Shown here: positions 1 to 64,000 of the stretch, in pieces
How the letters are laid out: every line of letters starts with the position of its first letter
How positions within the stretch are numbered: the stretch's first letter is position 1
Source of the DNA: an uncultured Sphingomonadaceae bacterium
Lineage (GTDB): Bacteria > Pseudomonadota > Alphaproteobacteria > Sphingomonadales > Sphingomonadaceae
Reading direction: 5' to 3'
DNA: 64,000 bases
Assembly (NCBI GenBank): GCA_947497315.1
Contig: CANMFX010000002.1
Location: 620,001 to 684,000 of the forward strand
Made by a program: the position numbers and the translations under genes
The notes under the pieces: generated by a model
What the model was told of the DNA's origin: nothing
Seen by the model: only the letters and a program-made list of their open reading frames with translations
The model's database searches: none

Positions 1-572
1 TCCAAAGCCATCAACATAGTGCGACTGGCATTGCTGGCATCAGTGATATGAGACCCGCCGGTGAGACGGAAGATGAGGTAGGATTCAATCGTCCCAAAAG
101 CCAGATTGTCGCCTGCCGCTCCGACTTCCGGCCAGTTTTTCAGCATCCATCCAATTTTGCTGCCAGAAAAATAAGGGTCAAGCAGCAATCCTGTTTTTGC
201 CTGAACCATGGGTTCCAACCCCTTGACTTTCAACTCCTCGCAAATGTCAGCAGTGCGGCGATCCTGCCAGACGATCGCCTTACAAAGCGGTTCACCACTA
301 CGTTTGTCCCAGGCGACTACAGTTTCGCGTTGATTGGTAATCCCGATAGCCGCTATCTTTTCCGCGCCGCCTGCCTGCTCGATCATTTTTTGACAGCAGC
401 GCAACGTCTTGTCCCATATCTCAGCTGCATCATGCTCTACAAGGCCGGCAGAAGGATAATATTGCTGCAATTCCTCCTGCTGTGATCCGTGGAGTTTGCC
501 ATCGACGCCAAAAAGCATCGCACGGGTTGATGTTGTACCTTCGTCAATCACCAAAATCTGTTGCGTTGCCAT
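1..572 (-). CDS. glpK: Glycerol kinase, N-terminal part (runs off left edge)
   Basis: Reading the minus strand from the ATG at 572-570 gives about 190 residues that continue past the edge of the window. The start has the FGGY/glycerol kinase phosphate-binding signature (VIDEGTTSTRAMLF, residues 7-20) and then ITNQRETVVAWD, which contains the Arg-Glu pair that binds glycerol in this family. It should phosphorylate glycerol to sn-glycerol 3-phosphate in the cytoplasm. It lies 160 bases downstream of fliC on the same strand, with a strong terminator between, so it is probably transcribed on its own. FGGY kinases for other sugars share the fold, but the DEGTTSTR/NQRET combination favours glycerol. 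The C-terminal half is not visible. Confidence 0.9.
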   Translation of the reverse strand, partial: MATQQILVIDEGTTSTRAMLFGVDGKLHGSQQEELQQYYPSAGLVEHDAAEIWDKTLRCCQKMIEQAGGAEKIAAIGITNQRETVVAWDKRSGEPLCKAIVWQDRRTADICEELKVKGLEPMVQAKTGLLLDPYFSGSKIGWMLKNWPEVGAAGDNLAFGTIESYLIFRLTGGSHITDASNASRTMLMAL

Positions 573-663
573 ATGATCCCGTTCCCTTGTTTACGGGTCA
601 CGCTAATTTATCGTCTTCAAAAGGCAAGCGAAAGCAGGACAGGAGAGATTGCGCTGACAAAAT

Positions 664-705
664 AACCCCCGGCGCCATTTGTGGGGTGATTACGCGCCGG
701 GGGTT
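664..705 (-). terminator. Rho-independent terminator of fliC
   Basis: A perfect 12-bp inverted repeat (664-675 and 694-705, arm AACCCCCGGCGC) encloses an 18-base loop. On the minus strand the second arm is followed by TTATTTTG, a short T-rich tract. It starts 27 bases after the fliC stop, so it should end fliC transcription before glpK. Confidence 0.85.
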
Positions 706-731
706 CTGACCCATTAAGCAGGACCAGATGC

Positions 732-1547
732 TTAACGGATCAAGCTAAGAACGCCTTGCTGTGACTGATTGGCTTGAGCCAGCATTGCGGTTGAGGCCTG
801 GCTCAGTATTTGTGCCTTGGCCAGCGCGGTCGTTTCTCCGGTAAAGTCGACATCTTCAATGCGGGAACGAGATTCCGTGATGTTGGTTACGCGGCTCGTC
901 AGATTGGATACTGTCGCGATCAAACGGTTCTGCGATGCACCCAAAGACGCTTGTGCAGTGGTAACCGTGTCCATAGCTGTATCAAGTACTGCTAGAGCTG
1001 CGGTGGCACCGGGTTCTGTACTAATGTCGAGTACATCGACAGCCAGAGTCGCGGCGGTCACGTCAGTCAGGTTAATAACAACGGTTTCGGCTGCTGCAGA
1101 ACCTGTTTGGATGTTGATGGTCGCGGCACTGCCGTCGAGCAATGCAACATTGTTAAATTCCGTCCGTGTTGCAACATCATCAATTTGGAGAATAAGGGCA
1201 GCGACTTCGGTCTGCAGATTGGTTCGGTCACCGGCTGACAATGTACCGTTTGCTGATTGAACGGACAACTCACGCATGCGCTGCAGCATGTTATTGATCT
1301 CACTCATGCCACTTTCAGCGGTTTGGGCCAGAGAGATACCATCATTGGCATTGCGGGTTGCCATGTTGAGGCCGCGAATCTCGGATGTCATGCGGGTTGC
1401 GATGGCAAGGCCGGCGGCATCATCGCTTGCACTGTTAATTCGGCGTCCAGTAGATAGCCGTTCAATCGATTTGGCGAGGCTCATTTCGGCATCATTGGCT
1501 GCCTGATTGGTGCGCATGGCCGCAACATTGGTTCCGATAATTGTCAT
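732..1547 (-). CDS. fliC: Flagellin (short form)
   Basis: A 271-residue flagellin, the filament subunit exported by the flagellar type III apparatus. The N-terminal D0/D1 region is typical ([16 protein letters not shown], then [20 protein letters not shown] near residues 31-50). The C-terminal D0 ends in [14 protein letters not shown]. The middle (about residues 140-190) is a short, Ala/Thr-rich linker, so the exposed D2/D3 domains are essentially missing, as in many alphaproteobacterial flagellins. The ATG is preceded by GGAAAG. It is the only flagellar gene here on the minus strand, transcribed away from the fliE run. I could not find a convincing sigma-28 or sigma-54 promoter upstream of it. 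Confidence 0.95.
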
Positions 1548-2164
1548 GTAACTTTCCTTTCAAACTGATGGATCACCGCAAAGAGCGTCAGCGGCAACCT
1601 CAAGCACGAAAACGGAATTGGTTCGGGATGGTTTAGCGGATAATGGCCTGCGCCATAAAAATGGCGATGCGTCATCGATTTGGCGCAAGGCAGTCAGGAA
1701 ATTGGCTCGGTACTCGTCGGTGTTCAGTAACTATCTAAAAAATATACTAAAATATCTTTCATGGAATTTGGCATAGCGTTTGCGAACCAATGGGGCAGGC
1801 CACTTTGATTTGTTTCAAGAGCGGTTTTTGAGGGCCAGGAATCGGGAAAGATGATGACTCAAATGATAACTAGCGATGCTCGGTTGATGCAACTGAAGCC
1901 AATCGAAGTTTGGTTGGACCTTCTCCGTTTAGCCGCGTTTCAAATGACAAGGTCCGTGTGCAAGCTTTGGTCTTGTATGAGCAGATATCTCAATCTTCGG
2001 ATAATTGGGTCAAACCATCACGTTGACATTCTTAACTCCGATCCGCGCACTTCCGAACTGGTCGGGAAGAGCAATGGCCTGCCGCTGCGTATCAATCCAG
2101 TAATGCCAAAATGCCTCTTGGTATCGGATCGATGCGCAGCGGATATGGTTTCTGGAGATTGCGC
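1548..2164. other. Intergenic region between fliC and fliE
   Basis: 617 bases without a convincing gene. It holds the divergent control region: an A/T-rich stretch at about 1731-1760 and a sigma-54-type promoter at 1769-1783 facing fliE. An open frame at 1851-2168 (105 codons) ends on the fliE start. It has no recognisable domain, a Cys-containing unstructured composition and no good homology signal by eye, so it is not called as a gene. It could be a long 5' leader of the fliE transcript or a decayed small gene. Confidence 0.5.
1769..1783 (+). promoter_or_regulatory. Sigma-54-type promoter for the fliE operon
   Basis: The sequence TGGCAT-N5-TTGC matches the RpoN consensus TGGCAC-N5-TTGC at all but one base. 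It has the invariant GG (1770-1771) and GC (1782-1783) exactly 10 bases apart. It faces the flagellar run, about 380 bases upstream of the fliE ATG. Sigma-54 with a FleQ/FlbD-type activator commonly drives class II flagellar operons in proteobacteria. No activator gene is present in this window. Confidence 0.65.
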
Positions 2165-2500
2165 ATGAAAGCGATTGACAGTTCTCAGCTGATGGCGATG
2201 CGTCAGGACATAATTGCGCAAAATGATGTGCTGAAAAAGGTCGTGTCCATTTCTTTGGAAACTGAAACGGCACCCTCCCGCCCGGCATTTGGTGCGGCCA
2301 TGGTCTCTGCGGTGAAAGAGGTCAGTAACCTTCAACGCACAGCGGGAGATGTAACTGAAGATTATACGATGGGTAAAACGAACGACATTGCTGGCGTGAT
2401 GATGGCCAAGCAAAAGTCTTCACTGGGTTTTGAACTGACGCTGCAGGTCCGCAACAAGCTCATCAAAGCCTATCAAGATATCATGACCATGCCGGTGTAG
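2165..2500 (+). CDS. fliE: Flagellar hook-basal body protein FliE
   Basis: A 111-residue protein that joins the MS ring to the proximal rod in the periplasm. The C-terminal half is the conserved FliE core ([20 protein letters not shown], then DIMTMPV at the end), which resembles the standard [25 protein letters not shown] pattern. The frame is open further upstream, but the ATG at 2165 is chosen because GGAG lies about 9 bases before it and the protein then begins [13 protein letters not shown] with normal family length. fliF follows after 1 base. It is the first gene of the flagellar run. Confidence 0.93.
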   Translation: [111 protein letters not shown]

Positions 2501-2501
2501 T

Positions 2502-4217
2502 ATGAACGAACTCAGCCTTACCACCGATCAACAGGTTCAAGATCCTACGCATGATCTGACGCCGGTCACTCGAATGCCAGATTCTGCGAATAGTGCCAAC
2601 TGGCGCAAACGATTGCACGGCTTTGTTGACCAGCCCGCGATCAAGCGCGCGCTGCCATTGATGGGGTTGCTGGCGGTAATGATATTGGGGGGGTTTTTGT
2701 GGCTGGCATTACGCGAACCACCACAACGCGATCTTTTCAGGGGTCTGCCGGAAGCCGACAAGGCTGCGGTTGCTGACGCGCTGCGGCAATCGGATATCGG
2801 TTTCAATATTGAAGATGCGACGGGCGCGCTAACAGTTTCGGCAGCCGACTATCATGAAGCCAGACTGTCACTTGCCGCGCAGGGTTTGCCCAGGTCCGCC
2901 CCGGATGGAGATAGCATCATCTCTGCCATGCCTATGGGTGCAAGCAGGGCAGTCGAAAACGAAAAACTGCGTGGCGCTCGCGAACTCGACCTGGCTCGCA
3001 CTATTGAGACCATGGACAGTATCATATCGGCTCGTGTTCATCTTGCAGTTGAACCGCCGAGTATATTTGTCCGAGACCGATCTGAGCCATCCGCGTCGGT
3101 GATGCTGAAGCTCATCGAAGGCAATCGCCTGAGCCAAGCGCAGGTGCAATCAATCATCCACCTGGTTGGTAGTTCCGTGGCAGGTCTATCCTCTGATGCA
3201 ATCAGTGTTGTCGACCAGAACGGACGGCTAATGTCGCGCCAGGGACCTCGCAGCTCTTCAGATGAGACGGAGCGGCATTTGATGGTGCAGTCGCAGGTTG
3301 AGGAGCGCTATCGCCGGACTATCACATCATTGCTTTCGCCGATGCTCGGAGCCGATAATTTCACTACTGAGGTGACTGCGGAAATGGATTTTTCCGAGAA
3401 CCAGGCAACTCGAGAAAGCTTCCCGAAAGAAGATGCACGGGTTCGTTCCGAGCAGGGAAGTTGGTCAAGTGAGCCTGGTGAAAAAGCAAGCTATGGTATC
3501 CCTGGCGCACTTGCAAACCGGCCACCGGAAGCTCCGGAACTTACCGATGATTTTGAAGGCGATGATGATCAAGAAAACGAGCTAGAAACAACACGTAGTT
3601 CGGAAAAATTTGCCCGGCAGTTTGAACTGGGAAGAGAAGTGTCTGTCACTAAACAGGCAACTGGATCAATAAGTCGGCTTTCCGTCGCGGTTGCTCTGCG
3701 TTCTCCGGTCGGAATCAAACAGCGATCGGCGGAAGAACTGGCTGCGGTTGAGGCTCTGGTTAAAGGCGCCATTGGCTTTCAGGCGGCGCGCGGTGATGTT
3801 GTTGCCATAGAGGCGCGCGAATTTCTTCCGGTGGAAGAAGTAGCGGAAAGCTGGTGGGAGGCAAGCTGGGTTTCTCTCCTGGTTCGCAATCTCTCTGCCT
3901 TACTGGTCGCGCTGGCTTTGATCTTTGGCATTGGCCGACCGCTGCTAGAGAAGATGCGCGCAGATAGATCAAAGCTGTCAAACGTAGAAAATTTGCAACT
4001 GGCCTCCGACATTGAAGAAGAGCTTGGCCGGAATGGCAAACCACCGAAACGGCGAACCAATTCGGTATCACTGGATATGATCAGTGCGGCAAATGGCTAT
4101 TCCGAGCGAGCCGCACTTATCCAGAATTTTGTGCGCCAAAATCCCGATCATGCAGCGCTGACAGTACGAGACCTATTGACCGAGGCTCAGCTGAAAAGGG
4201 AGGCAGTCAATGGCTGA
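2502..4217 (+). CDS. fliF: Flagellar MS-ring protein FliF
   Basis: 571 residues, the usual FliF length. It forms the MS ring in the inner membrane that houses the export gate and carries the C ring. An N-terminal membrane segment (about residues 50-70, ALPLMGLLAVMILGGFLWLA) is followed by the ring-building motifs (LRQSDIGFNIEDATGALTV; MDSIISARVHLAVEPPSIFV). There is an acidic linker (DDFEGDDDQENELE) and a second membrane segment near residue 460. The C-terminal tail (QNFVRQNPDHAALTVRDLL) is the FliG-binding region. It overlaps fliG by 8 bases, so the two are probably translationally coupled. Confidence 0.96.
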   Translation: MNELSLTTDQQVQDPTHDLTPVTRMPDSANSANWRKRLHGFVDQPAIKRALPLMGLLAVMILGGFLWLALREPPQRDLFRGLPEADKAAVADALRQSDIGFNIEDATGALTVSAADYHEARLSLAAQGLPRSAPDGDSIISAMPMGASRAVENEKLRGARELDLARTIETMDSIISARVHLAVEPPSIFVRDRSEPSASVMLKLIEGNRLSQAQVQSIIHLVGSSVAGLSSDAISVVDQNGRLMSRQGPRSSSDETERHLMVQSQVEERYRRTITSLLSPMLGADNFTTEVTAEMDFSENQATRESFPKEDARVRSEQGSWSSEPGEKASYGIPGALANRPPEAPELTDDFEGDDDQENELETTRSSEKFARQFELGREVSVTKQATGSISRLSVAVALRSPVGIKQRSAEELAAVEALVKGAIGFQAARGDVVAIEAREFLPVEEVAESWWEASWVSLLVRNLSALLVALALIFGIGRPLLEKMRADRSKLSNVENLQLASDIEEELGRNGKPPKRRTNSVSLDMISAANGYSERAALIQNFVRQNPDHAALTVRDLLTEAQLKREAVNG

Positions 4218-5271
4218 AACTATGACCAGCAGCGTAGGCGAAAATAATGCTGTCCTTGTCAAAACCGATATCGCTGAAAAGACCCTAACCGGTCACGAGA
4301 CAGCTGCCATATTGTTGATGATTTTCGGGGAAGACGAGGCTGCCGATATCTTGTCGCGTCTGGAGCCCAGAGAAGTCCAAAGTCTTGGTGAAGCCATGTT
4401 CGAAATTCGCAATGTCAGTGAGGCGGATGTTAACCTTGTATTTGACCGCTTCGTTGAACGGGCGCGCAGCCGTACTTCCATTGGATATCGGGCAGACAAA
4501 CAAATCAAAAGCATGTTGGATAAGGCGTTGGGCACCTGCCGGGCTGCAAACATACTTTCGCGGATAACATCGCAGCAAAATCAGGTGGAGTTGCAGCAGC
4601 TAAAATGGATGTCAGCGCAAGAAATTGCCGAGATGATTGCGGATGAGCATCCTCAGATGATGGCTGTAGTGCTGTCATTCATTGATGCGGAAATAGCAGG
4701 TGAAGTGCTTCAGAAACTCGATTCCAGTTTGCAGGATGACGTTGTTTTCCGCATCGCCACCATGGGAGCAGTAAGCGCTAATGCAGTTACTGATATTGAA
4801 GCCTTGTTATCGCGCCAGGTTCAAAAACCAAGTGTGACGCACTGCGCCAGCACCGGCGGTACCAGCGAGGCCGCGGCGATCATGAACAATGTTGATAAAT
4901 TGTCGGAGCAGCGCATCATTAAAGCCTTGCTTAAACGCGACAAGGTGCTGGCCCGAACGGTCGAAGAAGAGATGTTCGTCTTTGCTGATCTCATTGAGGT
5001 CGAAGACAAAAGCCTTGGAACACTTATCCGGTCCATCGAAAATGCGACGTTGCTGCTGGCGATCAAAGGCGCGGAGCCTGCGCTGGCAGAGAAGATGTTC
5101 AGCTGTATGTCCAAACGGGCGGCTGAATCCATTCAGGATGAAATTGCGGATCAGGGACCGGTTTCGAAAGATGACGTAGTTGCCGCGCAAAAGCAGATTG
5201 TTGTGCAGGCACGAAGGCTGGCGGAAGATGGCAGCATCTTGTTGGAAGGGCGCAGTGATGACTTTGTCTGA
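4210..5271 (+). CDS. fliG: Flagellar motor switch protein FliG
   Basis: 353 residues; part of the C ring, transmitting torque from the stator. The N-terminal domain binds FliF. The middle domain has the diagnostic EHPQ motif (ADEHPQMMAVVLSF, near residue 150) that contacts FliM. The C-terminal domain keeps the charged torque helix (FADLIEVEDKSLGTLIRSI) and ends MSKRAAESIQDEIADQGP. The chosen ATG gives an N-terminus about 20 residues longer than usual, so a start a little downstream is possible. It overlaps fliF (8 bases) and fliH (14 bases). Confidence 0.96.
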   Translation: MAETMTSSVGENNAVLVKTDIAEKTLTGHETAAILLMIFGEDEAADILSRLEPREVQSLGEAMFEIRNVSEADVNLVFDRFVERARSRTSIGYRADKQIKSMLDKALGTCRAANILSRITSQQNQVELQQLKWMSAQEIAEMIADEHPQMMAVVLSFIDAEIAGEVLQKLDSSLQDDVVFRIATMGAVSANAVTDIEALLSRQVQKPSVTHCASTGGTSEAAAIMNNVDKLSEQRIIKALLKRDKVLARTVEEEMFVFADLIEVEDKSLGTLIRSIENATLLLAIKGAEPALAEKMFSCMSKRAAESIQDEIADQGPVSKDDVVAAQKQIVVQARRLAEDGSILLEGRSDDFV

Positions 5272-5911
5272 GCGCCGTTTTTCGCCGGTTCATAGCCATG
5301 ATGATATGTTTGTTATCAATAGTTTAGGCGCAAAAGAAACGGCTTTTCAGGCGACATATGACATGCCGCTTCGGCGTGCCGAACAGAATGGTTCAGATGA
5401 TGTTCCGGAAAATGAACCAGAGCCCGAAGTTGACAGTGTAGATCAGCAAATTGCGGATGCCTATGCGCGAGGATATCTCAACGGACAGCAGGCGGCGCTG
5501 GTACAGCTTGAGGAAGGAGAAGTGAGCGAAGATACTCTGGCATCATCAATTAACCGCCTGAAAACAATCGATGAAGGGCATCTGTCGAAGCAGCTATGGG
5601 AAGTCATCCTGTCCCTGTTTGAGCAAGCCGTGGGTCATGCAAGAACCAACAAGAAACTGCTTCAGGAGCGATGCGACGCAGCTATCGAGCTGATCACGGC
5701 GGATGTTGGCGAAGTGTGTTTATATGTTGCCGCGGCTGATACGAAACTGTTGCAGAATCATGACTGCCCCGTTGCGGTTTTGCCGGATGCTAACCTGCTG
5801 CCCGGTTCCGTGCGTCTGGTTTATGCCTCTGGCGAGATCACCTCTGGGTCCACTGCGATGGCTCAAGAGATTGAAAACCAGGCGCGCCTGGCTGGCGGTG
5901 TGTCATGCTGA
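5258..5911 (+). CDS. fliH: Flagellar export ATPase regulator FliH
   Basis: 217 residues from the ATG at 5258. The frame extends upstream inside fliG, but the start at 5258 gives the expected short overlap. FliH is the cytoplasmic stator that holds the FliI ATPase at the export gate. An acidic, variable N-terminus is followed by ADAYARGYLNGQQAAL, the usual FliH start of the coiled region, and a C-terminal domain with weak resemblance to FliH/SctL. Sequence conservation is low, so the call relies largely on its place between fliG and fliI, overlapping fliI by 7 bases. Confidence 0.82.
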   Translation: MTLSERRFSPVHSHDDMFVINSLGAKETAFQATYDMPLRRAEQNGSDDVPENEPEPEVDSVDQQIADAYARGYLNGQQAALVQLEEGEVSEDTLASSINRLKTIDEGHLSKQLWEVILSLFEQAVGHARTNKKLLQERCDAAIELITADVGEVCLYVAAADTKLLQNHDCPVAVLPDANLLPGSVRLVYASGEITSGSTAMAQEIENQARLAGGVSC

Positions 5912-7236
5912 ATCTCGATTATGATCGCCTGTCCCGGGTTCTCATCGAAGCCGGAGCTGTCACACCTGCAATTGTCCGTTGGGGCAAGGTAAAGGCTTGC
6001 TCCGCTGGCCTGTTGCGTGTCAGCGGTTTCCATTGTCCCATCGGGTCCGGCGCAACAGTCCTGTCAGAGGATGGCCATGAAGTCGGCGCTGAAGTGGTCG
6101 GGTTTGACGGTAGCATGACAACCCTTGCACCATTTGATGAACATGCCGCGATCGGTGTTGATGCTCTGGTAAAGCCCGTGACAAGCATGGCACAAGTGGG
6201 TGTTGGTTCGCAGCTTGTTGGACGGATCATTGACCCGCTTGGTCGTCCTCTTGATGATATGGGTCCGATTGCACCGGATTCCACCTGGCCGCTGATGGGC
6301 CGGAAAGCCAATATCCTGAGCCGCGGCAGAATAGTGCAGCGGCTTGACGTGGGGGTGCGGGCGATAAACGCGCTCCTGCCGCTTGGATGCGGTCAACGCG
6401 TGGCACTAATCGCCGGTTCCGGTGTCGGAAAGACTGTCCTGATGCAACAAATTGCATCGGGTACGGAGGCAGACATCATAGTCACTGGTCTGATCGGGGA
6501 ACGCGCCCGTGAAGTTAGCGATTTTGTCGCGGCCAGTCAGAATAACGGGATTGCTACCAAGATGGTGACCGTTGCCGTCCCGGCCGACCACAGTCCGATA
6601 TTGCGGATCAAAGCGGCGCAGCGCGCGGCCGCAATTGCAGAATATTTCCGAAGCCAGGGCAAACGCGTTTTGCTGATGATCGATAGTCTGACCCGTATTG
6701 CCCATGCGCAGCGCGAAATCGGCCTGTCTGCGGGCGAACCGCCGACGATGAAAGGCTATCCACCCAGTGCCATCGCGTTGATACCGCAGCTGCTGGAACG
6801 GGCCGGCAGGGACGTCGAAAGCGGTGGTTCGATAACCGCCTTTTACACAGTGCTTGCCGATGGCGATGATCTTGATGATCCGATAGTCGATGCCGCCCGA
6901 GCCATCGCAGATGGTCATATCATCCTGTCACGTGATCTTGCCGAGCAGGGAATTTTTCCTGCCATAGATATCGGCAAATCGATCAGCCGGGTGGCTCCAG
7001 ACATTATCGGCGAAGACCATGCTGCAGCCTTACGGAATTTCCGTTCCCTGTGGAGCCGCTATACCGAAAATCACGATCTGATCACCATGGGTGTTTATCG
7101 TGCTGGCGGCGATGATCTTCTCGATCAGGCTATCGTAAGGCGTCCCGATCAATTGTCTTTCTTGAAACAGGCGACCGACACTAAAATAGACTTCGGCCTT
7201 TCCGTTCAAAATCTTGTTCGGGGGTTTGGCGTATGA
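5905..7236 (+). CDS. fliI: Flagellum-specific ATPase FliI
   Basis: 443 residues; the ATPase that energises unfolding and export of flagellar substrates. The Walker A loop GSGVGKT is at residues 171-177. The Walker B strand (VLLMIDSLTRIAHAQREIG) and GEPPTMKGYPPS follow, both typical of the F1-beta-like type III ATPase family. Length matches FliI. It overlaps fliH (7 bases) and fliJ (ATGA, 4 bases), supporting co-translation. Closely related to SctN of injectisomes, but the surrounding genes settle it as flagellar. Confidence 0.97.
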   Translation: MLNLDYDRLSRVLIEAGAVTPAIVRWGKVKACSAGLLRVSGFHCPIGSGATVLSEDGHEVGAEVVGFDGSMTTLAPFDEHAAIGVDALVKPVTSMAQVGVGSQLVGRIIDPLGRPLDDMGPIAPDSTWPLMGRKANILSRGRIVQRLDVGVRAINALLPLGCGQRVALIAGSGVGKTVLMQQIASGTEADIIVTGLIGERAREVSDFVAASQNNGIATKMVTVAVPADHSPILRIKAAQRAAAIAEYFRSQGKRVLLMIDSLTRIAHAQREIGLSAGEPPTMKGYPPSAIALIPQLLERAGRDVESGGSITAFYTVLADGDDLDDPIVDAARAIADGHIILSRDLAEQGIFPAIDIGKSISRVAPDIIGEDHAAALRNFRSLWSRYTENHDLITMGVYRAGGDDLLDQAIVRRPDQLSFLKQATDTKIDFGLSVQNLVRGFGV

Positions 7237-7673
7237 GCAAACATCTGAACTCCAAAACACGCATTTTAGGTATCTGCCAATTGCAAAACCGGTTGGCGCG
7301 GCAAATTTATTTGGGCGCGGAAAGGGATATTGCGAGGATGGAAATGTCTCACGAACATCTTCGGACAATGGCTGGTCAGATGTTGGAAAATCAAGAAGTC
7401 GTTCAGTCAGCATTGCTGGCTGCAAGGATGGAACTGGCTTATCGCCTTATCGCCCTGAACGGCCGACAGAAAGACAGAGTTACGCAGGACCGACAGGCTG
7501 CGGCAGCACTGCAATCAAAAGTCTTCTTCTCTGCCCGAAGAGAAGATCGAGCGGCAATGGATCTTAAACAGGCGCGAAAATCGAGCGTGCATCGCCAGCA
7601 ACAGAATCTGCCCTGTTCGGTCAGAAACCATCGGGCGGGGCGAGGTCAATGGCAGGAAGGAAGAACATCATGA
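7233..7673 (+). CDS. fliJ: Flagellar export chaperone FliJ-like
   Basis: 146 residues, strongly helical, rich in Gln, Arg and Ala with a heptad pattern, as expected for the coiled-coil FliJ that links FliI to the FlhA gate and escorts chaperones. No strict motif exists for this family. The call rests on size, coiled-coil character and its position between fliI and fliK, with 4-base ATGA overlaps at both ends. The C-terminal 30 residues are basic and probably disordered. Confidence 0.7.
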   Translation: MSKHLNSKTRILGICQLQNRLARQIYLGAERDIARMEMSHEHLRTMAGQMLENQEVVQSALLAARMELAYRLIALNGRQKDRVTQDRQAAAALQSKVFFSARREDRAAMDLKQARKSSVHRQQQNLPCSVRNHRAGRGQWQEGRTS

Positions 7674-8902
7674 ATGGTCTTATCCGACTGGTATTGGATG
7701 CCAATCTCAAAACCACTTTATCGCCACTGGAAGCGATGCCTGGATTGCTGCAAGCAGAAGAGTTTGTCGGCGATTTTGTGAAGAATTATGCTGTTCTCGA
7801 CAATGATGAGGCTGAAACTCCATCTCCGGAAATTGCCGAGACTGAGGGTGATAATCCGGAACCTTTGAGACTGGATTTGGATGTCTTACCGGTTGCCATC
7901 GACAAGTCCGTCGAACCGAGAGATCCAGCTGCTCTGGTCGCCCAAAATAATATCGCCGATCGAACCTCAACCGCGATCAAAATAGACGGCAATGCGATGC
8001 CATCCGGAAACGGAGAGCGGACCATCGGAGCACCGCAGGGTAAGGCCAAGGCTCCCAATGTTGAAATTGCTTCATGGCCAGCTGGCAACCGGAAAGACCG
8101 CCGAATCATTTCTGAAAAACCTCAGCTGCTTGACTCGGATTTTGACACGGGTCCGGACAATAGAAAGCTGCAGGAGAGACCAGAAGCTATTCCTGTGACG
8201 GAGAAAACTGGACGGAGAGACCGGCAGATATTTTCTGATGCGCGTTTGGCAACACCATTGGAGCAACAGCAAAGGCCGAAAACCGAACCATTCACGTCTA
8301 CCGATGCGGTGCCGATACAACCCGTTCGTCAGATCAAACAGACTGTACCAGTGGCAACAATTACGATCCCATTTGTTGTGCAGGCATTGCCAGCGATAAC
8401 ACCCGGCACGCTACAGACACCATCGCTCGCCAGTCCCTCGGTACCAGACCTGAATATGGACGTTGATGGAAAATGGATGACAGAACTTAGCCGCGACATC
8501 GGGCAGCTATCGGGCAGTAAATCATCACTCAGTTTTCAATTGAAGCCGCAGCACCTCGGTCAGTTGCGCGTGGAAATTTTGGCGAACAGCTCAGGCGATG
8601 TCGTGCGACTGGAAACCGACAATGAAAATGCCAAGGCACTGATCATCGGTTCACAGGGCAGATTGGAACAAGATATTCGATTGTCTGGGATCAAATTGGC
8701 GCGGGTGGATGTCACCGTCCAGGATGATGGTTCTTCTGGTCCTGGGCATCAAGGTCCCGACACACATCCTGACGCACAGGGAAGCCGATCAGAAACGCGG
8801 CAGAACGATGAAAAGCGGCCTGACCTTTCTTTCGAACAACAACATAATTTCGAACAGGAAAGCGCCGCCGCTCCGTCCGATGATGCTGCGCGATACGCCT
8901 GA
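7670..8902 (+). CDS. fliK: Flagellar hook-length control protein FliK
   Basis: 410 residues from the ATG at 7670, chosen over an in-frame ATG at 7649 because AGGAAGGAAG precedes it and it forms an ATGA overlap with fliJ. FliK is secreted and acts as the molecular ruler that switches export from hook to filament proteins. The N-terminal two thirds are low-complexity and variable, as usual. The C-terminal domain (about residues 265-355) has the Flg_hook signature with SFQLKPQHLGQLRVEI. The tail is Gln/Asp-rich. Confidence 0.85.
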   Translation: MNGLIRLVLDANLKTTLSPLEAMPGLLQAEEFVGDFVKNYAVLDNDEAETPSPEIAETEGDNPEPLRLDLDVLPVAIDKSVEPRDPAALVAQNNIADRTSTAIKIDGNAMPSGNGERTIGAPQGKAKAPNVEIASWPAGNRKDRRIISEKPQLLDSDFDTGPDNRKLQERPEAIPVTEKTGRRDRQIFSDARLATPLEQQQRPKTEPFTSTDAVPIQPVRQIKQTVPVATITIPFVVQALPAITPGTLQTPSLASPSVPDLNMDVDGKWMTELSRDIGQLSGSKSSLSFQLKPQHLGQLRVEILANSSGDVVRLETDNENAKALIIGSQGRLEQDIRLSGIKLARVDVTVQDDGSSGPGHQGPDTHPDAQGSRSETRQNDEKRPDLSFEQQHNFEQESAAAPSDDAARYA

Positions 8903-8930
8903 ACCCAACCAACATTATCGGAGAAAATAA

Positions 8931-9515
8931 ATGGCTGATGCTGTGGAAGCCGAAATTGAAAATCCAAAAAACGGTCGCCGGACGGGAAAGACCATCATCC
9001 TGATTGTTGTCCTGCTAACTCTGGGCCTTGGCGGATTGGTTGCGGGTTATTTTGCCGCGAATGTAATAGCTGCTGACCCGGATTACCTGCGAAAGCAGAA
9101 TGAGCCCGAACTCGTTTTACGAGATGGTGGGGCGATGGCGACGGCACTGGCCAGGATCACCGGCGACCAACCAAAATCGAAGTTTCAGGAAAGCGCTTAC
9201 AAGGCGACCTACTATCCGATGAAGGAACCGTTCACGTCCAATCTGAAAAACAGCGCCAGTTTTGCGCAGCTCTCCATTTCGATCGCGACATATTATGATG
9301 AGCAAGTGCTCCATAATATGGAAGAGCATGAAACCGCTATTCGCTCTGCCATATTACTGACGCTCGCTGAGCAGGAAAATGCTGCATTGAATACGCCGCA
9401 GGGCAAACAGATGCTGCAGAAAATACTGACCCGGGCGATCAATAAAGTCCTTAAAGAAAAAACCGGTTTTGCCGGTGCGCACAATGTCTATTTCACCAGC
9501 TTTGTGGTGCAATAA
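8931..9515 (+). CDS. fliL: Flagellar basal body-associated protein FliL
   Basis: 194 residues: a short cytoplasmic tail, one membrane helix (about 22-45, IILIVVLLTLGLGGLVAGYF) and a periplasmic domain with a stomatin-like FliL fold ending VLKEKTGFAGAHNVYFTSFV. FliL surrounds the stator units and supports motor output. A Shine-Dalgarno GGAG lies 7 bases upstream. Its stop overlaps the fliM start by one base. The family is divergent but the architecture, C-terminal FTxFVVQ end and position agree. Confidence 0.9.
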   Translation: MADAVEAEIENPKNGRRTGKTIILIVVLLTLGLGGLVAGYFAANVIAADPDYLRKQNEPELVLRDGGAMATALARITGDQPKSKFQESAYKATYYPMKEPFTSNLKNSASFAQLSISIATYYDEQVLHNMEEHETAIRSAILLTLAEQENAALNTPQGKQMLQKILTRAINKVLKEKTGFAGAHNVYFTSFVVQ

Positions 9516-10402
9516 TGGCCAAAGTTACAAAACATGTTTTCGCCGAAAAATCTGCTCATCTGCAGACTGATACGGCGCCGTTGCAGCGGGTGTCAGATCG
9601 CTATGCTGCGGGTCTGGAAAATGCGATTGGGCAACTGGCCGGTCAAAGCTTTGTAGTCGCGTCTGAAAAAATTCGGTTCATGGATTTTGGCAAGTGGGCC
9701 AATTCGCTGGAGTCTTTTTCCAGCCTGTCGGTCTTTCGTATTTTACCGCTGCGAGGGTCGATAATATTGCGCTTGGACGAGGCCATGATCAACAGCCTGA
9801 TCAACGTCTATTTTGGCGGCGCATTTGGTCCTGCAGTCGTGCGCAATAAAGATGGTTTCCGGGATTCGGAATTGCAGCTGATCGAACGGCTTGGGCAATT
9901 GTTGACGGAGCTGATTTGCGACTATTTTTCTGACTATGGCTCGATGAAGCCTGCATTGCAGCGGCATGAAACGAGCGTGTCTTACATAACTGGCCATGAC
10001 CCGAAAGAGCAGGTGATGAGCCAGTCGTTCCGGATCACAGCGAGTGAAGATATGTCGTGGCCGGTTGAACTGCTTTATTCTGCAGATGCTGCAGAAAGTG
10101 TGATGGAATTTGTGCAAAATAAAAGCGCCGAGACGCCGGTCGCTTCCGACCCGGAATGGCAACAGCAATGGTTCAACAATCTGCAGCAAATCCATTTACC
10201 GCTGCGCACAATATTGGCGCAGCCGACAATGCGTTTGCCGGAGCTTTTTGAAATGAAACCCGGTGATATCATTCCGATCACGCCGGGGGTCAAGCCGCCC
10301 CTTTTCGTCGCCAATCACAAATTTGCCACCGGCACATTGGGGGAGAAAAACGGATGTGCTGCTTTCAAGATTGAACATATGGAACAGGGGGATGTGCGAT
10401 GA
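9515..10402 (+). CDS. fliM: Flagellar motor switch protein FliM (no CheY-binding tail)
   Basis: 295 residues, shorter than the usual 330 or so. The middle domain has RILPLRGSIILRLDEAMI and the FGG loop (NVYFGGAFG) that contacts FliG. The C-terminal SpoA domain (about 225-290) pairs with FliN. The expected N-terminal CheY-P-binding peptide of the type LSQxEIDALL is absent; the protein begins MAKVTKHVFAEKSAHLQTD. The start is fixed by a 1-base overlap with fliL, so the lack is not a start-site error. It may use another input for switching. Confidence 0.92.
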   Translation: MAKVTKHVFAEKSAHLQTDTAPLQRVSDRYAAGLENAIGQLAGQSFVVASEKIRFMDFGKWANSLESFSSLSVFRILPLRGSIILRLDEAMINSLINVYFGGAFGPAVVRNKDGFRDSELQLIERLGQLLTELICDYFSDYGSMKPALQRHETSVSYITGHDPKEQVMSQSFRITASEDMSWPVELLYSADAAESVMEFVQNKSAETPVASDPEWQQQWFNNLQQIHLPLRTILAQPTMRLPELFEMKPGDIIPITPGVKPPLFVANHKFATGTLGEKNGCAAFKIEHMEQGDVR

Positions 10403-10755
10403 GCAATCCAAAAGAAGCGCCGACCGCGAAAGAGATAAAAGACGCCAAAGAGGCAGCGGAAAACGTCGAGGAAAACACTGCAGAAAACAGCAATAATTTT
10501 CGCTTGCTGTCCGATGTTCCTGTGCGGTTGTCGGTTGAAGTCGGTTCGATATCGAAGCGGCTTTTAGAGATCATGGCGTTTCAGGAAGGGGAGGTTGTCG
10601 AGCTCGATCGGCAATCGGATGACCTGCTCGACATAAAGGTCAACGGTACTCTGGTTGCCAAGGGGGAAGTGGTAACAATTGATGGCCGCTATGGCGTGCG
10701 TATCGCGGAACTGGCAAATGATGGCGGCGGTTTTCCCGGTGTGGAAAGGCGCTGA
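10399..10755 (+). CDS. fliN: Flagellar motor switch protein FliN
   Basis: 118 residues. A charged, Lys/Glu-rich N-terminal tail (1-35) precedes the SpoA domain: LLSDVPVRLSVEVGS, then LDIKVNGTLVAKGEVV and DGRYGVRIAEL. These are the standard FliN/YscQ signatures. FliN forms the base of the C ring and the docking site for FliH. It overlaps fliM by 4 bases (ATGA), and fliO begins 2 bases after its stop. Confidence 0.95.
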   Translation: MSNPKEAPTAKEIKDAKEAAENVEENTAENSNNFRLLSDVPVRLSVEVGSISKRLLEIMAFQEGEVVELDRQSDDLLDIKVNGTLVAKGEVVTIDGRYGVRIAELANDGGGFPGVERR

Positions 10756-10757
10756 CG

Positions 10758-11015
10758 ATGGCCGTCTATATTATCAAGTTGCTGGTCCTGTTGCCGATCA
10801 TGGCTGGCCTGATATTCGCGGCTCTTTGGCTCTATCGTAGATATCAACCGGGTCTCATTAACGTGCAGCAAAAGCGCAGCATAAAAATCCTTGAAACGCT
10901 TCCGATAGGGAATTTTGCGAAGCTGGCCGTGGTCGAATTTGACGGGCAGAAAATTCTGTTGTCCGTTACCCGGGGCAGGGTGGAACGCATTGCAGCAAAA
11001 GGCGATACGCTGTGA
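10758..11015 (+). CDS. fliO: Flagellar biosynthesis protein FliO
   Basis: 85 residues: one N-terminal membrane helix (about 4-26) followed by a small cytoplasmic domain with [20 protein letters not shown] and [13 protein letters not shown], the usual FliO pattern. FliO assists assembly of the FliP ring of the export gate. It lies between fliN and fliP, overlapping fliP by 4 bases (GTGA). Confidence 0.9.
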
Positions 11016-11773
11016 TCCGGGCGCTGTTTCTTTGTTTCATTGTTGCAATGTCGAGCATGGTTTTTGCTGAAACCGCTTTTGCGCAGGACGGTGGTTCGGA
11101 GGCTCTGGGCAAGGCGCTTGATGATATCTCCGGTGATGGCCGGCCATTGACCCTGTCCCTGCAAATTTTGTTGCTGATGAGCCTGCTGACGGTGTTGCCG
11201 TCAGTGGTTTTGATGATGAGCAGCTTCACCCGGATCATCATTGTCCTGTCGATCCTGCGGCAGGCCCTTGGGTTGCAGCAGACACCGCCCAATCAGGTGC
11301 TCGTCGGGCTGGCCCTGTTCCTGTCGCTATTCGTGATGCGTCCGGTGATCGATACGATCAGCGTCGATGCCTATTCGCCTTATGGGGAAGGGGAGATACC
11401 GATTGAGGAAGCGATCAGCCGGTCCGGTGATGCCCTGCACGGTTTCATGATCAAACAGACACGGCAGTCGGATCTGAAACTGTTCATGGAACTCGCCGAT
11501 GCGCCGCCGGTTGCCGAGCCGGAGGATATTCCGTTTTCCATCCTGCTACCCGCTTTCGTCACCAGCGAATTGAAGACCGCTTTCCAGATTGGCTTTTTGA
11601 TCTTCCTGCCGTTTCTGATCATTGACCTGGTGGTTGCATCAACCCTGATGGCGCTGGGCATGATGATGCTGTCGCCGACGATCATCTCGATGCCGTTCAA
11701 GCTGCTGCTCTTTGTGCTGGTCGATGGCTGGGCGCTGACCATGGGTACGTTGGCCGGGTCATTTGCGATTTAA
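11012..11773 (+). CDS. fliP: Flagellar export gate protein FliP
   Basis: 253 residues beginning at a GTG that overlaps the fliO stop. A cleavable signal peptide (about 1-25, ending AETAFAQ) is followed by the FliP core: [35 protein letters not shown], and near the C-terminus [11 protein letters not shown]. Four membrane segments are visible. FliP with FliQ and FliR forms the helical export gate in the MS ring. The sequence is highly conserved, so the call is secure. Confidence 0.97.
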
Positions 11774-11787
11774 CGGAGGCAGGGAAT

Positions 11788-12063
11788 ATGACAGACAGCA
11801 GTGATTTCTTCATCGGCATGGCGCAGCAAACGCTCTGGATAACTGCGCTTGCCGCAGCACCGATATTGGTGCCTGCGTTGCTCGGCGGCTTGCTGCTCGG
11901 CATGATCCAGGCAGCGACATCGATCAACGAAGCGACATTGAGTTTTGTTCCCAAGCTGTTGGTCGTGGCGATCATGCTGAGCATTTTCGGCGGTTCAATA
12001 ATGTATCTCATCGTCGATTTTACCCGGGATGTTTATGACCGGATACCGGCTTTGCTGGTGTGA
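11788..12063 (+). CDS. fliQ: Flagellar export gate protein FliQ
   Basis: 91 residues with two membrane helices and the FliQ signature GMIQAATSINEATLSFVPK near residues 45-65. It packs around the FliP-FliR pore. A GGAGG at about 11775 lies upstream of the ATG. It is followed by fliR after 9 bases. Confidence 0.96.
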   Translation: MTDSSDFFIGMAQQTLWITALAAAPILVPALLGGLLLGMIQAATSINEATLSFVPKLLVVAIMLSIFGGSIMYLIVDFTRDVYDRIPALLV

Positions 12064-12072
12064 TTACCGACA

Positions 12073-12855
12073 ATGATTGCGCCCGGATTTTCTGGACTGG
12101 AGGAACAGCTGTGGTTGTGGCTCTTCGCCATGATCAGGCCCGGTGCCGCCTTTTTTGCAGCGCCCGTCACCGGCGCAAGAGTGGTGCCGGTCCAGTTGCG
12201 GCTGATCGTCTCACTGGCGGTAGGCATCGCGGCGATTGGCGGGTCCGGTATCGCATTGCCCAACGACGGCCTAATCAGCATTTCCGGTTTCGCCCTGATC
12301 GCTGGCGAGGTGATCATTGGTCTTGCCATCGGCTTCACGATCCAGATCGGATATGCCGCAGCTTTTGTGGCTGGCGAGACGATCAGCAACGCCATGGGCC
12401 TCGGCTTCGCATCCATGGCTGATCCGCAAACCGGGCAATCCACGCCGGTTATCGGGCAGTTTCTTTCGATCATCGCGACGCTTATCTTTCTGGCCATGGA
12501 CGGCCATCTCATCCTGGCCTCGATCATCGTGCGCAGCTATGAATTCTTGCCGCCCGGAAGCGCCTTGCTATCAGCGGATGCTGCTTTCCGGCTTGCCCAT
12601 TTTGGCGGCTCGCTGTTCGTCGCGGGATTGGCGGTCGCGTTACCGGTTGGTTCCGCCCTGCTGCTGGTGCAGATCATCATGGGCCTGTTGGCAAAGTCAG
12701 CGCCGTCGATGAACCTGTTCGCGGTCGGCTTGCCGGCAACACTGATATTGGGACTGGTGATGCTGGCGATGGCGGCTCCGCTGATGATCGATGGAATCAC
12801 ACAATCATTAACCCAGTCGCTGGGCTATAGCGAGACTGTGGCAAAGGGCAGCTGA
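12073..12855 (+). CDS. fliR: Flagellar export gate protein FliR
   Basis: 260 residues, six or more membrane segments, with typical FliR features: FAMIRPGAAFFAAPV near the N-terminus, GFTIQIGYAAAFVAGE and QTGQSTPVIGQF in the middle. It completes the FliPQR pore. Its TGA overlaps the flhB ATG by one base (TGATG), suggesting coupled translation of FliR and FlhB, which form a complex. Confidence 0.96.
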   Translation: MIAPGFSGLEEQLWLWLFAMIRPGAAFFAAPVTGARVVPVQLRLIVSLAVGIAAIGGSGIALPNDGLISISGFALIAGEVIIGLAIGFTIQIGYAAAFVAGETISNAMGLGFASMADPQTGQSTPVIGQFLSIIATLIFLAMDGHLILASIIVRSYEFLPPGSALLSADAAFRLAHFGGSLFVAGLAVALPVGSALLLVQIIMGLLAKSAPSMNLFAVGLPATLILGLVMLAMAAPLMIDGITQSLTQSLGYSETVAKGS

Positions 12856-13997
12856 TGTCGGATGGACCACCAGGTGGCGGAGAGAAAACCGAAGCGCCAA
12901 CTCCAAAGCGGTTGCGGGACAGCACCAAAAAGGGCGATGTTCTGCAATCCAAGGAATTGGGCGGGGCAATGGTCGTGGTGGCCGGTGCAACAGGGTTTGT
13001 CATGCTCGGCGGTTTTCTGCTCGACGCACTCACTCAGATGGTAACCAGCGGCCTGACCATAGAACCCGGCGATATCGAGTATTTCAATCCCGGCGAGCGA
13101 ACCTATCGTCATCTCGGCAAGATTATTCTGCCATTTTTTGGCCTGTTCGGCATGACCATGGCGGCGGCAATAGCAACACCATTGGTGCTCGGATCGATGG
13201 GTTTTCGCTGGACCGCGATGAAACCGAAAGGAGAAAAGCTCAATCCGCTTAACGGCCTGAAACGCATGTTTGGAACACGCGGCTTGATCGAGCTGGTCAA
13301 GGCGCTCGCAAAAGTGATCCTGCTCGGCCTTATCGGGTTGTGTCTGGTCTATGCAAACCTGCCGAACATGTTCGCACTGGGGGGTCAGGACATGCGTTCT
13401 GCCATCGGTGAATTTGGTGATCTTTTCATAATGATCCTCTTGGTCATGGCGGCAGGTTTTTTGATGATTGCCGGCATTGATGTTCCCGCACAAATGTTTC
13501 AACGCAGCAAGCGCCTGCGCATGACCAGACAAGAAGTCAAAGACGAACAAAAGGACATTGAAGGACCACCGGAACTGAAAGCAGCCCTGCGCAAAAAACA
13601 ACAGGAGACGCTTTCCCGTTCGGCGCGCAAGGCGGTCGAGGAGGCTACCGTGGTGCTCAACAACCCGACGCATTTTTCGGTGGTGTTGCGCTATCGTCCC
13701 GGAATGGATGCGGTCCCCGTCGTACTGGCACGGGGCAGGGGGGCGACCGCCTTGGCGATACGCGAACTGGCCGAAGAAAAAGCGGTACCGATGCTGCGAT
13801 ATCCTATGCTTACGCGGGCGATATATTTCACCACACCGGTAGGCGGTGTTATCGATGAGCGACTCTATGTGGCGGTGGCGACCGTATTGGCTTTTCTATT
13901 CCGCCTTGATGCAAAAATTGCTGAGGGCCTGGAACGGCCACATATTGATCTGCCGGAAGAACTGCGTTTTGATAGCGACGGAAATTGTGAGAGCTAG
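12855..13997 (+). CDS. flhB: Flagellar export specificity switch protein FlhB
   Basis: 380 residues. The N-terminus carries the family start GEKTEAPTPKRLRDS, then four membrane helices (to about residue 210). The cytoplasmic autoprotease domain follows, with the cleavage site NPTH at residues 270-273. Self-cleavage between Asn and Pro allows FlhB to switch export from rod/hook to filament substrates, together with FliK. It closes the tightly packed run; fliD begins 36 bases later. Confidence 0.97.
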   Translation: MSDGPPGGGEKTEAPTPKRLRDSTKKGDVLQSKELGGAMVVVAGATGFVMLGGFLLDALTQMVTSGLTIEPGDIEYFNPGERTYRHLGKIILPFFGLFGMTMAAAIATPLVLGSMGFRWTAMKPKGEKLNPLNGLKRMFGTRGLIELVKALAKVILLGLIGLCLVYANLPNMFALGGQDMRSAIGEFGDLFIMILLVMAAGFLMIAGIDVPAQMFQRSKRLRMTRQEVKDEQKDIEGPPELKAALRKKQQETLSRSARKAVEEATVVLNNPTHFSVVLRYRPGMDAVPVVLARGRGATALAIRELAEEKAVPMLRYPMLTRAIYFTTPVGGVIDERLYVAVATVLAFLFRLDAKIAEGLERPHIDLPEELRFDSDGNCES

Positions 13998-14033
13998 TCT
14001 AAAGCTTTCATAATTTTCGTCGTTTTTGAACCC

Positions 14034-15407
14034 ATGTTTAGTTCAATATCCAATCTCATCAGCTCTGGCACAGGCGTGAATAGTGGACAGCTTATTACTG
14101 ATCTTCTGGCGGCGTCCCGCGGTCCCAAAGAAGCGATTTTACAAAGCCGGGAGCAGGCAAATAACCTGAAGATTTCCGCCTTGGCATCGGCCTCTTCATC
14201 GCTTGATACTTTCGCGGTGGCCTTGGCCGATTTGCTGGATGGCCGCGCCTTTGCCGGTGATCTGGTTTCCAGTCAGCCTTCGCTGGCCAGCGTTAGTTTT
14301 ATTGATGATGCGCGTCCGCAAGGGCTTCCGGCGACACTCGAAGTCAACCAGCTGGCGTCGCCGCGCCGGTTGGTATCGGATGTCGTGGTGGATGGTGATA
14401 TCATTGTTGGCGCGGGCGTTATGACGATCGTCAGCAGCAGTGGCAGTTTCGATATCACTCTATTGGACGGCGCAGCCAGCATCACGGATCTTGCAAACGC
14501 GATCAATGAAGTAGGAGCCGGTGTTTCGGCTTCAATTATCACAGATAACGATGGTGCACGCCTCATTCTGGAAGGACAGGAAGGCGAAGATCAGACATTC
14601 ACCGTGAGCGGTGATTTTGCAGACTATAACTATCCGCCAGTTGTTACCGGAATGACTTTGGTGAGCGAAGCGGCGGACGCACTCATAGTGGTGGATGGCG
14701 TGGATTTGGCCTATGGTAGTAACGTCATAGAAAATGCAATCCCGGGTGTGTCGGTTACGCTGAATGCTGCCTCGCCGGGCACGCAAATCCTTATCAGCGG
14801 GGATCAGCCTACGGCCACCATTTCCGATCTCGTGACGGATTTTGTTGATGCCTATAATCAGTTGCGCAACGCACTGAACGCAGCAACCGCCGCTGGCACG
14901 GACAGTGGGACTGCCGGACCGCTGGCCGGTGACCCGGGGATCAGGGAGATGATCCGGTCGTTGGGACAGATCGGGGCTGCAACTCTGGTCGATAGCGGTC
15001 CGTATCGCGCGTTGTCCGACATTGGTGTGAGAACCGACCGTGACGGAACGCTTTCGATTGACAAGGAACGGCTTGAAGTGGTGCTGAGCAGCGATGCTGA
15101 TGCAGTATCCAATATGCTCGATCCATTGGTGGTCGATGACAATAATCCGGGCATAGCCGGCGTCCTTCAGGCGATCCGGGATCGCTTGCAAGGCGATAAT
15201 GGTGCGTTGGAAAGTTCGCAAAAACGCCTGGACCAGATCAAGGAGAATTTAGCCACTGCTTGGGGAAAACTCGACCAGGACAGTGATCGCTATGGAGCCC
15301 AGTTGCAGCAAAGTTTTGCGAATATGGATCGTCAGCTGGCCGTGCTTCAAGCGACTCAAAGCTATCTGACGCAGCAGATAGCGATCTGGAACAACAATAG
15401 TGACTAA
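14034..15407 (+). CDS. fliD: Flagellar filament cap protein FliD
   Basis: 457 residues. The N-terminal export/capping region (ISNLISSGTGVNSGQLITDL) and the C-terminal coiled coil (LDQDSDRYGAQLQQSFANMD, then AVLQATQSYLTQQI) match FliD. The middle has the FliD repeats IDGAASITDLANAINEVGAGVSA-like pattern, though short. The cap sits at the filament tip and folds flagellin. fliS follows after 20 bases. The ATG lacks an obvious Shine-Dalgarno sequence. Confidence 0.93.
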   Translation: MFSSISNLISSGTGVNSGQLITDLLAASRGPKEAILQSREQANNLKISALASASSSLDTFAVALADLLDGRAFAGDLVSSQPSLASVSFIDDARPQGLPATLEVNQLASPRRLVSDVVVDGDIIVGAGVMTIVSSSGSFDITLLDGAASITDLANAINEVGAGVSASIITDNDGARLILEGQEGEDQTFTVSGDFADYNYPPVVTGMTLVSEAADALIVVDGVDLAYGSNVIENAIPGVSVTLNAASPGTQILISGDQPTATISDLVTDFVDAYNQLRNALNAATAAGTDSGTAGPLAGDPGIREMIRSLGQIGAATLVDSGPYRALSDIGVRTDRDGTLSIDKERLEVVLSSDADAVSNMLDPLVVDDNNPGIAGVLQAIRDRLQGDNGALESSQKRLDQIKENLATAWGKLDQDSDRYGAQLQQSFANMDRQLAVLQATQSYLTQQIAIWNNNSD

Positions 15408-15427
15408 GCGCCTCGCGCGGGAGAGAA

Positions 15428-15811
15428 ATGATGCACGATATGAGCATTGCGCATTCCGGCTACGCAGCCGCCGGAAAAGAAGCACGGGTGTTGAATGCCA
15501 ACGCCCATGAGCTGGTAAACATATTATTTGAAGAGCTACTCAATCTGCTCGACGAAATTCACCTGATTTATCGACGTGGTCAATCCCGGGAAATTGTTGA
15601 TCAACAGGTTATGGCGCTGACGATTGTGGATTCCCTGATGGCCAGCCTGGATATGGAAAAAGGGGGCAATTTGGCCAAAAACCTGCATCTACTTTATGGC
15701 CAGGTTCGCCAGTTAATTGCATCTAGGGAACCGAAAAATTTCATCAGAAATAATCGTGCAGCCCATCGGATCATGTTTGAAATCTTTTCAGCCTGGTCGG
15801 AAATCGGATAG
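15428..15811 (+). CDS. fliS: Flagellin export chaperone FliS
   Basis: 127 residues, all-helical. NAHELVNILFEELLNLLDE and SLDMEKGGNLAKNLHLLYG correspond to the helices that clamp the C-terminus of flagellin in the FliS family. It keeps flagellin unfolded for export in the cytoplasm. GGGAGAG lies just upstream of the ATG. Its stop directly abuts the stop of the convergent DUF4126 gene with no bases between. Confidence 0.9.
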   Translation: MMHDMSIAHSGYAAAGKEARVLNANAHELVNILFEELLNLLDEIHLIYRRGQSREIVDQQVMALTIVDSLMASLDMEKGGNLAKNLHLLYGQVRQLIASREPKNFIRNNRAAHRIMFEIFSAWSEIG

Positions 15812-16399
15812 CTAGTTGCCGCTGGAGACGATTTTTCGCCACAGCCGATAGCCTTTGTAAACCAGAAAAAGACAGAGGATCAGCAATACAGATGCGATGA
15901 TTAGTGCCGCCACCGGATTGGCAAAAGCCAGGAACAATAGTCCGCCCGTCGCGACATCTTCGCCTGTGGATACCACAGCATTGCTGACTGGTTCCGGACT
16001 GGTGTTGACGATGGCGCGTGCGCCTGCCTTCGCGCCGTGGCTCATCAATGCCGCGCCACCGCCGAGTAGAAAGATGACAACTTGCCAAGCGGGATCACCG
16101 GAATCAACCACCGCCAAAGCGAGAAGCGCACCGCCGAGCGGGCGGATCACAGTATGAATCGTGTCCCAAATGCTATCCAGCCATAATATTTTATCGGCAA
16201 AAAATTCGGCGACTGCGCCCAAAGCACTGATGCCCAGCACCCAGGGATTGGCAAGCGCATCCAGCATTTGCAGATTTTCCGGTAGACTGATCCACTGCAA
16301 CCGCATGGCAAGACCCGTTACGAAAACAGTAAGATAGAGCCGCCAGCCCGACAAAAGGCTGACGCTGCCAGCCAGTCCCAAGATTTCAACAATGCCCAT
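15812..16399 (-). CDS. DUF4126 family membrane protein
   Basis: 195 residues with four or five membrane helices. The sequence SGWRLYLTVFVTGLAMRL near the N-terminus and FADKILWLDSIWDTIHTVIRPLGG in the middle (positions about 70-95) mark the DUF4126 family. NTSPEPVSNAVVSTGED follows at about 130, also shared within the family. Function is unknown. The gene is convergent with fliS and divergent from the Nudix gene. Nothing ties it to motility. Confidence 0.85.
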   Translation of the reverse strand: MGIVEILGLAGSVSLLSGWRLYLTVFVTGLAMRLQWISLPENLQMLDALANPWVLGISALGAVAEFFADKILWLDSIWDTIHTVIRPLGGALLALAVVDSGDPAWQVVIFLLGGGAALMSHGAKAGARAIVNTSPEPVSNAVVSTGEDVATGGLLFLAFANPVAALIIASVLLILCLFLVYKGYRLWRKIVSSGN

Positions 16400-16504
16400 C
16401 CCCGGTAATTGCCACGAACATAGTGGCTTGGCAAATCGCTATGGCAACAGCCAAGTTTTATGCTGCGCCTTTACATTGCCGGATCATGCTGGTCATATGA
16501 CACG

Positions 16505-17320
16505 ATGACAGATCAAAATAAGCCGAACACTATTGATGCCCTGACCGGGAAACCAATGCCAAAACCCATTCCCGCCTCAACACTGGTTATTTTTCGGGAT
16601 CAGCCGGGTAACACGGCACCGGACCTGTTGATGGTGGAACGTTCTGCAAAAATGGCATTTGCTGCTGGTGCGGCGGTTTTTCCAGGAGGAAGAGTGGATG
16701 ATGCCGACCATGATTTTGCCAGAGCTCTTGGCCATGATGACGTCGATGAATATGGCGCGCGTATTGCGGCAATTCGAGAATCCATTGAAGAAACCGGCAT
16801 CGCCGTTGCGGTTGACGGTGACCTTGCGGCAAAGCGGGTGACGGAGGCGCGTGCAGCCCTGCATGATGGCACGGTTTTGTCTGAAATATGTGGCCAGTTT
16901 GACTGGCAGTTAAGTCTGGACAAGTTGGTACCATTTACCCGCTGGTGTCCGCCTTTTGCCGAAAAACGTGTTTTCGATACACGCTTCTACATGATATCGC
17001 ACGACGATCATGCCGCAGAAGCGACAGTCGATGAAACAGAAAATTATAATCTGTTCTGGAGCAGTGCACAGGGCGTGCTGGACAAAGCGGATGCCGGAGA
17101 GGTCAAAATCATCTTTCCGACCAAGCGCAATCTGGAACGACTGGCGCAATTTGATTCCTTCGCGGAGGCCGCAGAACACAGCCTCAGCCATCCGGTAACG
17201 ATGGTGTCGCCGACGATCGAAAAGCGCGACGATGGCGTGCATTTATGCATACCGGAGGGGATTGGATATCCCGTCACGTCCGAACCGATGGATGCCGTAC
17301 AGCGCGGTTTTAACAAATAG
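16505..17320 (+). CDS. Nudix hydrolase (NUDT7/NUDT19-like)
   Basis: 271 residues from the ATG at 16505; an upstream in-frame ATG at 16460 would add 15 residues without a clear ribosome site. The Nudix box is split as in coenzyme-A-type Nudix enzymes: FPGGRVD (about 60-66), an insertion, then AAIRESIEETGIAVA with the metal-binding REx2EE core. LVPFTRWCPPFAEKRVFDTR follows, a feature of the NUDT19 group. A diphosphatase acting on CoA derivatives is the likeliest activity, but the substrate cannot be read from sequence. Confidence 0.8.
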   Translation: MTDQNKPNTIDALTGKPMPKPIPASTLVIFRDQPGNTAPDLLMVERSAKMAFAAGAAVFPGGRVDDADHDFARALGHDDVDEYGARIAAIRESIEETGIAVAVDGDLAAKRVTEARAALHDGTVLSEICGQFDWQLSLDKLVPFTRWCPPFAEKRVFDTRFYMISHDDHAAEATVDETENYNLFWSSAQGVLDKADAGEVKIIFPTKRNLERLAQFDSFAEAAEHSLSHPVTMVSPTIEKRDDGVHLCIPEGIGYPVTSEPMDAVQRGFNK

Positions 17321-17332
17321 AAAAACAAGGAT

Positions 17333-17409
17333 TGGCGCGCCCGACAGGAGTCGAACCTGTGGCCTCAAGATTAGAAGTCTCGCGCTCTATCCAGCTGAGC
17401 TACGGGCGC
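17333..17409 (-). tRNA. tRNA-Arg (anticodon UCU)
   Basis: A 77-base cloverleaf on the minus strand. Acceptor arm GCGCCCG pairs with CGGGCGC, the discriminator is G and CCA is encoded. The D arm is TAGCTCAGCTGGATAGAGC. The anticodon loop is CTTCTAA with anticodon TCT, and the T arm is ACAGG-TTCGACT-CCTGT. It reads AGA codons. No integrase or attachment repeat is seen beside it. Confidence 0.97.
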
Positions 17410-17685
17410 GCACCTTAGAAATCCCTGTTTCCGAAGAAAAGCTGCTTATTCGCAGTTTTCTGCGGCTCAGCGCGTAAACAGGATCGGGTTGAATGTCAAC
17501 CACCGGATCACCTTGTCGCGATGGCCGAAGTGACTGCAAAACGTGATTTGCCAGCGACAAGACGTACCACTGAACTAACAGTATTTCATTGCTGACATAA
17601 AAGGCCAATACTTATACATTCGTTGACAAATATTATCTTCTGCCCCTTTATTACGCCATCTGACCGGATTCGATTAGGGGCTGGA

Positions 17686-18264
17686 TTGACATCAAGTAAG
17701 GACAATGAATCCCAGAAATCTGCAGGCATTACGTCCGCTGCAGATGATCTTGACGGACAAGCGCTGCATGACAGTCTTGAAGAGCTTTTTTCACAGTTTC
17801 GTGTTCCGCTGGAAAGATATTTCCGGAAAAGAGTCTACAATCAGAATGAAGTGGAAGATCTTGTACAAGACGTCTTTTACCGTCTGACGTCGCGGGCAGA
17901 TCCAACCAGACTGGAGCGGCCAGAAGCCTTTATATTCCAGATCGCAGCCAACTTGTTACGTGACAAGGCGCGGCGCGAGGCAACCAAAAGATCATTTACC
18001 AAGCATTTATCCGACCAAAATGAAAATGCTTTTGAGGAACTTTCTCCCGAGCGCGTCTTGTTAGGTAAAGAGAAAGTAGTAGCGCTGAAAAACGCATTGA
18101 ACGAATTGCCGGAACGCACACGGAACGTTTTCCTGTTGCACAGGTTTGAAGAGTTTAAATATCGCGAGATCGCGCAGCAATTAGGTATATCGATGAGTTC
18201 AGTTGAAAAGCACATGATGGATGCCATCAAGCATCTTGCACATCGTTTGGGGCCACCGGAATGA
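17686..18264 (+). CDS. FecI-like ECF sigma factor
   Basis: About 192 residues. No in-frame ATG exists upstream; TTG at 17686 is preferred because AGGGG lies 7 bases before it, but the frame is open to another TTG at 17623. Sigma region 2 is visible (YFRKRVYNQNEVEDLVQDVF; RPEAFIFQIAANLLRDKARR) and region 4 (LNELPERTRNVFLLHRFEEF, then YREIAQQLGISMSSVEKHM). It lacks other domains, so it fits the iron-starvation FecI group. The anti-sigma gene overlaps it by 4 bases and its likely target receptor follows. Confidence 0.88.
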   Translation: MTSSKDNESQKSAGITSAADDLDGQALHDSLEELFSQFRVPLERYFRKRVYNQNEVEDLVQDVFYRLTSRADPTRLERPEAFIFQIAANLLRDKARREATKRSFTKHLSDQNENAFEELSPERVLLGKEKVVALKNALNELPERTRNVFLLHRFEEFKYREIAQQLGISMSSVEKHMMDAIKHLAHRLGPPE

Positions 18265-19331
18265 TGGATCCAAATAACATGAATGCACTGGATGCGGATA
18301 ACAGCGTCGAGGAACAAGCTGCCTACTGGTTTGCAAGGCTGCGTGCAGATAATGCCGGCAAAGGGGACCAACGGCGTTTCAAGGCGTGGCTCGAAAAATC
18401 GCCTGAACATGCCGAGGCTTATGCGTTGCAGGAAGAGGTCTGGACGGCAATGCAGGATAGTGCTGTCGATGACGAGATTATGGCGATGCGCCAAAATGCC
18501 CTCGCTGTGTCTGCAGGATCGAATAACAATAGCTGGATGAAATATGGCGCGATTGCGGCTTCTCTCCTGGTCGTAGTTGTTTCGATGGTGATGCTGAACC
18601 CCTTTGGGAATATGGGCAGTTCTAATGATGTGGATCCGTCCCAACAACTGGCCCAGGGTGGATCACAGTCTTCACCCATTTACAGGACGGCTATCGGTCA
18701 GAGATCGACGGTCAACCTGCCCGACGGTTCCGTTGTGGAGCTCAATACTGATAGTCTGGTCCAGATTAATTTTAGCGAGGACAGGCGTGACCTGATCCTG
18801 CTGCGCGGCGAAGCGTTGTTCGAAGTCGCCAAGGATGCCGATCGTCCTTTTGTCGTGGAAGCTGATGGCAAACTGGTTACAGCTATTGGTACGACTTTCT
18901 CGGTTCGGCGCAGCGATGACGAGGTGCGTGTGACCCTTATCGAAGGAATCGTGACGGTCGATCAGGATGACAGTGATACTGCCAATCCGGATGCGGTGAG
19001 CAAGAAACAGCTGAAACCGGGAGAGCAACTCATTGCGCAGGGTGGTCAGCCTTTCAAGGTCAATGTGATCGATACGGCCGTGGTGACAAGCTGGAAAGAT
19101 GGCCGCCTGATTTTTGACAATGAGCCGCTGGGCATGATTGTTCAGGAGGTGAACAGATATTCGTCACGCAAACTGGTGTTCGGCGATCCAACGCTTTCCG
19201 ACATGCGGGTTAGCGGTATTTTCCAGGTCGGTTCTGTTGACAGCTTTGCTGCAGCTCTCGAAGCATCATTCCCCGTCAGAAACAGCGCACCATCCGGTGA
19301 AGGCGACATCGTTCTCGACTGGAAAGAATGA
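18261..19331 (+). CDS. FecR-type anti-sigma / signal transducer
   Basis: 356 residues. A cytoplasmic N-terminal domain (1-85, AAYWFARLRADNAGKGDQR) binds the sigma factor. One membrane helix lies at about 93-113. The periplasmic FecR domain has TAIGQRSTVNLPDGSVVELN and FSVRRSDDEVRVTLIEGIV. The last 60 residues (LGMIVQEVNRYSSRKLVF) form the domain that meets the STN signalling domain of the receptor. It should sense receptor occupancy and release or activate the upstream sigma factor. The ATG overlaps the sigma gene by 4 bases. Confidence 0.92.
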   Translation: MMDPNNMNALDADNSVEEQAAYWFARLRADNAGKGDQRRFKAWLEKSPEHAEAYALQEEVWTAMQDSAVDDEIMAMRQNALAVSAGSNNNSWMKYGAIAASLLVVVVSMVMLNPFGNMGSSNDVDPSQQLAQGGSQSSPIYRTAIGQRSTVNLPDGSVVELNTDSLVQINFSEDRRDLILLRGEALFEVAKDADRPFVVEADGKLVTAIGTTFSVRRSDDEVRVTLIEGIVTVDQDDSDTANPDAVSKKQLKPGEQLIAQGGQPFKVNVIDTAVVTSWKDGRLIFDNEPLGMIVQEVNRYSSRKLVFGDPTLSDMRVSGIFQVGSVDSFAAALEASFPVRNSAPSGEGDIVLDWKE

Positions 19332-19508
19332 GCTTTAGCATCTGAAAAACATAGTCTTTTTCAAGAATAATCTACCCCAGAATCACTGATATTCCACCCC
19401 TATCTGAAAAAGATTTTGAGGGATGGTGAACCTCGCGCGTCTTACTTTTTGTGAGGCTAGTCAGCGGATGACTGACAGCCAGCAGGGAAAGAAAGACAGG
19501 GGATCAAT

Positions 19509-22500
19509 ATGCAATCTCGTTCGTTTAAGCTGTTGCAAGCAGCAATGCTAACCGGTGCCGCCAATATCGCAATCGTCGGATCGGCCCATGCCCAAGAACA
19601 GGCGATATCTTTCAATATGCCGGACCAGGCTTTGTCCTCTGCCCTGAAAAGCTATGCGCTCAAGACTGGAAAGAATCTTGTTTATCCGCCGGAGATAGTT
19701 GCGAATAAGCGGGCAAATGCCGTGTCCGGTCGTTTGACCCCGATACAGGCGCTGCGTCTGTTGCTACGCGATACAGCCATTTCCTTTCGTGAAATCGAAC
19801 CAAATGTACTGGCTCTCCGAATTGCAAATACATCACGGTTGTTGCGAAACAGAGCAGCACCATCAGCAACTGCGGCCTCCGCGGCGGCTGCCGTCGTTCA
19901 AAACACTTCTGCTGGAACGGCTATTCAAGACGATCGCTCTCCGGAAGGTCGTAGCACCGGTATAGTTTCTGGTACGGTCGTGAATACAAACACCGGTAGC
20001 GCTTTGCGGGGCGCATTGGTACGTATAGATGGAACCAACCTGGAAGCGGTTACCGATGATCGCGGCCAATATTATTTCCCCGCTGTCCCGCGCGGGCGGC
20101 AAGTTGTTCGGGTGGAATATCTGGGTGAGGAGGTAAAGACCGTCACCGTATCCGTATCGCCCGGATCACGTCAGCAAGCCAACGTACAGGTCGGTGAAGC
20201 CAACCAGGATATCGTTGTTTTCGGTTACCGAAGTTCTATTCAACAGGCGCTAAACAAGCAGAAAAATGCGGACAATAATGCTACTATCGTTTCGTCTGAT
20301 TTGCTGGGTGGTTTTCCGGCCGAAACGGTGTCGGAGGCGCTGCGACGTGTTCCTGGTGTAGCTTTTGGCAGAGACAATGCGACGGGAGAGGGCTCTCGTA
20401 TAACTGTGCGTGGTTTTAGTTCCGAAGCGATCAATGTACAGCTAAACGGACTGGAACTGCAGGGTACAAATTTTGAACGAACTGTTGATCTCAGTGGTTT
20501 TCTAGCTGACAATATTTCCGAAATCAGGATTCAGAAATCACTTCTCCCGAGTCACGAGTCGAACGGTTCTGGTGGCTTGGTAGAAATCGAGACCAAGTCA
20601 GGGCTCGACTATGGTGATTTTGCTCTAAACCTCAGCGCCGAAGGCGAGAGTGGTTTTGACCGGGCTTTTGGTGAGGAATATCAAATCGGTGGCACCATCG
20701 CCAAAAAAATCACCAATAATTTTGGCGTGGCTGCGACTCTGCAATATCGCAAAACAGACCGGACCAATTACGATATTGGTATCTTGAGTAGTACACCGCA
20801 AGTATTGCCAGCTGGATTTACCAGCGGCGCTCTTGTGCCGCCACCAGCGCAATTTCCGTTTGATCCCGAGTTTGAAAGTCGCTTACTAACGGGGGCCAAC
20901 TATTTTCAGCGCGATCGTGACGAAGAGAATCTGTTGGCATCTGTCAATCTAGCGTGGGACATTGGTTCGCATACGAAGTTGCGTCTTGATCTTCAGCGCA
21001 ACCAGCGTGACGTTGTTACCGAAAATTCCCGAACAGCCATCAGCTATCGCACCAGGGGCGTGGATATGCCTATTCCTGAGCTGGGAGGAGAAGTTCGTCG
21101 GCGGACCACATTGTCAGGTCTGGCGCCGGTGACTGCGTTGAATGTCGTCGATCAGCAGATACGAAGTAGTTCTATCAGCCTGCGCGGTGATACAGTTCTC
21201 GACCGCTGGACGTTCAACTACAAAGCAGGTTATTCGAAAGCCAAAGCGCAATCCAACAATGTCAATTTGACGCTGATCGCTAATGTACTTAACAATTTGA
21301 CGGGCATTATTGATCCCGCGACGGCGGTGATCAATCCTGACGATGATGCCGCCATGACTCCTCGGATCGTAGACGGCGGGTACGTGATTGCATCCAACGG
21401 TATCCCAATCCCTTCCTTGACGGAGCAGGGATTTGCTATCGTCAATGATCCAAGTCAGTATAATTTGACCAATGCTTCCCGGACGATAACCGACAGCCCT
21501 ACCGAAGCTTATTTTTTGGAAGGCAGTGCAAGGTATGAGTTCGGTGGAGGCTTCCTAAATTATCTTGAAGCTGGCGGTAAATATGACCGGAGCAAACGGC
21601 GGTCTGCGGATGACCGTTTTGCCACCGCGACCAGGGGATTTTTGAAACCCAGCGTCAACTACTCCAGAATATTTGGCCGGAACACGACGGCGGATGATAT
21701 AGCTCCCGGGCTTCTGGATTTCCCTACCTTGGCTGATATCGGAAGTGATGGATTTGTATTTCCAGCGATTAAGCCACGTTCGATTGATACCATTTTCGAT
21801 GCACTTGCTGGTTTAACGGCAGATGACCCTGCGACGGCGTTCAACGAAGAAAGATATCGCTTTACTGATGCAACCACACTTGATCCGATAGCGGACGTCG
21901 GCGGACTGTTGCCAGCGACTACTAAGGAAAAAAGGTTGGCCGCTTATCTGGAGGCTAAAGTTGTTTTCGGCGATTTTGATGCGATTGGCGGTGTGCGGTT
22001 TGAGAGCGTAGATCGCAATGGAACAGTATTAAGTGCGCCCTCTGTGCGACTTAACCAGCCGGGAGTGCAAAGGGAACCACGGGCCACGTTTGTCAGTGCT
22101 GGATTGGTCAATTTTGTGGACGTATCAGGAACGACCTCGACCTGGACACCGAGCATATTGGTAAACTATCGTCCGATGGACAATCTGGTCGCCCGGTTCG
22201 GTTATTTCAGGTCGACGGTTAACCCCGATTTCAGGCTTATTCGAAGCACGAACAGAATATCGATAGACTTACGACCGAATTTTGCTTCCGTAAATATCCG
22301 CGAAGCAAATCCTGATCTGAAACCGTCTACAACCGACAATTTTGACCTTGATGTAGCTTATTATTTCCAGGATACACCAGGCCTCATCAGGGCAGGGCTT
22401 TTTTACAAGAAAATCTCCAACAACTTTACCAATGTATTTTTCCAACTGGCACCAAATGAAACTGTGCGCCAGAGGGTGCTGGATACTTTCGGGCAACTTG

Positions 22501-23120
22501 CAATAGATCGACCTGACCTCGTTGATTTTGCTCCGGATACAGCATTTACTTTAAATCGACCGGAAAATGGTGAAGGCGGAAAAATCTATGGCTTTGAGTT
22601 GGAGTTGATCCGGCAATTGGATTTTCTTCCAGGTTTTCTAAAGGATTTTGGTGTTCTGGGTAATTTAACTTACACTAAAGGTGATTTCCCAACATTGGTT
22701 ACGGCATTCACGCCTCCTCCTCGTCAGGTGACGCAGTTGTCGCTGGATCGCCCGTTGGCAGATCAAGCAGCTTGGGTTTATAACGCGTCTATAAACTATG
22801 CCAAAGGCGGGTTTGATGGCCGCCTGATTTACACACGGCAAAGCCAGACTGTTACCTCTTACACCGCCAGGGATATTAATAGTATTTTGCCGGCGTTCTC
22901 GACGCTTGATCTAAGACTGTCCTACACATTTGATAAATTCGGTAGCAATTGGACGGTTTTCGTGGAGGGCGATGATCTGCTTAGAGGATCAAAAGAGGCG
23001 GATATCCGAAACGCTTCGGGCCCTACTCCTGGCCGATCAGATGCAGACTTCTTCTTTCCCAATACCTATCAATTTAATGGTGGTCGCAGCGTGACGATGG
23101 GCGTCCGAGCTCGGTTCTAG
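19509..23120 (+). CDS. TonB-dependent receptor with STN and carboxypeptidase-regulatory domains
   Basis: 1203 residues in the outer membrane. A signal peptide (1-29, ending SAHAQ) is followed by the STN signalling domain (about 31-100), which talks to FecR. Next is a carboxypeptidase-regulatory-like beta domain (about 155-225, SALRGALVRIDGTNLEAVTD), a TonB box-like QDIVVFGYR, a plug (SEALRRVPGVAFGRDNATGE) and a very long 22-strand barrel ending GGRSVTMGVRARF. Receptors of this size usually take up peptides, glycans or protein-bound ligands rather than simple siderophores. Regulated by the FecI/FecR pair just upstream; the M16 protease lies downstream. Confidence 0.93.
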   Translation: MQSRSFKLLQAAMLTGAANIAIVGSAHAQEQAISFNMPDQALSSALKSYALKTGKNLVYPPEIVANKRANAVSGRLTPIQALRLLLRDTAISFREIEPNVLALRIANTSRLLRNRAAPSATAASAAAAVVQNTSAGTAIQDDRSPEGRSTGIVSGTVVNTNTGSALRGALVRIDGTNLEAVTDDRGQYYFPAVPRGRQVVRVEYLGEEVKTVTVSVSPGSRQQANVQVGEANQDIVVFGYRSSIQQALNKQKNADNNATIVSSDLLGGFPAETVSEALRRVPGVAFGRDNATGEGSRITVRGFSSEAINVQLNGLELQGTNFERTVDLSGFLADNISEIRIQKSLLPSHESNGSGGLVEIETKSGLDYGDFALNLSAEGESGFDRAFGEEYQIGGTIAKKITNNFGVAATLQYRKTDRTNYDIGILSSTPQVLPAGFTSGALVPPPAQFPFDPEFESRLLTGANYFQRDRDEENLLASVNLAWDIGSHTKLRLDLQRNQRDVVTENSRTAISYRTRGVDMPIPELGGEVRRRTTLSGLAPVTALNVVDQQIRSSSISLRGDTVLDRWTFNYKAGYSKAKAQSNNVNLTLIANVLNNLTGIIDPATAVINPDDDAAMTPRIVDGGYVIASNGIPIPSLTEQGFAIVNDPSQYNLTNASRTITDSPTEAYFLEGSARYEFGGGFLNYLEAGGKYDRSKRRSADDRFATATRGFLKPSVNYSRIFGRNTTADDIAPGLLDFPTLADIGSDGFVFPAIKPRSIDTIFDALAGLTADDPATAFNEERYRFTDATTLDPIADVGGLLPATTKEKRLAAYLEAKVVFGDFDAIGGVRFESVDRNGTVLSAPSVRLNQPGVQREPRATFVSAGLVNFVDVSGTTSTWTPSILVNYRPMDNLVARFGYFRSTVNPDFRLIRSTNRISIDLRPNFASVNIREANPDLKPSTTDNFDLDVAYYFQDTPGLIRAGLFYKKISNNFTNVFFQLAPNETVRQRVLDTFGQLAIDRPDLVDFAPDTAFTLNRPENGEGGKIYGFELELIRQLDFLPGFLKDFGVLGNLTYTKGDFPTLVTAFTPPPRQVTQLSLDRPLADQAAWVYNASINYAKGGFDGRLIYTRQSQTVTSYTARDINSILPAFSTLDLRLSYTFDKFGSNWTVFVEGDDLLRGSKEADIRNASGPTPGRSDADFFFPNTYQFNGGRSVTMGVRARF

Positions 23121-23135
23121 CTAAAATTACAGGCA

Positions 23136-23193
23136 TCTGTTTCCTGGGGGCGTTCCCAACCCCTTATACCCCGAATGAACCTCAGGAAACAGA
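23136..23193 (+). terminator. Inverted repeat after the TonB receptor gene
   Basis: An 11-bp perfect inverted repeat (TCTGTTTCCTG at 23136-23146, CAGGAAACAGA at 23183-23193) starts 16 bases after the receptor stop. The inner flanks can extend the stem by about three pairs. No T tract follows, so it could be an mRNA-stabilising or attenuating hairpin that lowers expression of the downstream protease rather than a full terminator. Confidence 0.5.
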
Positions 23194-23360
23194 ACCGTGA
23201 ATTACTTGTCTACGTCATCGGACCGGTGAAAGTGATGATGCCAAAAATGTAGCCTGAATATTGGTCTATTTGTTGAGGGTTTCGCATTCTTGTGCGTCTT
23301 ATATAGTAATAGCCTTAGAAAAAATCAGAATGCTTCCCCTGATTCCCCGGAGAATTAATA

Positions 23361-26264
23361 ATGCGACAGAAATCCCGTTTGCGATTTGCCCCGGCATTGT
23401 CTGCGACCCTTGCCTTGTTGGCAGTGAGCCCCGCAATGGCCAAAGGTGACGAAAGCAATGGCGGGTTTGCCCATGATGCTAGCGACCTGAAGCCGGATTC
23501 GCGGGTGGTTTACGGCACGCTTGCCAATGGCTTGCGCTATGCAGTTATGAAAAACAGTACGCCGAGCGGCGTCGCAGCGGTCCGGATGCGGATTGCCACC
23601 GGCTCGCTCAACGAGACGGAAGAGCAGAGAGGCATTGCTCATTTTCTTGAACATATGGCCTTTAACGGTTCGAAGAACGTTGCTGAAGGTGAGATGATCA
23701 AGCGCCTGGAGCGATATGGTCTGGCGTTTGGCGCAGATACCAATGCCAGTACTGGTTTCAGTCAGACCACCTACAAACTCAATCTGCCGACTGTAGGCGA
23801 CGAAATTTTGAACGAAGCCTTTTTTCTGATGCGTGAAACAGCGGAAAACCTGACTCTCGATGAAGAAGCCATCGAACGGGAACGCGGCGTGATTGCTTCG
23901 GAAAAACGCAGCCGGGATTCTATCACTTTCCGGGCTTTGATCGCCAATATGGGGTTCTTGACGGAAGGCAGTGGTTTGACTGATCGTTTGCCAATCGGTG
24001 TGGATGAAACCATCGCAACGATGCCGCGATCAGAATTTGTCAAATATTATCGCGGTTATTATCGCCCGGAAAATACTTTTATCGCGTTTATCGGTGACGT
24101 CGAAACTGATCTGGCAATCGAAAAGATCAAAACCTATTTCAGCGATTGGCGGCCGAAGACCAAAGCGCTCCCCCAGGCGAAGCTTCCACCTGCTGATATT
24201 GTCACGGGGAAAATTGGTTATCACCACCATGATGAAATCCTGACTTTTGTGTCCTTGGGATCACTGCAACCTTTCGAAAAATGGCCGGACAACAAGGCGA
24301 GACGGAAAGAGAGATTTTTGAGGGCCCTGGGCGCACAGATTGTCAATCGCCGGCTCGACCGCATGATTGATTCTGGTGAGGCGAATTTCCTGAACGGGTC
24401 CATCAGCCGCTATGCGCCGGAAGATACTGTTGACGCGTGGATCATTCGGCTACGCAGCGGGCCGGACAATTGGAAAGAAGCATTGGCGGCAGGAGATCAG
24501 GAAATCCGGAGGGCGCTGGCCTACGGTTTTTCGCAAGCCGAACTGGATGAGGTTATTGCAAGGCAACGCAAAGCGCAGCAGGTTGCTGTAGATCGCAAGG
24601 ATACGCGGAAAACCTATGCGAGACTTGAATATAACTATGCCAAGGAGCTGGTGGACAGTTTCGCCAACGAACGTGTGTTCACTGCACCGGAAGACAGCCT
24701 TGCGCGTTTTGACGAGTTTGTCGCGGAAATAACGCTGGAGGACGTGGAACGCGTGTTTCGTGAACGTTGGGCAGGCTTTGAAGAGCCTGTAGTTTATCTC
24801 GCCACCAGCCAAAAAATTGATAATCCTGAAAAGGAGATAAGGTCGGCATTTCTGGCATCCCGTCAAATTGCTGTTTCAGCACCGGAAAGCCAGCAGGCCA
24901 CAAAATTTGCCTATACCGAATTCGGAGAACCCGGCCGCGTTGAAAAAGAATCCTATCTGGCAGATGCCGATGCCTATACCATCACCTTTGCCAATAACGT
25001 GCGGCTGAACTTCAAGCAGACGGATTTCGATGCTGATACGATTGGTATCCGCGTGAGAGTGGGTAGTGGTTTCCTTTCTATGCCAGAGAAAAGCGAAGAG
25101 TTGCGCAGACTGGCGGAAAATCTCCTCAGCCGCAGCGGTGTGGAGGGGCATAGCGCAGATGATCTGCAAACACTGTTTGCAGGCAAGAATGTCGGAGCCC
25201 GTGTTCGCCTGCGTCCTGATAACGATGCTTTGGAAGTTATCGGTCGCACGGACCCGAAAGACTTTGCTGATCAGATGAACTTGATGACAGCACATATCAC
25301 GGCGCCTGCTTATCGTGAGCAGACGGCCAAACGCTATCATAAGAAAATGAGGGCTTGGTACCCAACCCACAAAGCTTCACCGATGACGGTCGCGGAAAAG
25401 GAATTGCCTCGGATGATCCGCTCGGGTGATCCGCGTTATGGTTTTTCTGATCTGGAGGCCTTTTTGTCTCCCGGAATCCAGGATGTCCGGGACTGGATTG
25501 ACCCACAGCTTCAAAACGGTTTGATAGAAATTACTATCGTGGGTGACATCGAGAGGGCCATTGCCATCGCTGAGGTTGCGCGGACATTTGGAGCTTTGCC
25601 AGAACGTGCTGACAACAAAGGTGCGTTTCCGGAGATGCGTAATCTGGAATTTCCGTCACAGCCTGCCGAACCATTTACATATTATCATCAGGGTAATTCT
25701 GATCAGGCCATGGTGCGGGTATATTGGCCCGCGCCGGATGCTTCCGACCCCAAAGATCCTCTGCGTATGCAGGTCTTGCGCAGCATATTCCGCAACCGCT
25801 TATCGAACGTTCTTCGGGAAGATATGGGACTGACCTATTCGCCAGGCGCCGGGATGTTCGTGAGCAATCTATATGATGATTACGGTTATATGTTCGCCAG
25901 CGTAACAGCGGCACCTGAAAAGGCCGGTGAAGTTCGTCAGGCCATATTGCAGGTCGGAAAACAACTGGCAGCGGAGTCCATTGATGAAGATGTTTTTCAA
26001 CGGGCGTTGAAGCCGATCATCGATGATATTGACAGCTCACTAGAGAATAATGGTTATTGGATGAGCGTGCTCCGAGATGCGCAAACGAGTGGATATGGAA
26101 TGGTTCGGCATCGCATGCGTGAGAGCGTTTTGCGTGAAATGACGGTTAAGGACATTAGCGTTATGGCGAAGCGGATCTTCGGGTCCAACGCCGCAGTGGC
26201 TGCATATATTCTTCCTGCGCCGGAAGAAAATGATGAGGCGGAAGTGGCGCTGATATCGGATTGA
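23361..26264 (+). CDS. Periplasmic M16 (insulinase/pitrilysin) zinc protease
   Basis: 967 residues. A signal peptide (1-27, ending SPAMA) sends it to the periplasm. The inverted zinc motif HFLEH is at residues 94-98 and the third ligand lies in LDEEAIERERGVIASEKRSR about 75 residues on. A second, inactive M16 half occupies the C-terminus, giving the four-domain clamshell of the PqqL/FusC group. Shine-Dalgarno GGAG precedes the ATG. Placed after a FecIR-controlled TonB receptor, it probably digests the imported polypeptide or a carrier. That link is inferred from gene order. Confidence 0.9.
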   Translation: MRQKSRLRFAPALSATLALLAVSPAMAKGDESNGGFAHDASDLKPDSRVVYGTLANGLRYAVMKNSTPSGVAAVRMRIATGSLNETEEQRGIAHFLEHMAFNGSKNVAEGEMIKRLERYGLAFGADTNASTGFSQTTYKLNLPTVGDEILNEAFFLMRETAENLTLDEEAIERERGVIASEKRSRDSITFRALIANMGFLTEGSGLTDRLPIGVDETIATMPRSEFVKYYRGYYRPENTFIAFIGDVETDLAIEKIKTYFSDWRPKTKALPQAKLPPADIVTGKIGYHHHDEILTFVSLGSLQPFEKWPDNKARRKERFLRALGAQIVNRRLDRMIDSGEANFLNGSISRYAPEDTVDAWIIRLRSGPDNWKEALAAGDQEIRRALAYGFSQAELDEVIARQRKAQQVAVDRKDTRKTYARLEYNYAKELVDSFANERVFTAPEDSLARFDEFVAEITLEDVERVFRERWAGFEEPVVYLATSQKIDNPEKEIRSAFLASRQIAVSAPESQQATKFAYTEFGEPGRVEKESYLADADAYTITFANNVRLNFKQTDFDADTIGIRVRVGSGFLSMPEKSEELRRLAENLLSRSGVEGHSADDLQTLFAGKNVGARVRLRPDNDALEVIGRTDPKDFADQMNLMTAHITAPAYREQTAKRYHKKMRAWYPTHKASPMTVAEKELPRMIRSGDPRYGFSDLEAFLSPGIQDVRDWIDPQLQNGLIEITIVGDIERAIAIAEVARTFGALPERADNKGAFPEMRNLEFPSQPAEPFTYYHQGNSDQAMVRVYWPAPDASDPKDPLRMQVLRSIFRNRLSNVLREDMGLTYSPGAGMFVSNLYDDYGYMFASVTAAPEKAGEVRQAILQVGKQLAAESIDEDVFQRALKPIIDDIDSSLENNGYWMSVLRDAQTSGYGMVRHRMRESVLREMTVKDISVMAKRIFGSNAAVAAYILPAPEENDEAEVALISD

Positions 26265-26337
26265 GTTTCCCGGATGGCGCAGAGCCTGTCCAAGTTATAC
26301 CATTGAAACTTTGTGGTAATTGGCTAATCATCGATTG

Positions 26338-27069
26338 ATGAACTCCGAACCAGTTAAGCGCAGCAGTGCTGCGAGTCAGTCCGGTCACAATTTTCGCTAT
26401 TTCGATTTTGTGATGGCGGCCTTTGTGACCATCCTGCTGCTTTCCAATATTATCGGAGCGGCGAAGCCGACTTTTGTGACCATCAGTGGGGAGCAATGGG
26501 TTTACGGTGCTGGTATCCTTTTCTTTCCACTAGGATATGTGATTGGCGATATTCTGACTGAGGTCTACGGTTACGCGCGGGCTCGGCGGGTCATCTGGGC
26601 GGGTTTTGCTGCGATGGTCTTTATGGCCTTCATGAGCTGGGTCGTTGTGTCTTTACCACCTGCCGATGGCTGGGAAGGGCAGGCCGCCTATGAAAGTGTT
26701 TTCGGTCAGGTCCCACGCATTGTTGCCGCCTCAATTCTCGCTTTCTGGGCCGGAGAGTTCGTGAACAGCTATGTCATGGCACGGATGAAAGTCTGGACAC
26801 AGGGCAGGGCGCTATGGTCTCGAACCATTGGCTCAACGGTGGTTGGACAGGGGGTGGATAGCCTGATTTTCTATCCCTTGGCCTTTTGGGGCGTCTGGGA
26901 AACGTCGGCCGTGCTGACCGTGATGGTGACCAATTGGCTGCTCAAGGTCCTGTGGGAAGCGGTGCTGACACCGGTTACCTATGCAGTAGTGGGCTGGCTG
27001 AAGCGGCGTGAGGGTGTCGATATTTACGATGAATCCACCAATTTTACACCATTCAGTACCAAAACCTGA
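26338..27069 (+). CDS. Queuosine precursor transporter, YhhQ family
   Basis: 243 residues from the ATG at 26338; a TTG at 26320 is an alternative. Six membrane helices with the family signatures LLLSNIIGAAKPTFVTISG, FFPLGYVIGDILTEVYGYAR and VVGQGVDSLIFYPLAFWGVW. Members of this family (YhhQ/QPTR) import preQ0 or preQ1 for synthesis of the modified tRNA base queuosine. No queuosine genes are nearby. The last 20 residues are polar and cytoplasmic. Confidence 0.9.
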   Translation: MNSEPVKRSSAASQSGHNFRYFDFVMAAFVTILLLSNIIGAAKPTFVTISGEQWVYGAGILFFPLGYVIGDILTEVYGYARARRVIWAGFAAMVFMAFMSWVVVSLPPADGWEGQAAYESVFGQVPRIVAASILAFWAGEFVNSYVMARMKVWTQGRALWSRTIGSTVVGQGVDSLIFYPLAFWGVWETSAVLTVMVTNWLLKVLWEAVLTPVTYAVVGWLKRREGVDIYDESTNFTPFSTKT

Positions 27070-27080
27070 TCACCGGATTA

Positions 27081-27512
27081 TTATCGAAGGAATCCGCTTT
27101 TTTCTGCCCAGCGTGCGAATATCAGAAAAGCGACCGCAAGAATGGGGATGGATATGGGCATGAACCATCCGTTCTGGCTGAAATAGTCCGCATAGCCGTC
27201 GAGAATGAAATAGCTGGCGAACTGGATCAGCACCGCGATCAGAGACATTAGGAACAGCCTTACTGCTATCCGCCTGCGCAATAGCAGCATGATCGACCCC
27301 ATGAAACCGCCAATGACCGCAACCGCAAAGGCGGCCGATGCCCAGAAGGGCCGATTGACAAACAGATTTTGCTCCAGCTCAGTCATACCGGCGAGCTTTT
27401 CGGCCGTCATCATGATGTCATTGGCATAGGCACCGATACCAAGGCCATTCCATATCAAGGCGAATATTCCCAGGGCCCAGAACCAGACAGGCGGTTTCTT
27501 ATCTTGTGTCAT
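27081..27512 (-). CDS. Small four-helix membrane protein
   Basis: 143 residues from the ATG at 27512, fixed by a strong GGAGGAG seven bases upstream; the longer open frame to 28007 overlaps another gene and is rejected. Four membrane helices are visible: FWALGIFALIWNGLGIGAYA, a second with AVAVIGGFMGSIMLLL, a third with FLMSLIAVLIQFASYFIL and a fourth near the end. Similar small proteins in sphingomonads are often labelled sugar transporter without evidence. Function unknown. It is convergent with the YhhQ gene. Confidence 0.75.
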   Translation of the reverse strand: MTQDKKPPVWFWALGIFALIWNGLGIGAYANDIMMTAEKLAGMTELEQNLFVNRPFWASAAFAVAVIGGFMGSIMLLLRRRIAVRLFLMSLIAVLIQFASYFILDGYADYFSQNGWFMPISIPILAVAFLIFARWAEKSGFLR

Positions 27513-27653
27513 AAATTTGCTCCTCCCAACATGCCTGGTCATCATAGCAAGAAACACGGGAAAAAAATCTCTTTTTGCCTGCGGTGCTTTGCCATTCTGC
27601 CCGAGCGAGATTATTCGTTCGCAGTCCTTCTTTTTTGGCGATAGTCTGTACGA

Positions 27654-28169
27654 ATGATAGCGGACAATAAACCGGTCATCATGACCGCTGTGATGGGCAA
27701 ACAAGATCTCGCTTGGGCCGATGCGCTGCGTCGGAAATATTATCCGGCGGAGCGTAACGTCCTGCCTGCGCATATCACGCTGTTTCATCATCTGCCGCCG
27801 CAAGCATTGGACGAGATCAAGCAGGCGGTGAAAGACATGACCCGATATAACACGCCTCCGGTGACGTCTCTGCAGCGCCTCATCCACCTTGGCAGCGGGG
27901 TGGCCTATCAGCTGCATTCGCCCGACCTGCTGGCGATGCGAATGGAACTGGCGGACAGATTTCATGGGCTGCTGGTCGCTCAGGATCAGCAGACACCACG
28001 GTTGCATGTCACCGTACAGAACAAGGTGCCAGCAAAAGAAGCGAAGGCACTGTTGACAAAATTGTCACTGGATTTTGAACCGCGCCCATTTCAGATCAAA
28101 GGACTGGCACTGCATCATTATATGGATGGGCCTTGGCAATCTATTGGCGAATGGCCTTTTCGCGGTTAA
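27654..28169 (+). CDS. 2H phosphoesterase (2'-5' RNA ligase-like)
   Basis: 171 residues. Two HxT/S-type motifs spaced as in the 2H family are seen: HITLF (about residue 40) and HVTVQ (about 120). The family includes LigT/ThpR 2'-5' RNA ligases and cyclic phosphodiesterases; the exact RNA or nucleotide substrate cannot be read here. Starts divergently, 141 bases from the small membrane protein. Its end overlaps the end of the convergent flavoprotein gene by 4 bases. Confidence 0.8.
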   Translation: MIADNKPVIMTAVMGKQDLAWADALRRKYYPAERNVLPAHITLFHHLPPQALDEIKQAVKDMTRYNTPPVTSLQRLIHLGSGVAYQLHSPDLLAMRMELADRFHGLLVAQDQQTPRLHVTVQNKVPAKEAKALLTKLSLDFEPRPFQIKGLALHHYMDGPWQSIGEWPFRG

Positions 28170-29401
28170 GCGCTTTCGACTTCCTTGATCGGAATATCTG
28201 GGTCCGTCAGTTGTGTGCGATCCAGCGTAAGGCCTGCCTCGACGACTTTGCGGCCTTGTACGTAATCCTTGGTGGCATTCACACAATCAAGAGCGATCAC
28301 TTTGCCATCCTTCAGATATATAATCGAGAAGGACCGGTTGGCCGGATCACCACGTACAATATATTCATCATGGCCGGTGGACAAACCGACCGTCTGTAGT
28401 TTGAGATCATATTGATTGGACCAGAACCACGGCACTGCATCATATTCGCATTTCTCACCAATAATATCGAGTGCGGCTACCTTTGCCTGATCATTGGCAT
28501 TTTGCACGGATTCGAGCCGGATATGTGCACCCTGGGCAAAGCGGTTGGCATGCGCAGCGCAATCGCCAATGGCGTAAACACCGTTCAGGCTGGTGCGGCA
28601 CGTTTGATCGACATCGACGCCATTGCCAGCAGCAGCACCAGCCGCCACAAGTGGGCCAGTCTCCGGAATAATACCGATGCCAACAATGATCATATCCGCA
28701 TCCAGAACACGTCCGTCAGCAAGCCTGACGCCGGTCGCCATTCCGTCATCATTGGTTTCAAAGGCCTCTACCATAGCATTAAGCTCTACCGTCACTCCCT
28801 GCCGGCGATGTTCTTCTTCATAAAAACGAGACAGAGTTTCGCCAGCGACCCGCGACAAAACACGATCGAGCGATTCGAGTATTGTGACACTCTTACCGAG
28901 CTTTGTGAGTACAGCCGCTGCTTCCAGCCCGATATAACCGCCGCCGACGACCACGACTTTATCCGTAGAGGGAAGGGCGGCCATGATCTTGTCGACATCT
29001 GCGCGAGATCGCACACCGTGAATATTGCGCGCCTGACTGCCTGGACAATCCAGCATTCTCGGCGAACCACCTGTAGCCCAGATCAGCTTGTGGTAACCAA
29101 TTTCATCATCGGTACTTAGCGTGACCGTCTTCTCCATCGGATCCACTTTCGATACCCGGCAACCGGTTAGCAGATCGATATTGCGCTCACCCCAAAAACT
29201 CTCGGGGCGCAACATGATACGCTCAAACGGTTTATCTCCGGCCAGATACTCTTTGGATAGCGGCGGGCGTTCATATGGTGGGTATTTTTCATTACCCATC
29301 AGACCGATTGTACCTTCAAACTTCTGCTGCCGCAGTGCGATAGCGGCTTGCGCGCCGGCATGGCCCGCGCCAACGATCAATATGTCGTAGGATTTGTTCA
29401 T
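28166..29401 (-). CDS. FAD-dependent NAD(P)H:ferredoxin reductase-like oxidoreductase
   Basis: 411 residues from the ATG at 29401 (GGCCGGAA precedes it); an upstream ATG at 29437 would add 12 residues. Two dinucleotide-binding folds are clear: ILIVGAGHAGAQAA for FAD at the N-terminus and VVVVGGGYIGLEAAAVL for NAD(P)H near residue 150. GVYAIGDCAAH is the FAD-binding end motif. The C-terminal reductase domain (about 325-405) matches putidaredoxin/rhodocoxin reductases that feed electrons to ferredoxins serving P450s or Rieske oxygenases. No partner ferredoxin or oxygenase lies nearby. Confidence 0.88.
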   Translation of the reverse strand: MNKSYDILIVGAGHAGAQAAIALRQQKFEGTIGLMGNEKYPPYERPPLSKEYLAGDKPFERIMLRPESFWGERNIDLLTGCRVSKVDPMEKTVTLSTDDEIGYHKLIWATGGSPRMLDCPGSQARNIHGVRSRADVDKIMAALPSTDKVVVVGGGYIGLEAAAVLTKLGKSVTILESLDRVLSRVAGETLSRFYEEEHRRQGVTVELNAMVEAFETNDDGMATGVRLADGRVLDADMIIVGIGIIPETGPLVAAGAAAGNGVDVDQTCRTSLNGVYAIGDCAAHANRFAQGAHIRLESVQNANDQAKVAALDIIGEKCEYDAVPWFWSNQYDLKLQTVGLSTGHDEYIVRGDPANRSFSIIYLKDGKVIALDCVNATKDYVQGRKVVEAGLTLDRTQLTDPDIPIKEVESA

Positions 29402-29574
29402 TTCCGGCCCCATTGCGCCGCCCAGCGGCAAGGCCATGACTGTTAGCGCGGATGGCCGTCACGTGGCAAGTACAAGAAAATGATAGGCAACTTGTTGACC
29501 GATAAAGATGCTGCGACTATAGCGCCGCGATCCAAGGTTTTTTATATCGATTCAGGTCGTGCAAAGAAACCGTT

Positions 29575-29651
29575 GGCGGAGTAGCTCAGGTGGTTAGAGC
29601 AGTGGAATCATAATCCATGTGTCGGGGGTTCGAGTCCCTCCTCCGCTACCA
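29575..29651 (+). tRNA. tRNA-Met (anticodon CAU), elongator type
   Basis: A 77-base cloverleaf. GGCGGAG pairs with CTCCGCT (first pair G-U), with encoded CCA. The D arm is TAGCTCAGGTGGTTAGAGC, the anticodon loop ATCATAA and the T arm GGGGG-TTCGAGT-CCCTC. The initiator hallmark of three G-C pairs below the anticodon loop is absent, so elongator Met is favoured. A lysidine-type tRNA-Ile(CAU) cannot be fully excluded. Confidence 0.95.
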
Positions 29652-29690
29652 ACCATACCGCAGAAAACAGCCATTTATGTTGGTGCAGCC

Positions 29691-30290
29691 TCAAGTGAAC
29701 TCCGATGGCAGCGATACACAAGCAAACCTGATAATTGACCTACCGCCGGTGGAAGCTTGATTGCAGCTGTATTTTTCAAAGAGAGTTGTTATCTCATTTT
29801 CAAGTTTTTCACGTTGTCGGCTGTCAAGTCTGGCGATGAGCCAGCGTTCATGCTGCTTGTATTCGCCGGTGGTGTCTTCGTCATATATATTCTCGACCCG
29901 CCATCGAGCTCCATCATAACGAAAAAGTTCACCAATCGCACCATCGCCAAATTCTATACTGGTTTCCATTATCTTGGTGAGTTCACTACTGACTGTCGAC
30001 GACCGGATATCTGACGGAACGAAATACTCTGTCGCACTTGCGCGATAGAGCTTTTGCGCCCTTCCAGCCCGTTTTCGAGAACCCGTCTCGGTTAGAAGGC
30101 CAGCTTTCACCAGACTTCGGACATGGTGCCAAACCGGCCCGATATCCTTGCCGAGAGCATCGGCAATTTCCTTCATCGTGCGTGCATTTTTTGTTGAAGT
30201 CTCCAGAATATCGAGGGTCCTTCGCAGCATCAGCAATTTGATGGCCTGCGGTGAAAGATGCGGCATTCTACTCAGTAATTCGTGTTCCAT
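29691..30290 (-). CDS. ArsR-like winged-helix transcriptional regulator
   Basis: 199 residues. The N-terminal 90 residues form a winged helix: LRRTLDILETSTKNARTMKE, then IADALGKDIGPVWHHVRSLV (recognition helix) and KAGLLTETGSRKRAGRAQKL (wing). The C-terminal half is a helical domain of unknown ligand, with no Cys metal site of the ArsR kind. It is divergent from the S41 peptidase gene with 55 bases between the two starts, so it probably controls that gene and itself. Confidence 0.75.
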   Translation of the reverse strand: MEHELLSRMPHLSPQAIKLLMLRRTLDILETSTKNARTMKEIADALGKDIGPVWHHVRSLVKAGLLTETGSRKRAGRAQKLYRASATEYFVPSDIRSSTVSSELTKIMETSIEFGDGAIGELFRYDGARWRVENIYDEDTTGEYKQHERWLIARLDSRQREKLENEITTLFEKYSCNQASTGGRSIIRFACVSLPSEFT

Positions 30291-30345
30291 ATGAAGTAGC
30301 TATCAGGAACATTGATTCAGGTCACCTATTGGAGAGATTCTTGCC

Positions 30346-31377
30346 ATGATCAATTCCAGATTGTTTGCCGCTATTTTGACACTTGGCATTCATGCATGTG
30401 TGCTACCGGCCGCGCCGCACCAAAATTCCAACGTTACAGCGGCCGATGGCGATACCGCAACTTCATCAGAGCCAGATCAGTCTATTACAAAAGATACACG
30501 GGCCGATGCAATCTTGCGGCTGCTGGGAGAACACTATGTTTATCCCGGCAATGTAAAGAGAGTTGAGCAAGCAATCCGCGCACGCTCAGCCGACTTCATC
30601 CAGCTTGACGATCGTGCATATGCTGACGCGATGCGATCCGTTTTGTCGGATTTGGTCCAAGATCGCCACTTATTGCTCGATCATAGCGCCCGCCCGTTGG
30701 CAGAAGATGATAAGCATGATATTTCAGAGCCCGATCCGGCAGCCAAGGCGCGAATGGAGGAATTTGCCCGACGGGTAAACTATGGCTTCACTCAGGTTAA
30801 AGTCATGAAGGGTAATATTGGGTATCTTCAAATAGATGGCTTCATGCCGGTTGAGGTGGCCGGCGGGACCCTTGCAGCAGCGATAAAAGAACTGCATGGC
30901 ACCGGTGCCCTTGTCATTGACCTGCGAGAATCTGATAAGGGCGGTGAACCAGAAATGGTTGCCTTGATCACTGCCTACTTGATATCTGACACCGAGCGAC
31001 AGCTGACCAGAACTGTCTATCGAAACGGAAAAGAGGAGGAAAGCCGTATTCCGTTGCTGGATGCCGCGCAACGCTTTCCTGAAGATACACCAATCTATGT
31101 GCTGACAAGCCGCAAGACATTCTCGGCAGGAGAGGAACTGGCCTACAATCTCAAAGCGCTGGGACGTGCACGCGTGATTGGTGAACCAACCGGAGGTGGG
31201 GCCAATCCCGGAGAAGTGCATCGCATAAACGCCCACCTCAGACTTTTTGTGCCGGAAGGGGAAGTGTTCAGCTCGATCACCGGTGAAAATTGGAATTGGA
31301 CCGGAGTGATCCCGCACGAGGCAGTCGCGCCAGAGGATGCTCTTGATCGGGCGATAACAGAGATCGAAGCCAAATGA
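30346..31377 (+). CDS. S41 family peptidase (tail-specific protease/IRBP-like)
   Basis: 343 residues with an N-terminal export signal (about 1-25; HAC at 16-18 could be a weak lipobox). The S41 core is visible: an N-terminal helical cap with YPGNVKRVEQAIRAR, then GNIGYLQIDGFMPVEV, a strand with LVIDLRESDKGGEPEMVALI, and the active-site segment TSRKTFSAGEELAYNLKALG. GEPTGGGANPGEVHRI closes the fold. No PDZ domain is seen, which fits the short IRBP-like branch. GGAGAG lies upstream of the ATG. The substrate is unknown; the divergent winged-helix regulator is its likely controller. Confidence 0.85.
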   Translation: MINSRLFAAILTLGIHACVLPAAPHQNSNVTAADGDTATSSEPDQSITKDTRADAILRLLGEHYVYPGNVKRVEQAIRARSADFIQLDDRAYADAMRSVLSDLVQDRHLLLDHSARPLAEDDKHDISEPDPAAKARMEEFARRVNYGFTQVKVMKGNIGYLQIDGFMPVEVAGGTLAAAIKELHGTGALVIDLRESDKGGEPEMVALITAYLISDTERQLTRTVYRNGKEEESRIPLLDAAQRFPEDTPIYVLTSRKTFSAGEELAYNLKALGRARVIGEPTGGGANPGEVHRINAHLRLFVPEGEVFSSITGENWNWTGVIPHEAVAPEDALDRAITEIEAK

Positions 31378-31594
31378 GGTTGGGAAGTCTGATGCGCGAA
31401 GGGAAATTTGTTTGAATCTGCTTCCGGGATAAATCGGACACTATTGCAGCATCTTAAATGTCTAAAACCGAAGGGCTGTCACCTCGAATGGTTTAACTTT
31501 TGATGCATTTGCGAGATGACTTCCAGATTCGACGGTTGCTCGCAATGTCGAATGCTGCAAGGATACCAAAAGATTTCGTAATGGTTGGAAAGGC

Positions 31595-32332
31595 ATGGGC
31601 GGGCCAGCAATGGAACTTGCAGACAAAAACATATTACTAACCGGCGGAAGCGCGGGTATCGGCCGCGAGATTGCGCGCCAGTTGAAGGAAAAAGGCGCGG
31701 AGGTGACGCTGACTGGGCGCAATCCTGATCGGTTGGCGGCCATGCGTGGGGAAGGTTTTGAGGTTATTGAGGCCGATTTGTCCAGTGCAGCCGGCGTGGA
31801 TGCGTTGCTCACGAAATGGGGTAGCAGGGATATTGATGTTCTGCTCAATAATGCCGGTCAGCTTGTCGATCATGACTTTCGTGAGGGCAATCCGGTTGCC
31901 GATGCGGCCGATGATTGCATCTATGCCAATCTTAACGCGCCCATCCGATTGATCACTGGCCTGATGCCCAGTCTGCGCAAACGGCCGCAGGCGGCAATTG
32001 TCAATGTCACCTCAGGTCTTGCCATTGCACCGGCCGCCCGTACGCCGATATATTGCGCTACCAAATCGGGGTTGCGATTTTATACACTTGGTCTGCGCGA
32101 ACAGCTCAAGGATTCCAATATCCGTGTGATCGAAGCGCTACCGCCGGTTGTTGACACGCAGATGAATGATGGCAACCCGACCAAGAAGATGCCGCCTGAG
32201 GAATGCGCACGGCAAATTGTCCTCGCAATCGAGCGTAATCAGGATGAGGTAAATATCGGTATGACGAAGGCTTTGCGGGTGGCTGAAGCAATCTCCCCTG
32301 CTCTTGCGCGGGGCATTACATTGCGGTTCTAA
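31595..32332 (+). CDS. Short-chain dehydrogenase/reductase
   Basis: 245 residues. The Rossmann motif TGGSAGIG is near residue 17, NNAG near 87, the catalytic Ser in NVTSG and the YxxxK pair in YCATKSG near 150. It resembles the DltE-like short oxidoreductases. NADP is favoured by the Arg in TGRN after the second strand. GGAAAGG lies before the ATG. The Gfo/Idh gene follows 77 bases later and may be co-transcribed. The substrate is unknown. Confidence 0.87.
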   Translation: MGGPAMELADKNILLTGGSAGIGREIARQLKEKGAEVTLTGRNPDRLAAMRGEGFEVIEADLSSAAGVDALLTKWGSRDIDVLLNNAGQLVDHDFREGNPVADAADDCIYANLNAPIRLITGLMPSLRKRPQAAIVNVTSGLAIAPAARTPIYCATKSGLRFYTLGLREQLKDSNIRVIEALPPVVDTQMNDGNPTKKMPPEECARQIVLAIERNQDEVNIGMTKALRVAEAISPALARGITLRF

Positions 32333-32409
32333 AAGACGGGTTTTGCCAAATGGCACAATCCCACTACAAAATAGTTTCGCATTAAAGCTCATTGAAAGAA
32401 CGGAAACTG

Positions 32410-33480
32410 GTGAAAAAGAGATACGCGATTATCGGTGCCGGGATGATGGGTCGTGAGCATATCAGCAATATTGCGCTATTGGATGAAGTGACGCTGGTCG
32501 CGCTGTCCGACCCGGACAGGGGCTCGCTGGAAGACTCGCGCGATCATGCCCAGAAACTGGGTGCCAATCCGGTTTGCTATGCAAGCACACAAGAGATGTT
32601 TGCAAGTGAAGCGATTGATGCCGTCATAATCGCCGCACCCAACCACACCCATTTTGAGATCATGCAGGACGTGATGAAGCATCCCGTCGCTATCCTGCTT
32701 GAAAAGCCGATGTGTACGACTGTTGAAGACGCACGCGCATTGCACCAAGCGGCACAAAAGCATCCACATCTTTTGTGGATAGGTCTGGAATACCGCTACA
32801 TGCCGCCGGTCACCACATTTATCGAGCGGGTGCACGGCGGTATAACCGGGCCGGTCAAGATGCTTTCAATTCGCGAGCACCGCTTCCCCTTTCTGCAGAA
32901 GGTTGGCGACTGGAATCGGTTCAGCGAGAATACTGGTGGCACATTGGTCGAGAAATGCTGTCATTTCTTCGACCTGATGCGACATATATTGCAGGACGAA
33001 CCCGTCAGGGTTTTCGCATCGGGAGGGCAGGATGTGAACCATCTCGATGAGAGCTATGGGGGCAGGATTCCGGATATTCTCGATAACGCGTATGTGGTAC
33101 TCGAATTTACCAAGGGGACTCGTGCTGTGCTGGACCTGTGTATGTTTGCCGAAGGTTCCGAAGAGCAGGAACAAATCTATGCGCTGGGTGAAAAAGGCAA
33201 GCTGGAGGTCGGAATTCCATCGGCCAATGTCACCTGGTCGCCGCGTAATGGTTCCGAGCCTGTAACAGAGTCCGTTTCTACGCCCGAGCAAGCTTTGAAG
33301 GCGGGAGACCACCATGGGGCGACTTATTTTCAATTGCTGAAGTTTCACAAGGCTTTATTGGATGGCGGTGCACCGGAAATCTCGACATATGACGGACTGC
33401 GGTCAGTAGAGATCGGAGCCGCAGCCCATCAATCCATCGAAACCGGTTTGCCGGTGCAGCTTACCTCCAACAAAGGATAA
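32410..33480 (+). CDS. Gfo/Idh/MocA family oxidoreductase
   Basis: 356 residues from a GTG at 32410 (TTG at 32392 is the alternative start). The N-terminal Rossmann fold has YAIIGAGMMGREH. The family motif EKPMCTT follows at about 100 with its catalytic Lys. In the C-terminal domain the active-site helix reads CCHFFDLMRH, where the His is the usual proton relay. Such enzymes oxidise or reduce sugars, inositols and similar polyols with NAD(P). It is followed after 3 bases by an aldo/keto reductase, and then a dioxygenase, which suggests one pathway. Confidence 0.88.
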   Translation: MKKRYAIIGAGMMGREHISNIALLDEVTLVALSDPDRGSLEDSRDHAQKLGANPVCYASTQEMFASEAIDAVIIAAPNHTHFEIMQDVMKHPVAILLEKPMCTTVEDARALHQAAQKHPHLLWIGLEYRYMPPVTTFIERVHGGITGPVKMLSIREHRFPFLQKVGDWNRFSENTGGTLVEKCCHFFDLMRHILQDEPVRVFASGGQDVNHLDESYGGRIPDILDNAYVVLEFTKGTRAVLDLCMFAEGSEEQEQIYALGEKGKLEVGIPSANVTWSPRNGSEPVTESVSTPEQALKAGDHHGATYFQLLKFHKALLDGGAPEISTYDGLRSVEIGAAAHQSIETGLPVQLTSNKG

Positions 33481-33483
33481 TCT

Positions 33484-34437
33484 ATGAAGCAAATGCCCGA
33501 AATTGGATTTGGCTTGTGGAAAGTGAGCAGAGAAGATGCTGCCGATATCGTGGTGGAAGCTGTGAAAGCCGGGTATCGGCATTTCGATTGCGCAGCGGAT
33601 TATGCAAATGAGGCTGAGGTTGGTGAGGGCCTGAACCGCGCTATCACCGAAGGGCTTGTAACCCGCGATGAGCTATGGGTCACATCCAAGTTATGGAACA
33701 CTTTTCATCATCCCGATCATGTGGAAAGCGCCTGTCAAAAATCTCTTGATGATCTGGGACTGGATTATCTGGATCTTTATCTTGTCCATTTTCCTATTGC
33801 TCTGGAATATGTACCCGTTGAAACGCGTTATCCCCCAGAGTGGTTGTTTGATCCCGACACCGACAATCCGCAAATGAAGCGTGCGCCAGTGTCGCTGCAA
33901 GACACCTGGCAAGCTATGGAAAAGTTGGTGGATGCCGGCATGGTACGACAAATTGGCGTATGTAACTATAACAGCGCCTTGATCCATGACCTGATGAGCT
34001 ATGCCACGGTCAAACCAGCGATACTGCAAATTGAGGCTCACCCTTATCTGACACAGGAAAAACTGATCCGGTTGGCACATCAATATGACATTTCTGTCAC
34101 CGCCTTTTCGCCCCTTGCAGCGCTTTCTTATGTGGAAATTGACATGGCGGGCCAAGCTGACAGCGTATTGACCGAAACAGTGGTTCAGGAAATTGCGGCA
34201 GCCCATGGCAAGAGTCCGGCACAGGTCGTGCTGCGCTGGGGCGTGCAGCGCGGTACATCCATTATTCCGAAGAGCAGCAATCCGCAGCGGATGCGCGAAA
34301 ATCTCGCGATTAATGATTTCTCGCTAAGCGAAGACCAGATGCACGCAATTTCCGCGCTAAACGCCAATCGGCGGTTCAATGACCCCGGCGTGTTTTGCGA
34401 AGCGGCTTTCGGTCTGTTTAACCCGATTTATGATTAA
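33484..34437 (+). CDS. Aldo/keto reductase
   Basis: 317 residues, a single TIM-barrel AKR. The catalytic tetrad is present: Asp and Tyr in FDCAADYANE (about 35-45), Lys in VTSKLW (about 75) and His in LYLVHFP (about 105). The NADPH-binding end IPKSSNPQRMRENL is at about 265. Length and motifs match aldose reductase/xylose reductase-like AKRs that reduce sugar aldehydes or ketones. It lies 3 bases after the Gfo/Idh gene and 9 before the dioxygenase gene. Confidence 0.9.
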   Translation: MKQMPEIGFGLWKVSREDAADIVVEAVKAGYRHFDCAADYANEAEVGEGLNRAITEGLVTRDELWVTSKLWNTFHHPDHVESACQKSLDDLGLDYLDLYLVHFPIALEYVPVETRYPPEWLFDPDTDNPQMKRAPVSLQDTWQAMEKLVDAGMVRQIGVCNYNSALIHDLMSYATVKPAILQIEAHPYLTQEKLIRLAHQYDISVTAFSPLAALSYVEIDMAGQADSVLTETVVQEIAAAHGKSPAQVVLRWGVQRGTSIIPKSSNPQRMRENLAINDFSLSEDQMHAISALNANRRFNDPGVFCEAAFGLFNPIYD

Positions 34438-34446
34438 GGACAGGCG

Positions 34447-35382
34447 ATGAAACAGCAGAACTGGAATGATGTCGCTTTCCCCGAAATAGTCACGTCCGAT
34501 AGCGGATCAAACCTGGCGGATTATCTAGCTAATGGGCGAGACGACGTGAACGAGCAACTCATGAAAAGCGGTGCAGTTCTGTTTCGCGGTTTTCATGTTC
34601 CGGCAGTGGAAGATTTTGACGTTGCGGTTGAGTCTTATGGTGCAGAGAATTTTCCTTACGAAAAATCGCTGTCCAACGCGGTGCGGATCAATCTTACCCC
34701 ACGCGTTTTTACCGCCAACGAAGCGCCGCCGGAGACCAGCATCTTCCTCCATCATGAAATGGCACAAACGCCGATTTATCCGTCCAAACTGTTTTTCTAT
34801 TGCAATATTGCCGCAGACGAAGGCGGCGCGACGCCACTTTGCCGGTCGGATATATTATTGAGCAAACTGGAACAGGCAGAGCCTCAGCTGGTGGAAGCCT
34901 TCGCCACAAAAGGCGTGCGCTATACCAATGTTATGCCCGCGCTTGATGATCCAGGTTCTGGTCAGGGGCGCAGCTGGCAAAGCACGCTCAATGCCGCAGA
35001 CAAGACGGCGGCGGAGAAGCGGCTCGACGCACTTGGTTATGACTGGGAGTGGCAGGATGATGGCACATTGCGTGTAATATCGCCCAGACTGGATGCGGTG
35101 CGCACGCTGTCCGATGGACGGCGGGTGTTTTTCAATCAGCTCATCGCTGCTTATCGCGGTTGGGCAGATAAGCGCAATGATCCGTCGAAATCGATTTGTT
35201 TTGGCGATGGATCGCCCATTGCTGCGGAAAGCATGGCAACGGCAATCAGGCTGGCAGATGATCTGAGCTATGACTTGCAATGGCAGGATGGTGATGTGGC
35301 ACTGGTCGACAATTTCATGGTGATGCATGGTCGGCGACCGTTCAAAGGCACGCGTAAGGTGCTGGCATCGCTCATCAAATAG
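34447..35382 (+). CDS. TauD/SyrP-like Fe(II)/2-oxoglutarate dioxygenase
   Basis: 311 residues. The iron-binding facial triad is present as HHE (about residue 99, in FLHHEMAQTPIYPSKLFFYC) with Glu replacing the more usual Asp, and the distal His in VMHGRRPFKGTRKVL, whose Arg binds 2-oxoglutarate. The H-x-E form and the GGATPLCRSDILL segment are typical of SyrP-type enzymes, which hydroxylate amino acids or other small molecules in secondary metabolism. Last gene of the Gfo-AKR-dioxygenase operon; it overlaps the convergent symporter gene by 8 bases. Substrate unknown. Confidence 0.87.
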   Translation: MKQQNWNDVAFPEIVTSDSGSNLADYLANGRDDVNEQLMKSGAVLFRGFHVPAVEDFDVAVESYGAENFPYEKSLSNAVRINLTPRVFTANEAPPETSIFLHHEMAQTPIYPSKLFFYCNIAADEGGATPLCRSDILLSKLEQAEPQLVEAFATKGVRYTNVMPALDDPGSGQGRSWQSTLNAADKTAAEKRLDALGYDWEWQDDGTLRVISPRLDAVRTLSDGRRVFFNQLIAAYRGWADKRNDPSKSICFGDGSPIAAESMATAIRLADDLSYDLQWQDGDVALVDNFMVMHGRRPFKGTRKVLASLIK

Positions 35383-37099
35383 GCTGCCTCGACGCGGCCA
35401 CAGTCCGCGATTTCGCAGCCCAGGCCCAGTAGATGATATTTGCCAGGACTATGGAAAGCATCAGCGAGAAGAAAAGTCGACCAAGTCCTTCACCAGAGGC
35501 CAGTCCGATAGACGAGAACAGCAGATAGAGCCCCACAACGCAGGAAAAGAGCGTTGCCGCCAGCGGTTTCGCAAAGCGCCAGGGTTGCAGATCCACCTGC
35601 GCGTTGATCTTGAAATTCCAGGGCGTTTCGTGGGGGCGGAGATATCCGGCGACCAGCATGATCATGACCTCGATTACAAACAGGATGGCATATTGGTGGA
35701 GGAAGTGAATCGTGATCGCTTCATCAAATACGAAACGCAGCAGCGCGTACGCGGTTACGTGAAACAAGATAACAATCTTGGCACCAATTGCCGGTACCCG
35801 TTTGGTAAATAATCCTACTATTACAATCACTACTGTAGGAATGTTATAGAAACCTGTGAATATCCGGATGATCTGCCATAGTCCCTGCTCAGCGAAGTAG
35901 AGCAAAGGTGCTACGACAAACGAAAACAGCGCGATGACGATACTCGCATTTTTTGCCACCCGCACCAGATCAGCATCGCTCGCCTTATTTTTCCGCCATG
36001 GGCCATAGACGTCCAGACAAAACAGGGTCGCGGCGCTGTTGAGCAATGAATTGAACGAACTAAATACAGCACCCAATAGCACTGCCAGGAAGAAACCGGC
36101 CAGATATACCGGCATTACGTCTTTGATAAGCCGGGGATAGGCCTGATCAATGGAGCCAAGACCCGGACCATAAAGATGAAAAGCAATCACGCCCGGTATC
36201 ATCATCATGAACGGCACCAGCACCTTGAAAAAACCGGAAAACAGCACGCCCTTCTGCCCCTCTGCCAAAGAGGATGCTCCCAACGTTCGCTGGATCACAT
36301 ATTGATTGGTGCACCAGTAAAAGAGATTGGCAAAGAGCATTCCTGTGAACAAGGTTCCGAAGGGCGTGGGATCATCTTCACTGCCAATGGCGTTGAGCTT
36401 CTCGGGATGATCACTGACCAGCTTGTCCAGGCCTAGCCCGAAATTTCCCTCGCCCAGGGTTATCAGGCCAAGCACCGGTACAAGTATCCCGATTATCAAC
36501 AACCCAACGCCATTTATCGTATCGGACACTGCGACAGCCTTGAGGCCGCCAAAAATGGCATAAATTGAACCAATCCCGCCGATTGTCAGCACTGTGACCA
36601 CTAGCGCCTCGAAATAGGATATGCCCAGAAGATCGGGGACATCGAAAAGCTGCATGACCGCAATAGAACCGGAATAAAGCACCGAAGGGATGGTTATCAA
36701 TCCATAGCCGAGCATGAATAAAATCACCGACATCCGGCGGACATCAGCATCAAAACGGTCCGCGAGAAACTCGGGCAGGGTCGTGAAGGCACCGGCCAGA
36801 TAACGAGGTAGGAAGACCAGCGCCATGGCAATGGTCGCAACCGCCGCCGTTACTTCCCACGCCATACTGCTTAGGTTAAAGCCATAAGCGGAGCCGTTTA
36901 GACCGATCAGCTGTTCTGCCGAAAGGTTGGTCAGGAGTAGTGAACCGGCAATAAACACGCTGCCAAGACCGCGTCCGGCGAGAAAATAACCATCACGGCT
37001 GTCGACCCCGCCGCGCGTCTTCCGCCATGAAATAAAGGCAACCAGCCCCATGAAGAAGATACAGCTGGCCAGAGTGAAAAACAGATTCGCGTTTTGCAT
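35375..37099 (-). CDS. Sodium:solute symporter (SLC5/SSS family)
   Basis: 574 residues with about 14 membrane helices. The SSS hallmarks are clear: DGYFLAGRGLGSVFIAGSLL and LTNLSAEQLIGLNGSAYGF at the N-terminus, then LPRYLAGAFTTLPEFLADRF. Its branch resembles YidK-like sugar or polyol symporters of the inner membrane, rather than proline or pantothenate carriers. It converges with the dioxygenase operon. A perfect 12-bp palindrome lies 27 bases upstream of its start and may be an operator. The transported compound may feed the neighbouring enzymes; this is inference. Confidence 0.9.
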   Translation of the reverse strand: MQNANLFFTLASCIFFMGLVAFISWRKTRGGVDSRDGYFLAGRGLGSVFIAGSLLLTNLSAEQLIGLNGSAYGFNLSSMAWEVTAAVATIAMALVFLPRYLAGAFTTLPEFLADRFDADVRRMSVILFMLGYGLITIPSVLYSGSIAVMQLFDVPDLLGISYFEALVVTVLTIGGIGSIYAIFGGLKAVAVSDTINGVGLLIIGILVPVLGLITLGEGNFGLGLDKLVSDHPEKLNAIGSEDDPTPFGTLFTGMLFANLFYWCTNQYVIQRTLGASSLAEGQKGVLFSGFFKVLVPFMMMIPGVIAFHLYGPGLGSIDQAYPRLIKDVMPVYLAGFFLAVLLGAVFSSFNSLLNSAATLFCLDVYGPWRKNKASDADLVRVAKNASIVIALFSFVVAPLLYFAEQGLWQIIRIFTGFYNIPTVVIVIVGLFTKRVPAIGAKIVILFHVTAYALLRFVFDEAITIHFLHQYAILFVIEVMIMLVAGYLRPHETPWNFKINAQVDLQPWRFAKPLAATLFSCVVGLYLLFSSIGLASGEGLGRLFFSLMLSIVLANIIYWAWAAKSRTVAASRQPI

Positions 37100-37478
37100 G
37101 CCGAGTTAGTGCTCAGTATCGCGTTACATTGCAATGTCGGGACGTGCTAATTGTTATATTAACATATGAGATAGAGCTAAAGTGGTTGTTCTTTCCGCTA
37201 TTCGTCCAACTCGATAGAGTTTAAAGAATCATGTCCATCACAGGTCTTTTTCAAGCAAGTCTCCTATCAATAAAAAGCCCTGCTTGAGGTCGAATCTGAC
37301 TAAAATTGAGCAGGTTAGACCGCCTTCACCAGCTTTGAAACCAATGATGGTGAGAGTAGATTGTAGAGAAATCTGCGCCGGGCTGTGGTTACATTACTAT
37401 TAATCTATATTTTTGCGCGCTGGTTAACAAACGACCCCTAATTCATTCATTATAAGTTCGTGGGTGAACGGGGTAAAA
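37100..37478. other. Intergenic control region between symporter and subtilase genes
   Basis: 379 bases, A/T-rich compared with its flanks, between two divergent genes. It holds the palindrome at 37126-37137, a second dyad TGTTA-TAT-TAACA at about 37152-37164, and an A/T-rich stretch at about 37390-37415 before the subtilase gene that may hold its promoter. No open frame in it looks coding. Confidence 0.55.
37126..37137. promoter_or_regulatory. Perfect palindrome, candidate operator of the symporter gene
   Basis: ACATTGCAATGT is a perfect 12-bp dyad centred about 32 bases upstream of the symporter ATG (37099, minus strand). Its position fits a repressor site near the transcription start. No regulator gene adjoins it, so the protein that binds is unknown. 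Confidence 0.4.
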
Positions 37479-40400
37479 ATGAAACGACCAGGAAACTATC
37501 GCTCCAGCCAGCTGGCTATTGCGACAATCATATTGAGCACTGCGGTGCCATCCGTCGCGCAGACGACAGAGGTTGCGCCTGATTGGCCAGCCAATGACGT
37601 CATGGCGGTGCATGGTGAGCAGGCTCCTGTTTCCGGTTCTGCAGCCGGTCCGGATTTGCGCCCGGTTGTACCGATGGGCGGTAATATCAACCCGTTTTCC
37701 GGTTCTATTGATCCATTCTCCGGTACCATCGATCCGTTTTCGGGAACGATCGACCCATTTTCCGGTAATGTTGACCCCTTTGCAGGTAATGTAGATCCAT
37801 TTGCGGGCAACATTAATCCTTTTGAGGGAAATATCGATCCGTTCGCAGGGAATATTAATCCGTTTCATGGAGAGATTCGGGCGCTTTGGGGAACGATTGA
37901 CCCGTTTGCTGGCAATGTTGATCCATTTGGCGGTAATATTGATCCATTTGAAGGCGCTATAGATCCAGACTCTGGTCAAATATTGCCGAGCTATCACCAG
38001 ATGAATGGTTTTTGGCACAGTTTTGGCGCGAGTTGGAGACAGACCAATCTGCAGCTGAATGATATCGCTAATAACGGCGATGCCAATTGGAAAACGAGCC
38101 GGTTGAACTACCAGATTACAGACTTGATTAATCAGTCGAGAAATGTGTGGGGATCCGCCATAGAGGCACGCACTGGCCAGTCTTTCGAAGCCGCATTTCT
38201 GGATCCGCTATTTTCAAAATTCGGTATCACAAATGACCGGGTCTCCGGTTTCCGTGCCTTGACTGCAGCGCAGCGTGCGCAGCTGGTGACGGAGTGGTTT
38301 GACGGATTGATGGAATATACCGGAAACGACCGTGTCGATCACTGGATGAAGGCCGTTAACTGGACGCCAGAGCTGACAAGAATTCAAGGCAGTGGCGCAG
38401 ATAGCGTCATTGGCATTCTGGACTCTTCCATCGTCAATGATCTTGATCTTGAAGGCAATGTCTTCCATTCCGGTGGTTACCAGGCCCATGTTGGTGGACA
38501 TGGAACCGGCGTCGCCAGTCTTTTGATTGCTGATCACGATGGTCGCGGTGTCATGGGCATTGCGCCCAATGCGTCGGTCGCAACCTACAACCCGTTTGAC
38601 CACACTGGAAGCGCATCCTGGGATGACATTGAGGACGGTATCGTTTCGCTGAAGAGTGCAAATGCCAGCGTTATCAATATGTCTCTTGGCGTGTCAGGCT
38701 GGACGCTGCACCCTGAGTGGAACAATGTGTTTAACGATAGCAAGGTCAAAAACGTCGCGAATGACACAGTGTTCGTGATTGCCGCTGGCAATGACGGCAT
38801 GACCCAGACCCAAGATGTCGAATTCAAACGCAACGCGGATTTTGGACTGATTGTGGTCGGCGCCATTGATCCTGTCGGGAATATTTCCAGTCTGTCAAAC
38901 AAGCCGGGATCGGTTTGTCTTTCGACATCGGGCCACTGTGTCGATGGCAATTATCTCCGGGACATTTTTATTGTTGCACCGGGCGAACTCATATTGATGG
39001 CTGACGGTAACGGCGGTGTAACCCGAAGGTCCGGCACATCATTTGCTGCGCCATTGGTATCAGGTGCGATAACGTTGCTGCATGATCGCTGGCCTTGGCT
39101 TGCTCAGCATCCGGAAGAAACCGTCAGCATCATTCTGAAATCTGCCAAAGATCTGGGCGAACCAGGTGTCGACGATGTCTATGGTGTGGGATTGCTTGAC
39201 GTAGAGGCGTCCCAGTCACCCTTGGATTTTGCCGCGCTTGATTTTTATGAGTATCGGAACAACAAAAAAATCAAGCGAACCGCGTCAGACCTGCAAAGGA
39301 CAGGCGTGGGGAATACCTGGAATGCCGATGGCATTTTCCTGACCATGTTTGAGACAATCGGGAATACGTATCGCGATTTTGTCGTACCATTTTCAGACCA
39401 GCTTATTGGTCAGAAGTCCAATGTGACCGGATCCAACGAATATTTCCAATCCTATATCACCGAGCGGTTCGTTGATTGGTCAACCAACGGCTTTGCGGCA
39501 TCGAACACTGTGGGCGGATTTACCGATATTGCCAGCTATGCGAGTCCGAAACGGGAAGGCTGGAACTTTGCGGTGTCGGCGGCTAACCCGACGCAGTATC
39601 TAAGAAACGGTCGGCAAGGTGAAATACCGCATAGCGCAGTGAAATTTGGCGATGCAGCGGGCAAATTCTCGTTCAATGCAGGCTATGGACAGGGTGCGAT
39701 TGCATTGCTCGGCCAGCAGTCTTTTGGCCTGACATCAGATTACGATTCAAACAACGGTGGTTTGAACCCCGTTCTCGGACTTGCCTCCGGTGGCGGGTTT
39801 GTTGATGCCGAGTTTGCGATCGCAAAAAACACCAAAATCGCAATCGGTATGACCAGTCGCCGTCTTGATCATTCGGAAAATTTCGAGCTAACCGAAGCTG
39901 AACGGGCGCAATTGCGCGGTGCCAAGGATTATCAGGCCAGCGCATTTAACCTTAGAATGACGCATAAGCCGATAAAGGCTGCGACAGTGAGCGTGAGTTT
40001 CGCGACACTGGACGAAAAAGACGGCCTGCTGGGTGTCCAATCCGCGCTCGATAATGATCTGCGGCACGGTTCACAGAGCAGAACGATGACACTGGGAGCA
40101 AGTTTCGACCTGCCGCACGGCATCAATATCGCTGCATCCGCCACGGCCGCTCTTACCAAGTCAAATGGTGGCAGCGACCAAAATTTGCGGACGAACGGCA
40201 ATATCAGAAGTTCGGCCTATGCGTTTTCCATCGGAAAGCTGGGGTTAATGCGCAAAAATGACCGTTTGCGCCTGTCGTTCACACAGCCGATGCATATCGA
40301 AAACGGTACAGTTGAATATAGCGCCGTTGAAGTGGTTGACAGATCAACCGGTGAAATTGGGAATGTTACACGCAGTTTCAGTATTGCCGACGAGAGCCGC

Positions 40401-40544
40401 CGGTTTACCGGAGAATTTCTCTATGCCACCCCGATGAAGGGGGGAGGAGAACTGTCTTTCTTTGGCCGCGCTGAATATAGTGGAAATTCAGGTAACAATG
40501 TTAACCAAATAATAGCAGGTGGTCTGCTAAGTATCCCATTCTAA
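37479..40544 (+). CDS. Subtilisin-like (S8) autotransporter with heptapeptide repeats
   Basis: 1021 residues from the ATG at 37479 (CGGGG upstream; a GTG at 37464 is less likely). A signal peptide ends near residue 28 (SVAQ). Residues 68-165 are 14 tandem heptads of the form GNIDPFx. The S8 protease domain has Asp315 (IGILDSS), His341 (GGHGTGVAS) and Ser521 (RSGTSFAAPLVSGA). After a linker, about 350 residues of beta-rich sequence end in GGLLSIPF, as for an outer-membrane autotransporter barrel. It should be a surface or secreted serine protease. The repeats are seen in other sphingomonad S8 proteins as far as I recall, but their role is unknown to me. Confidence 0.9.
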   Translation: MKRPGNYRSSQLAIATIILSTAVPSVAQTTEVAPDWPANDVMAVHGEQAPVSGSAAGPDLRPVVPMGGNINPFSGSIDPFSGTIDPFSGTIDPFSGNVDPFAGNVDPFAGNINPFEGNIDPFAGNINPFHGEIRALWGTIDPFAGNVDPFGGNIDPFEGAIDPDSGQILPSYHQMNGFWHSFGASWRQTNLQLNDIANNGDANWKTSRLNYQITDLINQSRNVWGSAIEARTGQSFEAAFLDPLFSKFGITNDRVSGFRALTAAQRAQLVTEWFDGLMEYTGNDRVDHWMKAVNWTPELTRIQGSGADSVIGILDSSIVNDLDLEGNVFHSGGYQAHVGGHGTGVASLLIADHDGRGVMGIAPNASVATYNPFDHTGSASWDDIEDGIVSLKSANASVINMSLGVSGWTLHPEWNNVFNDSKVKNVANDTVFVIAAGNDGMTQTQDVEFKRNADFGLIVVGAIDPVGNISSLSNKPGSVCLSTSGHCVDGNYLRDIFIVAPGELILMADGNGGVTRRSGTSFAAPLVSGAITLLHDRWPWLAQHPEETVSIILKSAKDLGEPGVDDVYGVGLLDVEASQSPLDFAALDFYEYRNNKKIKRTASDLQRTGVGNTWNADGIFLTMFETIGNTYRDFVVPFSDQLIGQKSNVTGSNEYFQSYITERFVDWSTNGFAASNTVGGFTDIASYASPKREGWNFAVSAANPTQYLRNGRQGEIPHSAVKFGDAAGKFSFNAGYGQGAIALLGQQSFGLTSDYDSNNGGLNPVLGLASGGGFVDAEFAIAKNTKIAIGMTSRRLDHSENFELTEAERAQLRGAKDYQASAFNLRMTHKPIKAATVSVSFATLDEKDGLLGVQSALDNDLRHGSQSRTMTLGASFDLPHGINIAASATAALTKSNGGSDQNLRTNGNIRSSAYAFSIGKLGLMRKNDRLRLSFTQPMHIENGTVEYSAVEVVDRSTGEIGNVTRSFSIADESRRFTGEFLYATPMKGGGELSFFGRAEYSGNSGNNVNQIIAGGLLSIPF
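37680..37973 (+). repeat. Fourteen 21-bp tandem repeats encoding GNIDPFx heptads
   Basis: In-frame 21-base units encode G-(N/S/T)-(I/V)-(D/N)-P-F-x, 14 in a row, with only the tenth (GEIRALW) and the last (GAIDPDS) off pattern. Third-codon positions vary between units, so the array is under protein-level selection and is not a recent DNA duplication. Confidence 0.92.
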
Positions 40545-40553
40545 AAGATTTCT

Positions 40554-40586
40554 TAGGGGTGATATGCGTAACTATTGTCACCCCTA
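40554..40586 (+). terminator. Hairpin between subtilase and GGDEF-EAL genes
   Basis: TAGGGGTGA (40554-40562) and TCACCCCTA (40578-40586) form a perfect 9-bp stem with a 15-base loop, beginning 9 bases after the subtilase stop. There is no T tract after it. It may end the subtilase mRNA weakly or act in the leader of the next gene, whose ATG lies 34 bases on. Confidence 0.45.
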
Positions 40587-40620
40587 GTTAGTCGATTTGC
40601 TAATCGGGGGGTGGCAAAAG

Positions 40621-43239
40621 ATGTTGGGACGAAAAATAGCAGCAGCACTATTGCTGAGCGCTGCCTGGAACATCCCTGCTGCCAACGCGCAAGCAGACGC
40701 AGACCTATCTCCATTTGATGCGAAGATCGCAGAGACAAAATCATCGATGATGTCTGACCCGGGCCTCGCGCTCAAATCTGCACGTAAAGCGGCGATCATG
40801 GCTGAAGCTATGCCCCAGGCGCAGATGGCCATTTCGATTGCTACCAGCCAGTGGTTGGAAGGGGAGGCGTTGACCCGTCTCAACAAGCCCAGGCAGGCGG
40901 CTCCGGTCATTGCCGAAGCGCTGGAAAGCGTTAAGCAGGCTGCACCTAATACCAAATTGCACGCGGATTTGCTGAAATCATCCGCCGCCATTGCTGGGCA
41001 GACGGGCCGAGTGGAGCAAGCTCTGGCGACGTTACATTCTGCCTACCGGATATATGAAAAACTTGATCAGAAGCGCAGCCAGGCGATCATTCTGCATAAT
41101 ATCGGTTCGATCTATTATGAGGCTCGCGATTATCCGAGGGTCTTGAGCTATTATGATCAAGCAAAATCGGTTTATGCAGATGACCCGGCTCTCAACCTTT
41201 CGTCGCATAATAATCGCGGCAATGCGTTGCGTGATATGGGCAAGTTTGCCGAGGCTGAGAAGGAATATGGTCTAGCACTAGAGGTCGCAAAGGAAATGGA
41301 CAGTGGGTTGTTACAAACCCGTATTCTTACCAATCTCGCCTTCGCACAATATGCCCAGGGCGACCTGAAAAGAGCCGATAAAACAGCGATCTCAGGTCTT
41401 GGTCTCGCCGACGGTGCGGCTGCCGAATGGGAGCCTTTTCTTTGGGGAACAAGAGCCCAGATTGCAGTGGCCGACAAACGTTTGATGCAGGCCGAGAATT
41501 TTATCAACAGAACTTTTGAAGGCGTCGATCTGGAAAGCTCGACAATGTCCTATCGCGACTACCATGCAACAGCACATGAAGTATTCAGTGCGCTGGGCCG
41601 CCATAAAGATGCTCTGCAGCATCTCCGCGCATTCAAACGTCTTGACGATAATGGTCGTGATCTGGCTGCATCCACTAACTCGGCACTTTTGGCTGCTCAA
41701 TTTGACGATGCCAATCGTGAGTTGGAAATCTCCAAGCTGGAAGCAAAAGAGGCGCAGCGGGAATTGTTGCTGACGCAATCACAAACAACGCTGCGTTATA
41801 CCAGCCTATTACTGATTGTTGCTTTCGCGGTTATCGGCGCTCTGTTTTTTGCTGTGGTTTCCGTCCGGCGTCGACGTAAAGAGGTTAGCGCGGCTAATGC
41901 CCGGTTGTCGCATGCCGCGAAACATGATTTGTTAACAGGTCTCCCCAATCGTGGCTATTTCCGCATGCTCTTGTCAGACGCGCTTGCGCAAACCGGCAAA
42001 GCCGGAAGACGTTGTGCTGTGATGCTGATCGATCTGGACCGCTTCAAAACGGTCAATGATACGCTAGGGCATAATATTGGTGACCAGCTGCTTTGCCATG
42101 TTGCCGAACATCTGAAGGAAGTGGCCGGCAACAAGGCCCATGCCGTTCGCTTGAGCGGTGATGAATTTGCCTTGGTGGTTCCGGATATCGAAAGCGACAG
42201 AGCACTCGAACAGCTCGGTGAAGAGGTAATTCAGCAGCTGAGCGGTACTCATTCCATTGAAGGAACGTCGGTAAATGTCGGAGCTACTGTTGGTATGGCG
42301 GTTGGACCGAATGACAGTGATGATGTCCAGACGTTGACGCGCAGCGCTGACCTTGCTCTTTACCATGGGAAAGAGTCGGGCAGGGGGCAGTGCGTTCGTT
42401 ACAAGAAATTCATGCAGATCGAAGCAGATGAGCGCCATATCCTGGAAAATGATCTGCGTGATGCACTTGAAAATGGCGATCTGTCGATCGCCTATCAATC
42501 CATTGTTGATGCGAGCAGTGAAGAGATTATCGGCTACGAATCTCTGCTGCGTTGGGATCATCCAACCCGCGGAGAGATTTCTCCAGCCATTTTCATTCCG
42601 ATCGCAGAAGAAGCACGCTTAATTGGACATATCGGTTCTTGGGTTTTGCGCACGGCTTGTGAGCATGCAAAAACATGGCCGGATCATGTCAGGCTTTCTG
42701 TTAATGTTTCGGCCCTGCAGGTCGAAGGTGGTGGCCTTGCCAGCAATATCATCAGCGCTCTGGCTGCCAGCGGCCTCAGCCCGGAAAGGCTGGAGCTGGA
42801 GGTTACCGAAAGCGTCTTCCTCGACAAACATGAGAAAACGGACGCGATTCTGGAAGGTTTGCGTTCACTGGGGATCAATCTGGTTCTGGATGATTTCGGT
42901 ACGGGCTATTCATCGCTCGGCTATCTGCGCCGCGCCAGTTTTTCGACCATCAAGATCGACCGCAGCTTCGTAAAATCAGCTACGCAGGGGTCAACTGAAA
43001 GCCTCGCGATTATCCGTGCAATTGTTTCCATGGCCCAGGAACTGGGGATGGAAACAACCGCGGAAGGAATTGAGACCAGGGAAGAACTGGTTATCATGCA
43101 GGGACTGGGCTGCACCCAATTGCAAGGCTATCTGTTTTCACGTCCGACAAAGTCGGTATCCGGTAAAACAACCGCAGATATCTATGAAAACGCAGTTGTT
43201 CCATTTTATCACAACGAACCGCAGCGCAAAGCCGGCTGA
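40621..43239 (+). CDS. Membrane GGDEF-EAL protein with periplasmic TPR domain
   Basis: 872 residues from the ATG at 40621 (GGGGGGTGG upstream). A signal sequence (ending ANAQA) and TPR-like helical repeats (about 40-340, e.g. HNIGSIYYEARDYPRVLSYY) form a periplasmic sensor. A coiled coil and one membrane helix (about 393-415) follow, then a GGDEF domain with SGDEF at 512-516 and an EAL domain with ESLLRW at 640. The EAL catalytic set looks complete (DDFGTGYSSLGYLR, AEGIETREEL), so c-di-GMP breakdown is likely. SGDEF is a tolerated variant, so synthesis is possible. It should tune c-di-GMP in answer to a periplasmic or peptide cue. Confidence 0.92.
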   Translation: MLGRKIAAALLLSAAWNIPAANAQADADLSPFDAKIAETKSSMMSDPGLALKSARKAAIMAEAMPQAQMAISIATSQWLEGEALTRLNKPRQAAPVIAEALESVKQAAPNTKLHADLLKSSAAIAGQTGRVEQALATLHSAYRIYEKLDQKRSQAIILHNIGSIYYEARDYPRVLSYYDQAKSVYADDPALNLSSHNNRGNALRDMGKFAEAEKEYGLALEVAKEMDSGLLQTRILTNLAFAQYAQGDLKRADKTAISGLGLADGAAAEWEPFLWGTRAQIAVADKRLMQAENFINRTFEGVDLESSTMSYRDYHATAHEVFSALGRHKDALQHLRAFKRLDDNGRDLAASTNSALLAAQFDDANRELEISKLEAKEAQRELLLTQSQTTLRYTSLLLIVAFAVIGALFFAVVSVRRRRKEVSAANARLSHAAKHDLLTGLPNRGYFRMLLSDALAQTGKAGRRCAVMLIDLDRFKTVNDTLGHNIGDQLLCHVAEHLKEVAGNKAHAVRLSGDEFALVVPDIESDRALEQLGEEVIQQLSGTHSIEGTSVNVGATVGMAVGPNDSDDVQTLTRSADLALYHGKESGRGQCVRYKKFMQIEADERHILENDLRDALENGDLSIAYQSIVDASSEEIIGYESLLRWDHPTRGEISPAIFIPIAEEARLIGHIGSWVLRTACEHAKTWPDHVRLSVNVSALQVEGGGLASNIISALAASGLSPERLELEVTESVFLDKHEKTDAILEGLRSLGINLVLDDFGTGYSSLGYLRRASFSTIKIDRSFVKSATQGSTESLAIIRAIVSMAQELGMETTAEGIETREELVIMQGLGCTQLQGYLFSRPTKSVSGKTTADIYENAVVPFYHNEPQRKAG

Positions 43240-43249
43240 AAAAAACCGT

Positions 43250-46200
43250 TTAGAAGCCAATTGCGAAGCCAACCCGTGCACCGGTTGTGCCCTTGACTGA
43301 CGACCCTGCAATTCCGCCGGAGAAATAGACTTTTTCTGTCAGCCGGCCGACAAACGCGGTCGAGAAACCGCGTTGCCCGCCATAGGTGGAAAGATTGAAA
43401 GATAGCGACATGGTGCTGTCTGGTACGATCATGGCACCAGACATGGCCATTGCCGCTGCGATTCCGCCATTGGTCTGGCGATCGATAAGCGAAACCCGTT
43501 CTGTCAGTCGATCCGCGCGCGTTTCCAGAGCGGTGAGGCGTCCATCAAAGTCGATCAGTCTGCTGACATCAATGCTCAACGCGCCGAGGTTGCCAGCGGC
43601 ATCGGTGGTTACGAGACTGAGTGCGCCCTCCTGTGCAGCCTGACTAGCTGCCGAGCTAATCCCGGAAATGCGCACTGTTGCATTTTCGCTGCCCAGCGCG
43701 ATCAGATTATCACGATCGGCAACCGCTCCGGGACCAAAAGCGACCGCGCCGTCGCCAATAGCGGATGCGCCATTGCCAATCGCAACAGCACCATCGCCGG
43801 TCGCGACGTTCAGATTGCCAATCGCCACAGCGCCGGTTCCTGTTGCGCGATTGTCCGCACCCAATGCCACTGCGCCAGTGCCGGTTGCAAAATTGGGATC
43901 ACCGATGGCGACTGCGCCATTGCCAGAGGCGGTATTATTGGAGCCGATAGAGACGGCTTTGCCATTTATCGCCTGGGCACCAACGCCGATGGCCACAGAC
44001 TCTTCGCCGCTGGCTTCGCTGCCTGTGCCTATGGCCAAGGCATCCTGACCGGTGGCGCTGGCGCCGGGGCCGCTGCTGTTGCTGTCAAAATAGGCTAGTT
44101 CTTCACTGTTGGCATCGGCCTGCGCCAGTGCGCGATTGGCGTCCGTTTGCGCCTGCATGGCCTCTGCCCTTGCGGTATCGGCATCGGCCTGTGCCTTAAC
44201 TGCATTTTCAAAAGCTTCATCCGCCTTGGCCTGCGCATCGACCACACTTGCACCGGCCTGATCTGCGGCCAGCTGCGCAGCCCTGGCTTCTGCGCGAGCG
44301 GTGTCGGCAGTCGTCTGGGCGGTTGCCGCACTGGCAAAGGCTTCATCCGCACGGGTCTGCGCTGCAGCGGCTTCTGTGCGCGCGGTATCTGCGGTGTTTT
44401 GCGCTGTCGCCGCATTAGCGAGAGCAGTATCGGCAGTCGATTGGGCATTAGCGGCCGCATTCGCCACGACATTGACCTGTCCGACATTGGCGGCATCGGT
44501 ATTCTCGGTGCCTGCCGCAACGTTGGTTATCTGCCGCTCACCGCCGACAAAGCCGACCGATAAGGTGTTGGCGCGATTAGCAATGGATCCAGCGCCCAGC
44601 GCCACCGAATTAATCGCCGTTGCCTGTGTTTCATTACCGATTGCGACCGCGCCCCTAGCGGAGGCGGTAGCGGCAAGAGCGCCAATATTGTTGGGATCAT
44701 CGCCATCTGCACCAATAGCGATAGACTGGTCACCGCTGGCCACACTTCTTGAACCGATGGCGGTGCTGCGGTCACCAATGGCGGCACTGGATTCGCCCAT
44801 GGCGGTGCTGTTGATACCGGTCGCTGCGCTAAGGGCGCCCGTTGCGGTACTGTTAGTTTCTGTTGCTTCGCTGCGGAATCCGGTGGCGGTGCTTAGGAAG
44901 CCGCTGGCCTCACCGAAAGCGCCAATGGCGGTGCTGCGGTCCCCAATGGCATCGCTTTCCGCACCTGCCGCAGTGCTAAAACTTCCGCTGGCCTCGCTTG
45001 AGCCACCTGTGGCAGTGCTGCCGTCACCACTGGCCTCGCTAAACACACCTGTGGCAGTGCTGGCGCCACCACTGGCCTCGCTATACGCACCTGTCGCAGT
45101 ACCGGCAGCGCCGCTGGCCTCGCTCAACGTGCCTGTGGCAGTGGTGTTTATCTCACTAGCCCGGCTTGACGCACCTGTGGCAGTGCTGCGGTCCCCGCTG
45201 GCCTCGCTGGCGGATCCAAACGCGCTGGCATCCGAACCAGAAGCAACCACATCATTGCCGACCGCAGTGCTGTCCTCCCCGGAAGCAACCGCGCCAAGAG
45301 TATCCGCATCCTCGCCATCTTCACCGATCGCGATTGAGCGAGCGCCGGTTGCCTGCGCATCGATGCCGACCGCAACAGACCCCGCCCCCGTTGCCTGAGC
45401 GCCGCCGCCAAGCGCGGTGGAGCCGGATGCAATCGCACCAAGACCAAGGGCCACCGCCCGTTCGCTGGTCGCCTGCGCATCATTGCCGATTGCAATTGCA
45501 CCGCTGGCAGATGCGGTCGCGCCCTGATCATCTGCATCCTCGCCATCAGCGCCAATAGCAATAGAGCGGTCACCGCTGGCCTGACTGGAGTGACCCAATG
45601 CTGTGCTGTTGATACCGGTCGCCGCACTAAAGGCGCCCGTTGCAGTAGTGTCTATAGCCGTAGCCATACTCGACCGGCCTAGGGCTGTGCTGTCATTGCC
45701 AGTGGCATCACTCGATACGCCAATCGCTGTGCTGGCGATCGCCGTTGCCTCGCTTAAAGTGCCTAATGCCGTGGCATTTAGAGCGGTGGCATCGCTTACA
45801 AAACCAATTGCGGTGGTGTTAGTTGCGGTTGCTCTGCTGCCGGTTCCCATGGAGGTTCCACTTAGACCGCTGGCCACACTGGCCTGCCCGATTGCAGTGC
45901 CACCTGTACCGCTGGCCTCACTTCTAAATCCGATCGCGGTGGTGCGATCACCGGCGGCCTCACTTTCAAATCCGATCGCGGTGCTGGTTTCGCCGCTGGC
46001 CTCACTTCTAAACCCGATGGCGGTGCTTCTATCGCCTGTCGCCGCTGCCCCGTTTCCACATTCGAGCCTACCGTTGAAAATGTTGCGACAGCTGCCTGCA
46101 CTGACCGTAGCGATGGATGCGGTAAGCTGCCCGAGGTTAACAGCGTCAGTATCTTCCGTGCCCGCTGCGACATTCACAATCTGTCGTTCCGCGCCCGCTG

Positions 46201-47167
46201 AGCCTACCGACACCGTATTCGCGCGATTGGCTATCGAGCTTGCGCCCAGCGCCACCGAATTGAGCGCGGTCGCCTGTGCGCCGGATCCGAAGGTGCTGGA
46301 TCGAACCGCCGAAGCCAGTGCATCATTGCCGATTGCGATGGCGCCATCGGCGGATGCTATAGCACCGCGGGCATTACCGTCGGCGCCATCGGCGCCTAGC
46401 GCGATGGATTGCTCGCCGCTGGCCTCACTCAGTGCACCGATGGCTGTGCTGCGATCACCCGTTGCCTGACTGAAAGCGCCGACTGCTGTGGTTCTAACGC
46501 CGGACGCAGTGCTGACAAGCCCATTGGCGGTGCTTTCCTGACCAACCGCCCTGCTGTTTCGCCCTGTTGCAGTACTGCCCGTAGCAGTCGCATCGCTCTG
46601 TGAGCCGATGGCTGTGCTGCCAGGGGCTGTGGCCTCAGCGCGATCTCCGAAAGCGGAACTGCCTGTGCCGCTCGCTATGCTGCCGTGCCCCACTGCGGTG
46701 CTGCTGGTGCCAGAGGCTCGACTTTCTGTGCCGATAGCCGTGCTATCAGGCGCGGTTGCGCTGCTGAATTGCCCAACGGAAACGCTGGAAGCTCCACTCG
46801 CCGAGCTTTGGAGACCGATAGCGGTGCCTCCGCCTCCGGCTACGCTTTCAGTACCGATAGCGGTGCCTCCGCCTCCAGCTACGCTTTCAGCGCCTATGGC
46901 TATCGCCCGATCTCCATTGGCCTCGCTATTTGCGCCAATTGCAGTGCTTTGGTCGCCGGTGGCCGCTGCTCCAACGCCGCAGGCCAGTTGCTGGTCGTTC
47001 CCCTCGGCATCTGCGCCGCCGTCATTGTCAGTTCCTGCATCAACCACACCGTCATTATCGCGGTCGAGCAAACATGTTTCCGCCGATGACGGCGTAGCGA
47101 AGGAAAGAGCTGAAATGCTAGTGGCGACAAGAAGGCTGCGCCGGATAGTTTTGGTTGAAAGGTTCAT
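43250..47167 (-). CDS. Trimeric autotransporter adhesin (YadA-like)
   Basis: 1305 residues. A signal peptide (1-29, ending PSSAE) is followed by a Cys-bracketed DxDNDG segment (LLDRDNDGVVDAG), possibly calcium-binding. Two long YadA-type heads follow, built of 14-residue units (TGxxSTAIGxxSxAxG), each opening with CGxGAAATGD. Necks occur at NRANTVSVG and NRANTLSVG. A stalk of seven 14-residue AQxxAD repeats leads to a third short head and a C-terminal YadA anchor (about the last 90 residues, ending VGFAIGF) that trimerises in the outer membrane. It should mediate attachment or autoaggregation. AAGGA lies 8 bases upstream of the ATG, which overlaps the stop of a small ORF. A separate regulator is divergent. 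Confidence 0.93.
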   Translation of the reverse strand: MNLSTKTIRRSLLVATSISALSFATPSSAETCLLDRDNDGVVDAGTDNDGGADAEGNDQQLACGVGAAATGDQSTAIGANSEANGDRAIAIGAESVAGGGGTAIGTESVAGGGGTAIGLQSSASGASSVSVGQFSSATAPDSTAIGTESRASGTSSTAVGHGSIASGTGSSAFGDRAEATAPGSTAIGSQSDATATGSTATGRNSRAVGQESTANGLVSTASGVRTTAVGAFSQATGDRSTAIGALSEASGEQSIALGADGADGNARGAIASADGAIAIGNDALASAVRSSTFGSGAQATALNSVALGASSIANRANTVSVGSAGAERQIVNVAAGTEDTDAVNLGQLTASIATVSAGSCRNIFNGRLECGNGAAATGDRSTAIGFRSEASGETSTAIGFESEAAGDRTTAIGFRSEASGTGGTAIGQASVASGLSGTSMGTGSRATATNTTAIGFVSDATALNATALGTLSEATAIASTAIGVSSDATGNDSTALGRSSMATAIDTTATGAFSAATGINSTALGHSSQASGDRSIAIGADGEDADDQGATASASGAIAIGNDAQATSERAVALGLGAIASGSTALGGGAQATGAGSVAVGIDAQATGARSIAIGEDGEDADTLGAVASGEDSTAVGNDVVASGSDASAFGSASEASGDRSTATGASSRASEINTTATGTLSEASGAAGTATGAYSEASGGASTATGVFSEASGDGSTATGGSSEASGSFSTAAGAESDAIGDRSTAIGAFGEASGFLSTATGFRSEATETNSTATGALSAATGINSTAMGESSAAIGDRSTAIGSRSVASGDQSIAIGADGDDPNNIGALAATASARGAVAIGNETQATAINSVALGAGSIANRANTLSVGFVGGERQITNVAAGTENTDAANVGQVNVVANAAANAQSTADTALANAATAQNTADTARTEAAAAQTRADEAFASAATAQTTADTARAEARAAQLAADQAGASVVDAQAKADEAFENAVKAQADADTARAEAMQAQTDANRALAQADANSEELAYFDSNSSGPGASATGQDALAIGTGSEASGEESVAIGVGAQAINGKAVSIGSNNTASGNGAVAIGDPNFATGTGAVALGADNRATGTGAVAIGNLNVATGDGAVAIGNGASAIGDGAVAFGPGAVADRDNLIALGSENATVRISGISSAASQAAQEGALSLVTTDAAGNLGALSIDVSRLIDFDGRLTALETRADRLTERVSLIDRQTNGGIAAAMAMSGAMIVPDSTMSLSFNLSTYGGQRGFSTAFVGRLTEKVYFSGGIAGSSVKGTTGARVGFAIGF
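44109..44420 (-). repeat. Stalk of seven 42-bp repeats in the trimeric adhesin gene
   Basis: The Ala-rich stalk repeats exactly every 14 residues with AQ-x-x-AD-x-A at the same place seven times (AQNTADTA, AQTRADEA, AQTTADTA, AQLAADQA, AQAKADEA, AQADADTA, AQTDANRA). Each unit is two heptads, consistent with a left-handed trimeric coiled coil. Boundaries are approximate. Confidence 0.8.
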
Positions 47168-47394
47168 GATGCAAATTCCTTAATTGGGGTGAGCGCCATT
47201 ACGGCGGCTTGGCGGGCGGGTCGGCCCGATAATATTTGTGGGATATCTGGAGTGCCTTGAGGGCACGGGCGAAACGGACGGGACACCGGGGAGCACCCCG
47301 CCCATTCCCGCGGGTGCCTACTCATGCCCCCTCGACATCGAGCCTCGAAGGCTCGAATCTCGGTCGTGCGACAGCGCGTAAAATAGTGGCTCAT
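47164..47394 (-). CDS. Small leader ORF coupled to the trimeric adhesin gene
   Basis: A 76-codon frame that starts at ATG 47394 with a near-ideal ribosome site (GGGGAGG, 6 bases before the ATG) and ends in TGA that overlaps the adhesin ATG as ATGA. The product is Arg/Pro/Cys-rich (MSHYFTRCRTTEIRAFEARC at the start) and matches no family I know. The DNA under it has several hairpins (GAGCC-TTCGA-GGCTC, GTGCC-CTCAA-GGCAC). It may be a regulatory leader peptide that couples or gates adhesin translation, rather than a functional protein. The frame stays open upstream to 47631, without a comparable ribosome site. Confidence 0.45.
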   Translation of the reverse strand: MSHYFTRCRTTEIRAFEARCRGGMSRHPREWAGCSPVSRPFRPCPQGTPDIPQILSGRPARQAAVMALTPIKEFAS

Positions 47395-47689
47395 ATGGTC
47401 CTCCCCGGTGCTTTCAAACCGCCGGTCTCTGGTCGATAACCGGCGTAGAAATGGAGGCAGCGACGATGACCGGCGCAGGGCCGATTCCGTCCGTTTGCAA
47501 TATGCCGTTTCCAGCCATTGCACTGCCGATCCGTTTCTGAGATGATGTAAACAGCGGTAAAGGGAGGGAAAAAGGGGTCGTGGCCAGATTGTCCGAAACG
47601 CATCCAATTTTGTCCGAAATACGCTCTTCATGGTCTAACGGCTGTCTCGAAATACCATGGAAGTGGCTATTTTCCGAAGAATCACCGTG

Positions 47690-49453
47690 ATGAAATTCAC
47701 GCGAGCAGCGGTATTTTTTTGGGTCGCGTTGCTATTGTGCAGTCATGTGGTGCCGCCTGCAGCCTTCGCGCAGGACGGTAGTGAGAACTGTGTTGAGAGT
47801 GACGAAGACAGGGCGAGTATCAATATTCTCGCCGATTTGCCGAACGGCCAGTTAAAACCGCTTGCGGCGAGTTACTTTCTGGATAGGGCGGGAACGATCA
47901 GTGCGGACAGGATAGCCGCCCAGACCTTCACCTTCATACCTTGCGAAGAGCAGTTTGATATCGCGCGCCCCCCCGGCGCGCTGTGGTTGAAATTCACAGC
48001 CCGCAATCCGCATGCGGACGAAAAGGCATGGGGCATATCGTTCATGGAAACCGTGGTGGATGACGTGACCCTGTTTCACGTGCGCGGCGGCGCGCTTGTC
48101 CAGATAGCGCAAGACGGCCGAACCATCCCGGCGGCGCAAAGCGACAATGACAGGCTGCAAACCGCTGTCTCTTTCCGCATCGAACCGGGTGCGGAAGAAA
48201 CCTTTTATGCCCGTGTTTCGGGCACCTATGCGCCCGCCGTCACACCGGTCATCGGATCGGTCAATCTGCTGTCGAGCTGGTCCAGCGGCTTCACCGCCAT
48301 ATCCGCCGTGATGCTGGGCTTTTGCATTATCATGATCTTGTTCAGCCTGATATTGTTTCGGCATATCCACCCGCGTTTCTATCAATTTTATGCGGCCTAT
48401 CTGATCGGCATGTTCTGTATGACATTCCTGTATGACGGGTGGCCGCGCGTCCTGTTTGGCTCAACCATTTCAACGCAGCAGTGGCGACCGTTTATTGAAC
48501 TGGCATCCGGTCTGGTGATGATCGCCAATATTCAATATTGCCGGATACTCCTGACCATCGATACCGATCCGCGGAAAAGAAAGCAGACTATATTTCATTG
48601 GCTAACCGGTCTTGGCGTGGTCGGCACCATATGGGCGATGATCGATCCATTGGATTGGGGAACACCGGTTTCCATCCTGCTCATCGTCAACCCGTTTATT
48701 CTGCTCTATGTGTCGGGCCGAAAAATGCTTGATGGCGTAAAGCAGGCTGTTCCGGTTTTTGCGTCTCTAGTGGCGCTTAGCCTGGGCCTTTTCTCGTCGC
48801 TCTATTTTTTCAAGTTCCCGGTCGCAGTTACGGAAACAAGCTCGGCATTTGATCTCATCATGATGCGGCCGATCACGCTCAGCTATAGCAGCTCGACGAT
48901 AGTGGAAGCCATATTCATGATGATCGCCATCTCTATCATGATCAATGCCATGCAAAGGCAAAGGAACGCTGCGGTGACCGAAGCGATAAAGCTTCGGGAT
49001 CAAATCGACATGTCCGATAGTCAGCGAGAGCAAACAGAGCAGATCCCAGTATCAAAAAGCGGCACACTCGATGCCCTGCGGGCGAGCGGCCTCGATAACA
49101 AACTGGCTCCTCCATCGGAGCAGGGTTTTCTGGATCGCGCCACCCAATCAGTTATTGAAAATGTGAACCAGAGAGGTTTTGGTGCCGGCGCGCTTGCTTC
49201 CGAACTAGGGGTCACTGAAAAAACGCTCGGCCGCCGGCTGAAAAAATCGCAAGGGTTGACACCAGCGGCCTTCATCCGATCGATACGACTGAGCTATGCC
49301 CGTGACCTCATCCTGCTTCGTCAGGCAGACACGGTTGCGGAAATTGCCGATGCGTCCGGATTTGCCAGTGTCAGCCACTTTGCCAAATTATACCGCCGGG
49401 AGTTCCGGGAAGCCCCCAGTCAGGCCCTGAAATCACTCAAAGCTGTGACCTAG
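47690..49453 (+). CDS. Membrane-bound AraC-type regulator with 7TMR-DISM sensor
   Basis: 587 residues from the ATG at 47690, where a signal peptide begins (ending AAFAQ); an ATG at 47657 would add 11 residues. The periplasmic domain (about 30-195) resembles 7TMR-DISM extracellular 2 (PPGALWLKFTARNPHADEKA). Seven membrane helices follow (about 205-425). A linker leads to a C-terminal AraC helix-turn-helix pair (about 490-580: LASELGVTEKTLGRRLKKSQ, then VAEIADASGFASVSHFAKLY). A DNA-binding domain directly tethered to a seven-helix receptor is unusual. It is divergent from the leader ORF/adhesin gene, 295 bases apart, and is the likely regulator of that gene. Confidence 0.87.
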   Translation: MKFTRAAVFFWVALLLCSHVVPPAAFAQDGSENCVESDEDRASINILADLPNGQLKPLAASYFLDRAGTISADRIAAQTFTFIPCEEQFDIARPPGALWLKFTARNPHADEKAWGISFMETVVDDVTLFHVRGGALVQIAQDGRTIPAAQSDNDRLQTAVSFRIEPGAEETFYARVSGTYAPAVTPVIGSVNLLSSWSSGFTAISAVMLGFCIIMILFSLILFRHIHPRFYQFYAAYLIGMFCMTFLYDGWPRVLFGSTISTQQWRPFIELASGLVMIANIQYCRILLTIDTDPRKRKQTIFHWLTGLGVVGTIWAMIDPLDWGTPVSILLIVNPFILLYVSGRKMLDGVKQAVPVFASLVALSLGLFSSLYFFKFPVAVTETSSAFDLIMMRPITLSYSSSTIVEAIFMMIAISIMINAMQRQRNAAVTEAIKLRDQIDMSDSQREQTEQIPVSKSGTLDALRASGLDNKLAPPSEQGFLDRATQSVIENVNQRGFGAGALASELGVTEKTLGRRLKKSQGLTPAAFIRSIRLSYARDLILLRQADTVAEIADASGFASVSHFAKLYRREFREAPSQALKSLKAVT

Positions 49454-49515
49454 TGCGTTTGGGAAGAATGTGGCTGAGAACGATATTCTATCAAAGCAAA
49501 AAAACAGCATCGCAC

Positions 49516-49914
49516 TTATTGTGCGCAAGCAACAACATCGACTTCGACGAGCCAGTCAGGCGAGACTAACCCGGCGACAAATACTGTCGTGATAGCTGGT
49601 CGTACGCCATCCAGCATTTCTTTTCGAACCTCGACAAGCCCGTCCATGTCTTCCCGGCGCACAAGGAAGAATGACATTTTTACAATATCTGCAAATTCCA
49701 TATTGGCTTTTTTCAGAACGGCCTCGACATTTTTTAACGCCTGTCGGCATTGACCCTGCACAGTGGGAGATAGTGGACTGCCGTCCGGGGAATCTCCAAT
49801 TTGACCCGATATGTACAGCGTGCGCGCACCGGCGGGTGTTTCAACGCCGTGAGCATAAATGCCATGATATGGGGAGGCTACCGGGAAAGGATCCAGTCGT
49901 TTGGAAATTGTCAT
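49516..49914 (-). CDS. RidA family deaminase
   Basis: 132 residues from the ATG at 49914 (AAGGAAC upstream). The YjgF/RidA pattern is present: TLYISGQIGDSPDG near 35-50, CRQALKNVEAVLKKANMEF in the middle and RPAITTVFVAGL near 105, with the Arg that binds the imino-acid carboxylate. RidA proteins hydrolyse reactive enamines/imines to keto acids. It is a longer, more divergent subfamily member than E. coli RidA. A LysR gene lies upstream on the same strand, 164 bases away, and may control it. Confidence 0.88.
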   Translation of the reverse strand: MTISKRLDPFPVASPYHGIYAHGVETPAGARTLYISGQIGDSPDGSPLSPTVQGQCRQALKNVEAVLKKANMEFADIVKMSFFLVRREDMDGLVEVRKEMLDGVRPAITTVFVAGLVSPDWLVEVDVVACAQ

Positions 49915-50078
49915 AAATGTTCCTTTTGTATCGGCAACGGCCTGTTTGGATTGGCTATTGCATTTGCTGTCGATACAAATGGTGCAAAAGGGAAATTTCA
50001 AAAAGCGAGTATATGGCAACAGGGCCAGGAGAAATTTTCCCGAGTTAGCCGATAATGGTCATGGGATGGTTCTAACCA

Positions 50079-50957
50079 TCAAGCTGCTTCGGCGAATAAC
50101 CAGTCAATGACCATCTGAATGGTAGGGTTCTTCTCGGCATTGGGCAGGTGGGTAACACTAAAACTATGATGCCAATTCATTGGTTCGGAAAACTCGACCA
50201 AAACGCCCTTTGTCAGATATTCCTGCACAATAAGTCTTGGTAATAAGGCAAGACCATGTCCACCAATGGCTGCTTTCGCAGCAACCATGAAATGTTCGAT
50301 GATGAAGGCGTGTTCGACTTTGGGTAGTGCAACTCCCGATTCTGTCTCCCAGAGATTCCACTCATTTTGTGCAAACACCTGTATCAGACGATTGGTAGCA
50401 ACAAGAGTATCGATATTATGATCTTTTTCATCAAGCAGTCCTGGCGCGCAGACAGGAATTAGCTCACCTTTCACCAGTTCCCTCGAAATCAGACCGTCCC
50501 ATTCTCCGGCACCATAACGTATGCTTAGATCTACCTCTTCTTTTGTGAGGTCCACAACGCGGTCTGATGTTAACAGTTCCAATTCTATGTCGGAAAATTG
50601 TTCAGCAAAGGAAGCAAGTCGTGGCACTAAAAACTGGGATGCGAATGACGCCACCGTAGCTAACCGAATGACTTTTGACCGAGGAGGTTTTCTCGAAAAT
50701 CGCTGGAAAGATTCTTCCAATATCCGAAATGCGGGACAAACAGAATCTCGAAGGGCGCGACCTTCCAATGTTAATGCGAGTGCGCCGGGTAAACGATCGA
50801 ACAACTGGGCTCCGATAAAATCCTCCAGCAAATGAATCTGCTTGCTAACCGCGCTTTGGGTGACGCCCAGCTCCTGAGCAGCGCGGACAAAGCTGAGATG
50901 TCGAGCTGCAACTTCAAATGCTCGGATCGCGTTTAGTGGGGGTAACCGTTTATCCAT
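50079..50957 (-). CDS. LysR-type transcriptional regulator (GcvA-like)
   Basis: 292 residues from the ATG at 50957 (GGAG nine bases upstream; GTG at 50963 also in frame). The N-terminal helix-turn-helix reads PPLNAIRAFEVAARHLSFVR, then AAQELGVTQSAVSKQIHLLE, the GcvA-type start. The C-terminal two thirds form the effector-binding periplasmic-protein fold. It lies between an EamA exporter gene and a RidA gene, all on the minus strand, which suggests that it regulates amino-acid or metabolite export and clean-up. The ligand is unknown. Confidence 0.92.
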   Translation of the reverse strand: MDKRLPPLNAIRAFEVAARHLSFVRAAQELGVTQSAVSKQIHLLEDFIGAQLFDRLPGALALTLEGRALRDSVCPAFRILEESFQRFSRKPPRSKVIRLATVASFASQFLVPRLASFAEQFSDIELELLTSDRVVDLTKEEVDLSIRYGAGEWDGLISRELVKGELIPVCAPGLLDEKDHNIDTLVATNRLIQVFAQNEWNLWETESGVALPKVEHAFIIEHFMVAAKAAIGGHGLALLPRLIVQEYLTKGVLVEFSEPMNWHHSFSVTHLPNAEKNPTIQMVIDWLFAEAA

Positions 50958-50998
50958 ATACACGCGCTCCAGTGGCGGAATTCAGTTCAGCGCATAGT

Positions 50999-51910
50999 TT
51001 AGCCCTTGTATCGGAAACGCACAAATCGAATGCGGGCGAGCTTGTAAATCGACAATATTTTCTCATCTACCACACATATTACAAGGCCGGTCATGACCAG
51101 CAGCATGCCAATCATTTCCCATCTACTAAAAATCTCATCCAAATATATGGAGGAGATTGCAATTCCAACTATAGGTATCAACAATGCAAATGGCGACACT
51201 GTGGCGCTGCTATATTGGCGCAACAGCCATCCCCAAATCGCATAAGCAACAACAGTTGCGAGATAACCCATATAGATAATGCTGGCCCATCCTTCGGGAG
51301 AAAGGGTCAAAATAAGTGAAACCGGTGTTGAGTTTTCCAAGAAATGAGATGCAACAAGCATCGGAACAATAGGGACAAGACTGGCCCAAATCATAAGGTG
51401 GAGAAGATTGACGCCCACCATCCCTTTCATGATGATATTGGCGATGGCCCAAGCCAACGCAGCTCCCAACAAAAGCATCAGACCAAAATTTGATACGTTT
51501 CCGCCGATACTCAAGAAGAAGGACAAGAAGCCCAAAACAGCAAAGACGATGCCAGTCAATTGTCCCAGTCTGACCTTCTCATCAAAAACCAGATAACTCA
51601 AAAAAATCGTGAAGAATATTTGTGCCTGCAACAGCAGCGATGCCATCCCCGCACTGGCATCCTGACGCATTGCCACAAATAACAGACCAAATTTTATAAT
51701 GCCCAGAAAGGTTCCGATCGCAACAACGTTCCATATGGATGTTCTGGGCAACGGAATGAAAAAGATTGCCGGAACTGCAGCAACAAAAAACCGGCAAGCG
51801 ATAAACAAGAGTGGTGGCAGCTCATCTAGGCCGATCTTGACGACAGTGAAACTTACGCCCCAGATGCAGACAACCGCCAGACATAGCAGTACATCCTTTA
51901 AAGCTATCAT
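50999..51910 (-). CDS. EamA/DMT-family transporter
   Basis: 303 residues with ten membrane helices in two EamA repeats, for example VLLCLAVVCIWGVSFTVVKI in the first and ALAWAIANIIMKGMVGVNLL in the second. Family members export amino acids, purines or related metabolites, though direction and substrate cannot be read here. The ATG at 51910 is chosen; a TTG at 51943 is in frame. Its stop lies 41 bases before the LysR start, so co-transcription is likely. Confidence 0.88.
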   Translation of the reverse strand: MIALKDVLLCLAVVCIWGVSFTVVKIGLDELPPLLFIACRFFVAAVPAIFFIPLPRTSIWNVVAIGTFLGIIKFGLLFVAMRQDASAGMASLLLQAQIFFTIFLSYLVFDEKVRLGQLTGIVFAVLGFLSFFLSIGGNVSNFGLMLLLGAALAWAIANIIMKGMVGVNLLHLMIWASLVPIVPMLVASHFLENSTPVSLILTLSPEGWASIIYMGYLATVVAYAIWGWLLRQYSSATVSPFALLIPIVGIAISSIYLDEIFSRWEMIGMLLVMTGLVICVVDEKILSIYKLARIRFVRFRYKG

Positions 51911-52200
51911 CGGTCGCTGATACTCAAAACCGTCCGCCAGCAAGCAACGAACCGCTGCAAGTGGGTAGAGTCAGAAAAACTGGGAAAAAGGGTTCGTAAA
52001 TCCATATTCGATTAACTGGGCCGAAAATGATAATTTGAGAAACGACATTTTGGAAATGGGTTGAGGAGAAAAACTCATCTTTGTCGTTGTTATCCTCGAT
52101 AGTTCTCTTATCTCCGCCAACAGTGATTCTTCTCTTCTCACCTCTTGCCGAGAGCGGCCTTGCATCCTTATGTGGGATAAAACAAATCTAGGATAAAAAT

Positions 52201-53166
52201 ATGACCGAAACACATCGTACGAAAATGCTGATCCTGGGCTCTGGCCCAGCCGGGCTGAGTGCTGCCATTTATGGCGCGCGCGCCGGGCTGGAACCGATTG
52301 TCGTACAGGGACTTCAACCAGGTGGTCAGCTGACAATCACAACCGATGTGGAGAATTACCCGGGGTTCCGTGATGTCATTCAGGGCCCATGGTTGATGGA
52401 AGAGATGCAGGCACAAGCGGAAAAAGTCGGTACGCGCACCATGTTTGATACGATTGTAGATGTAGATGTTTCGCAACGGCCTTTTCGGATGACTGGTGAT
52501 GGCGGAACGATCTATGAAGGCGACACGCTGGTCATTGCGACCGGTGCGCAAGCCAAATGGTTAGGCGTCGAAGGCGAACAAGAACTAGGAGGCAAAGGCG
52601 TTTCGGCCTGTGCGACCTGTGACGGCTTTTTCTATCGCGGCAAGAAAGTGGTCGTGATCGGCGGCGGAAATACTGCGGTGGAAGAAGCGCTCTATATGAC
52701 CAATCACAGCGATGACGTCACCCTGATCCATCGCCGGGACAGCTTACGCGCCGAGAAAATTCTGCAGGACCGGCTTCTTTCCAATCCGAAAATCAGTGTG
52801 TTGTGGAACAAGACAGTGGAAAAATTTGTCGGTGGCGGTGATCCGGAAGGCCTGGTCGGCGTTGATCTGGTCGATACGCAGACGGGTGAGAAAAGCCATC
52901 TCGCTACGGATGGTGCATTTGTAGCCATCGGTCACGCGCCTGCAACGGAGATATTCAAAGACCATCTCGATTTGATTGACGGCGGTTATATCGAAGTTGA
53001 GCCGGGCACACCGAAGACCAAAATTCCGGGCCTGTTTGCCTGTGGTGATGTTATGGATCATGTCTATCGGCAGGCTGTGACGGCGGCGGGAACCGGCTGT
53101 ATGGCGGCGCTCGATGCAGAGCGTTTTCTGGCTGAAGAAGAATTTGAGTTGCTCGCGGCTGAATAA
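52201..53166 (+). CDS. trxB: Thioredoxin reductase
   Basis: 321 residues, the usual TrxB length. FAD motif ILGSGPAGLSAAIYGARAG near the N-terminus, the redox-active CATC at residues 137-140, NADPH motif VVIGGGNTAVEEALY, and the FAD-end motif GLFACGDVMDHVYRQAVTAA. It reduces thioredoxin with NADPH in the cytoplasm. AGGA lies before the ATG. Its stop directly abuts that of the convergent XrtA-associated hydrolase gene. Confidence 0.97.
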   Translation: MTETHRTKMLILGSGPAGLSAAIYGARAGLEPIVVQGLQPGGQLTITTDVENYPGFRDVIQGPWLMEEMQAQAEKVGTRTMFDTIVDVDVSQRPFRMTGDGGTIYEGDTLVIATGAQAKWLGVEGEQELGGKGVSACATCDGFFYRGKKVVVIGGGNTAVEEALYMTNHSDDVTLIHRRDSLRAEKILQDRLLSNPKISVLWNKTVEKFVGGGDPEGLVGVDLVDTQTGEKSHLATDGAFVAIGHAPATEIFKDHLDLIDGGYIEVEPGTPKTKIPGLFACGDVMDHVYRQAVTAAGTGCMAALDAERFLAEEEFELLAAE

Positions 53167-53988
53167 TCAGGTGTTTTTGAGGACGTCCAAAAGCTGGTTT
53201 TCGAGCCAGCGTTTGGACTTGTCATCGGCAAAACTATGAGACGCGCTATCTAGTGCCTCGGTGGTAATGTTCGGCAACGCTCTGACAGCTGCAAAGTCTT
53301 TGCTGGTCCAGGCCGCCAGAAACGCGCGGGCCGTGGTATCTCTGCTGGCCAGCAATATACGGCAGGGTTTATCCAACCGGATCAGTCCGTTTTTAAGACG
53401 GTTAGCAAGATCGGTATTTTCTTGTTTTTGAGTCGCTTGTTTAAGTCCACTCGCAAGCTTTCTTAAGTCGATCTTGCCGGTAAACAGCTCGACAATTGAC
53501 TTTGGATTTTTCAAACGCTCCCAATAACGTGACCGTATGACGGACGGTGGCGGCTTGGTTGGCGTTTGAGCGGTCGGATCAGCTTCTTCGATAACCCACG
53601 GGTTGGCCAATATGGTGCGATCAATAGCTGTATTATTGCCAAATAGCGCTAAAGCGGTAGCCGCATCGCAATTGCCGAAAGCGACTATCTTGGAAAGCTT
53701 AGGACATGTTTCGCGAAAATGTTCCGTTGCGGCTTCGATATCGGCTCGTGTTTCCAGAAAGCCCTGGTTACTGCCGCTGCTATCGCCAATTCCGCGGCGG
53801 TCATAGCGAAAAACAGCAAAGCCCTCTGCGGCGATCTTTTCCGCTAATCTTGCCATGCCAGCATGGGCGCCAGCCCTGATCTCGTTGCCGCCGCTCACGA
53901 TCAGCAACCCGGTCGTCCGTCTAGCACTGTCGAGTGTTCCCGCAAGCATCGAGTCTTCGCACATGAAATGATGAAAGGACCGCGTCAT
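53167..53988 (-). CDS. Exosortase A system-associated hydrolase 1
   Basis: 273 residues from the ATG at 53988, chosen because it forms an ATGA overlap with the stop of hydrolase 2; an ATG at 54000 is also in frame. Alpha/beta-hydrolase fold: an oxyanion region GLLIVSGGNEIRAGAH, then FAVFRYDRRGIGDSSG. The nucleophile elbow reads AFGNCDAATAL, with Cys in place of Ser, as is usual for this XrtA-linked family. SASHSFADD may supply the catalytic His. It acts in an XrtA exopolysaccharide locus by context; its substrate is unknown. Confidence 0.85.
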   Translation of the reverse strand: MTRSFHHFMCEDSMLAGTLDSARRTTGLLIVSGGNEIRAGAHAGMARLAEKIAAEGFAVFRYDRRGIGDSSGSNQGFLETRADIEAATEHFRETCPKLSKIVAFGNCDAATALALFGNNTAIDRTILANPWVIEEADPTAQTPTKPPPSVIRSRYWERLKNPKSIVELFTGKIDLRKLASGLKQATQKQENTDLANRLKNGLIRLDKPCRILLASRDTTARAFLAAWTSKDFAAVRALPNITTEALDSASHSFADDKSKRWLENQLLDVLKNT

Positions 53989-54695
53989 GCCGATACCCAT
54001 GCTGCCAAGTCGGTCGTTATGGCGCCTGAAAGAAGCACATCATCACCGGGTTCAGCGCGTAACCACAGCGCCGAACCGGCGATCCGCACATCGGCTTGTT
54101 GTGTGTTGTTTTCCAGCTGTACCGTGCGAATGCCATCGGACTGTGCGGGCAAGGCGTCTTCGAGTTCGGCAAACAGGGTATGACCAATGCTGTTGCCTGC
54201 AAGATTGACCTGACCTTGCTTTGCCTCTGCGACCAATTGCGCCATATCCGTGGATAGCCCCGCTTCCTTGTCAGAGGCCATGCGCGTACGCATCATTGTT
54301 CGCAACAAAGTTAAGCCTTTTGCAGGAGATAGTCGCCATTTTTTAGCATCATCATTAAAATCATCGATTAGGCATCCGCCGCGAAACGAAGCGATATAAA
54401 GCGGCTCGGACAGTGTTTCGGAACAAGTCGCCAGCGCCTGCCGCCAAATTTTCAAACTGGCCTGCTCCTGAGGGAAAAGGCTTTCATTGGTACCGGGCAA
54501 GTCGGGCAGGATGCTGCCGATGCCGTGCTCGGCGAGCAAGCGCATCATGTCGACCAGCATCCGTCGCATGCGGTTCATTTCATCGAATAGCGGCGGGATA
54601 ATCAGGATGGTTTTTGCGTGGATAGCGCCAACCTGCAGGCAAAGTTCATCATGTCCCTGAAACTGATAACTCGAATAGTCGAGCCTTGCCGTCAC
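53985..54695 (-). CDS. Exosortase A system-associated hydrolase 2
   Basis: 236 residues from a GTG at 54695 that overlaps the acyl carrier stop (GTGA). The alpha/beta-hydrolase features are PPLFDEMNRMRRML near residue 35, LPDLPGTNESLFPQEQ near 65, and a nucleophile elbow ASFRGG near 100. It belongs with the second hydrolase family found beside XrtA genes. Shorter than the family norm of about 270 residues, and the later catalytic residues are hard to place. It lies between acyl carrier protein and hydrolase 1, with overlaps at both ends. Confidence 0.8.
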   Translation of the reverse strand: MTARLDYSSYQFQGHDELCLQVGAIHAKTILIIPPLFDEMNRMRRMLVDMMRLLAEHGIGSILPDLPGTNESLFPQEQASLKIWRQALATCSETLSEPLYIASFRGGCLIDDFNDDAKKWRLSPAKGLTLLRTMMRTRMASDKEAGLSTDMAQLVAEAKQGQVNLAGNSIGHTLFAELEDALPAQSDGIRTVQLENNTQQADVRIAGSALWLRAEPGDDVLLSGAITTDLAAWVSA

Positions 54696-54964
54696 TCGGC
54701 TGCTTTCATCTCGGCAAAGGCAACGAGATTTCCGAATGTTTCGAAAAGCTCCCCATCGACTTCATCATCCTCGATCATGATGTCGAGACGGTCTTCTAGC
54801 TCTGTTAGAAGCCCTGCAACCGCCATGCTGTCCAGTTCCGGTAGCGCACCAAAAAGCTCAGTTTCCGCGGTAAACGCAGCAACCTGTGCTTCGCCCAGTC
54901 CCAATATGTCCTGCATGACCGCACGGACAGCGGCTTCTGGCGTCAATTCCGTATTTTCCGACAT
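54692..54964 (-). CDS. Acyl carrier protein of the XrtA locus
   Basis: 90 residues, acidic and helical. The phosphopantetheine site is ELDSMAVAGLL, with Ser at about residue 45. The ATG at 54964 is used, since the reading frame upstream starts with TTG. A carrier of this kind probably holds an acyl or aminoacyl group made by the nearby ligase. Its stop overlaps the start of the hydrolase 2 gene. Confidence 0.88.
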   Translation of the reverse strand: MSENTELTPEAAVRAVMQDILGLGEAQVAAFTAETELFGALPELDSMAVAGLLTELEDRLDIMIEDDEVDGELFETFGNLVAFAEMKAAE

Positions 54965-55007
54965 CAATAAACCCCCGACTCCGGATAACCGCGCTTCCCT
55001 AAAGCGA

Positions 55008-56039
55008 TCAACGCTTTCCTACAAGGGCTGACATCCGGTAACGCAGGATAGGCAACCAGGAAAGAGGGTTATTGGGCCAAAACATCTCCAAACGATACCG
55101 TGTGCGGACGTCTTCCATCCATTCGCGCTTGTAAGGATCATTACCTGTGCCGAAATCGATCAGTTTCACCCGATCAACATCAATGGCATGCTGAAACATG
55201 GCAACAGATAGCAAAGTGCCGGGCGATGATTTGGTGGCATCGGCGATATGAGCAAGCTTGTGGATAAGCGCTTCACCATTTTCCACGGTCCAAAATTGCG
55301 CTGCAACGGGCTTGCCGTCAATATAGGCGAGGCCAAGGCGCAAGCATCCGGCTGCGGCCTCCTGCTGGGCAATATTTTTCAGGAAATCCGGACTGCCTTC
55401 CTCTGGTTTCCAGCTTTTGCTGTAAACATCACAATAATCTGCCCAATGCTCTTCGGAAAATTCGGTCTCGATCCGGATGGAAACGATATTTTTCTTTGCT
55501 TTGCGGCGAACTGTGTTGCGTAGTTGGCCAGGCCGCTCAGCCCAATATTGGTCGAATGTGCGGCCGTTTACCGAAAGGATATGATTGTCATCCGCTTTTG
55601 ATTTGAATACCACCCAACCGGCTTGCTCAAACGCACGTTCGGTCAGACTGGCGGCGTGATCTTCCTCTGGAACAGGAGCAATTTCAATATGATGCGAAAG
55701 GGACTTGAGCTTCCTTGCGACCCCGGCAAGCAAAGCCAACTTAGTGACTTCATCAAATTTTCCGGTAAAAATCGGCCGATAGGTAAAATTATACCAGTTG
55801 GCGAGGGCGATATAGTTCCCGAACCTTTTTTTCGTCAGGAACATCCACGCTTGCGCGTCGTTTTCGGCGCTATGAACGATCAGCGGTTGAGTATCGGGCA
55901 GACACTGCTCATGCAGTTGTTTCAGCCATTCCATACGATCGAACAGTGACTTTTGAACGCTCCGGTCAAGCTTCTCGCCAGCTTCGGCTTGCGCCGACTG
56001 GAAATTATCGTGATATTCACTGTTCATCGCTATCGTCAT
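55008..56039 (-). CDS. GNAT/FemAB-like acyltransferase, XrtA locus
   Basis: 343 residues from the ATG at 56039 (a GTG at 56048 is in frame). Two GNAT-like halves are suggested: GRTFDQYWAERPGQLRNTVR and CLRLGLAYIDGKPVAAQFWT, then the common motif LSVAMFQHAIDVDRVKLIDF and GTGNDPYKREWMED. This pattern is shared by BioF2-like acetyltransferases and FemAB-type proteins found with XrtA. It may transfer an acyl group from the carrier protein to a sugar or lipid. It lies 43 bases upstream of the acyl carrier gene, same strand. Confidence 0.78.
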   Translation of the reverse strand: MTIAMNSEYHDNFQSAQAEAGEKLDRSVQKSLFDRMEWLKQLHEQCLPDTQPLIVHSAENDAQAWMFLTKKRFGNYIALANWYNFTYRPIFTGKFDEVTKLALLAGVARKLKSLSHHIEIAPVPEEDHAASLTERAFEQAGWVVFKSKADDNHILSVNGRTFDQYWAERPGQLRNTVRRKAKKNIVSIRIETEFSEEHWADYCDVYSKSWKPEEGSPDFLKNIAQQEAAAGCLRLGLAYIDGKPVAAQFWTVENGEALIHKLAHIADATKSSPGTLLSVAMFQHAIDVDRVKLIDFGTGNDPYKREWMEDVRTRYRLEMFWPNNPLSWLPILRYRMSALVGKR

Positions 56040-56080
56040 GTCTGTCACAATTCTGTACTTTTTCCCATAGGCTCAAGCAT

Positions 56081-57622
56081 TTGACTACTGAACAAATCAA
56101 ACACGCGTTCCCTTTGGACCGTCTTGCCGTTGGAAAAGATCCCGACGCCATGGCCTTGGTCACGCGCTCAGGCTCTCTTAGCTACAAGATGTTAAATCAT
56201 CGTGTGGGTTTATTGGCGCGTTGGTTATTGGACCAAGGTTTCAACAAAGGTGACCGGGTAGCGACATGGCTGCCGAAGACGGAAATGGCCTGTATCATGC
56301 CGCTCGCGGCCGTTCGTGCGGGATTGGTGCATGTGCCAGTCAATCCGATTCTGAAACCGGCGCAGGTGAAGCATATCGTGACAGACAGTGGTTCAAAGCT
56401 TCTGATTACCAATGCCGGACGCATAAAGTCTCTTGAAGATATGCCGGTCGATAAGAGGTGTACAGTTTGGAACGATGCAGCGGTTTCGACCGATATGGAC
56501 AACGTAGCGGATCCGCTAAAACCCAATGAAACTGCCAAGAATGTCAACGCTCTGGCAGCGATATTATATACTAGCGGATCAACTGGACGGCCAAAGGGTG
56601 TGATGCTCACCAACGCCAATCTCAGCCTTGGTGCTGTCAGTGTCGCGCAATATTTGAATATGAAGCCCGATGACCGAACGCTATGTGTTCTGCCCCTGAG
56701 TTTTGATTATGGTCAGAATCAGTTGCTTTCGACCTGGTTTGCGGGAGGTTGCGCCTATCCACTGGATTATCTGACACCGCGCGATGTCATAAAGGCCTGC
56801 GCGCGTGAAGCCATTACCACATTGGCGGCCGTCCCACCGCTTTGGGTGCAATTGGTGGACCAGAGCTGGTCGGAGGAGGCGATATTATCCATGCGCCGAC
56901 TCACCAATAGCGGCGGTGCCTTGACGCCATCGCTGGTGAAGCAATTGCGCGCTATTTTTGGCTCTAAGACAGATGTTTACGCCATGTATGGATTGACCGA
57001 GGCTTTTCGATCGACCTATCTGGACCCCGCGTTAATCGATGACAATCCGACCAGCATGGGAACCGCTATTCCTTTTGCCGAAATCATGGTGGTTGGCTCA
57101 AATGGAGATATTGCAGCAGTTGGACAAGAAGGTGAGCTGGTCCACGCCGGACCGCTTGTGGCACAGGGATATTGGCAGGATGAAGACCGCACAGCCGAAC
57201 GCTTCAAACCGGCACCAGCGGCATCCAAATATGGCGGAACAGCAGTCTGGTCGGGCGATACAGTCAGGCGGGCAAGTGATGGCTTGCTCTATTTCGTGGG
57301 GCGAACCGATAATATGATAAAAAGCTCCGGAAACCGGATAAGTCCGACAGAGATTGAAGAGGTTGCGGTTGAGTCCGGATTTATCGCGGAAGCAGTGGCT
57401 GTTGGCGTTGCGGATGAGCGGTTGGGGCATGCGATTTGTCTTTATGTTCGGCCTGCCACAGGTGAAGAAACAGAAGATATTGAGCAGGCATTGAACAAAT
57501 ATCTGAAGCGCAATTTACCGAATTTTATGCACCCGCGGGATATTGTTATGATGAAAGAATTTCCAAAAAACCCTAATGGCAAACTGGATCGTAACGCATT
57601 GGCAAAGGCCCGGAATATATGA
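56081..57622 (+). CDS. Acyl-CoA ligase (AMP-forming), exosortase A-associated
   Basis: 513 residues from a TTG at 56081 (AGGC upstream); the open frame extends upstream to a GTG at 55946 but would overlap the divergent GNAT gene. ANL-superfamily motifs are clear: ILYTSGSTGRPKGVM (P-loop), YGLTEAFRSTY, WSGDTVRRASDGLLYFVGR and the lysine hinge KSSGNRISPTEIEE, with the catalytic Lys in NPNGKLDRN. It activates a carboxylate as the acyl-AMP and probably loads the acyl carrier protein. The decarboxylase gene overlaps its end by 4 bases. Confidence 0.9.
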   Translation: MTTEQIKHAFPLDRLAVGKDPDAMALVTRSGSLSYKMLNHRVGLLARWLLDQGFNKGDRVATWLPKTEMACIMPLAAVRAGLVHVPVNPILKPAQVKHIVTDSGSKLLITNAGRIKSLEDMPVDKRCTVWNDAAVSTDMDNVADPLKPNETAKNVNALAAILYTSGSTGRPKGVMLTNANLSLGAVSVAQYLNMKPDDRTLCVLPLSFDYGQNQLLSTWFAGGCAYPLDYLTPRDVIKACAREAITTLAAVPPLWVQLVDQSWSEEAILSMRRLTNSGGALTPSLVKQLRAIFGSKTDVYAMYGLTEAFRSTYLDPALIDDNPTSMGTAIPFAEIMVVGSNGDIAAVGQEGELVHAGPLVAQGYWQDEDRTAERFKPAPAASKYGGTAVWSGDTVRRASDGLLYFVGRTDNMIKSSGNRISPTEIEEVAVESGFIAEAVAVGVADERLGHAICLYVRPATGEETEDIEQALNKYLKRNLPNFMHPRDIVMMKEFPKNPNGKLDRNALAKARNI

Positions 57623-58854
57623 ACAAGGTCAAGCCTATCGGCCCGATACCTGACGGCTATGAAAGTGTAAGCGGCGAGCTCGCTATCGGCGGTGCATCTG
57701 CCATTGAGTTGGTGGCCGAGCATGGCTCACCGCTTTTTGTCTATTCGGAGAACCTGCTTAGCCGGCGGATTGAAGTCTTACGTGCAGCCATGCCCGAACA
57801 GTTGCATATTCACTATGCAATGAAGGCCAATCCCTTTGCACCTGTGCTTTCGCACATGATTGGCCTTGTTGATGGTATCGATATTGCCTCAGGCGGCGAG
57901 TTGACGATGGCTTTGGGGGCCGGGGCCGCTGAGGGCCACATCAGTTTCGCTGGTCCGGGTAAGCGGGATGATGAACTGCTGCAGGCCATAAAGGTCGGCG
58001 TTACGATCAACATCGAATCACCGAGCGAATGTGACCGGGCTCTGGTCATTGGTGCCCGAGAAGGGATTAAACCCCGCCTTGCGGTCCGCGTTAATCCGGA
58101 TTTCGATTTGAAGGGCTCCGGTATGAAAATGGGTGGTGGTGCCAAGCAATTTGGCATGGACACTGACCTGGTTGCTCCAACCGTGCGCAAGATATTGGCC
58201 TCAGATGCGCACTGGCGCGGATTCCATATTTTTGCGGGGTCGCAAGCTTTGAAGGCTGATGCCATTATCGAAACCCAGGCGCAGACCATTGCCCTGGCGG
58301 CGCGACTGGCTGATGAAATCGGTCACAGTCCGGAACATGTTAATCTGGGTGGTGGCTTCGGTATACCTTATTTTCCCGGTGACGAGGCTTTAGATATCAC
58401 GGAAATCGGGATTGCCCTGAAGCAGCGGTTTTCTGATCTGCCTGCTATATTGTCAAATACGCAATTTGCGCTTGAGCTAGGGCGCTATCTTGTTGGTGAA
58501 GCCGGGGTTTATCTGACCCGGATTGTGGACCGGAAAGAGAGTCAGGGCGAGACATTTTTGGTAACAGATGGCGGCCTGCATCATCAGCTCGCCGCAAGCG
58601 GTAATTTCGGAACAGTGATCCGCCGGAACTATCCAGTGGCGATCGCAAACCTTTATGATCAGCCATCGGAGGAGACTGTTTCCATCGTGGGTTGTCTGTG
58701 TACCCCACTTGATCTTTTGAGCGACCATGCGGAAATGCCGGTTGCACAGGTCGGCGATGTGGTCGCGATATTCTGTGCCGGGGCTTATGGTGCGACAGCC
58801 AGTCCTGCAAATTTTCTGGGGCAGGGGGCAGCCAAGGAAGTAATGGTTGGTTGA
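57619..58854 (+). CDS. PLP-dependent decarboxylase, exosortase A-associated
   Basis: 411 residues, a fold III enzyme of the diaminopimelate/ornithine decarboxylase family. The Schiff-base Lys69 is in HYAMKANPF. GGGFGIPYFPGDEALDI binds the PLP phosphate, and CTPLDLL plus FCAGAYGATASP complete the active site. XrtA loci almost always carry this gene. It may supply an amine or amino-group donor for a glycan. It overlaps the ligase gene by 4 bases (ATGA). Confidence 0.92.
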   Translation: MNKVKPIGPIPDGYESVSGELAIGGASAIELVAEHGSPLFVYSENLLSRRIEVLRAAMPEQLHIHYAMKANPFAPVLSHMIGLVDGIDIASGGELTMALGAGAAEGHISFAGPGKRDDELLQAIKVGVTINIESPSECDRALVIGAREGIKPRLAVRVNPDFDLKGSGMKMGGGAKQFGMDTDLVAPTVRKILASDAHWRGFHIFAGSQALKADAIIETQAQTIALAARLADEIGHSPEHVNLGGGFGIPYFPGDEALDITEIGIALKQRFSDLPAILSNTQFALELGRYLVGEAGVYLTRIVDRKESQGETFLVTDGGLHHQLAASGNFGTVIRRNYPVAIANLYDQPSEETVSIVGCLCTPLDLLSDHAEMPVAQVGDVVAIFCAGAYGATASPANFLGQGAAKEVMVG

Positions 58855-59026
58855 GGTCGCAAGACTCCACAATCCCAATAAAACTGGGAAATATTAACCC
58901 TAATTTCTATCAATCCTAACGCTATCTTCACTATTTTCACCCATAGCTTTCGCAAGACTATGTGTGATCGACCGATTTCCCCGTGGAATCGACCGTTCGC
59001 CAACGGTTGTTTGCGAGGATTTAAGA

Positions 59027-59683
59027 ATGACTATTGCTTCGAAAAAGAAAAACCTGCCGAGATATCTTCTGGGCGCTGGATTGGTATCCCTTTCGGTTGC
59101 CGGATGCTCCAGCACGTCTTCAGGGCCTCAATTGCCGCCCGCTTCGTTTGTTTCAATGCAGGAAGGTCCGGGTGAAGAATATGTTATCGGTCCGCTTGAC
59201 GAACTCACCATCTTTGTCTGGCGCAATCCGGAATTGGGCGCGAAGGTTCAGGTTCGTCCCGATGGCCGGATAACCACACCGCTGATTACCGACATGCCTG
59301 CCGTGGGGAAAACGCCTGCAATGCTTGCAGAAGACCTAAAGTTGCAGCTGTCGGAATATATCAACGAGCCCTTGGTGTCGGTTATCGTCAATAATTTCTC
59401 GGGTACATTTTCACAGCAAATCCGGGTTGTCGGAGCGACCGAAAAACCGGCTTCGATACCATATCGCGCCAATATGACTTTGCTCGACGCAATGATCGCT
59501 GTTGGTGGTTTGTCGGAATTTGCATCCGGCAATAAAGCACGCCTCGTCCGTTATGATCGGGGGACTGGCAAGCAACAGGAATATGCACTGCGCATCGCCG
59601 ATCTGCTGGATCGCGGTCAGACAAAAGCCAACGTGATGCTGCGTCCCGGTGATGTGATCATCATTCCAAAGAGCATGTTTTAA
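59027..59683 (+). CDS. XrtA-locus polysaccharide export lipoprotein (Wza-like)
   Basis: 218 residues from the ATG at 59027 (GAGGAT upstream); an open frame from 58964 is rejected because the lipobox then fits best. The lipobox VAGC puts the modified Cys at residue 27. A polysaccharide export domain (YVIGPLDELTIFVWRNPELG) and a SLBB-like domain (VVGATEKPASIPYRANMTLL) follow, ending in DVIIIPKSMF. It is shorter than Wza and lacks the C-terminal membrane helix. Found with the chain-length protein and kinase downstream, it should form the export conduit in the outer membrane. Confidence 0.92.
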   Translation: MTIASKKKNLPRYLLGAGLVSLSVAGCSSTSSGPQLPPASFVSMQEGPGEEYVIGPLDELTIFVWRNPELGAKVQVRPDGRITTPLITDMPAVGKTPAMLAEDLKLQLSEYINEPLVSVIVNNFSGTFSQQIRVVGATEKPASIPYRANMTLLDAMIAVGGLSEFASGNKARLVRYDRGTGKQQEYALRIADLLDRGQTKANVMLRPGDVIIIPKSMF

Positions 59684-59737
59684 CCGCCGCTACCCGAAAC
59701 AGAGGGGCGCAAAGCTTAAAAGGGATCGAAAAGATCA

Positions 59738-61282
59738 ATGAACGGCCTTTATGATGAATTTAGAATAGCAGTGCACAGCGTCTGGAACAGGCGCTGGCTG
59801 GCATTGGCTGTCGCCTGGGGCATCTGTTTGCTGGGATGGCTGGTCGTGGCGCTGATTCCGAATAGCTATGAATCGAAAGCACGCGTCTTTGTCGAAATGC
59901 AGTCCATCCTGTCTGACAAGGTCGGTATCGAATCCCGCGACCGTAAAAAGAATATGGACCGGGTCCAGGAAACGCTGGCTTCTACCATCAATCTCGAAAA
60001 AGTGGTTCGTGGGACTGATCTGAATCTGTCCGTTGCGAGCGACCGGGAATTGGCTGGCAAAGTTGAGATGCTGCGCAAAAATATCGAGATCAAGTCGGAA
60101 AAAGACAATCTTTTCGAGATAACGGCGAAATCATCTGCCAGCAATTTCTCAGATGCAGAAAATGCCGTGCTGTCGCGCGCTATTGTCCAAAAGATGATCG
60201 ATATTTTCGTCGAAGAGAACCTGTCCGGTGACCGTGATGAAACAACGCAGACACTGAAATTTCTGGATGGCCAGCTTGCGACCCGTGAAAAGGCCTTGCA
60301 GGAAGCAGAACAGAAGCGCGTACAGTTTGAAACTGAAAACCTCGGTCTTTTACCCGGTGTCGGATCTATCAGCCAGCGTATAGAAGCATCACGGGCAGAA
60401 CTCCGACAGATTGAATCGCAATTGGCCTCTGCATCCAGCTCACTGGCAGCCTTGAACGGTCAGTTGTCGGGAACACCGCCAACAATTGCCACTCCGGGAT
60501 TTGGAGGTGCCAGTTCAGGCGGCGGCGCACGTGGCCAATTGGCGCAGGCACAAGGCAAGTTGGCATCTGCCAGAGCGCGAGGATGGACGGATAGCCATCC
60601 GGATATCATTGCCATGAAAAGCGAGATTGCCGCTTTGCGTGCACAGGTTGCGGCAGAGCCCAAAGGGTCACGCGCCTATGGAACGCCAAATCCGGCTTAT
60701 AGCTCACTTCAAAGCATGCGCGCTGAACGCCAAGCCTCGGTTGCAGCTTTGCAAGCCCGGAAAAACGCGATTCAGGCGGACATGACGCAGCTGATGTCCA
60801 AGCAGTCTCTGGAGCCCGGAGTTGCTGCCGAAATGGCGCGGATCAACCGCGACTACGACGTGCTGAAAAGCCAGTATGACAAATTGCTACAAGACCGGGA
60901 GCAGATAAAACTGCGCGGACAGGTGGAATCGGAAACGGATTCGGTGAAGTTTAAGGTTATTGATCCTCCGTCCAGCCCACGGTCTCCCGCTGCACCTAAC
61001 CGGCCGCTGTTGCTGGCGATGGTCTTGTTTGTTGGTCTTGGGGGCGGTGTTGGTGCGGCTTTTGCGATGGGACAATTGCAGACGAGCTACCCGACATCGG
61101 CACGGCTTGAAAAGGCTAGCGGACTGCCGGTTATCGGCTCGGTTTCACAGATTCTGACGAGCAGTCAACGGGCCATAAGACAAAAGAAAATGCGCCTGTT
61201 CTACAGCGCCGGTGGTGCCTTGGTTGGTGTCTTTGCGTTGCTGATGGCCGTCGAATTTATTCAGCGCGGCATGGTGGCTTGA
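59738..61282 (+). CDS. XrtA-locus polysaccharide chain-length determinant (Wzz-like)
   Basis: 514 residues. Two membrane helices, near 18-38 and near 425-445, bracket a periplasmic coiled-coil domain. N-terminal Wzz features include NSYESKARVFVEMQSILSDK. A Gly/Ser-rich turn (GFGGASSGGGARG) and the long helices are typical of GNVR-type proteins. The C-terminal GSVSQILTSSQ region is cytoplasmic. It pairs with the tyrosine autokinase encoded 9 bases downstream to set chain length and control export. Confidence 0.92.
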   Translation: MNGLYDEFRIAVHSVWNRRWLALAVAWGICLLGWLVVALIPNSYESKARVFVEMQSILSDKVGIESRDRKKNMDRVQETLASTINLEKVVRGTDLNLSVASDRELAGKVEMLRKNIEIKSEKDNLFEITAKSSASNFSDAENAVLSRAIVQKMIDIFVEENLSGDRDETTQTLKFLDGQLATREKALQEAEQKRVQFETENLGLLPGVGSISQRIEASRAELRQIESQLASASSSLAALNGQLSGTPPTIATPGFGGASSGGGARGQLAQAQGKLASARARGWTDSHPDIIAMKSEIAALRAQVAAEPKGSRAYGTPNPAYSSLQSMRAERQASVAALQARKNAIQADMTQLMSKQSLEPGVAAEMARINRDYDVLKSQYDKLLQDREQIKLRGQVESETDSVKFKVIDPPSSPRSPAAPNRPLLLAMVLFVGLGGGVGAAFAMGQLQTSYPTSARLEKASGLPVIGSVSQILTSSQRAIRQKKMRLFYSAGGALVGVFALLMAVEFIQRGMVA

Positions 61283-61291
61283 GGAAAGAAG

Positions 61292-62209
61292 ATGAACAAA
61301 TATAATCCTCTCAGTAAATCAGGGTCTCTGCTTGAACGCGCAGGGCAGATCTATGACTATGTTCCATCGAAAAAGGGTGGTCCGATAGAAAATTATGGAC
61401 CGGAAATTTTACCCCCCGAGATAACAAAACGGCCAATGGTGCCAGCCGCACCAGATCGCGCTCCTGTTTACGATGGCCCGCGTGTCATCGTTGATCGTGA
61501 GAAACTGCGCGAAGCGGGCTTTGTTGTGCCTGATGGTCCCGTCACTGGCATTTCCGAAGAATTTCGTATCATCAAGCGTCAGCTGTTGCTGGCAGCAAAA
61601 GGAACGGCCAAACAGGCGCGACTGCCACACGGTGAACGCATTCTCATCTGTTCGGCACATCCTAATGAGGGCAAGACATTTTGCGCCCTTAACCTGGCTC
61701 TGTCCATTGCGGCAGAAAAAGACAATGAGGTGCTGCTCGTCGACGCTGATTTCGCAAAGCCCAGCATTTTATCCAGCCTTGGTCTGGAAGGCAGCAAGGG
61801 TTTGATGGATGCACTGGCTGACCCGACGTTACCAGTCGAAGACTGTATTATTCATACCGACATTGCCGGTCTGGCGATCTTGCCGGCGGGCGAGCAGACT
61901 AATGCGGACACTGAATATCTTGCCTCGTCACGAACGCAAGAGGTGCTCAACCGGCTGACTCAGAACAATCCCAACCGAATTGTTATTTTTGATTCACCGC
62001 CCGCCTTGTCGGCCTCGCCAGCATCCGTGCTCGCGACCCATGTCGGACAGGTGGTGATGGTCGTCAAAGCGGATGAAACAACCGAAACAGCCCTGCGTGA
62101 CGCGCTTAGTCTGATGGCTGGCTGTGACAATATCCAATTGCTTCTCAACGGTACGAAATTCTCGCCGACCGGGCGGAGCTTTGGGTCCTATTATGGATAT
62201 GGAGAATAA
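61292..62209 (+). CDS. XrtA-associated tyrosine autokinase (BY-kinase)
   Basis: 305 residues, a cytoplasmic kinase of the CpsD/Wzc type. Walker A is PNEGKT (residues 124-129), Walker A' VLLVDADFAKPSI, and Walker B VIFDSPPALSAS. The C-terminus has a tyrosine cluster (SYYGYGE) that can be autophosphorylated. Only two nucleotides separate its stop from the next gene. With the chain-length protein it should control polymerisation by cycles of phosphorylation. Confidence 0.92.
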   Translation: MNKYNPLSKSGSLLERAGQIYDYVPSKKGGPIENYGPEILPPEITKRPMVPAAPDRAPVYDGPRVIVDREKLREAGFVVPDGPVTGISEEFRIIKRQLLLAAKGTAKQARLPHGERILICSAHPNEGKTFCALNLALSIAAEKDNEVLLVDADFAKPSILSSLGLEGSKGLMDALADPTLPVEDCIIHTDIAGLAILPAGEQTNADTEYLASSRTQEVLNRLTQNNPNRIVIFDSPPALSASPASVLATHVGQVVMVVKADETTETALRDALSLMAGCDNIQLLLNGTKFSPTGRSFGSYYGYGE

Positions 62210-62211
62210 TC

Positions 62212-63834
62212 GTGAGCAAGAGTAAGTTCATGAATTTAATCAAGCGGGGAGCAGTATTGGTTCCCCTGGGCGTGGTTGCCGTGCAACCGGCACAGGCGCA
62301 AAGCCGCAATGTTGAGGTTACACCCTATCTCGAAGTACAACAGGTTTTGGTCGCCGACCTGAAAAACGGTTCGGAGGTCTTGACCTACACGACAGTTGCC
62401 GCGGGCCTCGAGACATCCATCCAGACCCGGCAGGCAGAAGCGCAAGTGAATGTGCGCTATGAACGCCGTTTCTTCTATGAAGATGATATCGGCGATGATG
62501 ATATTTTGAGCGGCCTTGCTCGCGGCAGTGTGCAAGTCGTGCCTAACGTTCTCGCGCTGGAAGCAGGCGGTATTGCTACACGCAGCCGCATTGATCTGCG
62601 CGGGGAATCGCCGACCAACACTGTCGGAAACATCGACAATGTCACGCAGGTTTACTCGATTTATGCTGGACCATCATTGTCTACCAATATTGGCGCGCTC
62701 GATGTGAACGCCAATTACCGCGTCGGCTATACAAAGGTTGAAAGCGAAGACACCGGCATATTGCCTCCGGGGCAGTTGCCGATTGATATTTTTGACGACA
62801 GTGTGAGCCACTCAGCCAGTGCCAGCATCGGTATGCAGCCACGCGACCTACCTTTCGGTTGGTCCGTTAGTGCAGGATATGAGCGCGAAGATGCCGGCCA
62901 GCTGGATCAGCGCTTTGAAGGTAAATATGCCCGTGCCGATGTAACTGTTCCCGTTACGCCTACCGTAGCATTGGTAGGCGGCGTCGGTTATGAGGACATC
63001 GAGATTTCCGAGCGTGACGCGCTACGGGACGTTAATGGCGATCCGGTTGTCGATGAAGATGGCCGGTTGGTCACTGATGAAGCATCTCCGCGTTTGCTGT
63101 CTTATGATCAGGATGGCCTGATTTGGGATGCCGGTGTGCTGTGGCGTCCTAGCCGTAGGACTTCTCTGGAAGCGCGTATCGGCCGACGTTATGGCAGCAC
63201 GACTTATGCGGGTAGCCTCGGGTATCAACCCAATGAGAACACATCGCTCAACGTTTCCGTTTATGACACGGTATCCGGCTTCGGTAACTTGCTGAATGAT
63301 AATTTGGATTCTTTGGGGACCAGCTTCACCAGCAATCGTAACCCGTTGAGCGGTGAACTGAACGGATGTGCATTTGGACAAACCAGTAGCCTTTGCATCA
63401 ACGATGCATTGCAGTCTGCTGCCTCTTCATCATTCCGGGCACGCGGTGTAAACGCGCAATTGGCTTATAGTTATAATGGTTGGAACACGTCTTTGGCCGC
63501 AGGTTATTCGCGCCGCCGATTCATTGCATCACAACTGGGTGGTCTCGCCAATGTCGATGGTCTGGTTGATCAGAACTATTATGCCAACCTGTCGATCGGA
63601 CGCCAGATTGATGCCCGATCCAGCTTCGATACCAATGTTTACGCAAATCTACTGGATAGCGGCTTTGCCGGGGCACCTAACGTGCTCGCACTGGGTGCCA
63701 ATGCGGCCTATTATCGCCAGATTATTCCAGGATTGAACGGGACCGCCGCTGTTGGTCTCGACAGCTTTCAGCAAGACGGCTTTGACAGTGAGCTTACGGC
63801 TTCTGCTTTGCTTGGGCTGCAATATGAATTTTAG
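62212..63834 (+). CDS. XrtA-locus outer-membrane beta-barrel protein
   Basis: 540 residues from a GTG at 62212 (GGAG upstream). A signal peptide ends PAQAQ near residue 27. The rest is alternating hydrophobic strands with turns, for example VNVRYERRFFYEDDIGDDD and TSLEARIGRRYGSTTYAGSL, ending in a C-terminal Phe (LLGLQYEF), as needed by the BAM machinery. It fits the PEP-CTERM-associated barrel family found in these loci, likely a 16-18 strand pore that helps glycan exit. Confidence 0.88.
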   Translation: MSKSKFMNLIKRGAVLVPLGVVAVQPAQAQSRNVEVTPYLEVQQVLVADLKNGSEVLTYTTVAAGLETSIQTRQAEAQVNVRYERRFFYEDDIGDDDILSGLARGSVQVVPNVLALEAGGIATRSRIDLRGESPTNTVGNIDNVTQVYSIYAGPSLSTNIGALDVNANYRVGYTKVESEDTGILPPGQLPIDIFDDSVSHSASASIGMQPRDLPFGWSVSAGYEREDAGQLDQRFEGKYARADVTVPVTPTVALVGGVGYEDIEISERDALRDVNGDPVVDEDGRLVTDEASPRLLSYDQDGLIWDAGVLWRPSRRTSLEARIGRRYGSTTYAGSLGYQPNENTSLNVSVYDTVSGFGNLLNDNLDSLGTSFTSNRNPLSGELNGCAFGQTSSLCINDALQSAASSSFRARGVNAQLAYSYNGWNTSLAAGYSRRRFIASQLGGLANVDGLVDQNYYANLSIGRQIDARSSFDTNVYANLLDSGFAGAPNVLALGANAAYYRQIIPGLNGTAAVGLDSFQQDGFDSELTASALLGLQYEF

Positions 63835-63869
63835 CAATATCACCGCGAGTGTGGGTGGGAGATACCAGT

Positions 63870-64000
63870 ATGTATGAAACTTTTTATGGACTGAAAAGCC
63901 GGCCGTTCCAGCTGACGCCGGATCCGCATTATTATTTTGAAAGCCTGACGCACCGCAAGGCATTGTCCTATCTCGGCTATGGTTTGGCGCAGGGAGAGGG
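63870..64000 (+). CDS. XrtA/PEP-CTERM system-associated ATPase, N-terminal part (runs off right edge)
   Basis: The ATG at 63870, with GGGAG upstream, opens a frame to the window edge of about 43 residues: MYETFYGLKSRPFQLTPDPH and YYFESLTHRKALSYLGYG. This is the N-terminal signature of ExeA-like AAA ATPases that accompany XrtA. The Walker motifs lie beyond the edge. It is 36 bases after the barrel gene. Confidence 0.85.
   Translation, partial: MYETFYGLKSRPFQLTPDPHYYFESLTHRKALSYLGYGLAQGE

Follow-up and report, generated by a model that had tools for sequence, protein, structure and literature searches.

The Fus system of Pectobacterium (FusA/FusC) and the YddB/PqqL pair of E. coli have been termed "protease-associated import systems" (PMC6793856, PMC6071955). 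In both, a TonB-dependent receptor adjoins a periplasmic, single-chain M16 protease of two halves with an HxxEH motif, the systems are distributed sporadically, and other proteases replace FusC in some clusters. The module described here, from a 64,000-nucleotide stretch of an uncultured Sphingomonadaceae genome (the window), resembles them in the first two respects, and its receptor family in the third, as distant kin of the receptor adjoin other zinc proteases. Unlike these systems, however, the module has a receptor from a different subfamily that carries STN and CarboxypepD_reg domains, its own FecI and FecR, cognate-like promoters on receptor and protease, a protease from another M16 lineage, and an exchanged barrel. 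The main text of PMC6793856, supplementary tables aside, contains no mention of a sigma factor, FecR, Sphingo or Alphaproteobacteria.

A second group of relatives is represented by FecIRA and HasISR, which share a sigma factor, an anti-sigma factor and an STN receptor with the module. HasI transcribes the anti-sigma gene hasS (PMC9249621), and a similar feedback is proposed below for fecR. The module differs from FecIRA/HasISR in that its candidate fecR promoter lies inside fecI, and in that the conserved unit contains a protease but lacks genes for siderophore synthesis or an ABC transporter.

Gene content and distribution of the module

The original prediction of a fecI-fecR-STN receptor-M16 unit was borne out by the open reading frames, which run in this order on the forward strand from 17686 to 26264 with fitting Pfam domains. 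The features are as follows.

17333..17409, reverse strand: tRNA-Arg (TCT), called by ARAGORN; left boundary of the inserted module
17623..17628, forward: TTGACA upstream of fecI, conserved in 11/11 close modules aligned
17686..18264, forward: fecI, ECF sigma factor, 192 aa, TTG start; Pfam sigma70_r2/r4, TIGR02937 over cut-off
18032..18060, forward: candidate sigma-dependent promoter within fecI, one mismatch to TTGAGG-N16-CGTCTTA, 229 bp before fecR
18261..19331, forward: fecR, anti-sigma/sensor, 356 aa; Pfam FecR and DUF4880
19416..19444, forward: motif TTGAGG-N16-CGTCTTA before the receptor, exact site
19509..23120, forward: TonB-dependent receptor, 1203 aa; Pfam, TIGR01782
19674..19817, forward: STN signalling domain, aa 56-103; Pfam PF07660
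19965..20204, forward: CarboxypepD_reg-like domain, aa 153-232; Pfam PF13715
20259..20540, forward: plug domain, aa 251-344; Pfam PF07715
20619..23117, forward: barrel, aa 371-1203; identity differs among relatives, exchanged
23273..23301, forward: motif TTGAGG-N16-CGTCTTA before the M16 protease, exact site
23361..26264, forward: M16 zinc protease, 967 aa; Pfam PF00675/PF05193, PqqL chain 6ofs at E 8.7e-51
23640..23654, forward: HxxEH inverted zinc motif (HFLEH, aa 94-98), present in 24/24 module-clade M16 proteins scanned

The predicted TTG start of fecI at 17686 is preferred over the tool-called start at 17623, because the frames of L048, L049, L051, L053 and L070 begin at the matching residue (192 aa) and because all 11 aligned modules retain TTGACA at 17623 as DNA upstream of the gene; this hexamer is a possible housekeeping -35 element. 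Open fecI frames are longer in some other relatives (213, 238, 199 and 216 aa). fecI and fecR overlap by 4 bp, and FecR has a single hydrophobic span, with a hydropathy peak from residue 97. With the STN domain of the receptor, the three protein components of FecIRA-type signalling are present. The receptor scores 345.4 bits against NCBIfam TIGR01782 (cut-off, 310), and its profile matches the signalling domains of FpvA and FecA. The protease comprises Peptidase_M16 and two M16_C stretches, carries RE..G..Y at residue 819 and, with an N terminus that by eye resembles a signal peptide, is predicted to be periplasmic.

The same tRNA-Arg (TCT) is also present in L045-L047, and in the module-free state (L131, L132, L135 and L137) a Nudix gene, this tRNA and a QueT gene are adjacent. 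The module is accessory, being carried by 9 of 31 congeners, and the four-gene unit is preserved amid differing neighbourhoods and genera. Among 397 genomes of the family, the receptor (counted at E<=1e-120) occurs in 10, every one with a member of the module M16 clade (counted at >=56% identity) inside the same cluster; the clade itself occurs in 12, 10 of which contain the receptor. The M16 gene is therefore conserved beside the receptor, as the original prediction required, and the pairing is a real unit, beyond chance.

Promoter-like sites and predicted regulation

TTGAGG-N16-CGTCTTA has exactly two exact sites in the 3.4-Mb genome, upstream of the receptor and of the protease and with the same spacing. 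In a scan of 60 genomes, all 11 that bear the module were positive, with 20 sites, every one at the module, as against a single genome (G037, with two sites) among the 49 without it; the reversed control gave four matches over the 60. These exact scans rule out chance occurrence. With one mismatch allowed, the motif and its reversed control each have four sites in the window's own genome, and weight is therefore placed only on exact sites and conserved positions. The shorter form TTGAGG-N16-CGTCT lies upstream of the receptor in 11/11 close modules and of the protease in 10/11. At two loci the M16 gene is inverted (L076 and L118), and there it has its own copy of the motif 92 bp before an ATG.

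The conserved motif follows sigma type, and cognate promoter activity is predicted. It is absent from the two M16 orphans that lack a receptor and from L079 and L080, where the sigma pair is unlike that of the module. No exact hexamer pair common to fecI and the DNA preceding the receptor was found in six loci of other types (L054, L079, L080 and L124-L126). One dedicated sigma factor appears to switch on both the receptor and a periplasmic zinc protease. Regulatory coupling, also part of the original prediction, is seen as these conserved promoter-like sites in a unit kept across genera, which gives sequence-level evidence for one receptor and one protease in one regulon.

The site inside fecI is conserved at the level of synonymous codons. 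Only 6 of 114 scored fecI codon columns use a single codon, and five of the six fall within this site; one spacer codon (CTT, 9 sequences) is likewise invariant, and TTT and GTC are invariant only where F and V are retained (10/16 and 12/16, respectively). In L072 and L119-L121, CATC replaces CGTC both inside fecI and before the M16 gene; a receptor promoter was sought at these four loci within two mismatches and was not found. The intragenic site is a candidate promoter for fecR, and it offers an easily tested example of a sigma factor that would govern its own inhibitor.

The reading favoured, with moderate confidence, is a mobile, ligand-induced and self-limiting receptor-protease cassette that imports a peptide or small protein for digestion in the periplasm. 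By analogy with FecA/FecR/FecI, a ligand on the receptor would cause the STN domain to signal FecR, freeing FecI. FecI would then transcribe the receptor and M16 genes from two nearly identical promoters, and fecR from the third site, so that the circuit would limit itself. The receptor and TonB would carry the ligand through the outer membrane, and the periplasmic M16 enzyme, a hollow clamshell by homology, would digest it; given such digestion, a peptide or small protein is the most likely ligand. Probably, then, the cell captures a protein-like substance from outside, imports it and degrades it, and in an environmental sphingomonad it becomes testable which TonB receptors serve peptide or protein import.

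The receptor might instead import a small ligand, such as a siderophore or oligosaccharide, with the M16 enzyme merely clearing misfolded receptor or other periplasmic proteins. FecIR-type receptors of known ligand are mostly for iron carriers (PMC9249621), TIGR01782 is a general family, and the PDB matches of the receptor profile are confined to signalling, plug and carboxypeptidase-regulatory-like domains. However, general quality control hardly explains a protease and one receptor under the same cognate-like promoter, or the presence of different zinc proteases next to remote members of the receptor family, and this explanation is considered unlikely.

Ancestry of the M16 protease

The protease was expected to be of the PqqL/FusC kind. 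The two-half M16 architecture agrees, and PqqL is among the best solved-structure matches, but the module proteins form a single clade (SH-aLRT 100) whose neighbours in the tree are further M16 enzymes from this family and order rather than FusC/PqqL. Grouping with M16 enzymes of other contexts, which was to count against the prediction, is thus found in part. A tree with the module M16 held with FusC/PqqL was weakly rejected (AU p = 0.041), with long branches in play. Similarity to PqqL extends beyond the module: L085, an M16 outside it, matches PqqL in the PDB with an equally high score, and a second such enzyme, L084, has a lower score for PqqL and a higher one for FusC.

An orthologous Fus/YddB-PqqL system brought under FecIR control would account for a receptor beside a single-chain, two-half M16 and for the match to PqqL. 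It is disfavoured by the M16 tree and by the receptor searches: BLASTP of the receptor gave no significant match to FusA (of L127; E 1.1) or to YddB (E 0.016 over 159 columns), and a profile of 10 receptors against PDB chains gave 29 matches at E<=1, none of them to a chain named FusA/ferredoxin receptor or YddB. Such orthology is very improbable. The module would nevertheless work like Fus and YddB/PqqL, a likeness in mode of action rather than in established kinship.

Around the 17 related M16 genes that lie outside the module, Pfam was run on ten large neighbouring ORFs from eight loci and on a single ORF from L060 and from L064, covering 10 of the 17 loci, each in part. At L093 the M16 gene lies divergently next to a TonB receptor of a different type, and at L086 there is one about 5 kb away; these M16 genes are therefore not called receptor-less. 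An AlphaFold model of the module M16 from 10 close homologues was too poor for a cavity (mean pLDDT, 47.8).

Barrel exchange and the ligand

Among the three nearest relatives, L046 has a barrel 100% identical to that in the window, but in L047 and L045 the barrel is only 69% and 54% identical, although fecI, fecR and M16 of these two loci are 93 to 99% identical to those in the window. Between the window and L047, pS is 0.13 for fecI, 0.17 for fecR, 0.24 for M16 and 0.83 for the barrel; between L046 and L045, it is 0.02 for fecI, 0.14 for M16 and 0.80 for the barrel. These distances indicate that close relatives have exchanged the barrel but kept almost the same protease. Across 22 receptors, the plug region (aa 250 to 370) has a mean pairwise identity of 0.87. 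The AlphaFold receptor model from 10 close homologues (mean pLDDT, 53.4) is too poor to reveal a pore or cavity and was used only for barrel strand positions, as a rough guide; Foldseek returned generic TonB receptors with query TM-scores near 0.2, and no claim is based on that match.

A role in defence or competition, in which bacteriocins or peptide toxins entering via the receptor are broken down by the protease and barrels are exchanged as a means of evading phages or bacteriocins, would fit the accessory distribution, the restriction of exchange to the barrel and a stretch of roughly 100 residues between predicted strands 9 and 10 with a mean pairwise identity of only 0.38. A purely defensive protease, however, would have no need for its gate to be induced along with it, and variation goes beyond loops, as strands in the barrel's first half vary as much (0.45 to 0.60) as most loops do in this low-confidence model. 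Defence is judged slightly less likely than small-ligand import.

Under the favoured import cassette, the barrel would be exchanged as an allele among related strains and the sensor, sigma factor and protease would stay, so that strains probably catch different versions of a ligand and process them in the same way. A wider proposal is tentative and somewhat less likely to hold than not: a general, convergently assembled cassette to catch, import and digest, in which a receptor family with a self-limiting sigma switch (the anti-sigma promoter within the sigma gene) has several times recruited unlike zinc proteases (Met-zincins as well as enzymes from at least two M16 lineages), and whole barrels are exchanged like ligand alleles, the ligand changing while digestion is constant.

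FpvA-type pyoverdine receptors of Pseudomonas are likewise signalling receptors with alleles for ligand variants. In the PDB the receptor profile matches their signalling domain, and the constant partner in the module is a protease, not a siderophore pathway. Barrel alleles combined with a constant protease provide a natural experiment for ligand finding; the barrel classes comprise window/L046, L047/L049 and L045/L048. The barrel common to L047 and L049 has a pS of 0.54, against 0.61 in M16; by synonymous distance it is as old as the rest, which points to allele classes that have persisted for a long time and not to a recent exchange.

Gene set, linkage, and mobility

All four genes of the predicted module are real, and their order is confirmed:

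17686-18264, fecI, first gene
18261-19331, fecR, second gene
19509-23120, gene for the STN-bearing TonB-dependent receptor (1203 amino acids), third gene
23361-26264, gene for the M16 zinc protease (967 amino acids), fourth gene

The host genome (9 contigs, 3.42 Mb) contains 35 plug-domain matches, five FecR matches, and three long M16 proteins, and the closest named record for the receptor is from Sphingorhabdus sp. EL138 (99% identity). Among 31 congeners, 9 carry the receptor and 11 an M16 protein of at least 73% identity. The 397 genomes of the family include 10 with the receptor (E≤1e-120) and 12 with the M16 clade (at least 56% identity, the following match falling to 38%), and all 10 receptor genomes are among these 12. 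The four genes are adjacent in every one of the 10 and in the same order in nine, the M16 gene being inverted in L076. Conservation of the protease beside the receptor, on which the original prediction depended, therefore holds in 10/10 receptor genomes of the family, and, judged from sequence, the receptor and M16 protease are a true unit. The orphan M16 genes of L052 and L055 lie behind polA without a receptor; because both proteins branch within the module clade of the M16 tree, the receptor was probably lost in these lineages.

Across 396 genomes of the order, 15 contain the receptor (E≤1e-100). Ten are paired with this M16 clade, three (L124 to L126) have other M16-like proteins as partners, one (G855, locus L123, its receptor match being split into two partial pieces, with two contigs involved) has a Met-zincin-like protein nearby, and one (G047) has no recognised protease in its vicinity. 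In addition, genome G031 has a second receptor of the same family (L054, C1:1650000-1668000, at 5371-13372), in which a Met-zincin (DUF4953/DUF5117, HEIGHTLGLTH) replaces the M16 protease and the FecI/FecR pair is unlike that of the module.

In the window, as in the three genomes closest to it (L045 to L047), the module lies between tRNA-Arg(TCT) (17333-17409) and a queuosine-precursor transporter gene; neighbour genes differ in the remaining close modules. Ten other genomes of the genus were viewed at the transporter gene. A Nudix gene, tRNA-Arg, and the transporter gene adjoin without the module in four (L131, L132, L135, and L137), tRNA-Arg and the transporter gene are adjacent without the Nudix gene in L136, other genes separate them in L128 and L134, and no such tRNA occurs in the stretch viewed in L129, L130, and L133. 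As the junction is empty in some genomes and filled with other genes in others, it has the appearance of an insertion site within the genus, and the varied neighbours and module-free sites mark the module as a mobile accessory cassette.

A shared promoter-like motif

Alignment of the gaps preceding the receptor and protease genes in 11 close modules (the window, L045 to L051, L053, L056, and L070) revealed the same bipartite element ahead of both genes. The exact pattern TTGAGG-N16-CGTCTTA has only two copies in the host genome, one beginning 93 bp upstream of the receptor gene and the other 88 bp upstream of the protease gene; allowing one mismatch gives four sites, equal to the reversed control, and exact sites alone are therefore counted. 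Over 60 genomes, the exact motif is present in 12, namely, all 11 module genomes (20 sites, every one at the module) and G037 (two sites), and the reversed motif gives 4 matches. The shorter TTGAGG-N16-CGTCT precedes the receptor in 11/11 close modules and the protease in 10 of them (one mismatch in L056), and also the receptor in L057, L076, L077, and L118 (one mismatch in L078). Where the M16 gene is inverted (L076 and L118), it has its own copy 92 bp before an ATG. In L057 and L077 to L080, the receptor-to-M16 gap is just 8 to 101 bp, and no separate M16 copy was found within two mismatches.

The motif is absent from L079 and L080, whose FecI proteins are only 24 to 29% identical, and hence appears to follow sigma factor type, as expected of a cognate promoter that FecI would recognize. 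Receptor and protease are very probably co-regulated. By eye, the pre-receptor DNA of L079 and L080 has a common element, GGCGGAT ... GCATC, which may be the promoter of their own unlike sigma factor. Downstream of the module, an S41 peptidase gene and a divergent 199-amino-acid ORF (regulator-like by eye) occupy 29691-31377, with no motif copy within two mismatches in this stretch.

A further copy of the motif is intragenic:

18032-18060, motif copy inside fecI, one mismatch in the window

Among 114 codon columns scored across 16 divergent fecI genes, six have a single codon throughout, five of them in codons 116 to 124, within this site. GAG (codon 117) and CGC (codon 123) are kept in 16/16 genes, TTT (codon 116) wherever the residue is F (10 genes), and GTC (codon 124) wherever it is V (12 genes); the spacer codon CTT (codon 119, nine sequences) is likewise invariant, and the serine codon is variable. 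Residue 124 is isoleucine in L072 and L119 to L121, turning CGTC into CATC, and CATC also stands ahead of M16 in these loci; their receptor site was not found within two mismatches, leaving the picture incomplete. Strand and position of the intragenic site are compatible with fecR transcription. Iron-uptake sigma factors, according to sections of PMC9249621, do not activate their own or the anti-sigma gene, in contrast to HasI/hasS; sections of PMC12772443 (2025) describe autoregulation as common to many ECF sigma factors and report none for the FecIRA-like operon studied. The feedback type is thus already known, and no description of an anti-sigma promoter inside fecI was found in the literature searched (titles, plus sections of these two papers).

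Relatives of the M16 protease

The module protease has a two-half architecture, HFLEH, and, near the C-terminus, RE..G..Y, which is absent from the orphans L052 and L055. Among solved structures, chain 9ldy, titled "Peptidase, M16 family", and PqqL match it best, with FusC weaker. In a quick LG+G4 tree of 55 rows, the 24 module proteins form one clade (support 100). This clade and 17 further M16 proteins from the family and order make up a larger group of 41 (support 98), and PqqL and FusC are placed outside it. Under a mixture model with 39 rows (near-copies, long branches, and the outgroup, 16 rows in all, being dropped), the clade support is again 100, and constraining the clade together with PqqL and FusC is weakly rejected (AU p = 0.041). 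The predicted PqqL/FusC kind is borne out in the two-half architecture only, and tree kinship with PqqL/FusC is weakly disfavoured. Because, in the 55-row tree, the L125 and L126 proteins cluster with a different M16 type from the host genome (L083) and the L124 protein joins PqqL/FusC at the end of a very long branch, all outside the module clade, protease pairing with this receptor family appears to have arisen more than once. At L093, an M16 gene outside the module is oriented divergently next to a 792-amino-acid TonB receptor of another type (8278-11400 and 11436-13814), possibly another receptor-protease pair.

Barrel exchange and proposed function

L045 to L047, the nearest relatives, share 93 to 99% identity with the window in fecI, fecR, and M16, whereas receptor identity to the window is 99% in L046, 77% in L047, and 65% in L045, with divergence starting near the plug and extending over the whole barrel. 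For the window versus L047, pS is 0.14 in receptor residues 1 to 230, 0.83 in residues 371 to 1203, and 0.24 in M16; for L046 versus L045, the barrel stands at 0.80, compared with 0.02 for fecI and 0.14 for M16. Recombination between conserved flanks would be the simplest explanation. By identity, about five classes can be distinguished among the 11 close barrels (window/L046; L047/L049; L045/L048/L070/L050; L051/L056; L053), with barrel identities of 91% for L047/L049 and 84% for L045/L048. Within-class synonymous distances in the barrel (0.54 and 0.82, respectively) are similar to or larger than those of M16 (0.61 and 0.63), so these classes are ancient and have persisted for a long time; the datable swaps are those among the four nearest genomes. 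dN/dS was left out on account of saturation at synonymous sites.

The sequences themselves show the gene set, its domains, conserved promoter-like sites that go with sigma type, barrel exchange, and mobility, and known families suggest how the parts would work: the STN domain would signal through FecR to FecI, the ligand would be imported through the receptor, driven by TonB, and M16 would digest it in the periplasm. The steady presence of a protease, unlike proteases included, points to a peptide or protein ligand. A mobile, ligand-induced receptor-protease import cassette with barrel alleles, for a peptide or small protein, is moderately probable as a whole.

The protease-associated import systems in sections of PMC6793856 already include receptors paired with M16 proteases, as well as clusters that carry other proteases. 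Compared with the systems described there, a dedicated sigma regulon that would include its own inhibitor, separate protease recruitment in the family, and barrel alleles are new here, as is, relative to FusA/YddB, a receptor subfamily without significant similarity. PMC7142613, on sphingomonad TonB transporters, does not mention FecI, FecR, peptidase, protease, or M16. Full-text search, with most subscription journals outside it and hence no proof of absence, found no paper on the combined sigma/receptor/M16 system, and "peptidase M16" was absent among the matches listed. Elsewhere in the window, G+C content is 0.59 to 0.62 at 44000-48000, compared with about 0.52 in the surroundings.
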